From assembly GCA_001574975.1 (NCBI GenBank), contig KQ965865.1:53143-117142 (forward strand): 64,000 nucleotides of DNA, read 5' to 3'. This stretch comes from Gonapodya prolifera JEL478. Taxonomy: Eukaryota > Monoblepharomycota > Monoblepharidomycetes > Monoblepharidales > Gonapodyaceae. Under the pieces are notes generated by a model. That model saw only the letters and a list, made by a program, of their open reading frames with translations, was not told where the DNA came from and searched no databases. Positions 1 through 64,000 of the stretch are shown one piece after another. Each line of letters begins with the position of its first letter. Position 1 is the stretch's first letter. The translations under genes and the position numbers were made by a program.

Positions 1-3000
1 TCGGTCGTGCTGCAGCTCTTTGCCGTCAATCCACTCCAATTTCTTCTTCTCCGGCGAACAAGGGTGTATGGAGAAGCAGCTGCTTTGTTTTTTGACTACA
101 GGGTACGTAGTTAACGGATCATGCATTACTCGCGATCGGAAGTATAATCGATCTGCTCCATAAGTGGACACGATGGCGGACTTCGAAGATGACCGACGAG
201 GAAAGCCAACCAATATGGGACGCATTGCATGAGAAGAATGCTAAAAGATTGTACAAGGTGATGACAGAGCTTGAAGGGATTTGGATCAAAATGGGGCAAT
301 ATGTTTCGACGAGGTGAGACATTGGTCACGAGCTGCTCTTTCCGACCAACACCATCAATGGCCGAATGAATTTCCCCAGAGTTGATATTCTTCCAGAGGC
401 CTACATCACGGAATTGAAGCCGTTGCAGGACGCCCTCCCCCCTCGCGACATTGCCGACATTCGCCAAACCATCCTCGAGGAGCTCGGTTCCCCTTCAGAG
501 GAGCTCTTTCGTAAGCACGCTAACTGCACTTTATATCTCCACGCTATAACGCGTGCTGGTTGTTTGTAGATGAGTTCAACGAGAAGCCTCTGGCGACTGC
601 TTCGATCGCGCAAGTGCATAAAGCTGTTTTACGCAGTACGGGGGAAAACATTGTTGTGAAAGTACAGCACCGGAATATTGAGCGAAGTATGCGCGAATCA
701 GTTCAGTTGTGGTGCCAACCTCCTCATCACTCTTCCCACGCCTTCTAGTTGTAATGCAAGACTTGGAGAACATGCGCGAGGTCGTCCGAATTGTCGCGGA
801 GTTTGAGAAGGACTTTGACTTTCGTGTGATATACGACGAGTGGGCGAGCGAGTTGCCCAAAGAACTGGACTTTGTGAACGAAGCGAGCAACATGGAAACC
901 GTGCAACGAAACTTTGAGAAGTTTACCAGCGATTTGGATGCGCGGGATCCTAAGCTCGCAGAAGAGTTCGAGGTCTCATCACCGCAACTGAAATTCGACT
1001 GTCGTCTGCCTAAAATTGTCCAAAGCGTTCCTCGGTCCAAGAAAGTGCTTTGTCTCGAGTTTGTTGACGGGTGGAAGTTGAACGATGTCAAAGCACTGAA
1101 ATCCAACGGTGTGGACTGCCCGAAAATCGCTGGAGAGATATGTCGCTCGTACGCACAGCAAATATTCCATGCCGGTGTGTACAATGGGTGAGTACCGTGA
1201 CTTCCACTTCATTGTGGTTCACACTCATTGCGGCTTTCTCATCCAGAGACCCACACGGTGGCAATTTCGTTGGTACTACAACCTTATTCGCGGCACGTAC
1301 ACTTGCTGACCCAAGATTCATTCCACAGCTTGTCGAGAAGAGCAGCCACCGTCTTATCCTCCTCGACTTTGGATTGACAAAGCATCTCACCACGACGGAA
1401 AGGCGCGGCCTATCAAAAATGCTTGTTGCAGGTGAGTCGACCATTTAGTTTTCAGAACTTTATCAGGATCTTGAGGATAGCATCGTTCGGACAGCCGCGG
1501 ACCTCGACTATATTGCGCTTCTGAGTTCATTGGAGGAGGTAAATGGTAGTCCCTCTCGCGTCGTGGACATCTATGATTTACGTGGGCATTTTAGATTGGT
1601 CTGAAACTGAATATCGATGGTAAGTGTGTGTCTTTTCACCCAGAAGCGCTTGTCTTTACTTGCTCTTCCCCTCTCATCTGTAGAGCCGGAAGCGAGTATG
1701 AACGTGGTCCGCTTTTTGTTCCGGCGGTCCAAAAGTAAGGAAGAGAACCAGAAAGAAATGGAAGGTACGCCGAGGAGAAGTGCTGTTTCCCGTATTGAAC
1801 TTCATCACACGCACGTTGCAAACTCTTATGCAAAAAGAAATGAACAAAAAGTACGAAGAAGATCAGGCGAGCCGACCAACAATGCGCAAAGTCGTGGAAG
1901 CGTTTCCAGGATGCTTGATTCTCTTTGGAAGGGTGCTGAATTTGCTGAGGGGTTTGTCGAGCAGTTTGGGCGACACCAAATCTTACTTGGAGGTAGATGA
2001 TTCACATCCTTTCCTTTCACGTGCACACGGATACTGATTGGAATTGAGTAGATCATGACCCCTTTTGCGCGACAATCTCTCCTCGATGATTTTCTCCGGG
2101 AGAGCGCCGTTCCCCTCAGCGTTTCCAACGTGTCGATGAACGCAGCTGAAACTAAGCTGCGTGGCGTCATCAAAACTCTGGCGGACCAGAAACTTGTCCT
2201 GGGCATGCAAGTGTTTGTATCCAGAGGCGCGGAGACGGTCGCGAACGTCTCCGAAGGGTTCATGGGTGTGAGTTGTCGTCGTGTCAAACGGTGCGAACGA
2301 TGAAGCAAAACCGCACTGTGTTGAAGCCGCTTGACCCGCGAAAATACTCGGAAGATACATTGACCAACGTCTTCTCGGTGACGAAACCGTTTGTGGCAGG
2401 TATGTGTTTCTCGGCAAGGTGAATGGGTACGTTGTGCATGTATGACACTCCTCTACATAAACCACCAGTCGTTCTGCATCTCTTGGTTCAAGACGGCGTC
2501 TTGAAATACGATGACACCGTATCCTCTGTTTGGCCCTCGTTTGCGCAGAAGGGCAAGGAAAACATCACCGTCGCACAAGCCCTCAGCCATCTCGCAGGAC
2601 TGCAAGACGCGGGCTCGGACGAGGTGAGCCCTGCCAGCCCAGAAAAGCCGGACGGGGACTAACGCAAGCGTGGCCGCTCCGCAGATGATGGGGGACTTGT
2701 TCACCCTGACGGATTGGAGCAAGGTGATGGGCTTTTTGGAGCGTGCGGCGCCAAAGAGTGTCGGGACGTTTGGGTACCATTATTTGGTGTACGGGCACCT
2801 TATCGGTGGGATCCTCGAGAAGGTGTGTTTTGGGTGTTGGTTTTGTGGCGGCTTGGTTGGGAGAGTGAGCGTACATGACATGTCAACAGTCGTCGGGTCG
2901 TGCGTGCATGGATCTTGTGAACGAACGAGTCTTCCATCCCCTTGGGATTCAGAACGACGGGTTTATTGGAATTTCACCAAAGGCAAGTCACGTCATAGTT

Positions 3001-4135
3001 TCCACGAGGATTCATGCTCGGCGGTGTAACTGCTGATAAACAGGTGGAATCCCGGCTTGCATCTGTCGTGATGGACGTCAAGGGACTGATAAAGTCGTTC
3101 GGCGCTAACTTCAGCTCGATCGAGGATCTCGTCTCCAAGGAAGGTGTTACCCTCAAGGAGGAGCCGCACGTCGTCACCAATGGCGACGCGAATGGCGTCA
3201 CGAATGGAAATGGCCACACCGCACCAACCCCATCCCGTCCCGCTGCCACGACCGCCCCGGCGCGTAACCTCCGCGAGCGACTTGCGTCGTCCCCAGGCGC
3301 GAGCCAGGCGCTCGTGCTGTCGAACCCGTCCATCTTCAACCACCTGCGCATTCGCCGTGCGGTGATCCCGGCTGCGAACGGGCACTTCACGGCGAACGCG
3401 CTGGCAAAGTTTTATTCGTCGGTCGGGGCGGCGTTTGCGGTTGAGGGAGGAGACAAGGGCAAGGACAGGGGCAACGTGCTCGGAATCAAGAGCAAGACGG
3501 CCGAGTCGATGATGTGGGGGTTCGATTTCGCGGAGCAGTGGGACGATAAGGGAAAGGCCAAGTCGGCGCGGAGGTTGGTCACGGAGGAGGAATTGAGCGT
3601 CTTGAGAGCGTCGGCGGGAGTCGTTCCCGCGATGGGTGGTGGATGTGAGTGTAGTGTGCAATTTGACTCTGCGCCGTGTGAAGATTCGTTAAGTGACGTG
3701 TTGGTCCTGTGTTGTGTGGTGTAGTCTTCCGGTACCATTTCGTGAAGAGGTTGCCTGCGCCCAAGAGCAGACCGGACGGCGCGTACTATGTCGCGGAGCT
3801 GATTGTCGGGCTTGGACATTCGGGGTTCGGAGGATCCGTGGCCATGGCTCTGCCGAGCGAGAACGTGTCGTTTGCGATCGTGCTTAATAAGCTGAATTTG
3901 CAAGGCAAGGCTACTCAGACGGTGATGGACTGTATTGCTGAGGTAGAGGTTGAAACGTCCTTGTTTCTTCGAGTTTAGATACATGATTCCCCCCCACCCC
4001 CACCCCCTGCAGATTCTGGACGTTGGGCACCCCATCCAATATGGCGGAGTCGAGGCTGGTCGCACTGCGGCTGTAAGTGCGCGGGCGGAGGTGTTTGCGG
4101 ACATGGAGGTGCGAATGGAGGAGTCACTGGAATGA
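1..4135 (+). CDS. ABC1/ADCK-family kinase fused to serine beta-lactamase-like domain (5' partial)
   Basis: Multi-exon gene entering from the left edge, so the N-terminus is missing. The first half is an ABC1 (AarF/COQ8/ADCK) kinase-like domain. It shows the KxGQ motif (KMGQYVSTR, about 279-315), the Ala/Ser loop ATASIAQVH (about 597-623), [10 protein letters not shown] (about 865-895), DPHGGN (about 1248) and LLDFG (about 1360-1375). Exons then continue in frame into a beta-lactamase/EstA-type domain: SVTK nucleophile motif (SxxK, about 2377), FGYHYLVYG (about 2768, in place of YxN) and GHSGFGG (about 3810, HxG-like). Introns of about 60 nt interrupt it; the stop is at 4133-4135. ABC1 kinases act on lipid or coenzyme Q metabolism in mitochondria or plastids, and SxxK domains hydrolyse esters or amides. 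Similar fusions are known in some eukaryotes. The substrate is unknown. A Gly/Asn/Pro-rich linker (about 3160-3260) lies inside the lactamase part. Confidence 0.85.
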
Positions 4136-4471
4136 GGAGGCGAGTGCGGACGGTAATTGTTAGATTGCATGATTTCGTAGACATGTGATTTAGACGAGAA
4201 CTTATACAATGCAAATTTCACGAGTTTTAGAGTTTGTGGTGGCTGCGCAACATATTCGCATTGAGTTCGCAGCCGGTTTCTTCGCCAACACTTCCCACAT
4301 GCGCCGTTCCAATGAGCGAGAGTCCGAACTAACCCTTAGCTGCTCAGTCGCCCTCTCAGTCGGACATTCAGTCCCTATGGCCGCTGAGGCAACTCTCCTG
4401 CGGCCCCTGTGGACATTCAACCTCTCAAATTTAATTTCATTCAAACCGACACGCGAAAACCAACTGCACCA

Positions 4472-7400
4472 ATGAAACTCGAGCGCCAAATCAAGCTGCG
4501 GTGCGTTTATCTCGCCACCCACGCTGTCCCACCTAGCTCACCTGGTCGCCGCAAACTTCCAGCCTCGTCCTGCCTGTCGTCCTGGGCATGCTCGTGCTGG
4601 GTGGGAATGGAGGTCATTTTTTCTGTACCAGAATCCTCCTTACCATTTGCATCAACCGCAGGCGCTGCCACAGTCGCGCTGATTTACACGCAGTCCTCGT
4701 CGTGGATTGACGAACTGGCATCCATCATCGATGACTTACAAGTGCGTCAACCCAAGAGATCTTGTCCTCTCCTGTATTCCAACACCTCTAATGTTTGAAT
4801 TCATGTCGAACCAACATTCATGAATCCTCAACGCACCAGATCGCAGCCGTCCAGTCCCGTGCATACGGCAAGGCCTCATTCGTCCAGTCGTTTGTCTCTT
4901 CTTTCGTCCTCGACGTGCGAGTGCTTGCTCTCTATGCCGCCGCGGCCACTCGGGGGACGCTTGGGACAATTGCGCGGTACGTTCGATTCCCACAATCCTC
5001 CTCACCGTGTACTCACCTCGATCTCTCCCCCCGCGCTCTTCCCAACCTTGGCGTAACACGGTTCCATGCCTCTCGTAACCCGCCCGCCCGACTCCCGCCA
5101 CCACAGACCCATCCCGTCATTCTTCCAGCTCCCACTGCTCGACTCGCCTTCCGTCGCCACACCCATGCCGCCCGAGACGTCACGCCCTCTGTACTCGTCG
5201 TACTGGTCCGTCAACATATCTACCTCGGCTGACCTTGCCGCTGCGGCCAGCTCGAGCATGAACAGCTCCGTTCTTGATATGGCGTTCAGACCGTTGTTCC
5301 TTGACAAGGTGAGTCGGACATTGAGTGTAAACCTTGGAGTGGAGAAATGGGGAAAGAGGGGATGTGCGTTGATGGTGTGGGGAAGAGGATGCAGGAATTC
5401 CACGGAGATGACTATGAAATGAGATGGCCCCTGAAAGGGCATCAAGTTCCACGCATTACATGTCCTCTGAGACCAGAGAGACTGAAAGCTCGACCGTCTC
5501 CTCTCTTCCTTATCCCACCATAAACCCTCACCTCCCCACAGCCCGGCACGAACCAACTCTACACCGGCTTCTCGGACACCGGCATGCGGATATTTCCTTA
5601 CAAATTCGACTCGTCCCTCAACGCCTCCTTCCGCACCCAACGGTTCTGCGACGCGCCCGATCTGGACCCGTCCGTACGGGGTAAAGTTGGGTTCATCCCG
5701 GCGTGTCGCCGGTGGTACAGATCTGCTATTGATGCGGTGCGGAACGCGTCCAGCGCGAGCGCGAGCACGGGCAGTAGCGTCGATGGTATCGGGCCGTGGG
5801 TTGTTGTGTCGCCGTATGTGGACGCGACTACGGGGAAAGTGATGTGAGTACGCACCGTTCTGGGTCGTTGGAGTACCGGCACCACAAGATCCTGACAATC
5901 GCCGTTTCGGGGAATGGGCACTCGTTTGAAGCATCTCGGCATCGCAGGCATTCCTCGACGCGCGCGGAGCCGTCGCCGGCGTGGCAGCGCTGGACGCCAA
6001 CATGGACTTGTTCCTGGCGACGTTTTCGCAGAGCAGCAAGGTGGAGTGTGCGCTCCGTGTTGGGTCTAGTGCACCCAGTGGTCTCATTTGTGCGCTTCTA
6101 TAACGCGGGCCACGGGATTGACAGATCTTGGAAAATGGGTACTTGCTGGTTATGGACACGACGGGGAATCTTATCGTCTAGTGAGTGCTCCCACAAGTCC
6201 ACCCAAACACCCTAGCCACCCTCACACCCAAAAATACCCACCCAACCACCCAGCGACCAGGCCCAAGCCCAATCCAAAAACATCTCCATCTACTCCTCCA
6301 TCACCAACATCCTCTCCACCGACTTCCCAGGGGACGCGCCTTCCGCTGCGGCCTTCCTCGCGCTGGCGCAGCAATCGGCCACTGCAGGGACCTCCACGAC
6401 GTTCCTCCGCGGGGGCCGCCTGTGGCGCCTCGCGGCGACGGGGGTCCCGGACACGTCGTACCTCGTTGTCGCCCTCGTGCCCATATCCGACCTACGTGCC
6501 CTGTCGGACTCCATGCGGGCAAAGACTGCCACATTTGGCGCGGCGGCGACGGGGGTAACTGCGGTGCTGCTGGTGGTCGCAGCATTCGTAGCGAATAGGG
6601 TCAGCACCTGGATTGCAGAAAGGGTGCTGAAGCCCGTCAAAAATCTTACAGAGTTTGTCGAGCGCGTCACGTCGGGAAATTTGGATCAAGAGCCTATTGT
6701 GAGTGCGGTGTGGTGCGGTTGTATGCGGTCCATTGGTAACGATGACCGTCCTGCTCCCTAATTCCCACCCCTTGACAACCAGAACTATGGGCCCGTCAAT
6801 ACAGAGATCGACGCCATCGGTAAGAACTTCCGCGAGCTTTTGGTGGCAATGCGGTTTGGCAACACGGCGTACTACGCGGGTGATCTCAACAAGGCCCTTG
6901 ACAGCGTGAGTGCTTTGTGTGTGGGGCCTTTTATCGGGAAGTGTGCTGAGTCGCTCTCTCGCGGGCTCCGCATGCCAGTATCTGGCCGCGGAGAGGGTCA
7001 TGACGGAATTCAATTCGGAGAGAGGAAAAGGAGTCTGTTGGAACAACCTTGGCAACGTGTACTCCCAGATGGGCAGGTAGGTTCGCTACTCTCCAGGAAT
7101 ACCTGTAAAGGTTTGTTCGGGAAGTTTTGAAGATCAACGCTCCATAACTGTTAGGTTTGATCTAGCCCTAAACCATTACAATAAGGCCATTGACAGCGGT
7201 AGGTGTTGCGTTTATGATGGCCTCTACCGCAACTTAAAAACCCTGCCTCCCAGCGGAACGCCTTCTTGCCGCCGAACAAGACCTCACCAAGCGAAACGAT
7301 CTGCACAGCACGCTAGCAGAGCGACTCATGAACAAGGGCGTACTTTTCAAGGTCACAAACAAGCCACCCGAGCAGTCTGTGGCGTTATTCGAGCGGGCGA

Positions 7401-8666
7401 TAGAGCTACACCGGCATAACGACAGCGTTGATGGAATTGCGCAGGTGTCGGGGAACTTGGGCCAGCTGTACCTGGAGCGCAAAACCTTGCCCAAGGCTGA
7501 GGAGTGCATTAAGAACGCGTATACCGAAATCAAGGACAGGCAGAGGCCTGTGGCGTTGCAATACGCGGCAATGAACATGTAAGTGACTCGTGTGACCTGT
7601 GGCGTGGGAAGAACGGACTTTGACTGTTGAGAACAGGGGTCTTCTTGCTGACGCTCAAGGCCTTCAGGAAGAAGCACTAGCGTGGTTCTTATGTGAGCAA
7701 CCCGAAATGCGGTAATTTGCTTTCTGTTTGCCCTAATTCTCGAAATCAAAACCATGTTTGAAAGATGTGCTCCAGCGCTTTGAAGTCTCTGTCCATTACG
7801 TGCAGAAAAAGTGCACACAGGAAGTGATTCGGCTCTGTCAGGATCCCGCGATCAACAAGCCCGACATAGCTCAAGCGGTGTATAAAGTTGGCCGATCACT
7901 CTTTCCTGACCTTGCCATACTCCCTGGGGCCGCTGGTGCACCAGGACCAAGCGGCTCAAGCCAAGGAACCACTCACATTGATTCACAAGCTAATGTACGT
8001 GTTCATTTATTAACTTGCATCGCTGCCAAAAATCACGGTCTTCGTTTTCGGATGCAGGCACAGATGCGCATGCTCATGGCGGGGAGCAAGGACCTTGCAT
8101 TCACCTTGGATGTTTCTGGCTCCATGAGCGGCACGTTCATTCATCAATGCCGCACCTCTATCAACGAAATCATTGACAGTCACTGCGGACAAAATGATCT
8201 CGTGGCGCTTCTTGTGTTCGACAACACAGTAAGGCAAGTGTTCGACTGGACGTTTGCAACCGACGGACAGAAAGCAGTCATGCGCAATCTCGTTAACAAC
8301 GACACCCGAATTGGAGGAAGCACTGCATTCTGGGATGCACTTGTGGCCACCGCTCGGCGCATGGCGAAAGTTAAAGATCACAAAGGCCGCTCGCTCTGGA
8401 TCTGCACCCTCACTGACGGAGGCGACAACGCGTCAAGGAGCACGTCTACCAGTGTCATCGCGGAACTCAAAAAGTTACCTCAGGTGGGCCTCATCGCCAT
8501 CACGGTCGGAGTACTCAGCAACGAGGCGGAGATTCGCAGAGTGTGCGAGGCCAGCCGTAATCGGGGTCTTTTCATTCGCGCCGAAGCGTCTGGGCAGGGC
8601 ATCCAGACCGCTTTTAGGGCCGCGATTCAACACATGGAGGATTATGCAGTCCAGCAGTTCACCTGA
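4472..8666 (+). CDS. Cache-HAMP-TPR-VWA transmembrane sensor protein
   Basis: Multi-exon gene, ATG at 4472, stop at 8664-8666. Exon 1 and the next exon give a short basic N-terminus and a first membrane helix (about 4557-4700). An extracellular region follows with Cache-like features, including PACRRWYRSA (about 5698-5728) resembling the RxWY signature of Cache sensors. A second membrane helix (about 6520-6610) leads into a HAMP-like helix pair (VLKPVKNLTEF...EIDAIGKNFREL). TPR-type helical repeats follow (CWNNLGNVYSQMG at about 7040-7075; GNLGQLYLERK at about 7450-7480). The C-terminal exon (about 8057-8666) is a von Willebrand A domain with MIDAS DVSGSMSG (about 8108), the threonine region GGSTAFWDA and TDGGDN. 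HAMP domains normally relay ligand signals across membranes; here the output is TPR plus VWA, both protein-binding modules. No kinase, cyclase or methyl-accepting domain is visible. Ligand and partners are unknown. Confidence 0.8.
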
Positions 8667-10051
8667 ACATACGTTTTTTATGTGTACATGTGCTCTCTCC
8701 CTTCTTCTTTTAATCTTGAAGTACATGAATTTTCTATGGCCTTTCAGAATTCGTCACGAAAAAGGGGAAGGGGTGACGGGAGAGAGATTTGTTTGGGCAC
8801 GTGTAATAATGTTCGAAATGAAGGCGCAATCTTTCTTACACTTCATTGCTGCACAACCGGCATTTCAAAAAAGTGCGACATCGTCGGCGGCGCGTTGAGA
8901 GAACGCTGCGATAGATCAACATCCCTCGAAAATCAAAGCAGCAACCTCGAGAGCTGTTGCTTTGTCGTCAGGACGTATGAGTCGTCGGTAACAACAACAT
9001 GTTGGAACGCCAACACGCCAGAAAGCACCCCTCGCCGAAAAGGAAGAGTGCCCGGGCATCCCCCCTTGCTGAGTCTGCTTGGGGCTTTCCATGCACAGTC
9101 AGTCAGCGGGGACCGCTTCATGGCTCTGTCGTGGCGGGATACGGGCTGCAGAGGACGACAAGATCCAAGGGAAACCGCGGATTTTAAGACTCTGCGCGAG
9201 TCCGCGTTGCTCACAAGGCGACGCGGCTCTCTTTGGGAATGTTTTGGTGGCCTTCAATATCATGTACCTGCAACCCAAACATCTCGGCTTTCAGAGTGAT
9301 GAGCGCCGCCATCAATGGGGAACATGTTAAAGATGAGTATCACTGTTTGGGGGTGAAATCTGCTGCATGTTCGAGGCGACGTTTTCGGTGAGGATTCATG
9401 ACCGGTAGCACCTGAGTGCGCCGGCGCCGGAGTCGGACTAGATGGTAACTCCCCCTCGAGGGGTACGCCCGTGGACGCCTCCGCTGACCAAGTCACGTTG
9501 GGGTCGGTCATGGATTGGCTGGCTCATTCATGGCCACCACACTGACGATGAAGCCTTGGATGGCAGCACTGATGGGAGATGGTGTTGCGTTGGTAATTCT
9601 TTGCGACAACGTAGCTCTGACCATCCATACTTTTTTTTTTTTTGGTTTTTTTTGGGGGGGTGGGGAATGGGTGAGGGGCTCCTCTCCCTCTTGTCGTGGA
9701 CGCGGCTCTCTCTGGAATGTGTCGAGGGAATCATTGCACGCGGGAGTTGAAAAAAGACGGTTGAATGTGGATGGAAGACCTGAAAGGGTAAGTTTAATGA
9801 AGGTTGGACGTCTTAGGTTGTGATCCTCACTCCATGCAAACTTGTGTTGAAGCGACGGAGATCATTAATGGATTACATATTCGAGAATGGAATTGAATTA
9901 TATGGACGCTGAAATAAACGTTCTCATATGCCCTAGGCATGAGTAATAACAGAATGCGCACAGTCCTCAACAGTGTATGAAGAGCCGATGCTACATATCA
10001 CCAACAATTGCATTTAATTCGATTACAGTGAAAAGAGAATAAGAACCGACA
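8667..10051. other. Intergenic spacer between convergent receptor genes
   Basis: The 1.4 kb between the 3' ends of the two receptor genes holds no reading frame I can support. It contains one copy of a dispersed repeat (8870-9036) and homopolymer runs at about 9631-9662 (T-rich followed by G-rich). Short open frames across it lack recognisable motifs or splice continuity. Confidence 0.6.
8870..9036 (+). repeat. Dispersed repeat, copy A
   Basis: About 165 bases that match 23592-23757 at roughly 70% by eye. Shared blocks include AGAACGCTRCGATASATCAA, GTCGTCAGGAST, GTCRTCGGYMACAACAAC and GCCAACACRCCMGAAAGCAC (R, S, Y, M mark differences). Both copies are in the same orientation and both lie just past the stop codon of a + strand gene. 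No terminal repeats or target-site duplications were recognised, so the element type is unknown. Confidence 0.6.
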
Positions 10052-11956
10052 TTAGGCGGCTGAGCCTGGCGTACCACTCTCTGGCGATTCGGCAGCTTCA
10101 TAAGACGGGGGTGGGAGGTCGGGCACCTTGTCTACAACGTTCTTCGAGTGGACATTGCTGTTCCAGTCTGGCATCTCACTGTTCTTGTAAAATGGGTTCG
10201 CCTTCCCTGCGGGAGCTTTCGTGGTCGCGCGCAGCGTCTCGATCATGGAGTAGAACCTCTGCGATAGCTCTTCGGTTTCGTCAATACGTGCAAGGGCGAT
10301 GCCCTTGCCCCCTCCATTGGTGGGGTCGACACCAGCAAACAGGTCGTTTTCGCCTATGTTGCGGCTGATCTTCTCGGATTCGTGACTGAGACGGACGAGA
10401 GGCTGTGCGGCAGAGTTTGCGAGTATGGCCACGGAGGTCTTGAGAGGAAGAAGGAAGGAGCGGAGCCGGTGTGTAAGGTCGAGCGATGACATTGTGTGGA
10501 ACGACGTCATGGCACTTACTGAGACAATGATCAGAACGGCCAAGAATATTCCCACTGAGATGCCGCTGTATGTTGCCAAGATGTTGTTCATCCGCGCTTG
10601 AACGTTTTGGACGGGAATGTTGACGAGAGCCATTGGGAATGCTGAAACAGACACGTATGAGGGACTCAACTTCCCGTTGGTAATGTTTAGCACTTTGTAG
10701 ACCTGAAGTCATTGAGCCATGAGCTCCTGCAAGAACGCGAACTCACGCAAGAACAACTGCCACTTACAACAAGATAGTTGTCGCCAGAACTTGGGTCCTT
10801 GTACACTTCCGACGAGGCAACGCCCGAGCTTGCACTTCTCATCCGATCCCAAAGATCGGCATTGATGGTTGGATTGGTTGCATTTCTGTACGTGAATGGT
10901 ACGTCCGCGGTCCACGTCTTCAAGTTCCAAGACGGATTTGATAACGCAACACCATTAGTCTGATAAAGCGACATGGAACCTCCCTTAGCCGCTTGCGACT
11001 CTAGGGTCGCTTTCAAAGTGTCGATGACGACATCGACGCCAGCGACTCCAATTATGGCTCCGGATGACGTGTTCCGGATCAAGGACGACACGGTAATCTC
11101 CCATCCCTGACCAAAGGCGTCGCGATATGGGTCCGTCACGACATACGCGGAGGTTGGATTGGCTTGTGCATCTTTGTACCAAGGTCGTACTCGCGGGTCA
11201 TATGCCGTCTGGTTTCTGCTGTCGCCCGTGCCTGGATACCGACGGTAAACACCCCCCTCATCGAATCCGACATATAAAATGGCCACATTGGGGTTCAATT
11301 GGTACGAGGACCGAAAAATGGGATCCATGTGGGCGGTCGCGTCGACAATGGCCTGTTGAGCGGGGGTGAGACCGGGCGGCTCACTTCCGATGACGTTGGG
11401 TACGAGATAGGTTGAGTGCTTGAGTGAGATTGTCCAACCCGAAAATCGGGACCCTGCTGGGGGGACCACGGATTCTGCCGCCTGAAACAAAATGCTAGAC
11501 TGATAGCGAAGCGGTGTGCACTTGACCTCGCGAGCCCCACCTGAATACCAGCGGGACTATCAAAATATGAAGGAACAGTCGCGAAAGGTTGATCGCTTCT
11601 GAATGTAACACCAGCCGCCTGACTGATCAACAATGAAATGCTGCGCGCTATCTTATTGAGGTCATTTTCGAACAGAGAGGCCGCGTCGTTCACGCTTGCA
11701 GGATAAAGAAGGGTCGAAATGGTCAGACCAGCGTTGTTCGAAATGGATACCCTGCCTACTTTGCTGTGAGGGCCTGCGTGAGCTGTGTGCTGAGCGCATC
11801 GTTCGTTGTGCTCCCAATGTTGCCGATGATTGCGCCGAGAAATCCGAGCGAAAGAGCTTCCACGAGGATTAGGAAACCGAGGGAAACCGCCAGGCCCGCA
11901 ATTATGAATTGTGTACGCAGACTGTAGCCAGTCCATCGACTTTTGCTGGATGCCAT
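10052..11956 (-). CDS. Cache-HAMP transmembrane receptor with C-terminal PPxY motif
   Basis: Start at 11956, stop at 10052-10054. A cytoplasmic start (MASSKSRWTG) is followed by a strong membrane helix (about 11780-11900). The extracellular part carries the hallmark of double-Cache sensors, YDPRVRPWYKDA (about 11170-11205), then VAGVDVVID (about 11010-11035). A second membrane helix follows (GIFLAVLIIVSVSAM, about 10510-10560), then a HAMP-like segment ending ETEELSQRFYSMIETL (about 10240-10290). The tail ends PPPSYEAAE, containing a PPxY (WW/Nedd4-type) motif. Introns are visible at about 11489-11541 and 10710-10775. The join near 11762 needs a one-base shift that no canonical intron explains, so either a splice was missed or there is a frameshift. 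No enzymatic output domain is visible. It is convergent with the Cache-HAMP-TPR-VWA gene, suggesting a local receptor pair. Confidence 0.8.
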
Positions 11957-12604
11957 TTCTTAGACCGTTTTTCAGCAGAAAATCGAGCGGAAATGAATTC
12001 TCGCTGTGGACTCATTCTGTGGACGACAGATGAGGCGGCCGCAGATGGACTGAGTCGTGGTGGCAGACTGAGCACGGAGGAAACTCGCGCAAGCTCGGGA
12101 ATGAGTGGCTCTATGCTCCGATGAACTGAATGGAATTTAATTGCAAGTGGCCTCGCAACATCCGGAAGCGGTGAGAAGAGTTCGGTTGCTGCGGATGTTC
12201 CTTTTTCCGAACTGCACCCTGTACACAAATGCAACGGACATGAGATCTGTAGGAATAGTGACGAGTGGGAAATTGTACATATGCGAGAATTTCTGATTTT
12301 TCACCACGCGGGCAAAAATTAAGTATACAAACCTTACCACCCGCGTCTACCACCAATGACCTAAGATCTCAACTTTGTTTTCAGTGGAGTCCTTCTCCAT
12401 CTCCATTCCATTTCCTCGAAACTTTTGTTCACAAAACCTGGGCAGGCTCACAAGGTTGAGTCCAAGGCACCAAGGGTCACCAAAAACCTTCTCGCCCTTC
12501 CACGATTCTCGCTGTAATGGCCGCATTATTTCACCGAGCATATCTCTCACATAAGAAGCCGGAGAGCGTAGCTCATCTCTCCCTCCCCCACCCATCCATC
12601 TAAA
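11957..12604. promoter_or_regulatory. Divergent intergenic/promoter region
   Basis: About 650 bases between divergently transcribed genes (receptor leftward, pectinesterase copy 1 rightward), so promoters for both should lie here. No clear TATA or repeated operator-like motif was recognised. Confidence 0.4.
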
Positions 12605-14115
12605 ATGAGGACTCTGTCTCCAACCTCCTATCTCATCAGCGCACTCGCACTTGCACTCGCGGTGTGCGTGGCCGCGTTGCAGGCCAATGTCCCCTCGTCC
12701 GCCATCATTGTCGCCAAGGATGATTCAGGCAATTTCACGACCTTGCAAGCGGCAGTCAATTCCGTGAAACAGCCCAACACCAACGAGGTTATCATCTATG
12801 TGAAGGTAATGGGAGGATAATCGGTTGCATTATGTCTCCTGTCCACAAAATCTTCATGGTTTACTACAGGCCGGCATATATACCGAGCAAGTCTCCATCA
12901 AATCCAACTTCATCAACATCAGGATCACCAACAACTTGGACGCCAAGACTTGGCAGGTACAGAACCCAGTGTCTACTGGGGCGAGCGCCGAATCGGGCAC
13001 TGTTAAAGTGCGGGGAGACTTTTTCAAAGTGTTTGACATCACGTTTGGTAGGTTGACTGCAGGTTGGCGTTGTTTGATGACCTCTCATTTTTCATTTCCT
13101 CACCGCACGCCAAACCAAAAATGAACCAACAATCCATGTCATGTCATGTGGAGAACACTGCAACTGCGAGCCAAGTATACTATCCGTCTATCTTGCGAGA
13201 CGTTCCAGAAACTCATGAATGCTACCTTCTCAGGCGCCTGCGTTTTACGTGTATGGTAAAAACCCATACATTGAGAATGTTCAGTTCTTGGGTTGGCAGG
13301 ACACGCCCCTAAGTGAGTATGGGCGAGTCCAGTACTTTATGAGCGGCGTTCTCATGAGCAACTTGCTTCGTGAACGGCGAACAGGTTTCGTCGGAACCAA
13401 GCAGTGGTTCTACAATGCTACATTCGCGGTGACGTCGGTGAGGGGATCTTAAAGTTTTGTGCTCATTACACCAAACCCAACATAATCCCACGCAGATTTC
13501 ATTTGGGGGCAGGGCCGGGCCATCTTCCAAAACTCCGAGTTCCACGTCGGCAGACGTCCCAACGGATCGACGGGCAATGGCTACGTCACCGCCAACGGCA
13601 ACAACGGAGCGTCGCACAAAGCGTCATGGTTCTTGATGCTCGACTCATCAATCTCTGGTAATTTCGTCTCTTTTTGCTACTTTCGCACCTCGCTTCCTCA
13701 CACATGTCCACCGTACAGCTGACCGCGGCATGAACGCGTGAGTTGCGGCCACCACCACCCAGGCTAAAACTAATACATGATTTTTCCCATGTCCAAGACT
13801 TTTGGGGAGAGCTTGGGGTTCTATTGCTGCAGGGACATGGCAAGGAGTGTAAGTGCCATCGTCTGTACCCCCCGCTGGGTATGCGGCTATGGCAAAGGGG
13901 CCTCCAAACGACACGCAGTACTTTGAGGTCACTGGTACAAACAGGGGACCTGGGTCAAGCACGGCCAACAGGTTGAGAACTGGGTGCACACGACCAACAC
14001 GTTGTCAACGTTTTCGAGCTTCTTCCCGAACGCCACGTCCTGGCTCACGTCACCCAAGAAGTATGGTGCTAGCGTGAATAGGGGGGATAGATATTTCTCA
14101 CGATGCTGTCCATAG
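12605..14115 (+). pseudogene. Pectin methylesterase copy 1, disabled
   Basis: First of three tandem carbohydrate-esterase family 8 genes. It starts with an intact signal peptide (MRTLSPTSYLISALALALAV) and keeps AGIYTEQV, the ENTATASQ exon and a GWQDTPL version of GWQDTLL. Compared with copy 2 it lacks about ten residues covering the VGDGYAS segment (about 12918). It has lost one base at about 13408 (the YNCYIRGDV region is read as YNATFAVTSV), carries a stop at 13850-13852 where copy 2 has a Tyr codon, and shifts frame again at about 13985 before the C-terminal SSFFPNATSWLTSP. It also has an extra in-frame GT...AG intron (about 13741-13800) upstream of LGRAWG, itself changed from LGRPWG. The stop codon overlaps a GTAAGT donor-like sequence, so aberrant splicing is conceivable. 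A full enzyme is unlikely. Confidence 0.8.
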
Positions 14116-14593
14116 GCACATTGAAATGTTTGTATTGACAACTGTACAAATGGCAGAAGTATTTTCTCTGCAAGACCCGTGACCTTCTGTAAACTGTTTC
14201 GCCAATTCCCGCCCGATGTGCCACTTTTGCCAAAACGCGCGTGTGTAGGGATGAATGGCAATCTTCCCACCGGAGGCAAATCAGGGGTTGGATGCAAGGT
14301 AACAAACTAGCTTGGGTGACAAACCTAACCTTACCTTTCTCTGATTCTACACTGTTCATGCCATGATCGCATCAGGAATCGAGTCGCAAGCCACGGAACG
14401 AAGACATCGCCATCTTGAGAGGGCAAACGTGCTTGATTTGGGCTCCAGAGAGAGTCGAGGTAAGTCGAGGTAGGTTTGTCTCAAGACCCTTGAAGAGAAA
14501 AGTCACCGAGACTCCCTCACAGTCTTCACTCTGGCGAGACATACATAAAACCAGGGATCGTCTCATCCTACCTCGCGTACGACCATACCTCCG
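14116..14593. promoter_or_regulatory. Spacer upstream of pectinesterase copy 2
   Basis: About 480 bases between tandem copies; it must hold the terminator of copy 1 and the promoter of copy 2. A short direct repeat, GGTAAGTCGAGG-like, occurs at about 14458-14471. No gene seen. Confidence 0.35.
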
Positions 14594-16067
14594 ATGAGGA
14601 CTCTTTCTGCAACCACACATCTCGTCAGCGCACTCGCACTCGCACTCGCGATGGTCGTGGCCGCATTGCCGGCTAATGTGCCCTCCTCCGCAATCGTTGT
14701 TGCCAAGGACGGCTCAGGCAAGTTCACGACCTTGCAAGCGGCAGTCAATTCCGTGAAACAGCCCAACACTGCAGAGGTTGTGATATACGTCAAGGTAATG
14801 CATAAAAGCATCACACTGCTTATTTCCGCCTGTACTAAGCGAAACGTGCGGCGTCCACTTCAGGCTGGCACATACACCGAACAAGTCTCCATCAAGTCCG
14901 ACTACATCACCATCGTGGGCGACGGGTACGCCAGCACCAAGATCACCAATAAGCTGGATGCCAAGACATGGCAGTCGCAGAACCCGGGCGCAAGTGGTGC
15001 AAGTGCCGAGGCGGGTACGGTCAAAGTGCAGGGAGCCTTTTTCAAAGCTTTTGATATCACGTTTGGTGGGTAACAATTGCGTATGACACGAGTTCCATCC
15101 TTCAGCACCCTCTCACCCACCTTTCTTACCGCTCGCCCAAAATTTGTACAACATTATCCGCATATATAGAGAACACTGCAACTGCAAGTCAGGTACGTGA
15201 AGCGTTATTCGACTCGTCCGATGTCACTGCAACTCACGAGTGCAACGCACTTCAGGCGCCTGCATTCTACATCCTTGGCGACAACATGTACATCGAGAAC
15301 GTACAGTTCCTGGGATGGCAAGACACGCTCCTGAGTGAGTATGAGCGAGCCCAAACAGTGCGTGAAGTATTTCTCATGTCAGTCGCGATTGACAAATAGG
15401 TTACCAGGGGACAAACCAGTGGTTCTACAACTGCTACATTCGCGGTGATGTCGGTGAGTGGATCCTGAATGTTCTTTTACATCACGTCAAACTAAAATAA
15501 ACTCGTGCAGATTTCATTTGGGGCTATGGCCGCGCCATCTTCCAAAACTCCGAATTCCACGTCGGCAAACGCCCCAGTGGATCGACAGGAAATGGTTACA
15601 TAATTGCCAACGGCAACGACGGGTCCTCGCACAAGACCTCGTGGTTCCTTATGCTCGACTCTTCTATTTCCGGTATGTTCAACCCGTCCGCCAATTTATA
15701 CTCTTCCCTTCTCACGCTACATTGCCGCACAGCTGACTCCGGCATGTCGGCATGGCTAGGACGTCCATGGGGGTCCGCTGCAGCTGGAACGTGGCAAGGA
15801 GTGTACATGCCTTCGTCGGTGCCTGCCGCGGGCTACCAGCCAATGTCATCCGGTACTCCTTCAGGTACCCAATACTACGAGGTCATTGGAACCAACACCG
15901 GACCAGGATCAAGCACGGGGAATCGCGTCAAATGGGTCCACACTACGAACACGAAGTCGTCGTTCTCGAGCTTCTTCCCCAGTGCTCCATCGTGGCTCAC
16001 CTCACCGAAAAAGTACGGCGCTAGTGTGAGCAAGGGAAGCGGGTACTTCTCTCGATGCTGCCAGTAG
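14594..16067 (+). CDS. Pectin methylesterase (secreted, CE8), intact copy 2
   Basis: Demethylesterifies homogalacturonan in plant cell walls, releasing methanol; expected to be secreted. Seven exons join in frame: 14594-14794, 14864-15065, 15170-15192, 15256-15334, 15400-15453, 15511-15672 and 15733-16067, giving 351 aa. The N-terminus is a signal peptide (MRTLSATTHLVSALALALAM). CE8 motifs in order: AGTYTEQV (GxYxE), QAPAFYI, GWQDTLL with the acid/base Asp, GDVDFIWG with the nucleophile Asp, and LGRPWG with the binding Arg. The C-terminus ends SRCCQ. Splice junctions are canonical and phases agree throughout. It is the only undamaged member of the tandem trio, implying selection on this copy alone. 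Confidence 0.93.
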
Positions 16068-16484
16068 TATTGTATACATGTGTATCCATTTTTGTTTTGT
16101 GAAAAATATATATGTAGTACTGAAATAATGGGGGAACACCACAACCGTACCATCGGGAGCAACTTTGGTCGGCCAATAAGTAAAATCGAACTCGCGCGAT
16201 TCCATGTTGGGTGTGTGTGCAACATCAACACTTTATTTAACTTTCTTCAACACGCCACCGGTCATTAATCAGGATGAACGTGCCTTGGACACATGGTCAA
16301 CGAAAATGACGCCAAGCCGCCGAGAAAAGCTGATGTCGGACATTGTCAGGTCACATGCCTGGCCCGTCACTCATCTCGGGAGAGCATCCTTGCTGGTGCA
16401 CCCTTCACTTTCTCGCCGAAGGTCAATTCTATGTATTCCTACGTAGAGTCAGCAGACAAAGGCGTTGATACCCCACCGCTGCCA
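16068..16484. promoter_or_regulatory. Spacer upstream of pectinesterase copy 3
   Basis: About 420 bases between copies 2 and 3. An open frame continues upstream of the copy 3 ATG, but the signal peptide begins at 16485. No other gene is visible. Confidence 0.35.
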
Positions 16485-17949
16485 ATGCGAGTTACAAGTC
16501 GCTTCTCCTTCGTGCTTGGTGTCATCGCTGTTGGGTTGTCACTGGTCTGCGCGCAACCTGCAAACCTACCATCCTCCGCCATCGTCGTTGCCAAGGATGG
16601 CTCTGGAAAGTTCTCGAGTTTGCAAGCGGCGGTCAACTCCGTGAAACAGCCAAATACTGCAGAGGTTGAAATTTACATCAAGGTACGCACGGGATGGCAT
16701 GACTCAATGGCTCCTGCCCACAATAGCTTCCACCCGCCGTTCACTTCAGGCTGGCACTTACATCGAGCAAGTCTCCATCAAATCTGACTTCATCACCATC
16801 GTGGGCGACGGGTACGCGAACACCCGGATCACAACTTGGATGCCAATACGTGGCAGTGGCGGAACCCGGGTTCAAGCGGCGCAAGTGCCGAGGCGGGAAC
16901 GGTGAAAGTGCAAGGAAACTTTTTCAAGGCATTTGATGTCACGTTCGGTGAGTGTTGCGCATGACACAGCCTCCATTTCTCAACACCCCGCTCACCCACC
17001 TTTCTTACTGCTCGACCCAAATATGTGCAACACTATCCGCATATAGAGATAACACTGCAACTGCGAGCCAGGTACGTGAACCCTTTTCTGGCCTCTCCCA
17101 TGACACTGGAACTCATGAGCGCATGTACTCCAGGCGCCTGCATTCTACATCCTTGGCGACATGTACGTAGAAAATGTGCAGTTTCTGGGATGGCAAGATA
17201 CCTTGCTGAGTGAGTTGTTGTCTCACGCTTCACTGTTGGGATGTCCTGCTCATGATTCCGGGACCCCTGCATAGGTTGGCAGGGCACCAATCAGTGGTTC
17301 TTCAACTGCTACATACGCGGCGACATCAGTGAGCCGTCGTCAACTCTCTGTAACAATTCCGGCGCTCTCACTGTCGTCGCAATTACAATATGACAGACTT
17401 CATTTGGGGTTACGGGCGAGCAACCTTTCAAAAGTCTGAGTTCCACGTCGGGAGACGTCCTAGCGGATCTCTAGGAATGGGCTACATCATTGCGAACGGG
17501 AACAACGGATCCTCGAACAGAACTTCCTGGTTCCTCATGCTCGACTCTTCCATTTCTGGTATGTTCGACCTGTCCACAAATTTTGACCGTTCCCTTCTCA
17601 CACAGCATTCTCGCACAGCTGACTCCGGCATGTTGTCCCTCCTCGGCCGCCCAAGGAGATCCGCTGCAGCTGGACGTGGCAAGGAGTGTACATGCCCTCG
17701 TTGCTGTCTGCCGCCGGCTGCCAGACAATGGCGGGTACTCCTTCAAACACCCAGTACTACGAAGTCCTCGGAACCAACACAGGACCGGGTTCGAGCACGG
17801 GCAATCGTGTCAAATGGGTTCACACTACCAACACAAAGTCGTCGTTCTCGAGCTTCTTCCCAAACGCTCCGTCGTGGCTCACCTCGCCCAAAAAGTACGG
17901 CGCCAGTGTGAACAGGGGAAGCTGCTACTTCTCTCGATGCTGCCAGTAA
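16485..17949 (+). pseudogene. Pectin methylesterase copy 3, disabled
   Basis: Third tandem CE8 copy. It keeps a signal peptide (MRVTSRFSFVLGVIAVGLSL), AGTYIEQV, GWQDTLL, DFIWGYG and a C-terminal block ending SRCCQ. Alignment with copy 2 shows a 4-base loss at about 16831 inside the ITNKLDAK segment, which throws the rest of exon 2 out of frame. It also shows a one-codon loss in the LGDNMY segment, Trp to Arg in LGRPW (read as LGRPRR, about 17655), and a single-base loss at about 17673 where GGAACGTGGC became GGACGTGGC. Either frameshift alone should abolish the enzyme. The lesions differ from those of copy 1, so the two copies decayed independently. Confidence 0.78.
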
Positions 17950-18103
17950 ATCCATTTTTATTATTTGAGCAAATAATTGATATTTTTACTTGTAATAGAT
18001 GTGTGAAAAAGTTGGCACCTCAACCTGATTGCGATCCCCAACCCAATCGTGAACGCAGGAACGCGATCGCAGATCATCCACACGAGATACTGCATTCCAG
18101 TCT

Positions 18104-19800
18104 ATGAGCACTTCCTCGCTCACTCAAGATCCACGAATACACCCCGAGACACCCCTCATCGGCACCGCTCAACGATCGCAAATGTCTGCGGCCGACCGCA
18201 CACTCCAATCATCGTACGCGCATCAGATCCCGATTCCCTACTCAGACAATCCGATCTACGAGGGCATGACGAACGCTTTGGGAGGTGATTGTGATCTGCG
18301 GCTCGCAGCTCTGCGATCATGTGAATCACAACGGGCTTCCCTCCCCCGGTGATCTTTGCACAATAGACGGGTGTGGCTTCCTCGGTGAGAAAGCCATCGT
18401 CTTCATACCCCCGAGCTTCAAGCACAGCAAAATCTCCATACTGTTGATGGTTGAGCATAGGTGCCATTCCGTGTCTCTTCTGCTTCCCCAATCCGTTCAA
18501 AACAGTTCGTGAGTTCTCCTCTTTGTCTTGCCCCCCTCGCTGCTGTGAACTGTCATTTATTGTAGTACAGGGAAGCGTCGGTCTTATTCAGCGGTAAGGA
18601 TATCAAACTATTCACATGTCTTTTCGAAGTGGACTGATAACGGTTCAAAGGTTTGGAAAGTACTACCGGGCCGTGGACCCAGGACTATACTGTAAGAACG
18701 CCGTAATTCCTTGTCTCCTCAACACCGTCATTCTCATCAATTGACACAAAAAGACATCAATCCATTCACCGAAAGTCTCACCGCTATCGACATCAAAGTT
18801 CAAGTCGAAGATATCCCGCGACAAGTTGTGATGACAAAGGACAACGTGACCGTCACGATAGACAGCGTGCTGTATTGGAAAGTGGTTGATCCGTACGCTG
18901 CGGCGTTTCTGGGTGAGAACAACTAAGTGGTGCCACGAATGAAGTCGAGATGCTGACCTGTCCTTTCTCAAGTTGCCAACGTCCGGGGGGCGCTGGTCGA
19001 ACGAACACAAACAACGCTGCGACAAGTTATTGGAGCGCGGACATTACAAGAATGCGTCGAAAATCGGGAGGGTGAGCTTGTATAACTCCCGTTGCATTCC
19101 ATGCCCGTTCAACAACCACACTGGGCTTCAGTCCTCGCGCACCAGATCCAAGACATCATCGAGGTCCCCGCAAAGGAGATGGGCGCCGACGTGACGGCGA
19201 TGCTGCTCAAGGACCTTCAGTTCTCCGCGGAACTGCAGGACTCGGTATGTTGGCGACGCCTCGTTCCTGATGGTGTGTGGCGTGGTGCCCTGACTGTTGT
19301 TGTGTAGCTCTCGGCAGCCGCCAAGCAGCAGCGGATAGGAGAGTCGAAGATCATCGCAGCAAAGGCCGAAGTTCAGGCAGCGAAACTGAGTGAGTGCCAT
19401 TCGGTGTACCTTTGACGCTGCCTCGAGCGAGATCTCACGTCATCCCCCCATGTCTAGTGCGAGAGGCAGCGGATATTCTGAATCATGTGAGCGTCATGAG
19501 CCTTTGCGACTTCTTTTTTTATCGCCCGGTGTTCTAACCCCCGACCTCCGCGCCCGCCAAAGCCCGCCGCGATGCAGATCCGGTACCTTGAGACGCTCGC
19601 CGGGATGGCCAAGAGCGGGAACACCAAAGGTTCGTGGTGGAATAACGGATGTCAGCCCTTCACAAGATTGACAAAGTCGTCGGAATGTTTTGTCAACAGT
19701 CATCTTCATGCCCCCCGAAACTCCCAATGCGATCGGGTACAAGGGAATTGAGAAGATGGCGATCACGGATGTGATTTCGGGACACGGGGCGAGCGTGTGA
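18104..19800 (+). CDS. Stomatin-like SPFH/band 7 membrane protein
   Basis: Multi-exon gene, ATG at 18104, stop at 19798-19800. A hydrophilic N-terminus (exon 1, 18104-18284) leads to AIPCLFCFPNPFKTV (18461-18508), a Cys-containing membrane-associating segment typical of stomatins. The SPFH core follows: GLIQRFGKYYRAVDPGLY, then DIKVQVEDIPRQVVMTKDNV and VDSVLYWKV (about 18785-18890), and AKQQRIGESKIIAAKAEVQAA (about 19320-19385). The C-terminal oligomerisation segment is QIRYLETLAGMAKSGNTK...VIFMP (about 19575-19715). Stomatins form oligomeric membrane scaffolds that organise microdomains and modulate channels. The gene is convergent with the TANGO2 gene, with only about 45 bases between stops. 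Confidence 0.9.
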
Positions 19801-19845
19801 TCAGATCGTGCAGCATAAGTATGGTATTTACATTATATGAATGGC

Positions 19846-21013
19846 TCATAGCGCAGGCTCTAGATTGGCACCGACGCTCGAGACGCTCTCATCGCGTACT
19901 CGCGAGGATTCGTCCGAGATGTGCTCCACCCTCTCCCCGACTCGTCCGCCGAACCTCATCCGCCCCACGCCCTGCCCGTCAGCGTCCCACCTGCGCTCCT
20001 CCATCGCGAATGCGCCCTCGGGGTCGACGACAAGGACCGTGCTGGCGCGTGTTCCGTATCTTCCGCCCGACTTTATGAAAATGGAACCGTGCGAGGGTGG
20101 GGCGTCAGGCGGGAAGGGGACAGGAGGCGGGGATGGGATTGTGGTGTGTGAGAGGATGGAGAAGAGGTCCGAGATGAGGGGTGCGTCTAGGGAAGTGGTG
20201 GTGGGTGGTGGTTGTGGAAGAGCGGAGAGGGCCGAGTCGAGGAGGTGAACGCCGAAGAGGGTTTTGGGCCAGGGAGCGTCTGCAAGAAGCAAATTTGAGT
20301 AGGGGAGGTCTCTCGCGATCAGGAGTGCAGCAAGGTTTGCGGGTGGACGTGAGCTCACCCAAGTCTGCGTTCGATAAGCCAAACACGATGCCCGGGGAGA
20401 GTTTCCTGGCCACAAAGCAACATGTGCTGGGATCGCTGTCTGCGGGTGACACAATAATGTCCGGCTCGTTGTCCAACGATGTCGATGAGGACGTTTGTGT
20501 GACGTTGGCGTCCGTCGCAAGGCCTCGATTCGTCGCGTGCCACGCCTCAGAGTCCACTGCATCCGAGGATGCTGATCCGTCCCGATGAACCGCTCCGATA
20601 AAAATCGAAAACCCGTCGTACTGCAGCGCGGTTGGAGCCAGCTCTGACTTGAGCCACGAACGAGGTGAGAGCGACGAGGTCAGCCATTGGTGGAGTATGT
20701 TGCCCCGGCTCGGCCCGTCGGAAGCGATGGCCACCGTACGACCGCGCGCGTAGTGGGATGGGAAGTTTGTAACGCAACCGAACCGGCCAGACGCTGCATC
20801 GAAGCCCATCCAGATTCCGCCGGCGAGGAGATCCTTGCCGGCGAGGGTTTGTGGGCGCCGCGACGCGGAGTCGGAGTCTGCAGACGGGTCTTCCCAGAGG
20901 TGAATTGGGCGTGCGGGCCTCGAGAAGAACTCGTCCCGGTTTGCGATCATGACTAGGGGCAATCCGCCCCGTCCGGATGCCTTTGATCCGAACGACAGGA
21001 ACACGATGCACAT
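19846..21013 (-). CDS. TANGO2 / NRDE-family protein
   Basis: Two exons, complement of 19846-20279 and 20359-21013, joined in phase to give 362 aa. The start is the methionine of MCIVFLSF, the conserved N-terminus of this family, and IANRDEFFSRPARP holds the defining NRDE motif. LAGKDLLAGGIWMGF and FGCVTNF follow, and FGLSNADLG/DAPWPK spans the intron. The C-terminus is extended (SISDESSRV-type Ser-rich stretch). TANGO2 proteins are linked to Golgi organisation and to heme or lipid handling in other eukaryotes, but the biochemical role is unsettled. A longer open frame upstream of the chosen start lacks family similarity. Confidence 0.9.
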
Positions 21014-21208
21014 GATGCGGAAGCGGGAGGAGAGAAGGGAAAGAATAAATAGAACTGATTGCTGCCACCACGAGGTAACGTTTCCCCACGAACGGGACGT
21101 TTCGTCGGTTATTCGGACGACCAAAGCCGGCAAGTCTGGTGAGTTCAACCGTGCTTGAGTCACTTACTTGACTGAGCTCCATTGAACAACTCAATTACTC
21201 TTGGCAAC

Positions 21209-23241
<2,033 letters not shown>

Positions 23242-23970
23242 TGATGGGTATCGGTAGTACAAAGCCTTGAGGATGTCATTACTCGTTTTTTTATTGCATT
23301 CGTTGGACGAAGGAAGGTGATATGTATGTACATAGGCGTTGCAATAATGAATTTTGTGAAGGAGGTTCAGTTGACTATTGTTCGCAACCAAATGACAACA
23401 TGTGGAAGAAGGACCCATGCAGAGCAAAAGCGAATTGGTCTGAACGAGTAATTATAGCTGAGTGGATATGAATTGCTGAGAGGATGGACTAACTTCCACT
23501 CAAACGGAGCAAGGGAGTACGGTGAATTTCAATGTAGAAATGTGCCTTCACCACTGCTTGAATGTTACATTGCTTGAGAACCCATTTCTCACAAGAGCGC
23601 CATCCTCGGCAGCACGTCGACAGAACGCTACGATACATCAATGTCGCTCGAGAATCACACGCGGCAACATCGAAATCGTGCTACTTGGTCGTCAGGAGTC
23701 AAGAGTCATCGGCCACAACAACGTGAATGCCAACACACCCGAAAGCACGCTCTCGAGGTTGCTGCGGGTGATTCTCGAGCGGAGTTGGTGTATCGCAGCG
23801 TCCTGTCGAAGCGCTACCGAGAACGGCAGTCTTGTTTGAAAACGATTTTCAAGCTAAACTTCACTTTTCTTACATTTGACTGGTCTCGCTCTTCTTTCTT
23901 TCATTTCGTTTTAAGTCGCACGATGCATAAGAAAAATTCGATTTATGAAAGCAGAGACAGCCTCGATGTT
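23242..23970. other. Intergenic spacer
   Basis: About 730 bases between the convergent carboxylesterase and kinase genes. The only recognisable content is dispersed repeat copy B. No coding signal is supported. Confidence 0.5.
23592..23757 (+). repeat. Dispersed repeat, copy B
   Basis: Second copy of the element at 8870-9036, same orientation, about 70% identical by eye over about 165 bases. It lies about 350 bases past a gene end, much as copy A does. Confidence 0.6.
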
Positions 23971-26900
23971 TTAAATAACTTTCTGTGTGGGGTGTGTCAA
24001 TAAACAGTTCTGATGAAGGGTATGTTCTGAAAAAAGTCGCGTGAAGCACTGGAAGCAACTGAAGATAACGATTGAGTACACGCGGTGAAGATAGCAAGTA
24101 CCGGAATGCAACAGCAAGTAACCGAAGGGGTATAATAACGTTCCAGCAAGAGGTGAAGCATTCATCACCCAAGGGCGCTCCGAGGGAAAAATCCTCCCTT
24201 CTCCGGCGCGGTCAGGGTCCTGTACACCGCGAAGCCATGATTGGTATGAGACAAGAAGCGCAAAGAGTCCAAATGTCAAGCCAACTACGAACCCAAACAG
24301 CAGCCCGCCCGAGTACCGTCCCAGGATCTTGATCTTGTCTCCTGCATTAAAGGACAGTTCGTCCCTCCTGCTACGTTTGTGGGCCTCCTTTGCCACGACG
24401 GTTTCGATTGGGCGTGGCTGGCGCAAAGTGGGCATTTCGGTTGGCGTGACGGCTCTGGCAAAACACCCAACCAAGTTCGTGAGAAAACGATCGAATTCGA
24501 CTCCTCAAGCCACCCCATAAAAGAAAATTCCCACTCACAAGATTTCCTCCAGCTTCTTGACAATGTCCGCAAACATTGGGCGGTCCTCGACTTCAAAATG
24601 CCAGCACTCATGGATCAACTCCTTTAGTGGTGCGGGCATGGGCACAACCGTATCGTCGCAGCAGGGCCGCAAATCGCCATCAATGATCCGGTTCCACAAT
24701 CGCGCGTCGGGTACGTCACCGAATGGCCGTTCAAGCGTCCAGATCTGTGAAACCACCGATGGCACGTGAGCTCTCAACCCCACACAAACAGCCCCGAAAA
24801 TCACACTTACTTCAAACGCCGTCATCGCAAAAGCGTACACGTCTCCCTCCCGCGAGCTGGTGTGTTCTAGAAGGCGCTCCGGGGGCATCCACCGTGGGGT
24901 ACCCACGCGTTCTGAAGGATCGGCCCCGCGCGGGCGCGCAGCATCTTCAAGCTTGCTGTAGCCAAAGTCGCACACGACGCCAACGCCGTCCTTGCCTACG
25001 AGAACGTTGGCGGCCTTGAGGTCCGCGTGTACGAGGCCGACGGTTTCGAGGTATGCCATCCCGCGGGCAATATCGAGGAGCTGTCGGTGGGGTACACGGG
25101 GGAGGAGGAAAGGGGTTGGTCGCGGGAATGTCATAATTTCCAAGTCAATCTATTTTGTTGCCAAATTCTCGCCCCCATCTTCCCCGCACGTACCATTTTG
25201 ACCCTCTGATACGTCGTAGTATCCACCGTCATCAAGTACTCCGCGGCGGTGCCGTACTCCATGAAAGGTGAGACCAGGAAGGGAAACGTGGTCGTCAAGC
25301 AAGCCCCGAGGAGGGGTAGAACGTTGTCGTGCTTTAGCCGCGTCCAGATCTCAATTTCAGACGCAAAGGCCTTATAGTGTGGGAGGCGTCGTCAGTCCGT
25401 CAATGAAAAGCTGACACTACACCCCCGATCCCAAACCTCAGCCTCACCGTGTACAAATCTCTACCCATATCTCCCCTGAAAACGCGCTTCACCGCCACGG
25501 TCCTGTCGAGCCACACGCCCCGGAACACCTCGCCGTAGCCTCCCTTCCCGATCAGCTTGAGCAGCTTGACGTCCTCCTCGTGCAGCCAGGGGGTGTCGAT
25601 CGGGTGGTGCGTCGATGAGAGCATGGAGGCGCTTGTAGGGTGGTTGGGTGATGGCGGTGTTACGGGGGGTGGGGGGAGGGAGGTTATGGAGACGCCGAGA
25701 AGGCAGCGAGTTGAGAACCACGCACAGCACACCCTGCAACTCCTCCACGATCCCATCAAACGTGACCCCGCTGGGCGTCTTGAGCGCGTTCTTGCACCTG
25801 CCCATCAACTCGACGAGCGCGCGGGGGGCCTGCGGGTCCTCGTCCATCATGGCCAGGGTCCCCTTCTCCTTCCATATTCGAAAGCAGACCCTCGAGAACG
25901 CCACGACGTCGCCTTCGGCAGAGTCGTACAGGACCATCTGCCGTGGGTACGATAGGCACTGCTCGAGGAACTTGTCCTCGTCCTTAGGGACGAACGCGGC
26001 GGTGGCTGCCGTGAGTGTACGTGACATGGTCCCGGAGGTGTACCCGAACGAGGAGATCTGGGCGTGGCCCTGGTCGTCGATGACGACAACGTCTTGGTGG
26101 ACGTTGCAGTGGATGACACCGTTGCGGTGCAGGTGGCGGATGCCTTTGGCGATGTCGAGCATCTGCGGGTAGGGTAGGAGTCTCAGTATTAGCGTGACGA
26201 CACTTGGAAGCGCCGTCTCCGGCATTTGCAACGTGGACGTCGACACTCAGCGACATTGACCACATCATAGTCCCCAATTCCATCCCGTCACACCACCCCC
26301 ACCAAAAACGCACCAGCCTTATCCTCTCTCTCCCCGCCGGTCTAAACCTTGCAATATACTCTCTCAAGTTGCCATTCCGCATGAGTGGAGAGACGATGTA
26401 GGGCTGAAACGCGTCAAAGCATATGCCGTACAGGCGGATGACGTTTGGGTGCGGCGGGAGGAGGGACCATGTAAGCGTTTCGTTGGCGAAGGCCTGGGTG
26501 TGGTGAGATGTGGTATGAGTTTGGGGAAACGGGAAGTGAGACGGGTTGAGAAGAGGAGTGAGATGAATGGAGGCAAGGGTATCACGAGTGGAGGAACGGG
26601 GAAGGAGGAACGAGACCCACCCTGATAGCCCAGGTATCCTCGAGTGCCAAGACCTTGATCCCGACCTCGACGTCGCGCTGCCACACGCCGCGAAACACCT
26701 GGCTGTAGCCTCCCGACCCGATATAGTCCCCAAACTCAACGTCAAAGTGCTTGATGTTCCCCTGGACGCCGTCGAACAAGTATGGCCACTTTTTCCCGCC
26801 GGCAACCCACCCCGTGAGCACGGACTCGGCCGTGCGGGGCAGGTATCCGGCCTTGTGGAGTTGCGGCGTCGTGGGCGAGGGGGGGTCTGCGAGCGTGTGC

Positions 26901-27277
26901 ATGGAGGAAGTGGACGCGTCGTGCGTGGTGATGCTGGAGTGGGATAGGTCGGAGGGCAGCGGGTCTTGTAGGTAGGATGATGTGGGAGTGGTGGGGTTGA
27001 TGGGTGGTAGTTGCGCGCCCTGTTTGCAGTCGATTTGAGACCGTGGGCCGTCGGCAGCACGGTTTTCACGCGCAGGAAGGTGCAACACATGATATGCTGG
27101 CGCATCTTGTCCCTGCTGCGTTCCCGCGTCCGATTCGGTGACCGAGGAGTCGACCAACGTCGCTGTGCTTGACGCGGTGCTGGCGAGCGATTGCAGCGAC
27201 GGTTTGGGCGGCGGTTGTGCTGCGTCTGCATCTGTGGGCGTGGGCGTGGGATCACCGCCGAGGATTCGGTGCCACAT
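23971..27277 (-). CDS. Tandem pseudokinase-kinase (TKL type) with probable C-terminal SH3
   Basis: Start at 27277 (MWHRILGGDP); the first about 160 residues are Ser/Thr/Pro-rich. Kinase-like domain 1 has a glycine loop (IGSGGYSQVFRG) and a lysine (VGIKVL). Its catalytic loop reads HCNVHQDVVVI in place of HRDxKxxN, and SSFG replaces DFG (about 26030-26110), so it should be a pseudokinase. Domain 2 (about 25640-24537) has GKGGYGEVFRG, VAVKRV, HADLKAANVL, CDFGYS and WMPPERL, and looks active. A donor at 24538 (ATCTT|GTGAGT) and an acceptor at 24455 join in phase to ETVVAKEAHKRSRRDELSF.NAGDKIKIL and, after another in-phase intron, GRIFPSERPWV, which resembles an SH3 domain. The 3' end is uncertain (about 23971-24180). 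A 25640-25760 intron links the two kinase domains; a two-gene model is not excluded. Substrates are unknown. Confidence 0.75.
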
Positions 27278-27871
27278 GGTGACAAGAGTTTGGATTGAAA
27301 GGACCCTGGTACGGTCGGTGGCCACAGCAGTGAGGTGAATGTGCGACCTCACCCGGCCAAGTACTCAAATATCTGCGAGAAATTAAATTCATTACCGAAA
27401 AAAATGCAACGGGGCTCTTGAATGCAAGTGAAGACTATCGTCCCCCCGACATGCGCCATTCTTTCGCCACAGCTGCCCACACTCTCGAGACACACGTCGA
27501 CATTCCGTTGGAAAATAGGGTTTAATGGACCGGCTTTGGGGGCAGGGACCGACTGAAGACCACAGGCAACCGCCCGCCCCGATCATTCACACGCGCCACG
27601 TCCGGAAACTGATCCGTAAATCTGAATGCAATGAGAGCTTTGCCTTAAGAGGAGAGTGGCTGTGGTGTAGTACATACCTCCTCTGCGTTGCCTGCTACCT
27701 GAAAAAAGAATTGTTCGGAAACAGTTGACCAAGCCCAAGTTGCTTTCCCAAGTCTCGCTTGGAACTAGTCTGGGATGTCGTCGATAACTCTCCTCATAAA
27801 TCAATTTTATTGGGGCACTATTAAACATTCATCAAGTAACTTCAGCTTCACATGCAACCCCACTATCGTGT
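27278..27871. other. Intergenic region, nothing recognised
   Basis: About 600 bases upstream of the tandem-kinase gene. Open frames are short and have no motif or splice continuity. The promoter of the kinase gene presumably lies in its left part. Confidence 0.35.
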
Positions 27872-28600
27872 TCAATCAACAATCCGGTGAGCGGGAGTCA
27901 TGCGCTCTATGATCCTCCCGTCCTTCTTGTGGATCTTGTACGAGAGGTCAGAAAGCCGGCGCCATTTCTCTCCCTGGTCCAAGTCAAGTCGGCAGTCAGG
28001 AACATGCAACATGAGGCTGTCAATGTACGTCACCGTCACACTCAATACACAAAAAAACACTCACGCGTCTGTTGGACCCCGAATCAATCACCACCTTCGG
28101 CCCCATGGCTACTGCGGGGTCTGGCCTGCACACCTTCAGGTCACAAGAACCGTCCTTGCGCATGCGTGGTGGTGACCGTGGCGCGATCCCGGAAGGCGAT
28201 CGTAATGGACTGAGTTGCATTCGTCGCAGTTGGCGAAGGCAAGACTGGCAATAAAAGACCGCCATCACACTCTTGTGACAAAACAAGAACAGCCAAAGAG
28301 GGTTGTGGGAACTGACCTTCATTGCTTGGCTCACTCTCGGCGCTTTGCGTGCTTTCGGTGGAGGTCACCGACGCTGCGTCATTGTGACTATCGTTCGCGG
28401 TGTCGTTGTCGTTGTTGCTGTCACGGCGCTGGCGCTCAGATGGGTCACTCTGTGCGTGGTAGCCCAGGATGCGACGTGTGGCATGGCGAACAGTTTCTTG
28501 TCGGTTTTCGATTTTGGAGCGTTTGGGGTTTTCACGCCAACTGGTACTGGCTGCGGCCTGTGAGCTACCGCGGGTTTTCGTTCAGCCGATAAGATACTGC
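27872..28600 (-). CDS. Putative small protein of unknown function
   Basis: Weakly supported. A terminal exon reads GEKWRRLSDLSYKIHKKDGR, then IIERMTPAHRIVD and a stop at 27872. It joins in phase across a GTGAGT donor and an AG acceptor to an exon containing MGPKVVIDSGSNRR (about 28070-28110). Further upstream, stretches such as APKSKTDKKLF or, in another frame, SVTSTESTQSAESEPSNE (about 28310-28370) could be earlier exons, but the frame cannot be settled. No family is recognised. It would be divergent from the zinc-finger/RNase H-like gene starting at 28673. Confidence 0.3.
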
Positions 28601-28672
28601 ACCGCCACGCCCAAGTCGCCCCAACCATGCTGCCCTCTTTCTGTCTTTGCTTCACTCCATTTGCGCGCTATC

Positions 28673-31318
28673 ATGTGGTCCAGTCCGTGCAATCGGTCCT
28701 CCGGCAGCAGCAGCAGCTCCGGCTCCCCACCCCAGCTGCGGTACGGAAGCAACGACCCTCTCTGGTACCCCTATTCGCCTGCTTCACAGACCGATGATCT
28801 GTCCTACATGGAAAGTTTCGGCTCGAGTCAACCCAGCGACTCTGAAGCAATAAGCCTGCCAGCACTTTCCCCGCCGTTTCTGACAACTGAACTCGAGGAC
28901 AACCCTTGGTCAATACCTCAGGACACTCTCCAAGCTGATGACGTTAACGCTGCACTTGTGCCCGAGGATTCGCCCCAAGTTGGCCTTGCTGTCTCCCGAG
29001 GTCTGTCGACGGGATCATCGCCCACATCGTTGAACGCTGTGCTCCTGCCCGCAGAGTCGCCACAAGATAGCCTTGCCATCGCCCGAGGGCTGTCGACGAG
29101 ATCGTCGTCCACATCGTCGCGTTCCAGCGGGCAGCGTGGCGGCGCTGCCCCCGAGAAGGTGGGCAAGGTGCAAGTGCGTGTATGGGGCATCCTCCCTCTG
29201 ACTTCCTTTCCCGAGCAAGGTTTCCAAGGAGTGCTTTATCTGTAGGGAAACAGTGACCTGTTGCCACTCGCCTGTATGGCCGGTTCTGGACTCCCGCTCT
29301 GAAATTAAGTTAACTTTAAAAAGGGGACATGACAAGAACTCCGAAAATGTCTCGGACTCGGTGATCTGCGCATGGATCCTTCATTTCCGAAATCATAGAG
29401 AGAACACAGATGACAAGGAGCAGTGGGATCAGGTCTTTTACCACAATTGTCGTGAGTGCTTTTCGCCTCTCTGTTATCGGAACTTTGACAGCCCAATTTC
29501 ATTGGCATTCAGGAATCACATGGAACAACAACATTTACAACAGACTTATAAATCACAACCCGGAATTTTCCCACTGGAAGTGTGGACTCTGCGGTGTGAG
29601 CTTTTCCTTCGTCGCTTGGTCGGTCCTTTTGCGTTTCAACTGGCCTCCACTGACAGAAATTGGAGAAGAGGAAGCAGAACATGGTTAACCACATGGAACT
29701 GAAGCACAAGCCAAAAGCAGCCAACTCAAGCAATACCGTAGCAGTTCATACACCGCCTCAAAATCTTACCGAAATCATAAAGCCAGGCAACCCGCTTTTT
29801 GAGTTCTGTTTTGGACCGCCCGTGACCGTGAAATGCATGATCTACACGTGGCCTTGTGAGTGCAACACCGACGCTTTACTTATGAGAGTCGAGCTAACAC
29901 TTTCAATAAGGTGCGTTATCTCCGACCAGATGCTATTTCCAATTCGAGGATCCGAACCAATGGCTTCTCGCTGAGCCAGTCCCCCAGCCCAACCCCACCG
30001 TCCACATCTACGCGGTGGAGGCGAGGCTTGTACCACCCCTCAATCCAGCATGGAACGCCACAGTGCATTTAGAAATCGACCAACAACTGGTGTCGCTTCC
30101 AGGGACGATCGGACAAGCACAACAACCAAACATCACCCAACTCTTCAGCGGTAATTTGCCTCATTCGGGGGGTGTCGCGGATGCCATGGCTGAAGATGCG
30201 ACCACGATGCGGACCCAAGTTCTTTCCGTATCACGCCTTGCGGAGTCGGAGTCCAGTCGAGAAGCAATTCTGCAAAATCTGGTGCCCACAAAAGCCGTTA
30301 AGGAAGAGGAGCCGTACGATGTGCTGGAAACATTGGGGTTGACGAATATTAAGGTTGAGGAGACATTCGAGGAGAGGAAATCAGCGGTGATGCAAGGAGG
30401 CGATCAGCTTCAGCTTCAGTTTCACCTATCGGGTTCCAGGGGCAAACAACGTCTGGGGGAGTGGTCTGCAGGAGGGCCAAGGTTCGTCTTGTCGCCTCTC
30501 ACCGTCATTCAATTTCCTTGACTTGGCGTCTCATTCCACCCTGAACTGTTTAGCAATGCCAATGCCCTGTCACCAAATGCAAGCGCAGACGGCAACCTTC
30601 CACCTCCCTACGATAAGGTTGCCTCTCTGGAGGACAGCATGGCACAGCTCTCTTTGGTGCAACAGTCGGGCCCTGTCAATGTTTGGGTTCATGGCGCGTG
30701 CCCCTCTAATGGTCAAAAAGGGCGTGCTCGCGCTGGCGTGGGTGTGTGGTGGGGGGAAGGTGACCCTCGCAATGTTTCAGAGCCTTTGGATGGCAAAAGC
30801 ACCAACAACAGAGCGGCGTTGCAAGTATGTAAATCGTGTTGGCCAGCAAGATCTAGCTCGCTCTTGATTGTGTCGTACATATACAAAAGGCCATCTACCG
30901 AGCCCTCGAGACGGCCGGACCTGGAGTTCGGAAACTCCATGTGTACAGCAACAGCGAGTATGCAATAAAGGTGAGCGGTACCAACCAAACCTTCCTTTCG
31001 GTATGATCCGTGACAACTGACACTTGCGTCCACAGTGTTTTACAGAGTGGATCAAAAGGTGGCGGGCCAACGGCTGGCGTACTGCCAAAGGAGAACCGGT
31101 ATTAAACCTCGACCTCATTCAAAAGATCTGGGGTCGCATGCAGGCACCTGGGGCACCCAAGGTTGAATTTGTGAGAGTTGCGGTTTGGTCCACGCGGCGT
31201 ATGCACCGAGATTCTGACAGGTCTTTGCACCGCCCAGATCGAGAGTAGACGCACCGAGAATGCTGTGCGTCTCGCAAATGCGGGGGCGGCGTTGCCTCTC
31301 GTCATACTTGCAAATTAA
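28673..31318 (+). CDS. Zinc-finger protein with catalytically degenerate RNase H1-like domain
   Basis: Multi-exon gene, ATG at 28673, stop at 31316-31318. The N-terminus is Ser-rich and holds a two-unit repeat of about 30 residues (ALVPEDSPQVGLAVSRGLST / VLLPAESPQDSLAIARGLST). Exon 2 has Cys/His clusters (ECFICRETVTCCH). A spliced segment gives a C2H2-like finger, CGLCGKRKQNMVNHMELKH, in phase across an intron at about 29602-29672. The C-terminus follows RNase H1 closely: WVHGACPSNGQ, AGVGVWWGEGDP, STNNRAALQAIYRALE, HVYSNSEYAIK, EWIKRWRANGWRTAKGEPVL and ENAVRLANAGAA. Every position expected to bind metal is changed: TDGAC to VHGAC, NRAEL to NRAAL, TDS to SNS, NxxAD to ENAVR, and the HSG loop is shortened. 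It could be a nucleic-acid binder without nuclease activity. Introns are canonical, with no stops. Confidence 0.8.
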
Positions 31319-31379
31319 GGGGATGGTGGCGGAGGTAGCCGTTTGAGAAGCATAAAGTTTCTAATGTCAGTCCCTGTAA

Positions 31380-32430
31380 GAGCGCAAGATGATCCTCAGT
31401 TCGACGCGAAACAGGTGGGGCGCATGTGCCCCACGCCTCGACTTATGTGTTGCATCCCACCATTTTCTTCTCAATTTCGATCATATCCTCACGGCGACTC
31501 TCGGGCAGTACACGGAGGATCGGGGACCGTTCTCATGCCACAGTGCGTCCGTCGTCGTTGTGGTCCTGCGAAGACAACCCCACCTCCAGCTGGACCTCTC
31601 CCTCCCCCAGACCCGCCCACGCGCGTTTTAGCTCCAGGACTTCAATGAAGTCTCTCACTCTCTCGAGGACCAGTCCCGTGTGTCCCCCGCCCTGAATTCA
31701 CCCCGTCGAATGGACCCACAGCTCCTCCTCATCGCGCAGGCCGAAGCGGTTGGCTTACGGTCGAGGAGGACCTCGGACAACTCGAACAGACTTCATTTGG
31801 GGTTAGGAAGCGGAAAAGGGGAAGACCCCGGCCAGCAGCCCTCGGGGATGGCGAACCTGTGCCAGCGGGGTCGCAGCGAGCCCGTACCGCACTTAAAGGC
31901 GATCCAGGACGCCTTCAGTAGATTGTATGAGGTCGGTGATCGTGTCGACCCGCTCCGGCACGCCTCCAGACGGGGAGGCAGAGAGACACCACCCTAAATG
32001 GGATCCATTCGGCTCCGAGTTGAGCGCTCGCTTCGCGCCGGCACGAGGTCCAGCAGGTGGTGCGCGAGGTGCAAGAATGGTGAGCTTCGGAACCCTTGGC
32101 AGCCGCCGGACCTTTTCGCCCGATCGACGATGCGGACAGAAGACTGGCGGGAGTAAGTTTCCCTTGGTCTTGCGTGCATACTGACGCTCCAGAAAGTGTA
32201 GGCCAAGGCCCCGTCGCGGACCTCGGGGACAAGGAGGGAGGAGCACTGCGGGAGGGCTCACCTTTGTCGCCCTGTCTCGCGTCAAGCACATCTCAGACGC
32301 CGCCGTCATACAATGCGACCTCAAGTGCATCTCGGGGCTGGGAAGCGCAACACCTTCAACGCCTGCCTGGCGGAGGAGTTTGCCATCACGGAGGCGCATG
32401 AGCCCAAGAATCTAGATCGTGATAATTAGT
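31380..32430 (+). pseudogene. Decayed PIF1-like helicase remnant (tentative)
   Basis: No long open frame spans this stretch, but one frame at about 32255-32310 reads GGLTFVALSRVKHISDAAV, which resembles the conserved C-terminal motif of PIF1/Helitron-type helicases (G-TFVALSR-). An upstream stretch (about 31470-31600, FDHILTATLGQYTEDRGPF, then VVVV) could be the remains of the PFGG/GDF-QLPP region. Frames change repeatedly between these patches, as expected for a dead copy. No terminal CTRR or 5' TC Helitron signature was confirmed. Confidence 0.4.
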
Positions 32431-33870
32431 CTCGGGTGTATCGCCAAGTCCAAGATACGGGTCATCAAAATGTCCCTAATTCAAGCCCCAGACAGTGCGG
32501 CCTAAATTACATGTATCGCTCGCGACGGTCGATTGGAAACACACCGCTTCTCCCCAAATACCGCCCCCACCTCTGCGCTTCCTCCTTTCGATCGCTCCCG
32601 GAGGCGATCCATGTGCTATGTATGCTACGAGAACGTTTCAGCTCTGTCCTCACACAGCTTGTGTGAGATATGTTGTTCGCAGAGAGAAACCGTCACTTCG
32701 GCACCATACTTCTCTGTTATTATTGCGCACACTCATTCGAATGATTCACCGACTGTAACGATGTGAAGACAGAGGTTGGTGAGAAGATGAAACACAAGGA
32801 CCGGGCCCACGAGTGGGGTGGCATGACTCCCAGGCAACGAGAGCCGTACCACAGCGCTCCCACCCTCGTTCAAACCTCTTCAAAAGCTCATGACCAAAGT
32901 GTTTCCACCAGAGATTGCTCTCCAAATTCTGAGGTGAGAACGTTCAAGCTTCTCTTCATCACCCGTACCATGACCCTCCGTCGCTGCCTGTGCACCGGTA
33001 TTCAATATTCTAATCTCATCAGTATCCTCTTCGACACCCCTCGTGCCCCCTTTTCGCTGCACCGCGTGAGCAGGCTATGTTGAGCTCGTGGATTTGATGA
33101 ACTTGGGCGTTGAATCAGATGACGTCAGATGTTGGCTCCTTGTGCTCATTTCCTGGACCAACGGTCGTAGGTGTGACGCTGTTGACAGCTACTCTGGCTG
33201 GCAACGTAAGCTTTAGGCCCTAGTACTTTGCCGTGTAATTCAGTATGACACGACTGCCACGACGAACGCATGAGTTCGCGGCGACCAGGATACCAATATT
33301 TATGGTTGATAATCCAAGTGCTCACAAAAAAGGCCGACCTCTTTCAAGCTTTTGTCATCGCCCATTGTTCTTAATAGCTTCATTATGTGTCCAGAATGCC
33401 AGTCCTTATGCAAACAAGTGATGGATTTCCCATTGATTACCTTTGGCTTCCCGGCCAGAGTTTATGATGCATGTCATTATCTACAAACCCCTCATATCCC
33501 AGACTCCCTCGAAAGACACGCGATTGTGACGTGTGACGACAACGCCGAGAGTTTTAGATCGATGTGGTCTCCGTTGCCTTATGGCAAGAAAACTCTCTGC
33601 TTTCTCAGACGAAAATGCAAAAGTGTATTTCCTGAAGAACCTCACTACAAAACAAGATAAAACGTCGCAGGTTTCTCCTTTCCGACCCTCAAAGCGCGCC
33701 TTCACTCCGCTTTGTCAATATGTTCTGGTGAGCAGAGGTGAACGAGTTCGCATTGCTACTCAACAAATAAGACTGTGGACTTTAATAGGCATGACGTTGT
33801 CGACAGCTATTCGGGATGGAACACTGTGTGGAGCAAAGTGCCATGATTCATCTCTGTTGACCGAAGACAG
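32431..33870 (+). other. Possible F-box/RING-like gene remains with a duplicated motif
   Basis: Fragments with protein-like character but no complete gene. MCYVCYENVSALSSHSLCEI (about 32610-32670) has C-x2-C...H-x2-C-x2-C spacing. KVFPPEIALQIL (about 32900-32935) continues, across a GTGAGA...CAG intron, into SILFDTPRAPFSLHRVSRLC, like an F-box. A motif RRCDAVDSYSGWQ (about 33168-33206) recurs as NRHDVVDSYSGWN (about 33786-33824). A frame at 33352-33660 codes 102 residues of unknown type. The parts may belong to one intron-rich gene or to decayed duplicates. Confidence 0.3.
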
Positions 33871-34267
33871 TGAGTTTATTTCAAACGGGACGATCAGCTT
33901 CTACCTACCCACTGTCAATGTTCCCTGCCTGCAGCCCAATTTTTCTTTTCGTCAAGCACCTCAACTACGGCAATCTTCTGTCCGCATTCTCCAGACACAC
34001 GTGGCACCCTGTCGGGCCTGTTTCCCACAGGTTTTGGGGGTCGGTTGAACCCCGGCTGATCTTTGTCGGGTGGACCGCAGCCGCAATCAGTCACCAGCAC
34101 GGGTCTTCCCACCTCCGCACGCGTGGACACGTCCGCGCACCGAATCCCCGCGCGAGGAGTTCGATTCCCCGCTCCTGCACGCTCCCTCCCTCTTTTTTCC
34201 ATCCACGCTTCCCGCTCCGCCGAAACCTGCAACTCCCACCCTTCGTCACCCTTTGTCACCCACTGCA

Positions 34268-37200
34268 ATGTCCGACCCGCGCACGCCCTCCACGCGCCCA
34301 TCCGCGCTTCCCCCGCCGTCAGAGGACGCAATCACGTCATTCATCATCCCGCCGTCGCCCAGATCATCGGCCGTGTCCTCGTTCACGTCAATCAACTCGC
34401 AGCTCGACCTGGCTTCGTCGCAGGGGAAACCCTCACCCGCCTCGCCCGACTCGCGGCACGCTCTCGCGCACCCCCCGCTCAAGAAGCCGCCGATCCCGCC
34501 AACCCTCCACACCTCGGCAGACGACGACGCCCCCCACGACGCGCCCAAACCCAAGCCGCCCAAACTGCCCAAATGGACAACGTACCGCGCAGTTCTCGCG
34601 CATGCGCTCAGAGGTGCAGCGAGGTCGTTTGTCCTCGCGTATCTCGGTAGAGCGGCACTCTTGTCGGCCTTGAGGATTTTGGCCGCGTTGAGGAAGAGGT
34701 GTGTTTTGTTTGGGGACGGTGGGTGGGGTTGCTGGTGGATAAAGGTCAGATGGAGGACATGTGGCTTGGAGAGCGCGGATTTAACGAGCGACGGGAGACG
34801 CACGGCGAACGGTGTGTGTATGCGTGCGACCACTCGTCATCGCATCCATCCTGTCAACAAAGTCAAGCGATTACCCTCTGCCGGAACACTTGGAAGCAGC
34901 ATCAGCGCAAACGTCGGCGGACTGGGATTGGCAGTTGGTTGACCCGTGAAGTACTTCACTTCATCACTGACACCTTGAGGGCATGTGGCCGTGGAGCTCT
35001 CGGCTCACCAACACGCGGGCGTTTGAGAACTGACCAGTCGGTCGTGAAATTGCGGGCGGTTGGTGGAACACGCTACTTTTTCCCTTGAGGACGTTTTGCC
35101 ACGGAGTTCTCGATGGAGCTACACCTGGACCGGGCTTTTGAGAACCGAACCGCCGGTCAGGAGACTGCGGGCGGAGCGGCCATGGAGTTCTCGATGGACC
35201 AACGCGCGGGCGTTGCGACAACCGTCCATTCGGTTGGACGTACTCTAGCCTCGTACTTGCCTTCTGAATCCCTTCCTCCCTTTCACATTTCCCCCCNCCC
35301 CCCCGCCAGCCCCCCACCCCTCACCACCCTCCTGCAGCCCTTCATCTCCATCGCGGCCCTGCGCTCCGGCGCCGCGTTCGGCACGTTCTCCTTCGTGTGG
35401 AAACTCGTCGCCAATGTGGTCGCGAAAAGGAGGGGGAGGTGGACGTTTGGTGGGGGGTTTTTGGCGGGTGAGTTGGGGGGATGGGAGGAGGGGTGTGTGG
35501 GGAGCGGGGGGGTCGTGGGAGGGGCTGGGAGGAAGTGGGAGTGTTGGAGTGTGGGAAAGATGGGAAGGCGGTCAAGTGGGACGTTGGTACGGTGGGATGA
35601 TGGAGAGGCGGGGAGGAGAGAAGGAAGGATAGCTGGAAAGTGGGGAGGATTGTGACGAGAATATCATCGTAACGGCCCAGGCTGGACAACGGCAGTGTGG
35701 AGGGTACAGCTCACGCGTGGTATTGCACGCCACTAGGACGTGTCCGTCCAATCTTTGTCGCCACCTATCCGTCTCACACTTCCCCCGTTCTTCCCCCTTT
35801 CCCCCTTCCCCTAGGCCTCCTCGCCTCCCCCGCGCTCCTCCTCGAAGACCCCTCCCGCCGCGGAGTGCTTGTGGAACAGCTGGGCGTGCGCGCGCTGCAG
35901 GCGGTCGCGGTGAGGGGGCATGCGGGGGGTTATGTTAGGGTGTGGGAGGGGGGTGAGTTTGGGCGGAAACGGGGGTGGGGGTGGGGGGTTGAGAATCGGG
36001 TGACGGTGGGACAAGATGGAAGGACGGGAGATATCTGTGTGCCATCATCATCATATGTGCCATGTGGCACTGAAGGACGACTCGCGGCACTCTATCGGAC
36101 AAGACCGTGAAGCATCGCATAGGAGTGAAGGCGTACGAATGGGCTAGCGCGCGAAGTATCGCTCCCACTTAACCATTACCTTACTTTCCTATCCCCACCC
36201 CCGCAGCCGCCCTCACGTTCATCCTGGCGTGCACTCAGATTATGTACGCCTACATCATGCGCCCGACGACAATCCCGCCGGCGTATTACCAGTGGATGGT
36301 TAAGACAGGTGGGTGCTACTTCTGCCGTGCCCTCCTCATGAACCCTCCCGCCACTCCCACCCAAAAACATCTACCCCATGCTACCCTACCCTCCCCCCGC
36401 GACCCAGCCAACGTCCCCGACGCCCTGCTGGAGCTCAACCGCCGCAACATCCGCCTCCTCTCCGCGCCCCTTTCCGACCCCACACTCACACACTCGCACG
36501 CCCTCTCCGTCGCATCTCGATTCGCCGGCTCCGCGTCCCGCATGGCCGAGGTCGAGCGCTCCCTCGGCGAGTACGTTGCGCGCGCAACGGGAGGGTCCAT
36601 GACGTACCCCATCCCCATCGTCCCGTGCGAGCTGCTTCACCCGCAGGACGGGAACTGCGTGCGGTATGATGTGGGGTTGTGGGGGAAGGTGTTTGTGGGG
36701 ATTTTTCCGGTGGGTGCGGTCGCGTCGAGGGATGTGGAGTGGGTATGAACTGACCTTTGTGGTGGTCGTCGGGCAGGTCTATGTGGCGCTCAACTACATC
36801 CCGCTGGTGCTCTTCCGGACAAAGTCTCTGCTCAAGCAGTGAGTTCTTTCTCCAACCACCGCCTCGCAACATCCATCACCTCAGCACGCTCATCCACAAC
36901 AGCCCCCTCCCCCTCATCCTCAAAACGCTCCGCTCGACCGTCCAGTCCTCCGTCTTCCTCGCCTTCTACGTCACGATATACATGGTGCAGATATGCATCT
37001 GGCGGCGCGTCGTCAAGAGCGGCTGGGTCGCCAAGGACCACAGGTTCATGTACTGGCTGTATGTAGTTCCGGAGCGCTTGGTTTGTTTCGTGTTTCCTGC
37101 CACACCCCGACTCACCGACGCGTGTAGGTTTGCCATCCCGTGCGCTGCGTCCATTTTTATCGAAAAGCCAAGCAGAAGGGCAGAACTCTCAATGTGAGTC

Positions 37201-37533
37201 TCCCACCATTCATTACGCTGACCTCTCCCTTCTCTTCTCATCCGTGACCTTTCGTGCAGGTACGTTCTCCCGAAGGCATTTGAAGCGCTTTGGCACATAC
37301 TCTTGGCCCACGACATGGCGGCACCTGTGCCCGGATGGGAGGTTGGGGTCTTCGCGGCGTCCATGGGGACTATCATGGTGGGTCGCGTGGGGATTTATCG
37401 TGGAGGGCTGGGGCCGGTTGTTGTCTGATGTTTATATTTTGCATTGCTACGATAGGGATTTTATCATACGGAACCCGAGGTGTTAAGCAACTTGTTAAAC
37501 GGCCTCATTCACCGGGTCTTTGGAGCGTATTGA
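34268..37533 (+). CDS. TMEM135-like multi-pass membrane protein
   Basis: Start at 34268; about 95 residues of Pro/Ser-rich N-terminus precede YRAVLAHALRGAARSFVLAY (about 34588-34648), a TMEM135-type opening. Exons continue with IAALRSGAAFGTFSFVWKL (about 35350-35407), LLASPALLLEDPSRRGVLVE, ILACTQIMYAYIMRPTTIPP (about 36225-36285), then a soluble stretch ending VPCELLHPQDGNC. Further membrane segments follow (VYVALNYIPLVLF; FLAFYVTIYMVQI), and the last exon, after an intron at about 37378-37455, reads GFYHTEPEVLSNLLNGL to the stop at 37531-37533. TMEM135 proteins are peroxisome/mitochondrion-associated and influence organelle dynamics and lipid handling in animals. Intron 1 (34699-35337, about 640 nt) is about ten times longer than its neighbours and carries a tandem repeat and an N. 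Confidence 0.78.
34984..35225 (+). repeat. Imperfect tandem repeat in TMEM135-like intron 1
   Basis: Three related units begin near 34986, 35096 and 35179. Shared pieces: GCCRYGGAGYTCTCG near each start, then RCGCGGGCGTT or CCGGGCTTTTGAGAAC, then YGGTC...TTGCGGGCGG or CTGCGGGCGG. Units are about 80-110 bases and diverged. It lies entirely within the long first intron. Confidence 0.65.
35291..35314 (+). other. C-rich tract with an undetermined base (N)
   Basis: CCCCCCNCCCCCCC-type run with N at 35297, just before the 3' splice site of TMEM135-like intron 1. The N marks an assembly or sequencing ambiguity in a C homopolymer. Confidence 0.95.
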
Positions 37534-38215
37534 GCACGGTTTTGAAGTGTGAAGTGCACGGTTTTGAAGGGCATATCGTTTAACAATATGGGTTTGGTAG
37601 ATGAGGGTAGAAGAGACATTGCTGATACGAGACCATGATGAAAAATATGCTTCTACTAGTTAGCTGAAAGGGAAAGTGTGAATGAAGTTCAAAATGAACA
37701 TCCGAACAAGGCTGCAGTCGAGTGTGAAACTCCTCCCGAAAATAAACCATTGGCGTCGAGTGGATTTGTGGTGTCGACAACTCCATGTAGGCATCATTTC
37801 CACCTACCTGTGGTATATTCACAACTCAGCCCCATCACGTCCAAAGTCTGGACTCGTCCCGCTTCCTCTTCAACCCAACGGCCACATTCCTCTTCAGACA
37901 CGATGACACAATGGACCTACCGGCGCCGAACCAGACTACCCATTCCCCGGCCCAAACTTGCTTTTGTCCTGGTGAGTGTGATTTTGAGACTGGCAAATGA
38001 GGGCAGACGGTCTCACATGCAAAGTAGGTGTCATGGGCGACATTAGAAGAGCCGAGTTGATAACGGCACTGGCCAAGTCGATTGACGCAATCGAAGGACG
38101 TTGATTTCCGGTTTAATCGATGCATTTTAACTTTCAATCATTATGTACAATCTAAACAACCAGGGGTGGATCGCTCACTGACCGCAGACTGACACCACAA
38201 GTTGGACATCACAGA
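37534..38215. other. Intergenic region
   Basis: About 680 bases between two + strand genes. A tiny spliceable frame (MTQWTYRRRTRLPIPRPKLA at about 37902, joining across a GTGAGT...TAG intron to DIRRAELITALAKSIDAIEG, stop at about 38104) is possible but unsupported by any family. Confidence 0.3.
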
Positions 38216-39787
38216 ATGCCGGAGGCGCGACCACTCAACGTGATTGTGGTGGGAGCAGGCGCCGTTGGACAGGTAAGATAAAACGTGGGCTACGTTGCGA
38301 GATCCATTGACCATTCACCTCCTTGCACGTGATCGCTGCGAAAGGTGTATGCCTATCACCTTCTCAACGCGGGATGCCATGTCCATCTCATGGTGAAAGA
38401 GAAATACGTGGAGGGGATTTCCGAATACCCGCTCAGAGTGCTTCGTGGTGAGCGATTCCCAAGTCTGTGCCCCGGCTCGATCCTTCGTTTAATTCACGTC
38501 CGTGGGACGTCTCCGGTTCTCGCAATGCAAGTCGGGTGGTTTCCTCCTGCCCTATTTTCATCCTTTTTTCGGCGTCGCCTTCATCGGCCGGAACACTTTG
38601 CTCCAACGACCGTGCTTAGCGTGGATGGATTGCCGGACGACGTTACCAAACCACTTGAGGAACAGGGACTCGGCGGACCCGTAGATTTTGTGATTCTAAC
38701 TATGGCGAGTGACGCTCTTCGGGGTGAGTGCGAACTGGCTCGTTCATCCTCTCCATCTTCGCTCATTGATTGTAATCCCCGAAGGCCCCTGGCTTAAATC
38801 TCTCGCCACCAGTCTCCCACGATCTATATTTCTGCTGCTCCAACCGGGACCAAACGACCTGGAATACCTTGTGTCCAGCGGCGTGGAAAGATCGAGGATT
38901 GCCAAGGGTGTCATCGCCCTTGCAAGTTACCAAGCGCCATTGCCTGGAGACCGGTACCCCATCTGGATTGACGAGAGTCCTATATCTGCGTCGAAAGATG
39001 TCGCTACTGTGGGGACCACGGCTCCCAGACGCAATCCCGCAATAATCTACTTCAGCCCGTTCCCGCACCCCGTCAGCCCCCCTCCCAACGTTCCGAAAGA
39101 GACAGTAGATAAAGTCGAAGAGCTGTGCGCCTCATTTCGTCGTGGAGGGCTCGAGGTCGTCAGAGTCAAAAGCCGGAGCAACGATCTGGTCACCGGAACT
39201 GACTTGGAATGGCTTGACTCGCTCCTCGGTGTACGTAAACGACCATGGTACTACAAAGTACATCACATTTTCACCTTGCTAAATGAAATTGGCGCCCCTA
39301 GCCCATCCTCGTCGCCTTGGAAACGTCCCACTGGAGTTTCCTCTACCTCGCCTTCAACATCCGTAGCCTCTTCCTCCTCTGGCGCGCCATTCGCGAAGTC
39401 GGCGCTGCCGAACGCGCTGCCGAGAAAGACCGGCGCAAGGGCCGCGCGGCGCTCTTATCACTGACCACCATCAGTTCTGTGGTGCTCTTCATCGCAATGT
39501 CCCCGCTGGTGCTCAGTCCCGTGCTTCTCGTCTTGTACCTGATCAACGCAATCGGCTTGATGTTCCCAGTGGATTTTGAGCGGCTCCTTGCGTACCATTT
39601 CGCAAAGGTTGGCGGGCAGACAAAGTTTCTCGTGAACGAAATGATTGAGCGGTACCGAAAAGAGGCATCCAAAAGAGCCAAAGCAGGTGGTGCAGGTGAC
39701 GCTGTAGCGGCGAGACGTGGTTTTAAAGCTGTTGCGGCGTTGTCTGAACTTGTGAAAATGAATCCGAGATGGGCTGGAGCAAACTGA
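38216..39787 (+). CDS. Ketopantoate reductase-like (PanE/ApbA family) protein with C-terminal membrane segment
   Basis: Exon 1 (38216-38272) encodes MPEARPLNVIVVGAGAVGQ with the GxGAxG dinucleotide-binding loop; exon 2 starts at 38345 (VYAYHLLNAGCHVHLM). Later exons give VDFVILTMASDALR, LLLQPGPNDLEYLVS (the NG/ND-containing segment of the family), and, after an intron at about 39230-39300, an ALETSHWSFLYLAFNIRS helix. A hydrophobic stretch (about 39478-39555) and a basic C-terminus follow; the stop is at 39785-39787. PanE enzymes reduce ketopantoate with NADPH in pantothenate synthesis, but the C-terminal half here is divergent and membrane-associated. The substrate is therefore uncertain and a true PanE role is not established. 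Confidence 0.7.
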
Positions 39788-39905
39788 CTGAGCCCTCTGA
39801 AACTTCATTCAAGTGAATGTAAACTTGTTTCTTCGGTCAATAATAAAAGAAAGTAAAAAAAATGAGGTTGCATATGTAGTAAATACAAACTAGAAGCCAA
39901 TCGTG

Positions 39906-42900
39906 CTACGTCGTTGGGAGAGTTGTCTTCCACAACCCAAAGAAACTGCTCGCCGAAGGAATGACCTTCTCCACAACTTCAACGTGCTCCTCAGTTCCAA
40001 TTACTCCAGCGCTTGCCACCATCAGTTCCCCTGCCTTCTTCCGCAGGCTTTGGGAAATCTTGCGAAGGGGAGACCCACCACCAGGTCTCCGGGGAGACTT
40101 ATCCCCCACTGTGCTCGCCCCCAAGCTACCTGGAATAGACTCGGCAGGCTCTGCGGGGGACTCTGGTCGGTTCGTCGGTGAGCCGGGGGAAGCAACGGTT
40201 GGTGTGAAAAAGGCTTCGCTTCGCTTTGTTGATGCTCCACTCAAACCGAGTGGCGACTCCTTCCCGTCGTACAATCCGGCTACCACCCTCTCAACGACGC
40301 TTCCCATGCTTGCAACACTTGCCGCCCTTCCTAATCCAGAATAAGTTCTCGACCATCCCGGGAGAATGACCCCCCCATCCATTTCCTCCTTCTCCTTGCG
40401 AAGCCGGTCGACCTCTGCCGCCAACTTTCGCTTCTGATCTTGTAATCGTGCCATATCGCCTACGAGGAGCCGTGTGCGCTCCTTCACGTCTGATTCCAAT
40501 TTCATTGCTTCTTCTACAAGTGAACGAACTTCACGCTGTGCTTCCGCGTCAACGCTCCGCCGTTTTTCGGATTGGGCCCGCTTGGCCGCTTTTATTTCGT
40601 TGTTGAGTTGGATTGTCCGGGCTTCAAGTGTAGAGACCTGATCTTGGAGCAATCGTTTGGATCCAAGGAGAGAATCGACCTCTTCGAAAAGCAATGCTCG
40701 TCGTTCGTCGAGAGCGTTAATCACTTCTTGAAGTTTTTGCACCTCCGCGTGTTTAACGGTGATATCAACATCCACTTTCTCGTCAGGGGGATCTGAACAC
40801 AAAGTGCGGGGAGACTCAGATTCTCGACCGGCGCGTGTCGCCTCCCGCTCTCCGAGGCTATACAGCATTTCCTTGATTTCAGAAATGTCTCTTTCAAGCT
40901 TTGTTGGGCCGTTGTTTGCGGAGGGTTCAACCTTTGCGCCAATATGCTCTTTAAAGGTTTCCAGCCTCTGTTCGTGCGCCTGGAGCACCTCTTTAACATC
41001 ATCATAGACTCCACGAATAATGCTTTCCACTGATTTGTGGTGTTCTCCGCTGGCGAAAGACAACCGAGTTACAGTTCTGTTGATCTGATCCAAAACCTCG
41101 TTACTATTGTGTTGTGACGGTTGCGAGCCGGAATGTAACAGGAACTCCGCCCTCAGTTGATCCTTTAGGTTTTCCAAGAGGGAAGTGATGGCCGTCACAG
41201 TTACATTCGCGCTCTGCTCTGGGACATTTTTCACAGTTGCAATGTGGTCTCGCAATTCTGCGACGAGAGGCTCGACGGGGTTTAGCACGACAGCAGAATC
41301 AAGTTTCACAGGCGCAACGGGTACTTTAGCAGCAAGTGCTTTCATTTCTCCGTGAAGTTGTTTCATTTTGGTTTCGATGCCCTGCATGTGAGAGTTGCTG
41401 GTGATCTCTTGCTTGGATACTGCGGATCGCACTTCTTCCTGCAGCTCTCCGAGGGCCAGCACAACACTGGGGGAGTTTTCTAAAGATCTTTGAAGGCTGG
41501 CGACGCGATCTCCCACTTGACTCAAAGAAGATTTAATGTTTGCATCCATTTTGACTGATTCCTCCGTGATCGCATCGCGGATAGTAGTTCGGATCAAGTC
41601 AGTATCCCGATCTTGGTTGATATTCGAAATCGACTTCTGAAGATCTAGGAGAGCGCGAGTAACATCGTCAAATGAAGCGCTTGAAGCCTTGTCCAACTCT
41701 TGTGCAGAACTTTTCGCAACCCGCAGTTCTTTCGCAAACCCTTTTTCAACAGCCTTTTGAAGCCCTTCAATCTGTCGTTCGATCTTGCCCCCGATTGATC
41801 CCCATTGGAGAGCAATTTGCTCGCCATCAGCGGTAGCCAATACCATGTCTCCCGATGGAGATCTCAGATCTCTTGCACGTTCGATAGCGCCGAGATCGGT
41901 AACTTCTTTCCGTAACCCTCTCAAGTTGTCAACAATCTGCTTGAGCCAACCGGCAAGGATGTCATGATTAAGCTGATCTTCTTTTGTCAGTCGAACCAAG
42001 CGATGGTCAATATCTGAAAGACGTTGGGTGACTTCCCCGGCAAAACGATCACTGACCCCTCTAGATGGAGACTGGGGAGCTGGCAGTGTTGTTCCTGCCG
42101 GGGCCGAATCAATCATCCCTGGAGCATCAGACTTCAGCGAGCATTCCTCCCACAGTTGGACCATTTTTCCCAATCGATCATTGATTAGAGCTAAAGCTGC
42201 GCGTTCACCAACTCCGATCGTTTTTTGTTGCGTCAAAATAGTGGTCGCGACAGCATCTTCCACAACTTCTCGGAGTGCGTCCCGGTCCAATTGCAAACCC
42301 TTATGTAGGTCTGTTTGCGTCAGAACTCGCACCAGCGTACCGCCCTTTAATGGGGAAGACTGTGTTGTAGGAGTGATAGGGCCAAGCTTGGCGATTTCGG
42401 CTTGTATACCACCGATCACGCGGGCGGAAATGTCTTCCCGAGACTTCTCGATCGCTTCGAGGACGGGATCATCATCTTCTGGTAGCTTCTTAGCGTGCTT
42501 TTTTGGACTAGATGCCGCCTTTAGCAATCGACACTGGGTCTCGTGCAAGAAGCCCGAAACTTCGATTATGTTGTCCAATTTGGCATGCATCAACTCTTCA
42601 GACTCTGTCCTCCCCTTCATGTTGTCTGATATTCCGGTCAAAACCGTAGAAATGTCCTCAAATCTCGCAGCCACCGCAGATGTCTGGAGTTGTGCAGCCA
42701 TCCTTGTGAGCTTTTCGTCTGCAGCTTCAACCCGTTCCGCCACCTCAAGAACCGCTCGCTTGGTCTCAAATGCAACGTCCCGGACTGGCTTGACAGCGTC
42801 CACTAATCCTGAGGCTACTTCCACTGTAGAGGCACGGATGGACTCCTTTACATCGCGTTTGACAGCTCGCACGTCATCCCGGACAGTATCGATCCTCTCG

Positions 42901-45900
42901 TATACTCCGTTATTACATCGTTCAATCTGTGTGTGAAGATCCGTGGCAATAGATTGAGTTTGTTCTCGTACGGCATTAACATTGTTAGAAGCGGTGGTGG
43001 TAGCTTCGACAACTTGTTTCATCTCACTCCGCGCCGCGGTCATTACATCCTTCACCTCTCTGATCGGAGCAACATCCCTGTGTAAGCCGATTACATCCTC
43101 CCTCAGGTTGCTCAGACTCCGTACTTCCCTCCGTACGGCAGCCATTTCATCCTTCAGCTCTTGCGAGAAACAATCATTGGATTCAATGGGCAAATCCTTC
43201 TGACTTCTCAGGTTGTCGTTCCTCCCCATGAACAAAGCGGCAGCACGTTGGGAGGCTTTAACATCCTTGAAACCGGCTTCGATGTCATTCCGGAGACTTT
43301 CTATTGCCATTTGTGTGGTCTCCACATGCCGCTCCGTTGTTACGACACGATCGTCTTCACCGATCTCAAGTGCACGTCTCTTGCTGGCGATTTCGGAAAC
43401 AATTGCGACGGCCGTTTGAATCTGGCCCAGTCGGTGGCCGACGTCAGAGCCGAGCTTGGCAATGGATTTCTTGAGGTCCTCAGTGTTGTCATAAGCCTTG
43501 GATGTGGCATCTGCGGCAGCTCTCTCCATCTTTGCAGCTGCCTCGTCAACTCTGACACCCATCCGTTCTCCGGCTTCTCGAATTTCCGCAACAATCTTTT
43601 CACCAGCGATTTGCTCTCCGATGCCGGCAACTGCTTCCGCAACATCTCCAACCATCGTACGCACTTGGAACATTCTCCTGTCAAGTTGGTGTTGCGCTTC
43701 CCGAACAGCGTCTTCGATTGGCTGCAAATTCACAGCCGGCGGAACTAAACTTGCTTGGCTGGCAATTTTTTGCATCGTTTTCTCCTGCGCGAGTCGAACA
43801 GCTTCCACACTCCGTCCGACAGCGGTGACCACCTCAACCATTCGAGCACTTCCACTTGCTGCCTTTTCTGCCGCGTCACGAGCTTTCTCCACAGCACATT
43901 TTGTCTCCGTAAGCGAACTGCGCTGCTCGTCCATGCCAGCCTCGCATCGACCTCGCAAATCCTCCACCGCACAGCGTGCGGCGGTTGTTGCTGCCTCCAC
44001 ACTCTTGACGCCTTGGGCAACAACTGCCACGCTCGGTGCTGTAGACGGTGGCGCCATTGTCTGCCGAGGCTGGCTCGCCGCGGCAACACGTCCCAGCTTA
44101 GATTCTCGCTCCTTCCACTCACGCTCGACTCTCTCAACCTCCCGTCTCATTCTCAAAGCCTCCTCTTCTGCCCTCTCGCGATCACGCTCTGCTTGTTCCC
44201 GTTCCCTTTGTATACGTTCTACTGCGCCTCCTGCAGCACGGGGAATCAGAGAATCCAACGCATGGACCCACGCGTCCCGGTCCTGGAGAGTTGCAGCTGC
44301 GAGGACCCAGCCTGGCGCGACGAGACCGAGTGCGGAGGCAGAAGCCGCGGATGATGAAGGGCGATGAAACGTGAGCAAAATTTCGAACCGTACTGAAGGG
44401 GGGGTGGTGGGAAGGTGCAAGAGGGAGGGATTGGGGGGGTGATGGGATGTACATGATGAGACGGCTGACATGTCCAGAGTTTTGTAAGGGAAGGGATCCT
44501 AGCCGAGGTAATGACATCGCAAATTTTCACGACGAAGAAGGGCCATTCTTAGTTCACTGAAACATATTCTAGAATACGAAACAAGACTCACGTTAGGCGT
44601 TTTATGCAAACACAGCACTCCCGCCTTTGTGTCACGCGTTCGAGCGACTGCCCATACTTGTTTCCACTTCTACTCACATTTTCCCATCGGCGATAAAATA
44701 AGAACGCACATGTGGATGATGTACCATTATCAGACAAACACACGCAGGAAAGGAGCTGCCGGGACCGAACTCACGTTAAGAGATCCCTTCTTCCACAGAT
44801 AACCAGACTTTGCAATCTGAATAAAACCACATGCAGTGGTCAATCAACCATATGAACAGGATGACCAAGTGCTTGTTACTTACTTCATCCAACGTCGCGC
44901 TCCCCCCTACCATTCCTAGCCCCATCCCGCCCGCTCCAGTCATCCCAACGAGGGGAGTTTTGACGGATGTTGGTGCTGGGGGTCCAACCGAGCCCCTTGA
45001 AGAACTCAATACCCCAGAAGCTGTCGCAACCATTGGAGACGGTGATGCGACCGCTGTTGTGGGGGCAGATGGGGTTCGGCGCGTCGCAGGGTGGACGTTT
45101 GGTGCTGGGGGTGGACCAGCTGGAATGCGGGTAGGTCGCGCGGAGGCTGGAGAAGGAATGATGTCGTCAAAGAAGAGTTTATGAGGAAGAATCTCGCAGT
45201 AGCACCGCTCAACGCACAAGTATGTTGTTTCCCTTTCAGCTTTTCCTCAGCCATCATTTTTTCTTCCTCGTACTCTTCTTCGTCGTATTCATCGCTCTCC
45301 TCGACGCCCTCTTCGTCATAATCGACGTCGTCATCTTCGTCACCTGCCGCACGCAGTGCCAGAGATAAAGAGCTGGCGTGGCGAGGAGGTGCAAGAAACC
45401 GCATGGGTGGGATAATATGTGGCAAGGAAACAGGGGGGCGCTGACACAGTGGGTAACACGAACACGGAAGTAGATGGTCATTGGGGTGCATCTCATATCA
45501 ACTTGTCAAAAACTTACTCTGTCCACACCTTCATCGCTGTCATTTTCCTCCTCTCCATCCGGAGCCAATGCTTTACTGCTGACAGGGGAAAGTACAGCAG
45601 AGGGCGCAGCCGAAGTATACGCGGAATGTGGCGTTGAAATCGGTGCGGGTGAGATTGCTTGGGAGGGAGGGTTGGGTGTGGAGATGTGGTTTGTCCAGGA
45701 TACGGGCGCGGTGTAGGTGGTTCCGGGAAGACTCGCCACCGGCATACGAGCGGTACCTCCGCTCGAAATGGAGTGCGACATGTCATTTTGCGTCGGCATC
45801 GTCGCAGGCTTTCTTCGCGGTGTGGTTGGGGTGACAGAATTGGATTCACCAGACGATGTCTGGGAGCGGGAGTGGTGCATCCGAGACGTGGACACGGCAG

Positions 45901-46240
45901 CAGCAGTAGCGGCGGCAATAGCAGCAGCACGCCCCGCGGGAGTAGACACGACGTTTGACATGCCGCCTTTAGGCTGGGACGAAAGCGCTGGTGATGTTCC
46001 TGCAAGGTTCGACTCAGAGCGCGAAAGGGAGAGGCGTGCAGACACCGTTGATGAGAGTTGACCCGGCACAGATGCCTGCGCGCGCGCTACGACCTGGGCA
46101 ATAGTAGCTGGGTGTGGGCGGGGAGCAGATGTGGATGAGAGCGAGGTGGGCGACACGGGAGACGTAGGAGAGGCAGGAGACGCGTCGATTTGAGGCTGCC
46201 CGACAAAGAGAACAAGATCAGGGGAGAAAGGCGCGTTCAT
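39906..46240 (-). CDS. PH-domain protein with very long coiled-coil tail
   Basis: Likely start at 46240 (MNAPFSPDLVLFVGQ). The first exon is Ser/Thr/Pro-rich, followed by an acidic stretch (about 45250-45350: EDDDVDYDEEGVEESDEYDE). A PH domain is split over several exons: SGYLWKKGSLN (about 44785-44815), KWKQVWAV...AGVLCLHKTPN in phase (about 44595-44670), EWPFFVVKICDV (about 44515-44550), and GWVLAAATLQDRDAWVHALD (about 44250-44310). One uninterrupted exon (to 39906) then encodes about 1,450 residues of heptad-rich coiled coil, with basic/acidic stretches and a Pro/Ser-rich end. PH domains bind phosphoinositides or proteins, so a membrane- or cortex-anchored scaffold is likely. Two joins (about 45215 and 44565) are not resolved by canonical splicing. 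No known family name can be assigned. Confidence 0.65.
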
Positions 46241-46299
46241 TCGCCGAAGGTATCCTTTTCAAGCACTCCATCCATCGCAGGCATTTGAAACGTTTTCCA

Positions 46300-46823
46300 C
46301 CGCGCGTTTCGCGTCCATCAGCAGCACCTCCACCCATCCTTGTCTGTTTCAACATCCATATCGGTGTCCTGGTGCCATGTGAAGTCCCAACTCACTCCGC
46401 GTCGAGAACGCGCATGTAAATAGGCGTCCAGCTGCGACATCTTGCGCCGATACAGCGTGAGTTTTTTCGCGTGGCGCTTTTCGAGGGCTGGTACGCAGGG
46501 GAAGATTCGCGAATGGCAACGATGGGTGAAGAAGGATGGTCAGTCTCGGTCAGTAAGGGTGCTTTGGCCGGTCGTCGTGCCTGCTGTTGACCAACCCTTC
46601 TTCAAGAACTCTCCAATGTTTCTGCTAAGGGGGAACACAGATGTCTAAACTACGAAAAGTACATAGCACAGTGCAAACCAGCCAAAATCGTGGCAGAAGA
46701 CTCACTTTCCTTTGAACAGTACCATGCATTCTTGCAACGAGTGCAACACTTCAGCTTTTCACCCTGCCGCGGCTCAAAAGAGCAGAAATGACAGTAATAC
46801 TTCTTGTCGTGGCCCGTAATCAT
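46300..46823 (-). CDS. Possible small MYND-type zinc-finger protein
   Basis: Tentative. From an ATG at 46823 the reverse strand reads MITGHDKKYYCHFC, then GEKLKCCTRCKNAWYCSKE, matching the first three metal-binding pairs of a MYND finger (CxxC...CxxC...YC). A GTGAGT donor follows at 46705. An acceptor at about 46490 would continue in frame to LYRRKMSQLDAYLHARSRRG, VSWDFTWHQDTDMD and a stop near 46321. The usual last His/Cys pair is not evident. It may instead be a fragment of a larger gene. Confidence 0.35.
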
Positions 46824-47699
46824 GTCATTCGTGTCGTAAGGATTTTTGGATCGCGCTTCGAAAGATATGGAGTTGGGTCTATTTTAAGAATTCGCCCGTT
46901 GGGCCGAGCGGGCGTAAACATGCGTTTACGGCGAAAATGCTCAGAGGTTCGAGTATGTCGTAGGATGGAGAGTGATGAAGCGTTGTCCCGCTTGCTTTGT
47001 GGAGAGACACGAGTGCCCTCTGTGGCCACTTACTACACGCAAGGGATCAAATTGTCGTCTGAAAACTAATGGGGTGAGCATAACTTCAGTGAGCGTAGTG
47101 GAACTGTAGAAACATAGTGACTTGCTCAGAACAAGTCTTGACAGAGGGGCAAGGCAGTTATTCTGGATCTGTCCCTGAGATCCGTCACTGAGAGCCCAAT
47201 GCCTGTCACTCAAAACGCACATTACCAGCCAGCTAATACATTTCACTCGCTGAACCCTGAACAGAAAGTGCCCCAGGTGCCAAAGCAGGTCAGGGGTTTT
47301 GATTTTGACTTCCAAAAAAAAAAAAAGGAGGGACCCCAAAAGTAACCCACTTGACCCCGTGACAGTTTCCGATCACCAGAGAATTCGACTGGAGCTTCAC
47401 AGCGGATCAATCTCCTGTAGGTGAATGAATTGTTCGTGGCTTGTGAGACCTCCAGGAACAGGAGGCGATCGTCGATGGACAGATGTGCTCAATCCCGCGG
47501 AATCGACGGAACGTTGCATTGACGGTCGGCAACGGCACGTTCTGGGACCGAAAATCGCTGATGTATCCGCACTGCACCGTGCTGGACGATCGCGATTTTG
47601 AAAACGTGTTATCTTGAAACATTTGTTCACATGTTTGACCGTATCGTGACTGTTTCGTGCCCACAACAGTCTCACATAAAGGTTCCGCTCAACGCGCAC
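46824..47699. other. Intergenic region, nothing recognised
   Basis: About 870 bases with an A-run at about 47320-47331 and short frames only. It includes the promoter of the gene at 47700 and possibly that of the small MYND frame. Confidence 0.35.
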
Positions 47700-49989
47700 A
47701 TGCGCGCGTTGTCGACTCTAAAAGTGCCTTGTGGGACGCTGGGGCTCTGTCTCTTGCTCATTGCTTCCTCCGCAGTGGATGCGAGGGCAACACATTTTCA
47801 ACTGTACGCCCGCCCTGAAACACACTCTCCACGATCGCATTCTGAAATGTACCACAACGATGCCGCGGTGGACGTGACAATGCAGGCCGCTTCGGCTGAG
47901 GGACCATGTCTCGAACCGATCGAGATGGTCGCACGTGGGTCTGTGGCCTCCCTGCCGAAAGAAGTGCTTGCCATCCTTGGACCTATCTCGACCCCTCCCC
48001 AATCAACGTCGGGTGGTGCATTGCCAGAAAGTCCTGCTATCCCAACACCTCTACTTCACCTCCCGCTCGGGGATCCTAAACGACTGGACAGTCTCCTTAT
48101 GCCCGCACTCTTCGCGTCGCTCGTTGCCGCATTTATCAGCATCGTGGCTGCCGTGTCGGTTTCCGTGAGTGGTCTTTTTGGTTAAATTAAGCCAACCGCA
48201 CAAATTCTATTTTCCATTTTGCATCCAGCGGCGATCTCAACGCTTGACGCGAAGCAGCTCGCGTGCCGCTGCAATGCACGCGCGAAAATCTTCTTCGCCC
48301 CCGATCGTACATCTCGTACAGCCACCCCCGTTGAAGACTCGACATGGGATCCTGTACCAAATTGTGTCGCCTTTCATCCTGATGTTTTGCCTCACGATCT
48401 CCGCCGTGCGACATCTCCCAGTCATTATGCGCAAACTTCGTCAACGAAGACGTCCGGAGGAAGTAGCACTGGTGGAACCGCGCAACGATCCTGCAGAATC
48501 AAAGGAGCCTTCACCACCTTCCATGGAACCGAAGGCTTTGCAATCTCGACGGTCAAACAGTCTTCGACATCGGAGGTCCAAAACACTCGTAGCGCAAGTT
48601 TCTGCTGATGCAGACGTCGCTGATCCTGGAACGACAGCTCAAAACACAGCCGCCTCATCACCCCGGAAGAAAGGAGACGCTTCAACACAGGTCTCCGTTC
48701 GTTCCAGTTTCGTTACTACTGCATCCGAAGGCCCCGCTGTGGACAAACAGCAGCAACCTCCCACCCTGACCATATGTCGAAACTTGGAGTTTTCGAATGC
48801 TGCAGCCATGGATAACCTACCCCCTCGAGCAACAAATACCAAACCTCGCTCGCGTCACCGAAAAGCCTTTTCTACGACGTCTACACCCGCACTTTTGGGA
48901 AAGCTCCCTGATTTTTTGGAGCTTAAGCTTGCTCCAGCCACTGCAGCCGTGCTTGCTCCAAACAAAAGTGATGTAGAACGTTCTGTTCAGTCACTGGACT
49001 CAATGACGTTGAACACAATCGTGCGTGCTCCAGCAAAAAGCGACTCTGAGCCTCCTGTTCAAGTGATTCAGTCTCTCGACCCAATACCGCCGACGGTGTC
49101 ACGTTCAGAGGACTCTGGGTTGGCATCCGTTTCTGAAGATGCTATTGCAAGGGCAGAGGGTACAACTTCCAGCTGCACTTCCGACGTTGGCCTTGCGGTA
49201 GAAGATCCCCAGATTGACGCACAACCGCTGAACATCCCGCTTGAAGTTGCACCTGGGCTCTCTGCATCACCGCTGATCCCCGCACCAGAGGATCATTACG
49301 AACGTACATCGGATGTTTGGGATCGTGTAACGCCCATTGCCTCCCCCGACAACAAACCAAAGCCATCAGAATCAACACCGAGGTCGATGTCCGTGTGGTC
49401 TTCTCCCAGCGAGCATCACACTCCCCTAGGTCCTCTTCGCTCCGTGTCCTCACCGTTCTCGCTACCGCGGCTTACCATCCTTCCTGATGTCGCTCCGGTG
49501 ACGTTGGAAAGTAAACTGACCCATCCGACACCTCCACCAAGCCCTGGTTCGGAGATGCAAGCCGCATCGCCATCAATGTTTGCAATCCCAGAACTTTTTG
49601 ACACCATTCCCTCCCGCTCGCTTCATGTTACCCCTCCAGCGGAGGAGGGTTACCCCATGGATGTTCATGATTGGACCGCTCCTGGCCCTTGGGCAAGGGA
49701 TCCGGACGTTGAACGATGGGATCATCCGTCAAGAGGCTTCATCAATAGCGCGTGGCACTTCCCCAGCTCGACAACCATATGGTCCACTGCAGGTTTGGAC
49801 AGTCGAAGTCAAGGTGCTCAAATTGCGGCGCTTCCAGGGAACGGGATCAACTCCACATTTGAGCACACACCACCATCTTGGCTGGTCTCTCCAGACGACG
49901 ATGAGCCGCACAGCCATTTGTGGGTGAGGACAGCGGATTACGAAGGAGGTGCCGTTCGTATCGTCGGCCGACCGTCGAGTCGGTGGTGA
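47700..49989 (+). CDS. Membrane protein of unknown function with long disordered tail
   Basis: Two exons (47700-48164 and 48229-49989) join in phase to give 741 aa. The start at 47700 opens a signal peptide (MRALSTLKVPCGTLGLCLLL). An extracellular stretch precedes a membrane helix (LMPALFASLVAAFISIVAAV, about 48100-48160). A second hydrophobic segment (YQIVSPFILMFCLTISAV, about 48360-48413) follows a basic loop. The remaining about 520 residues are Ser/Pro-rich and apparently disordered, with an internal near-repeat (LAPNKSDVERSVQSLDS / RAPAKSDSEPPVQVIQSLD) and an SPPPSPGSE-like segment. No family was recognised. Confidence 0.7.
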
Positions 49990-50193
49990 CGTGTTCGCGA
50001 TTTTGAGTGAGGATTCGTGAAGTAGGACACTCGCGGGTCGAGTCGCTGGCAATTTATGTGTTTCGGGGCACCACTGTTTGCATATTGGACGCCCCTTCTT
50101 AAGTGGTTTCTGTTGACGGACTTTTCTACTTGTTCTTTCCCACGGTATATATCGAGACATTATGTGCAAATAAAAGTTTTGATGTTCATTACT
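49990..50193. other. Convergent 3' spacer
   Basis: About 200 bases between the stop codons of convergent genes; AATAAA-like sequence (CAAATAAAAG at about 50167) suits polyadenylation of the left gene. Confidence 0.35.
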
Positions 50194-51906
50194 TTACTGG
50201 CTCTTGTTTACAAGCGTCCCTCGTACAGCAATGGAGTAACTGTCGGGCTCGGCAAGCACTTTCCCTTTCAAGCTAAGTAACCCCCTCCGAACACCACTGG
50301 CTAGTGTCTCTAAAGGTCCTTGCGAGCTACTCCCGCCTACCACCATTGCCGCGGGCCATAGCACAGAAGCCGACATTCTCCTCGCTGGCAGGGTTGCGCT
50401 CACCCAGCGTCCCACTGTCTCGCCGAGTGATGCCAGACCAGAAGGCTCTACTCTTCCATATTCGGTCTGACACAACAGATTGAGGTGCACTGTTTCCACA
50501 TTAGGGAACGAAGCTCCCACCAACCCCAGCAGCCCGGCAAGCACCTTAACGTCTTGCACATCTATCTCCCTCCTCGGGTCCATAGCGATGGCGCAGACCA
50601 GCACACGTACACTGCTATGAACTGCCCCACGGAGGGTCGTGCCTCCAAACTGCGAAAGGACAATCGCTTTCCTGTCCGCCAGGCTGAGCAAGGAGATGGG
50701 CCCGTCGTGCCAGGGTATTACAATGGGTCCATACTCCAGCATGCTCGGGGAGGGCACGACGCCACGCAATTGCATCGCTTTCCTCCAGTGAACCATTGTT
50801 CCGTACTGCCGCTCCACCCCATCCTCGGTCCACGTAGCGTCGACCAGCGACTCTAGCCGGGAGAGAAGGAGCGCCGGAATCCTCTCCAGCCAGGAAGAAG
50901 CCGTAGTTGTTCGAAACCACACCGCACGGAGGTTGGGGAACATTTCAAAGAGGCTCGTGCCAATGAAATCGGAGTTGGGGGCCTGAAGGGTTCCGAGCTC
51001 TCCCAAAACCACTTCCTGGACATGATGAGCCGCCTCTCCACGATAAGAGGGCGGGAGTGATGCCCACAGTAAGATGGAGTCTCCGTCCAGATCCACGCGG
51101 CGGAACCTGCCTCCGCGCAACACCGAAAGCATGGAGCATGCATGTTCCGTTATCCACGCGGCACGCTTCTCGTCGACGCTGGACCTGTGCGCTGCGGCGA
51201 GCTGTTTGAGTGCCCATGGGCCCGTTCGAATTTTGACAGTACCGGGGAGAAGTCGCAACTTGATCTGGGGGTGTCGCACCTCGGTGTGGCTGGCGATGAG
51301 GTACCCAACGTCGGACCACACTTGAGCATCTTCGTCCTCGGTTCTCCCACAGATCCTCGTCCAGTTTGGTGGTACGTTGATTTTCACAGAGAGGCCTGCA
51401 ACCCCGGGTCGCCAGGCCGAAATTTCCGGGTCGTAGCCACCAAGTTGTACACTCTCACCCGCCTCGAACTGGTCTCCGAAGAGCAGTTCAGGCGCGCAAA
51501 ATGTACCCTGTCGTCCCTCACCCAAACTGAATCTCAAATGGGCCCGCGCATAGAACGTTCTGTCCTGCCAGGCCAACCCCTGGATTGCGCTCTGCCAAGC
51601 ACGAGACACCCGCGAGCAGACTGTAAGAACAAATTTCGGGGATAGGTGGAGGAAGATTACGCGAAGGATCTCGAGGGGGATTGGAACAGAGGCAGGACGG
51701 CGTCGTCTTCGAGATGAGAACTGTCGCAGTAGTTCGCCCAGGACATGATCACCCGGGAAAGACGGCCGGGTGCGGACAGAGAGCGATCTAGGGATTTTGC
51801 TGGCGAGCAACGAGACCGAGGACAGCATCGGACGTTCGGGATGCGCTTTGGGAGAGCTACAAGATTGCGCCTCGGGGTTTCTGCAGGCAGGCTCCTGCGG
51901 CCCCAT
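50194..51906 (-). CDS. F-box domain protein
   Basis: Single long exon, 570 aa, start at 51906. An F-box lies near residues 72-115: PIPLEILRVIFLHLSPKFVL, then SRVSRAWQ and LAWQDRTFYARAHLRF. The remainder is globular and mildly repetitive, with Leu-rich segments such as LLSLADRKAIVLSQFGGTTL and VKVLAGLLGLVGASFPNVET, but no standard LRR or WD array. F-box proteins recruit substrates to SCF ubiquitin ligases via Skp1; the substrate here is unknown. Lack of introns contrasts with its neighbours. A later in-frame ATG (MLSSVSLLAS) is also a plausible start. Confidence 0.85.
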   Translation of the reverse strand: MGPQEPACRNPEAQSCSSPKAHPERPMLSSVSLLASKIPRSLSVRTRPSFPGDHVLGELLRQFSSRRRRRPASVPIPLEILRVIFLHLSPKFVLTVCSRVSRAWQSAIQGLAWQDRTFYARAHLRFSLGEGRQGTFCAPELLFGDQFEAGESVQLGGYDPEISAWRPGVAGLSVKINVPPNWTRICGRTEDEDAQVWSDVGYLIASHTEVRHPQIKLRLLPGTVKIRTGPWALKQLAAAHRSSVDEKRAAWITEHACSMLSVLRGGRFRRVDLDGDSILLWASLPPSYRGEAAHHVQEVVLGELGTLQAPNSDFIGTSLFEMFPNLRAVWFRTTTASSWLERIPALLLSRLESLVDATWTEDGVERQYGTMVHWRKAMQLRGVVPSPSMLEYGPIVIPWHDGPISLLSLADRKAIVLSQFGGTTLRGAVHSSVRVLVCAIAMDPRREIDVQDVKVLAGLLGLVGASFPNVETVHLNLLCQTEYGRVEPSGLASLGETVGRWVSATLPARRMSASVLWPAAMVVGGSSSQGPLETLASGVRRGLLSLKGKVLAEPDSYSIAVRGTLVNKSQ

Positions 51907-52778
51907 TATCGTTTGTAGGCGGCGTTCTGCGGCCGTTGGACATTACAACCCAACAGACGGGTTCTTTGCTACGTCTTTCTTCGGCAAGGTCACTGAGCCA
52001 CAAATGTGATTAGTGGCATCACCAACTTTACTCATTTTCGCGAGCACTGTGGTAATAATAGAAGGAAGGAGAGAAGGACAAGGAAAGGAAAAGGGGAGAG
52101 GGGAGTAGCATGATTTATCAAGATGTATCATGGCTGCATCGACCGGTTAATTTTTTTCGGCCTGTCGCACAGGGGCCACGATGTGTCACTGAACAACACC
52201 ATTCCCGTCACTGAAAAAACGTGCGAGGATATCAATCGACGGATCGGGAGGGCAAGAATCGAAAGTTGGAGCGCAAAGGAAAGGTCGAAAAGGCCCAGGA
52301 CTGTTCAATCTGGTTGCGCGTCCAACAGAAAGGGAAGTTGGATCAAGTGAGTGTTCCTTGATCGTTGTACCGAACGCGGCGACAATGACGGATTGCTAAA
52401 GCGTTATCCAGGTTTCTAGACTACATCGCGCGTCGTCCTAGGCGTTGGGGCGAACTGCGTTGTTGTGGGAGCAAGAACAGAAGAAGAAGACTCCTTGGAA
52501 TCGATCTCGGGACAGATGCAAACTGCCCGCACCCATTACTCCTTCGCCAATATGGTAAAGGCAGCGACTGGGTGTTTAAGAGGAGCTAGTGGAGGAGCTC
52601 TGGCCCTTTCTGGAGTTCGTCACCTTTCCATTGTGCCGGCGAGAATGGGGAGGATGGCGAGGGGGGCGACCACGCGACAAGCTCACGTGTCGCGGTTCCC
52701 GGAAACTGCCAAACCGAAGGACGGGAATGAGAGTCGAATGGCTAGTGAGTTGTGGTCTGTAGAACACATTCGGAATAA
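51907..52778. other. Upstream region of the large helical-repeat gene
   Basis: About 870 bases. An open frame at 52465-52740 encodes an Arg/Ala/Ser-rich, acid-poor stretch (MVKAATGCLRGASGGALALS) that looks like a mitochondrial presequence. A GTGAGT donor at 52745 and an AG acceptor at 52793 could splice it to the gene below, but the phases do not match, so the presequence is unproven. Confidence 0.35.
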
Positions 52779-55700
52779 ATGTCTGACTTGCAGGAAACAG
52801 ATCCCATGTCGACCCCTCCACCCCCGCCAGACATGCCATCTTTGACACCGCGTGATGAAAAGCTATCGAAGATTAAGACTCTCATTGGAGATGGCCGGCT
52901 AGCTGAAGCCGCCAAAACTGCCATTGCTTCATCTCGACCAGACGTGCCCCCAGACCAACGGCTCCCTCGCGAAGGAATTGACATCGTTCTCGAATCCTTT
53001 CTTCGTCCGGCTGCAGACGCATGGGTTGTCGATCTGAAATCGCCCCAAACTCGTGAAGATCATAGCAATTCCCCGGACAGTGAGACCCTTGGAGGATCCA
53101 GTGATGTTGCTGAGACCAGGAGGGCGCCTCGAAGTCTTGCCAGCTCAGAAGATCCCAGCCAAGTCAATGAGGAATGGGACGGTCAAAAGGAACGTCCTGA
53201 CGATCCCCAACACAAAGGACGGAAACCGTCGCGTCAAGCCTCGCTACCTGACCCGGCCAAACTGAATCGAGCTCTCGAATTCGTTCGTACAGTCGTTCTC
53301 ACCTGCCGTACAGACCCATCCAGTTCCACGTGGTCTCTCTTATTTGACCTCTGCGTCGTGGGACATCGCACCGCGGACCTCTTCGACATCTCTTTAGCCC
53401 GGTGGTCTCAAGTAGCCGAGTTAACTGTAGATCCAGCTTCTGAGTACGCACTGGATCTTTTACGTGACTGCGAGCCCCTTCCCTGGCGTTCCACCGACCC
53501 CACAGTTGGGATTATTACACCTTTCAAAGAATTTGCGACTGCACCAAAGTCGCTACACCCAAACGTCATGCCTCTCCCTATTCTTCGTAGGCGCGCTCGA
53601 AAAGCCGCTGACGCATACCTCGAATCACCAACCATCCACAACGACCCTTGGATCTCTTCAAATATTTATGTCTCGATCCTCCGCGCTGGCATCAACCCGG
53701 CCCCGCGCACCACCACTGTCCTTCTCCGCGCACTCTCCCATCCATCGCGTCAAGCTCCTCCATCCGCCCTTGCCACGTTTTCATCGTTCTCTTATCGCGC
53801 GTGGTTGGCCACTTGGAAGTTTGTTCAGCACCAAATCGTAACACAGTCTCAAGCAAAGAAACTCACCCCACTCTTGGACAATCCTGACCGGTATTGTGGC
53901 GGAATACGAGTAAAGCGTAAATTGTGGATGGATCAGGCATCCCCGGTGACCATCGATGCTGTATCAAAGCTTTGCTCGGCGGCGTCTCATGCGGTGTCCA
54001 GAGGTACTCCAACGAAACTTACGTCGGATATGATATCACGGATTATTCGGGTTACGAAAGAAGGCAAGGCGCGCCCGAACGGGCCTGGTGTAAGCGAAAA
54101 AGCAAAAACCACCGTAGCGCTGAGAGGTCTCTACGTGGCCACACGACGGAAGGATAGGGACCGCATGACACAACTGCTCAAGTATCTCCAGGAACTTGGC
54201 GTTTTTATGGGACGCGATGGTAAAATAGAGCGAGTTGTCGCGAGCGCCAGGCGAAGAGACGGTGAGCAAGTGGAGGCAGCGGGCTTTTACAAGGAGGGTT
54301 CGAATAGTATCCCAGAGCGGCCAGTGCATTTCTATCATCCGACGGAAAAGGACTTCGAACTCCCAGAAGCAAACCTCGAGCTGGACGTTTTGGACTCTCT
54401 CATTGCTCAACGTGACTGGTCTGGGGTACGCGATTGGGTGGCACGGCACGGTGGAGCAGCGACCGCAACCCGACCGATGACACCTGAGATTGATGCATCA
54501 ACTCCTTCGGTTTTTGTCCCTCGCCGCCCTGCGACGCTCACGGCTCTTTTGGAATCGCTTCACCGAGCAGACCTCCACCCCGCAGCAACACTGCTCGTGC
54601 GATCCGCGGCAGCAATGACACCGTCGCCGTTGTCCACCTATACGCACATCTCTCACGCACTGTGGCTGTTCTCCCGGGGAGAAGATGCTGAGGCGTTCGA
54701 AGCCATTCGTGCGCTGAATGGTGCGCTGGATGGTCGGGCATATCACGCGCTGGTCGCTGTTTTGGTGCGGAGGGGACGGTGGGACGATGCCCTTGGGTTA
54801 ATACGAGAGGCTTTGTGGGAGTTGGGGCGTGGTGGTAGTTTTGGGGTGGGTCGGTTTATTTCCGATGTTCTGTGGGCGGTGAGTGGTGGAGTGGGGATAG
54901 GTGGTGTGAAGAGTGGAACGGTTACAGCTGTGACTGGAGTGTCTCAGTTGGTGATTTCGGGGGGCCACGTGGCGGCCTTTCGGGAGAACCCAGGTCCGCC
55001 TGAAGGCCGGGTTGAGCCAGATGGAACGGTTTTGGTGAGAGTTGAGGAGGCAGTTCAGAGGATGGAAGAGGTTTTGAAATTGGTGCGGAAGACTCTCGGT
55101 GCGGTTACGGACGGTGCGGAAGCAGAGAGGAAACAAATCAAAGGCTGGCGATCTCGGGACACTAACCTTATGGTTCGGATGTTTGCGAGGTCAACACTTG
55201 AAATTGTTGAGAGAGAGAGACTAGCGGAGTCACGGAGGATGGGTGGCCCATTGGATGACGACATGGATCAAACTGACACTGTTGCGGAGGATTCTATTTA
55301 TAGAATGCTTGACGAGGAAGATGAGGTTTTGATGGAGGAAACCGCTGATGGAACTGAGGAACAGACCACACCTTCTATTGAACCCGAATATCCCCCCAGC
55401 GCCTATTATCTGGCACAGATTCGGGAGTTAACCGATCATGCGTCGGATCGTTATCATAAGTTCTCATTTCCTGCTGTTCGCCGCTTCCTTTGGGCGATAT
55501 CTGTCGCCTCTGCTGATCCCACGACGTGGACTTCCGTTCTCGAGTATCTCGTTAGTCGTGAACTAAAAATGGAGGACCGATGGGCGGAAATGGCCAGCCA
55601 GGGCGTTGCTCTCCGAGCAATTCGCAGCAGTTTTGTAGGGGATGCGGTGAGGAGAACAATTCTAGACCTAGGAGAAGAGGAGCGGTGGACAGCATTGCTG

Positions 55701-56210
55701 AGATTATGGATGCTCGTGAAGCGATGCGAGGTGCGCCATTGGAAGGCGGCGGAAGAAACAAAGGAGGTGAAGGTGGAGGAAGAGAATCCCCCATACCCGT
55801 TGATGCATTACGTACTCGGAGACCCTGAGTGGGCGCATACGAACTTTTTCTCTCCTCTCTTGATGACCATGGGCCGGCACGAATCCGCTGTGGGCCATGT
55901 CCACTGGATGATTCGGTCGTGTATGCAGGGACCACATCCATACCCATTGTCACCTGACACTTACTTACTTTTCGTGCGGCTCCTGGGCAGGCACGCGATG
56001 TGGGGGGACCTTCTGGACGCATGTACATACTGGTTGATGGACTTTGCGCAAAAGAGACGGTTTGAAGTGTTGCCAATAACAATCATAGGACGAGAGCATC
56101 TAGACGATATAGTGACTGAGGCGCACAAAATTCTTGAGGACGCTGAACGCACAAGAGAGTTGGCGACCTTGAGGTCGTGGTGGGACGAACATCGAATAGA
56201 CTTGCGATGA
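52779..56210 (+). CDS. Large helical-repeat (PPR-like) protein, possibly organellar
   Basis: Single-exon frame of 1,143 aa; ATG at 52779 is the first in frame after an upstream stop. The N-terminus is acidic/Pro-rich, with a Ser/Asp-rich linker (about 53040-53230). The body is almost entirely alpha-helical. It has loosely periodic pairs such as YHALVAVLVRRGRWDDALGL (about 54740-54798), HISHALWLFSRGEDAEAFEA and LRLWMLVKRCEVRHWKAAEE, reminiscent of pentatricopeptide repeats but too diverged to align. Acidic insertions occur near 55255-55390. PPR proteins usually bind organellar RNA. A possible presequence exon lies upstream. Recognition is weak, so the function is unassigned. Confidence 0.6.
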   Translation: MSDLQETDPMSTPPPPPDMPSLTPRDEKLSKIKTLIGDGRLAEAAKTAIASSRPDVPPDQRLPREGIDIVLESFLRPAADAWVVDLKSPQTREDHSNSPDSETLGGSSDVAETRRAPRSLASSEDPSQVNEEWDGQKERPDDPQHKGRKPSRQASLPDPAKLNRALEFVRTVVLTCRTDPSSSTWSLLFDLCVVGHRTADLFDISLARWSQVAELTVDPASEYALDLLRDCEPLPWRSTDPTVGIITPFKEFATAPKSLHPNVMPLPILRRRARKAADAYLESPTIHNDPWISSNIYVSILRAGINPAPRTTTVLLRALSHPSRQAPPSALATFSSFSYRAWLATWKFVQHQIVTQSQAKKLTPLLDNPDRYCGGIRVKRKLWMDQASPVTIDAVSKLCSAASHAVSRGTPTKLTSDMISRIIRVTKEGKARPNGPGVSEKAKTTVALRGLYVATRRKDRDRMTQLLKYLQELGVFMGRDGKIERVVASARRRDGEQVEAAGFYKEGSNSIPERPVHFYHPTEKDFELPEANLELDVLDSLIAQRDWSGVRDWVARHGGAATATRPMTPEIDASTPSVFVPRRPATLTALLESLHRADLHPAATLLVRSAAAMTPSPLSTYTHISHALWLFSRGEDAEAFEAIRALNGALDGRAYHALVAVLVRRGRWDDALGLIREALWELGRGGSFGVGRFISDVLWAVSGGVGIGGVKSGTVTAVTGVSQLVISGGHVAAFRENPGPPEGRVEPDGTVLVRVEEAVQRMEEVLKLVRKTLGAVTDGAEAERKQIKGWRSRDTNLMVRMFARSTLEIVERERLAESRRMGGPLDDDMDQTDTVAEDSIYRMLDEEDEVLMEETADGTEEQTTPSIEPEYPPSAYYLAQIRELTDHASDRYHKFSFPAVRRFLWAISVASADPTTWTSVLEYLVSRELKMEDRWAEMASQGVALRAIRSSFVGDAVRRTILDLGEEERWTALLRLWMLVKRCEVRHWKAAEETKEVKVEEENPPYPLMHYVLGDPEWAHTNFFSPLLMTMGRHESAVGHVHWMIRSCMQGPHPYPLSPDTYLLFVRLLGRHAMWGDLLDACTYWLMDFAQKRRFEVLPITIIGREHLDDIVTEAHKILEDAERTRELATLRSWWDEHRIDLR

Positions 56211-56378
56211 TGTATATATTCATGTATATTCTGTTGACTTTCGACATTGCTGATGCCAGTTTCACCGCGGGTCCAAAGAGAGTGGATTGTTTTCCCCAAA
56301 TCGCTCTTTGGAAGGGAATAATCTTCTATGCAAGTTAAGTTGAAAAAGAATATGACATCATAATCTACAATCATCAAA

Positions 56379-58080
56379 TCAATCAATCTCCCACTGATCA
56401 GCGCCTTTGGCAATTTTTCGAATCTCCTTCTCGTTTTGGGTTCGACTCAGTTCTTTGAAGTCCAGTGCAGACCCGAACAGGTAGTAGTACCCGTTCACGA
56501 CACCCAGTATGACACTGAGCAAAATGAAGAACATGGTTCCGCAAACTTTGACAATTAAAGAAAACCTCGTAAGAACACTAACCACACTGCAACTGCACGC
56601 GTAAAGTAAACCTACCAAAGACAGCGAGTCCCTCCCTTGACCCCGTGAATTGTTGCTTGACCAGATCATTTTTCCCGTACAGGTCGAACATAACACTCGC
56701 AAGGTACCCGAACCCTGCGACGCACAGAAGCAGAAAAACGGACATTTGTGCGGCCGATTGGCTTCGCACCTAGGGTTTGCACGGAGGCGAGTACGTATGG
56801 AAAGTGCCTCACGTTTGTTTCATCTGGGACTCGCAACTCACGGCCATGACGCCGACTGTGATCGCAAGAACGGCTCCCCCGATAGCTACAAGGCCAAAGC
56901 CTACGGTTGAGCCGAGGTCGAGGGCGTACTTGGGATTTTCAACGACCAAGACGAAGTACTGACCAAAAAGATGATAGCGATGGGCCAACTTTGGAGTGCA
57001 AGTTCTTCAATTGATTTGCCTCACCTGAACTGCGAATCCGATGAAGAAGAAAACGTCCATCTTCAACAGCAGCAGCATCATGTGATGGTAGATGTAGCGT
57101 CCTGGTTTGGAAATCATGACAGACTATTGTGGGACCTGCAAATGGCCAAACTCACTTCTTTTCTTTATGTCTGCTCCGATTTGTCGGAACATGAGCCATC
57201 CCATCTGCAAGTAAACTTGGCTGCCGATAATCATCCAAAGTAACAAGAAAAGCCCGTTCGAGGCAAGGATTGCAAACCCGAGGTCGTGGTGGGGTTTATA
57301 CCGGTCGCCCAAATCGAAACCCTCAAAGGTTTCAGTCAGTTCGGCTGTCAGACCGCGTTCTTGTACGACGTTGACGCAGGCGTACAAGAATGAAATGACG
57401 AGGAAGAAGAAGAGCGTGATTAACTCCATCGTGTTGGAGTTGACTATCTGAAGGTGATCCAACGCGGGTGATATCCAGAGTGAGACGTAGCAGGTATGAG
57501 TAGTGCAGAGAGGGCACATTGGTCAACACCAGATTGAGATTGGTGTTATGTACTGTACTCACGGAGTCAATGTACAGATAAAATTGGAAGACTTGAGTCC
57601 CGAGGAACAGAATATGGTATATTTTTAACGCGAGCGCATAGGACTACATCGTGAAGGCCATGAGTCGCGTACCAACGGTTGCTGAACGAAAGGAAGACGT
57701 CACCTGAACCCGATAGAGGTCATCCTTCTTGAGATCCGCATTGTTCCCCGCCCAGTACTCATCAATCCATCGTTCAATTTTTATGTGAAATATAAGAATG
57801 GAGAGGATGAGGGCGACGCCAACTACTGCTTGAAGGACCGACAGAAAGAATCCAATCCTCGTGTAACGGTCCGAAGAGCCAGGAAGCTGGAGTATCACAC
57901 GTGTATCACATATTTACGGAGTTAAGCTTCGAAAAATGGTCGAAAGATGTCATTAGAAGCGTACCTTTCCCACCAGAGCCAGGGAGAGCTTTTTAATGTA
58001 ACCAACACTCCGTTCCGTGAACGAACTTCCATCCGCGGTCTCTCCAGTTCTATCAACAGTCAGGATTCTAGCCGTTGACC
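56379..58080 (-). CDS. Multi-pass membrane protein, UPF0658 Golgi-type (tentative)
   Basis: Several short exons, stop at 56379. Reading leftward: a soluble start (SFTERSVGYIKKLSLALVG, about 57970-58030), GFFLSVLQAVVGVALILSIL, LFLGTQVFQFYLYIDS, MELITLFFFLVISFLYACVN with ELTETFEGFDLGDRYKP, GLFLLLWMIIGSQVYLQMGW, KPGRYIYHHMMLLLLKMDVF then FFIGFAVQ, LGSTVGFGLVAIGGAVLAIT, MSVFLLLCVAGFGYLASVMF and FFILLSVILGVVNGYYYLFG. That makes about eight membrane helices. The GADIKK...LLLLKMDVFFFIGF pattern recalls fungal UPF0658 Golgi membrane proteins, whose role is unknown. The first exon and some junctions (near 57120) could not be fixed. Confidence 0.6.
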
Positions 58081-58503
58081 CGTTCTCGTCTGTTCCGGAC
58101 TGCAATGAACATCGATTTTAGGGCGTGCTCCACCGAAAGCTCGACAGGGTGAGTCTGAACACACCATCTTGTCGGATCCTTGAGGTATCAGAGAATCCGC
58201 TTTCAACAAGGGTATGGAGGTGCTCATGCGAGAGGTCTAGGATAAGAACAAGTGCAGGCTCGGCGCTCGGCACTTGTACAAGGGAGAATCGTGCGGCCGG
58301 ATGGGCGTCCTACTTGCACCTTCACCTCGGGTCGTCGAGGCAGATGCAGCACGAAAGCTTCGGTGATAGTCGTTTCCAGTTGGAAGCCCACTCAGGTCCA
58401 GTAGCTTGCACCCTCCTCAATAATGCTTCGGCCTGCCGGTTTCGCCTCCTCGCCAAGTCAGAAGGAGGCACCGCCACAGGAAGAACCATCTCGTCCCCGA
58501 GAA

Positions 58504-60122
58504 ATGCAAACTGCAACTACACTTTCACGCATAATTGCGGTGCTCGTGTCCACTGCTCTCACATTAGTTGCACATCCGGCTCGCTCAAACCAGCAAAGCG
58601 AACTCATACAGAATTATTGTTCCCCTGCAAAGGAAGAGCCATCAAGCTACATCGACATCAAGGACTACCGCATTGAAAGTCTCCATGTAGTGCTTCGACA
58701 TGGTGATCGTAGCCCGCACACAGTTTTCTTGGGTGAGCTGAAAAATGGTTTACGACATCCCGTACCAACCACTTACGTCTCTTTTTGTCGATAATTCAAG
58801 GTGTGAATACAACTGAGACAGCATACATTTGTAGCTCGGAGTATCGCGATCTGTGGGATCCGGACTCGAGCATCATGCTCAACGTTTCAGTGGGAGTGTC
58901 GGACGAAGAGCGTTCAAGAGCGCTCCTTTTCGGCCGATCAACTCATTTTTGGTATGGATCTTGCGAGCGGGGACAACTGTAGGTCTCCCATTCTCTGGTG
59001 CAGAAGTGTGCCGTGTGCTTGATTTTGAAAACAACAGAACAGTTCTCGGTGCGACCCAACTTCATCGGGTCGGGAAAGCTTATCGAGCAAGGTACGGTAG
59101 CCGCATGAGCGTCTCCATTGCAGATATGGAGGTCCGGTCAACGGACTTGTGGCGAACGCAGCAGAGCACCCAGGCTTTTCTCCATGGTTTTCTTGGTAAC
59201 GATTTTGCTGGGACTCGCAACAATGCTATCAAGCTCAATGTCGTACCTGAAGATGGTTGGTACCTTATCGTTGTTTTCACTTGTGCGCATGTTGCGTCGC
59301 TGATGCACTTCTGCTTTTCTAGTTGATACCTTCAACCCATCTTTTGCAACCGACAGAGGTCTAATTGCACTCCTGAAACAAGCGCAGGCGCATGAGACTT
59401 ATCTCGCCTATCTCAACCTTTCTCGACGTTTGATCGAGAAGTTTGAGCGCATCCTCCAATATCGGCTCCCTGACATTCATGGCGACTCAGTTCAGACGTT
59501 CTTCACCGAGCTTGCTGTGCGGAAATGCCATAACTACAGTCTACCTTGCGCTCTCAGTCCGTCTGGATTTGAGGAGTGTATCACAGAACACGATCTGGCA
59601 CAAGCTAGTCGCAATCTCGGGTGGGAGTCGATGTTCCTGTACACGGGTTGGGAGGGACGCGTTGACGTTGTGAGGCATGCTATTGGGGGACTGTTGGCCT
59701 ACTTTGTGACGAGAATGAAAGCAAGGATAGCTCACAGTGAGCGAGGAATGCGTTTCCATGAGGACAGTTTTGCCGACATCGGTGGCACACGGCATGGCCA
59801 AATGTTCATGACCGGTGCAGACGAGTCACTAACGTCACCGCGTATGTTTGTGATGGTCGGGAGGGACATGACAGTCGCTGCGCTTCTTGCCGCTCTTGGA
59901 TCCAACGAGATGGATCAGTGGCCTGGGTATGGAAGTGAGGTAGCTTTGGAGTTGTGGAAGAAGGTTCGCGATGTTGACGGACCGACACCGCGTTGGGTGG
60001 TGCGAGCCTTGGTCAATGGGAGACCGCTGGTATCACGAGATCCCTCGTCGTGTGATCTTAAAACAGTGTGTGAGGCAGGGACGTTTTTTGGTCTCATGAA
60101 GGAGTACATAGAGCTGAAATGA
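58504..60122 (+). CDS. Histidine-acid-phosphatase-like secreted protein with altered HD motif
   Basis: Start at 58504 gives a signal peptide (MQTATTLSRIIAVLVSTALT); a longer frame begins at 58423. The N-terminal catalytic motif of the branch-2 histidine phosphatases is intact: VVLRHGDRSP (about 58687-58716), with the phosphate-accepting His. GATQLHRVGKAYRARY (about 59049-59097) matches the central family block. The C-terminal proton-donor motif, normally HD, reads VGRDMTVAALLAALG (about 59860-59900), so His is replaced by Arg. Introns lie at about 58733-58800 and 59255-59322. The join near 58950-59005 needs a frame change that no canonical intron explains. Reduced or altered activity is likely; it might be a binding protein or a pseudogene. 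Stop at 60120-60122. Confidence 0.75.
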
Positions 60123-62032
60123 CATGATTCAAATGACAATCCACTCGGCTGGGATGAGTTGAATTTGTTCGGTGAAGTGGGACAAAAGAAGTTCTGGGGA
60201 GTATCATGTGTACATTTGGAATGCTCAATTGACATATATTGTAGTATACGATTTTCACTTTCGCTCCCAGCAACTCCCGAGACCCAAACACAGCAGTTTG
60301 ACCTGCAGATATGCGAAGAAAAGACTAAGCATTAGACTCCACGTGAGTTTTGCAAGAGAAGCTTGACTCACCAACCAAATGGCGGATTTGGGCGATAGCT
60401 TATGAATCGGGATGTTTCTGAGCACAAGCGCATGCGAAGGATTTCCGCGAGCAACCGTCAGATACATCGGTCGATCACATTAACAAACATGCCATGCTAC
60501 GACGTACCTCGTGAATTTGAAGTGCGGGTCCAACGTTAACCCGAAAAACACTCAACCCTCAACCGACTCATCTTTGCAGACGCAAAAACTCAGTTATGTC
60601 TTCGACTTGAAGCTGACGATGCGGTCATTTCTCACCTTCAATCAAAATCCCATTCGCGACCCTTCCAAATCTCCACATTCCCCCAACTTTGCCCGTTGGC
60701 GTGGAAGGTTTTGGGATCTTGTCTCTCGGTGCGTCCCGCTCCATATCTCACAAGGGGGTTCCCACCGTCTGGAGGAGCAAAGCTCCCACATCCGGGCGAT
60801 CATGCGTTGCCGTCTGGTCAAGAAACGGCGCCCACAGCGACGCTACTGCGACAACCGTCGGACACCACGGCGAAGGTGCTCTGCTCCAGACCGCATTTAC
60901 CGCATCGCAACGGGTATGTATCGGCTCGGAGTAGTGGTGGCGAGACCGACAAGCGAGAGGAGTCTGCGGGGAGTTTGAGCGTCAGAACAGATTCAGAAGG
61001 AGACGCCGAGGCAGAGATGACAGGGAACCCAGGTGAGAAGCGAGACAGATAGTACCAGTCTGAGTCGGGTCGGGCGTTGCTGCTTGAGCGGTCGGGTGAT
61101 TGCTTCATTCCGTGAAAGTGCGTCAATCAAGTCAAGTCACCAGTCCGGCAAAACTAGCCAAAAAATTTATCCACTGACAGAACTTTGGGAATCACTTGCA
61201 AGAGCTTGACTTATTTTCCTGTCATCTATTCAACTCCAGCAAAGATACGTGTAATGTTTTAGCTCTTGCGGACAACGGTATATGAGCTTACAAAGAATTT
61301 GTTACTCGTTCTCGAGAATCATACTCATCGCCCGCACAAATGACAACATTGTATGGCGGTGCGAGGGTCTTGCATCATCACGGGGTTCATAAGGACGTCG
61401 AATCTCTTTGCAACGTTCCGCGGAGCCGACGTCCACTCAAACAGCAGTCCGGTTGAAGAATGGTCTCCAAATATGACCGAAAAACGGGTTTCTTACCAAC
61501 AGAATTCCGTATAATCTTTCAATTTGATGTTCTGTTCTGCCAATACTTTCGTTTGTGCGACTATTACCTGTTCCCCTCTTGTGTTCATGTTACCATTTAA
61601 ACCGTTCCAAGTTCCTTTTGGTACGCACAGAGTAAGGAAGCGTATCTAATGATGTCTAGCTGCCTTTCGCTCTGCCCCGAGGCAGCAAGACGCGAGCCCA
61701 GCGAGCTGTACAAAGCGAGTTTGGAGATAGGGTGGTCATTCCGAGCGAGGGTAGTGACGGCCCGAAAAAGAACGGAACAAGTTGACCTGGCGAGAAAGCT
61801 TCCGGTGTAACAAGTACCACGAGTGATTAATGACAATTCATTCACGGCTGGGCTTTGTTGGTCAAAATGCGTTATACTTGTGCGCACTCTACATTGCCTT
61901 GAGGGCCGAGCGAAAGAATTCCACGGGGGATTTCGCTTCGGCGAGGAGTTTGCGTGCCGAAAACGTCGGGTGACAGAGGAGAACCGGGTACAAAAAAAAA
62001 AAAAAAAAAAAAAAGCGAAAACGAGGAAAAGA
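60123..62032. other. Long intergenic region, little recognised
   Basis: About 1.9 kb. A short reverse-strand frame (MYLTVARGNPSHALVLRNIP from about 60467, with a GTGAGT donor soon after) and a forward open stretch at 60511-60978 have no family match. A poly-A run lies at 61992-62014 beside the tRNA. Confidence 0.4.
61992..62014 (-). terminator. T-tract terminator of tRNA-Val
   Basis: Twenty-three A on the + strand, hence twenty-three T on the strand of the tRNA, beginning about 18 bases past its 3' end. T runs of four or more stop RNA polymerase III; this one is unusually long. Confidence 0.75.
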
Positions 62033-62106
62033 TGATTCCAGCCGGGATCGAACCGGCGACCTCGAGCGTGTTAAGCTCGCGCTCTAACCAACTGAGCTAT
62101 GGAACT
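62033..62106 (-). tRNA. tRNA-Val (anticodon AAC)
   Basis: The reverse strand folds as a complete 74-base cloverleaf: D arm GCTCAGTTGGTTAGAGC, anticodon stem CGAGC/GCTCG around loop TTAACAC (anticodon AAC, read with A34 modified to inosine), and T arm GCCGG-TTCGATC-CCGGC with the B-box. No intron. The acceptor stem is AGTTCCA/TGGAATC, with a terminal A-C mismatch and one G-T pair, so the first base deserves a check. Confidence 0.93.
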
Positions 62107-63915
62107 CTTTGCTGTTGGAAATGGTGTCTGGATTGCCTATATCTTGTAATGGCATCTAAAGAAGTCTGATGGCTACTGGTGCTAGGTGTCTTCTATCCTT
62201 GAGGACTGTAAGTACATTGCTGATCTTTCATATTGTTTTCCCCATGCGTAAAAGGGATTTCCAGCTTTTAAATTCTCTGTTTGCCTCTGATATGTAGGTT
62301 TCAACCCCATCCCATGTTACCCCTTCTTATTTTCACCCTAAGCCATGATCAGCAAGATTTGCAAAGGTTGGTTTATGCTTTTGGGTGACAGTGGTGGCAA
62401 ACCTGGGGTTTAACTTCAATTTTCTGGCCTCACTAAGGGTGTCACTCTCCCTGGACACAGATTGGGCCATGATATATGAGAACTCCACCCTGACCTTTTT
62501 CTCACCAACTTGAACTCCCCCATTTCTCCTGTTGAAAATTTGGCATAGCTATGATTTTATAAGATATGCAATGGTCAGAGAAGATTAGATTTATTGGTTT
62601 TGGTTTCAGAGAGTTACCATTACACCAATCCCACCAATCCACAGTCTACACTCAGTTGCATAGAAATAAAATTGAACAGAATCTGCAGCAGAAAAATGTC
62701 CATGCTTGAGTACCAATGAAGATGCTCAGGTTTCAGGTTTCAATTATCTCTGAAACAGACAAGGATCAACCCACACCAGTACTGTGGTAGATAGGCAGAA
62801 GCATAAGGAGGCAGCAACCAATGTCCATGATCATATCTGTTGGCACCCTGACATAATGTAGTGTGAATTTGGGACAAAAAGTGCACAGGGGCTGTGATAT
62901 TGGGATCTTTCTGTCAGACAGACATATTATAACAATTTTTGGTAGAATTGATCCATGGCCCCATATCTCTCACACATGAACTTAACCCCTTGATGACAGA
63001 GTGCTGGATTTCAGGCATAAACTTTGAAGGCCTGTGAAAAAAATGACCATAAGAACTTTAATTTTATCATATGGAAAAAATAACATATTCAACTGATACA
63101 ATGCCATAGACAATGTACTTACATTATGGGAAAACCAAAATTGAGTCACTGTAGATAACTGTAAAAGAAAAAAAATATTGTAAAATGTGATTGCAGGGTT
63201 GGTGGTTCTGTGTTTCCATCCTAAATTTGGGGGCTGCAAAAAGAAATCAAACCCTCAATTGCTGCCCTGGAGGTTGCATGTGTCTCCCCCTATAACACAT
63301 GCATTATTTATGCACTGCCCCTGTGATGCCTTGGCAGGCATTGACAGAGGAGAGGTGGAGGAAGAAAGTGCTAATTGTGGCTTTCTGGAAGGAGGATGGT
63401 TTTTTCATTGGTCAGGGAAGGAAAGCCTCTAATTTGTGTGCCAGGTTTCCAGCACAACCATGTGTGGTGAATGGGTTAAAGCTCACCTTTACAGGCTCAC
63501 AATTATTAGAATGTAAAACAAGATCACTCGGAGCTTCAATTGCATGTCATCCCAACCTTGTTTTGGATTCTCCCAACTTGGAATTCCATGCAGCAGAAAG
63601 TGGTGCAATCACGTTATCATTTATGAGTGGAGAATTGCATATTGTATCCCCAATGTGCAGAATGGGACAGTTGGGTCAAGCCTCGTCTAGATTTAATAGC
63701 ATTCTGATAATAAATATACAAACTTAGCCAACCTATAAATGCCATATCACTAAACATAATCCATTCCATGGGGGTACCAATTCATGGGGTGGGGGGCTTC
63801 AGTTGCATGGGGGGTCTAAAAAACATGACAATGTGTTGCTGTTGTGGCAACTGGAGAAATGGATGGGTTGGTGTGATGGTACATTCTGCCTGCAAGCAAC
63901 AATTCTGCACCCTGT
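62107..63915. other. CpG-depleted, AT-richer tract
   Basis: About 1.8 kb containing only four CpG dinucleotides by my reading, while adjoining sequence has several per line. TG and CA are plentiful. Boundaries are sharp: just after the tRNA on the left, and at about 63915 on the right, where CpGs resume (GGCGG...GTCCGCC). No open frame of note. The pattern suggests long-term CpG methylation and deamination of a silenced insertion. Confidence 0.8.
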
Positions 63916-64000
63916 GGCGGAACTACTACAGTCCGCCAGGGAGTGGTCCGAAGGGATTGGCGTTGTGGGCGCCGGTAGGCGTCGTGACCACAGTAGCCCT

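What the first reader, a model, noticed from the sequence alone, without database searches (positions are those of the whole stretch)
4472..8666. Cache-HAMP receptor with TPR and VWA output
An extracellular Cache-like sensor and HAMP relay, familiar from bacterial chemoreceptors and histidine kinases, is joined to cytoplasmic TPR repeats and a VWA domain with complete MIDAS (DVSGSMSG, TDGGDN). No enzymatic output is present, so signalling would act through regulated, metal-dependent protein binding. I know of no described eukaryotic system with this order.
Basis: partly seen in the sequence, partly recalled or inferred. Interest (0 to 1): 0.85.

Follow-up and report, generated by a model that had tools for sequence, protein, structure and literature searches.

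The report
Fungal-type receptor with adhesion-domain output
A gene in what looks like a water-living fungus joins a bacterial-style outside sensor to a non-enzymatic, probably metal-binding protein-binding arm inside the cell, a combination for which my limited searches found no description.

Summary
A 16-exon gene at exactly 4472-8666 (+) with GT-AG introns encodes one 960-residue protein: TM1, a dCache_1 sensor, TM2, a HAMP relay leading directly into TPR repeats, then a VWA domain with MIDAS residues. Pfam places TPR and VWA above cut-off. HAMP is just below cut-off in the whole protein and above it when its segment is scanned alone. dCache_1 is significant (E 3e-9) but below the curated cut-off. 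Exon 10 holds the HAMP end and TPR start, and the last intron is stop-free and in frame, so the halves are one gene. No enzymatic domain was found. A convergent neighbour (11956-10052, -) is a second dCache_1 membrane protein with all six residues of the published amino-acid-binding motif; the subject has five of six (Tyr to Phe at one). Likeliest reading: a metabolite receptor, perhaps for amino acids, that works by exposing a binding or scaffold surface, not by catalysis. Ligand, partner and MIDAS regulation are inferred. No match covering both TPR and VWA appeared in 299 Pseudomonadota genomes or among the best places of 11 plasmid records. Eukaryotic proteomes could not be searched, so its spread and true novelty remain open.

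The parts
4472..8666 (+). Whole coding gene, 16 exons, 960 aa. Exons: 4472-4500, 4563-4600, 4662-4741, 4840-4976, 5107-5308, 5542-5843, 5932-6040, 6125-6180, 6254-6698, 6783-6905, 6979-7076, 7155-7198, 7254-7578, 7637-7692, 7765-7994, 8058-8666
   Evidence: Splice-site and frame check; stop and GC3 analysis
4564..4684 (+). TM1, aa 11-30 (interrupted by an intron), preceded by the basic stretch MKLERQIKLR
   Evidence: Hydropathy up to 2.56 over 19 residues; coordinates
5270..6500 (+). Extracellular dCache_1-type sensor, approximately aa 150-400, interrupted by introns; Pfam match covers aa 244-390
   Evidence: dCache_1 E 3.2e-9, 37.1 bits, cut-off 45; PDB matches to bacterial sensor domains, best 7k5n E 1.6e-5; coordinates
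5692..5718 (+). FIPACRRWY, aa 213-221: counterpart of the YxxxxRxWY amino-acid-binding motif with Phe in place of the first Tyr
   Evidence: Alignment with the neighbour; motif as given in passages of PMC10104139 and PMC9901441; coordinates
6531..6590 (+). TM2, aa 411-430
   Evidence: Hydropathy up to 2.25 over 19 residues; coordinates
6609..6842 (+). HAMP, aa 437-486, across exons 9 and 10
   Evidence: Pfam E 1.5e-4 in the whole protein, E 6.3e-6 and over the cut-off as a segment, 0 of 9 shuffles
6837..7790 (+). TPR region, aa about 485-690, about five repeats counted by eye
   Evidence: TPR_12 E 5.7e-16, first match at aa 489-556; best natural PDB relative LGN/GPSM2 6hc2, E 6.9e-13
8091..8585 (+). 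VWA domain, aa 770-934, within exon 16
   Evidence: PF00092 E 6.8e-12 in the whole protein, 2.7e-13 as exon 16 alone; PDB match alpha2delta-1 E 3.6e-4
8109..8132 (+). MIDAS DxSxS: DVSGSMSG, D776, S778, S780
   Evidence: Read from sequence; aligns with DVSGSVSG of alpha2delta-1
8313..8330 (+). MIDAS Thr: GGSTAF, T847
   Evidence: Read from sequence; aligns with the Thr of alpha2delta-1
8412..8429 (+). MIDAS Asp: TDGGDN, D878
   Evidence: Read from sequence; aligns with TDGGEE of alpha2delta-1
10052..11956 (-). Convergent neighbour: TM, dCache_1 with all six motif residues (YDPRVRPWY, DPY, GVD), second TM, short tail without output domain. Exons 11481-10768 and 10702-10052 are clear; the start region is unresolved
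   Evidence: dCache_1 E 2.3e-10, 40.9 bits (cut-off 45), and MCP-like_PDC_1 over cut-off; PDB CACHD1 2.4e-11, PctC 3.7e-10, PctA 4.4e-9; similarity to the subject E 1e-7, 44 of 152 identical

Best explanation
A single-chain membrane receptor of a eukaryote, probably a zoosporic fungus. Shown by sequence: two TM helices flank a dCache_1-type sensor, a HAMP follows TM2, its profile match ends 3 residues before the TPR match begins, and a VWA with all MIDAS residues closes the chain; no enzyme domain was found. Inferred: a small metabolite, perhaps an amino acid, binds outside; a HAMP dimer passes the change along its second helix, which probably continues into the first TPR helix; the TPR solenoid moves relative to the VWA; the VWA then binds, or lets go of, an acidic partner through a divalent metal. 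The output would be recruitment or scaffolding rather than catalysis.
For: One frame through 16 exons. Domain matches in the stated order; HAMP over cut-off as a segment with 0 of 9 shuffles matching. Positive N-terminus, two hydrophobic peaks, and 5 N-glycosylation sequons in the 379-residue outside part against 1.9 expected from shuffles (P 0.03), versus 4 against 3.5 in the 528-residue inside part. HAMP ends at 486 and TPR_12 begins at 489. Five of six residues of the amino-acid motif present and aligned with a neighbour that has all six. MIDAS residues align with alpha2delta-1, whose MIDAS contacts an Asp of its channel (passage of PMC9901441). No kinase, cyclase, phosphodiesterase or methyl-accepting domain in Pfam at E 10 or NCBIfam at E 1, apart from partial matches of NCBIfam histidine-kinase models over their TPR or HAMP parts.
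Against: No transcript, ligand, partner or localisation data. dCache_1 is below the Pfam cut-off and its first half does not align. Tyr to Phe at one motif position and an insert of about 16 residues between the WY and PY parts; the authors of PMC10104139 report that a single mismatch in the related amine motif abolished or strongly reduced binding (abstract passage). The single-sequence model of the VWA is of low confidence (mean pLDDT 51.3), so MIDAS geometry is not shown. No homologue with the same order was found, so conservation of the architecture is untested.
Confidence: 0.45

Rival explanations
1. Same protein, but the TPR array is the signalling surface: ligand binding changes receptor clustering and TPR recruits partners in the manner of LGN/Pins, while the VWA is a constitutive tether or structural cap.
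For: The TPR region has the strongest profile score of the protein, and LGN/GPSM2 is its best natural PDB relative. HAMP leads directly into TPR.
Against: All MIDAS residues are kept in the VWA, which a passive cap would not need. LGN-type resemblance may only reflect the TPR class. Partners unknown.
Confidence: 0.25
2. A sensor without a regulated output: a nutrient-sensing scaffold or sink, or a degenerate receptor in a lineage with several Cache proteins, like the convergent neighbour, which has no recognised output domain.
For: The neighbour ends in a short tail with no Pfam domain at E 0.1 or better in its last exon (one match at E 0.1). The subject deviates at one motif position.
Against: The subject keeps an open frame through 16 exons, biased third positions and intact MIDAS residues, which argues for selection.
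Confidence: 0.15
3. The gene model fuses two neighbouring genes, a Cache-HAMP membrane protein and a TPR-VWA protein.
For: No transcript evidence is held; splice sites were placed by eye.
Against: Exon 10 carries both the HAMP end and the TPR start, and intron 15 is a stop-free multiple of three between TPR and VWA.
Confidence: 0.04
4. The architecture is common in zoosporic fungi or other protists and already annotated in proteome databases, though not discussed in print.
For: The only genomes available here were prokaryotic and viral; no eukaryotic proteome was searched. A 2016 survey predates most zoosporic genomes.
Against: Nothing in the full-text searches describes it, but the library lacks most subscription papers.
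Confidence: 0.5

Closest known systems
Bacterial dCache_1 chemoreceptors such as PctA/PctC (Cache-TM-HAMP-MCP signalling domain)
   Same: TM1, dCache_1 outside, TM2, HAMP inside; five of six residues of the amino-acid motif
   Different: No methyl-accepting domain; TPR and VWA instead; intron-rich eukaryotic gene
Transmembrane sensor histidine kinases with Cache and HAMP, the only Cache context stated for fungi in PMC4822843 (section read)
   Same: Sensor-TM-HAMP front; NCBIfam kinase models touch the HAMP and TPR parts
   Different: No HisKA, HATPase or receiver domain in Pfam at E 10
Animal alpha2delta subunits and CACHD1
   Same: Combine dCache_1 and VWA; alpha2delta-1 is the best PDB match of the VWA (E 3.6e-4; 13 of 15 listed sequences are alpha2delta-1), and CACHD1 the best PDB match of the neighbour's dCache_1
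   Different: There the VWA is extracellular and inserted into the dCache_1 domain (passage); here it is at the other end of the chain, by topology inside the cell, with HAMP and TPR between
LGN/Pins (GPSM2) TPR scaffolds
   Same: Closest natural TPR arrays in the PDB (6hc2, E 6.9e-13)
   Different: Soluble, followed by GoLoco motifs (recalled), no membrane sensor or VWA

Membership tests
dCache_1 sensor domain | Profile match to PF02743 at the curated cut-off | tested here: inconclusive
   E 3.2e-9 but 37.1 bits of 45 in the whole protein; 39.0 bits as a segment, profile 107-238 of 240
dCache_1 sensor domain | Placed outside between two TM helices | tested here: met
   Two hydrophobic peaks flank it; sequons enriched outside, 5 against 1.9 expected; topology itself is inferred
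Amino-acid sensor subfamily of dCache_1 | Motif Y(x)4RxWY ... Y ... D | tested here: not met
   F213, R218, W220, Y221, Y254, D284: five of six, with Tyr to Phe at the first position. The neighbour has six of six. Works-like-an-amino-acid-sensor stays possible
HAMP domain | Profile match next to a TM helix | tested here: met
   22.5 bits (cut-off 25) in the whole protein; 26.9 bits, over the cut-off, as a segment, 0 of 9 shuffles; follows TM2 directly
VWA domain with MIDAS | PF00092 over cut-off and DxSxS, T, D residues | tested here: met
   46.4 bits against 23.8; residues align with alpha2delta-1
VWA domain with MIDAS | Binds a divalent metal and an acidic partner | not testable with these tools
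   Low-confidence model only
Methyl-accepting chemoreceptor | MCP signalling domain | tested here: not met
   Absent from Pfam matches at E 10
Sensor histidine kinase | HisKA/HATPase domains | tested here: not met
   Absent from Pfam matches at E 10; NCBIfam kinase models match only HAMP or TPR parts, far below their cut-offs
alpha2delta/CACHD1 | VWA inserted in an extracellular dCache_1 | tested here: not met
   VWA lies C-terminal, after TM2, HAMP and TPR

The most novel reading that the evidence does not exclude
The first member of a class of eukaryotic transmembrane receptors in which a bacterial-type Cache-HAMP front end drives an integrin-like, metal-dependent binding domain inside the cell through a TPR lever, with no enzyme: an amino-acid or nutrient receptor of zoosporic fungi, perhaps used by swimming spores, in a locus that pairs it with a second Cache membrane protein.
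Probability: 0.25. Interest if true: 0.8.

Novelty: new variant of a known kind. Interest (0 to 1): 0.52.

Why it matters
Cache and HAMP modules are known as input parts for enzymes and chemotaxis signalling domains, and one survey limits fungal Cache to histidine kinases (PMC4822843). A receptor with the same front end but a MIDAS-bearing VWA as output would show that this relay can be wired to regulated binding, in the reverse sense of integrins, and would give a candidate for how flagellate fungal spores sense nutrients. It would also bear on how dCache_1 and VWA came together more than once, given that animal alpha2delta and CACHD1 combine them in a different order.

Tried and rejected
Whole-genome search: no genome is held for the window. 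Relatives: single-protein scans of genome contigs gave 1 confirmed locus from 18 pattern matches, a TPR-only match of 24 residues in a Marinicella bin, and viral contigs gave none from 3. The patterns used were six short peptides, so these scans say little. HAMP-TPR-VWA in 299 Pseudomonadota genomes: 32 genomes with a match, 39 rows, 29 on the TPR side and 10 on the VWA side, none covering both; at most 5 candidates per genome were scored. Plasmids: 11 records, best places 10 on the TPR side and 1 on the VWA side, none with 80% cover; 7 of the 18 places were not shown. Other bacterial phyla, archaea and eukaryotes were not searched for this order.

Alternative splice choice considered: donor AAA|GTGATG with acceptor CATCGCAG|GCATTC also stays in frame but drops VIISASQ, a stretch that aligns with solved Cache domains; I kept the longer form.

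Rejected: a copine-like, bacterial Bat-type or channel-subunit VWA assignment. Those names were recalled leads and no call supports membership. A beta-lactamase reading of 2999-3634 was by eye only and had no Pfam match at E 1.

Full report
What is there. The window is eukaryotic DNA: no prokaryotic genome is held for it and its genes are split by short introns. From ATG 4472 to stop 8666 on the + strand, 16 exons join through 15 GT..AG introns of 55-233 nt into one 960-residue protein. The splice sites were chosen by eye and checked by script. All 16 exons are open in the coding frame, 9 of 16 have stops in both other frames, and third codon positions are GC-rich (0.69, against 0.58 and 0.45 at positions 1 and 2 and 0.53 over the introns).

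Domains. Pfam gives, in order, dCache_1 (aa 244-390, E 3.2e-9, 37.1 bits, cut-off 45), HAMP (437-486, E 1.5e-4, 22.5 bits, cut-off 25), TPR_12 (489-556, E 5.7e-16) and VWA (770-934, E 6.8e-12, 46.4 bits, cut-off 23.8). So two of the four named parts fall short of the curated cut-off on the whole protein. HAMP reaches 26.9 bits when the TM2-HAMP segment is scanned alone, and 0 of 9 shuffled segments match it. The sensor alone still reaches only 39.0 bits and aligns only to the second part of the dCache_1 profile. PDB sequences agree on the sensor: a Cache-type diguanylate cyclase sensor (7k5n, E 1.6e-5) and chemoreceptors, with PctA at E 0.024. Hydrophobic peaks at aa 11-30 and 411-430 frame the sensor, and N-glycosylation sequons are enriched outside (5 against 1.9 expected, P 0.03) but not inside (4 against 3.5). 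No enzymatic output domain appears in Pfam at E 10; NCBIfam lists histidine-kinase and cyclase models only over the HAMP or TPR parts and far below their cut-offs.

One gene, not two. Exon 10 contains the HAMP end (aa 467-486) and the TPR start (to aa 507). Between TPR and VWA, intron 15 is 63 nt, a multiple of three, with no stop if retained, so both halves stay in one frame either way.

Sensor chemistry. The amino-acid motif of dCache_1 domains is given in passages of two papers as YxxxRxWY (the numbering Y121, R126, W128, Y129 shows four residues between Y and R) followed by Y and D (PMC9901441; PMC10104139). The original PNAS paper is not held. The subject has F213, R218, W220, Y221, Y254 and D284: five of six residues, with Phe for the first Tyr and about 16 extra residues between the WY and PY parts. 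The convergent neighbour has all six (YDPRVRPWY, DPY, GVD), aligned by HMMER with PctA, PctC and CACHD1. Subject and neighbour are similar over the sensor (E 1e-7, 44 of 152 identical). For the related amine motif, single mismatches abolished or strongly reduced binding (abstract passage), so amino-acid binding by the subject is a hypothesis only.

Output. The VWA keeps D776, S778, S780, T847 and D878, which line up with alpha2delta-1 (E 3.6e-4; 13 of 15 listed PDB sequences are alpha2delta-1). In alpha2delta-1 the MIDAS contacts an Asp of the channel (passage). The TPR array is closest among natural PDB chains to LGN/GPSM2 (E 6.9e-13; the higher hits are engineered). The HAMP match ends three residues before the TPR match begins, which suggests, without proving, a continuous helix from the relay into the solenoid. 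I take the likeliest mechanism to be ligand binding, HAMP rearrangement in a dimer, movement of TPR against VWA, and metal-dependent binding or release of a partner. Everything after the domain order is inference. A single-sequence model of exon 16 was too poor to use (mean pLDDT 51.3).

Relatives and novelty. No sequence with the same order was found, but the reach was small: 299 Pseudomonadota genomes (32 with a match, 39 rows, none covering both TPR and VWA), plasmids (11 records with a match, none with 80% cover), and two pattern scans that returned one TPR fragment and nothing. Eukaryotic proteomes could not be searched. In print, PMC4822843 (section 11 read) states that Cache in plants and fungi is limited to histidine kinases, in Metazoa mostly to alpha2delta, and in Naegleria to an adenylate cyclase. 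Full-text searches listed no paper that describes Cache or HAMP with TPR and VWA; I judged most of these from listings alone. All modules are known, so I file this as a new variant of a known kind.

Source. Neighbouring matches include pectinesterase, TANGO2, carboxylesterase, tyrosine/serine-threonine kinase, F-box and ABC1 kinase. A zoosporic, plant-degrading fungus such as a chytrid or Gonapodya is my inference; no call names the organism.

Noticed in passing
10052-11956 (-): Convergent second dCache_1 membrane protein with all six amino-acid-motif residues; best PDB match is animal CACHD1. No recognised output domain.
   Followed up: partly
11541-11956 (-): In the neighbour's first exon the reading frame changes by 8 nt after LTQALTAK; an unrecognised intron, assembly slip or damaged gene. 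Described only.
   Followed up: no
682-1191 (+): ABC1 atypical kinase domain (E 1.5e-22). Downstream exons to about 4136 look beta-lactamase-like by eye, but the one tested piece, 2999-3634, has no Pfam match at E 1.
   Followed up: partly
14549-18104 (+): Pectinesterase gene (E 1.6e-11 for 14549-15070) followed by what reads as a tandem second copy; the second-copy piece 17354-17908 had no Pfam match at E 0.001.
   Followed up: partly
24538-27364 (-): Kinase domain (PK_Tyr_Ser-Thr E 1.7e-25 for 24538-25149) with a kinase-like reading frame upstream on the same strand seen by eye, possibly tandem copies.
   Followed up: no
39909-44498 (-): Single open frame of 1530 codons with long helical, coiled-coil-like sequence (by eye).
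   Followed up: no
22700-22850: Long proline/glycine repeat tract read in several frames, a simple-sequence repeat near a carboxylesterase gene.
   Followed up: no
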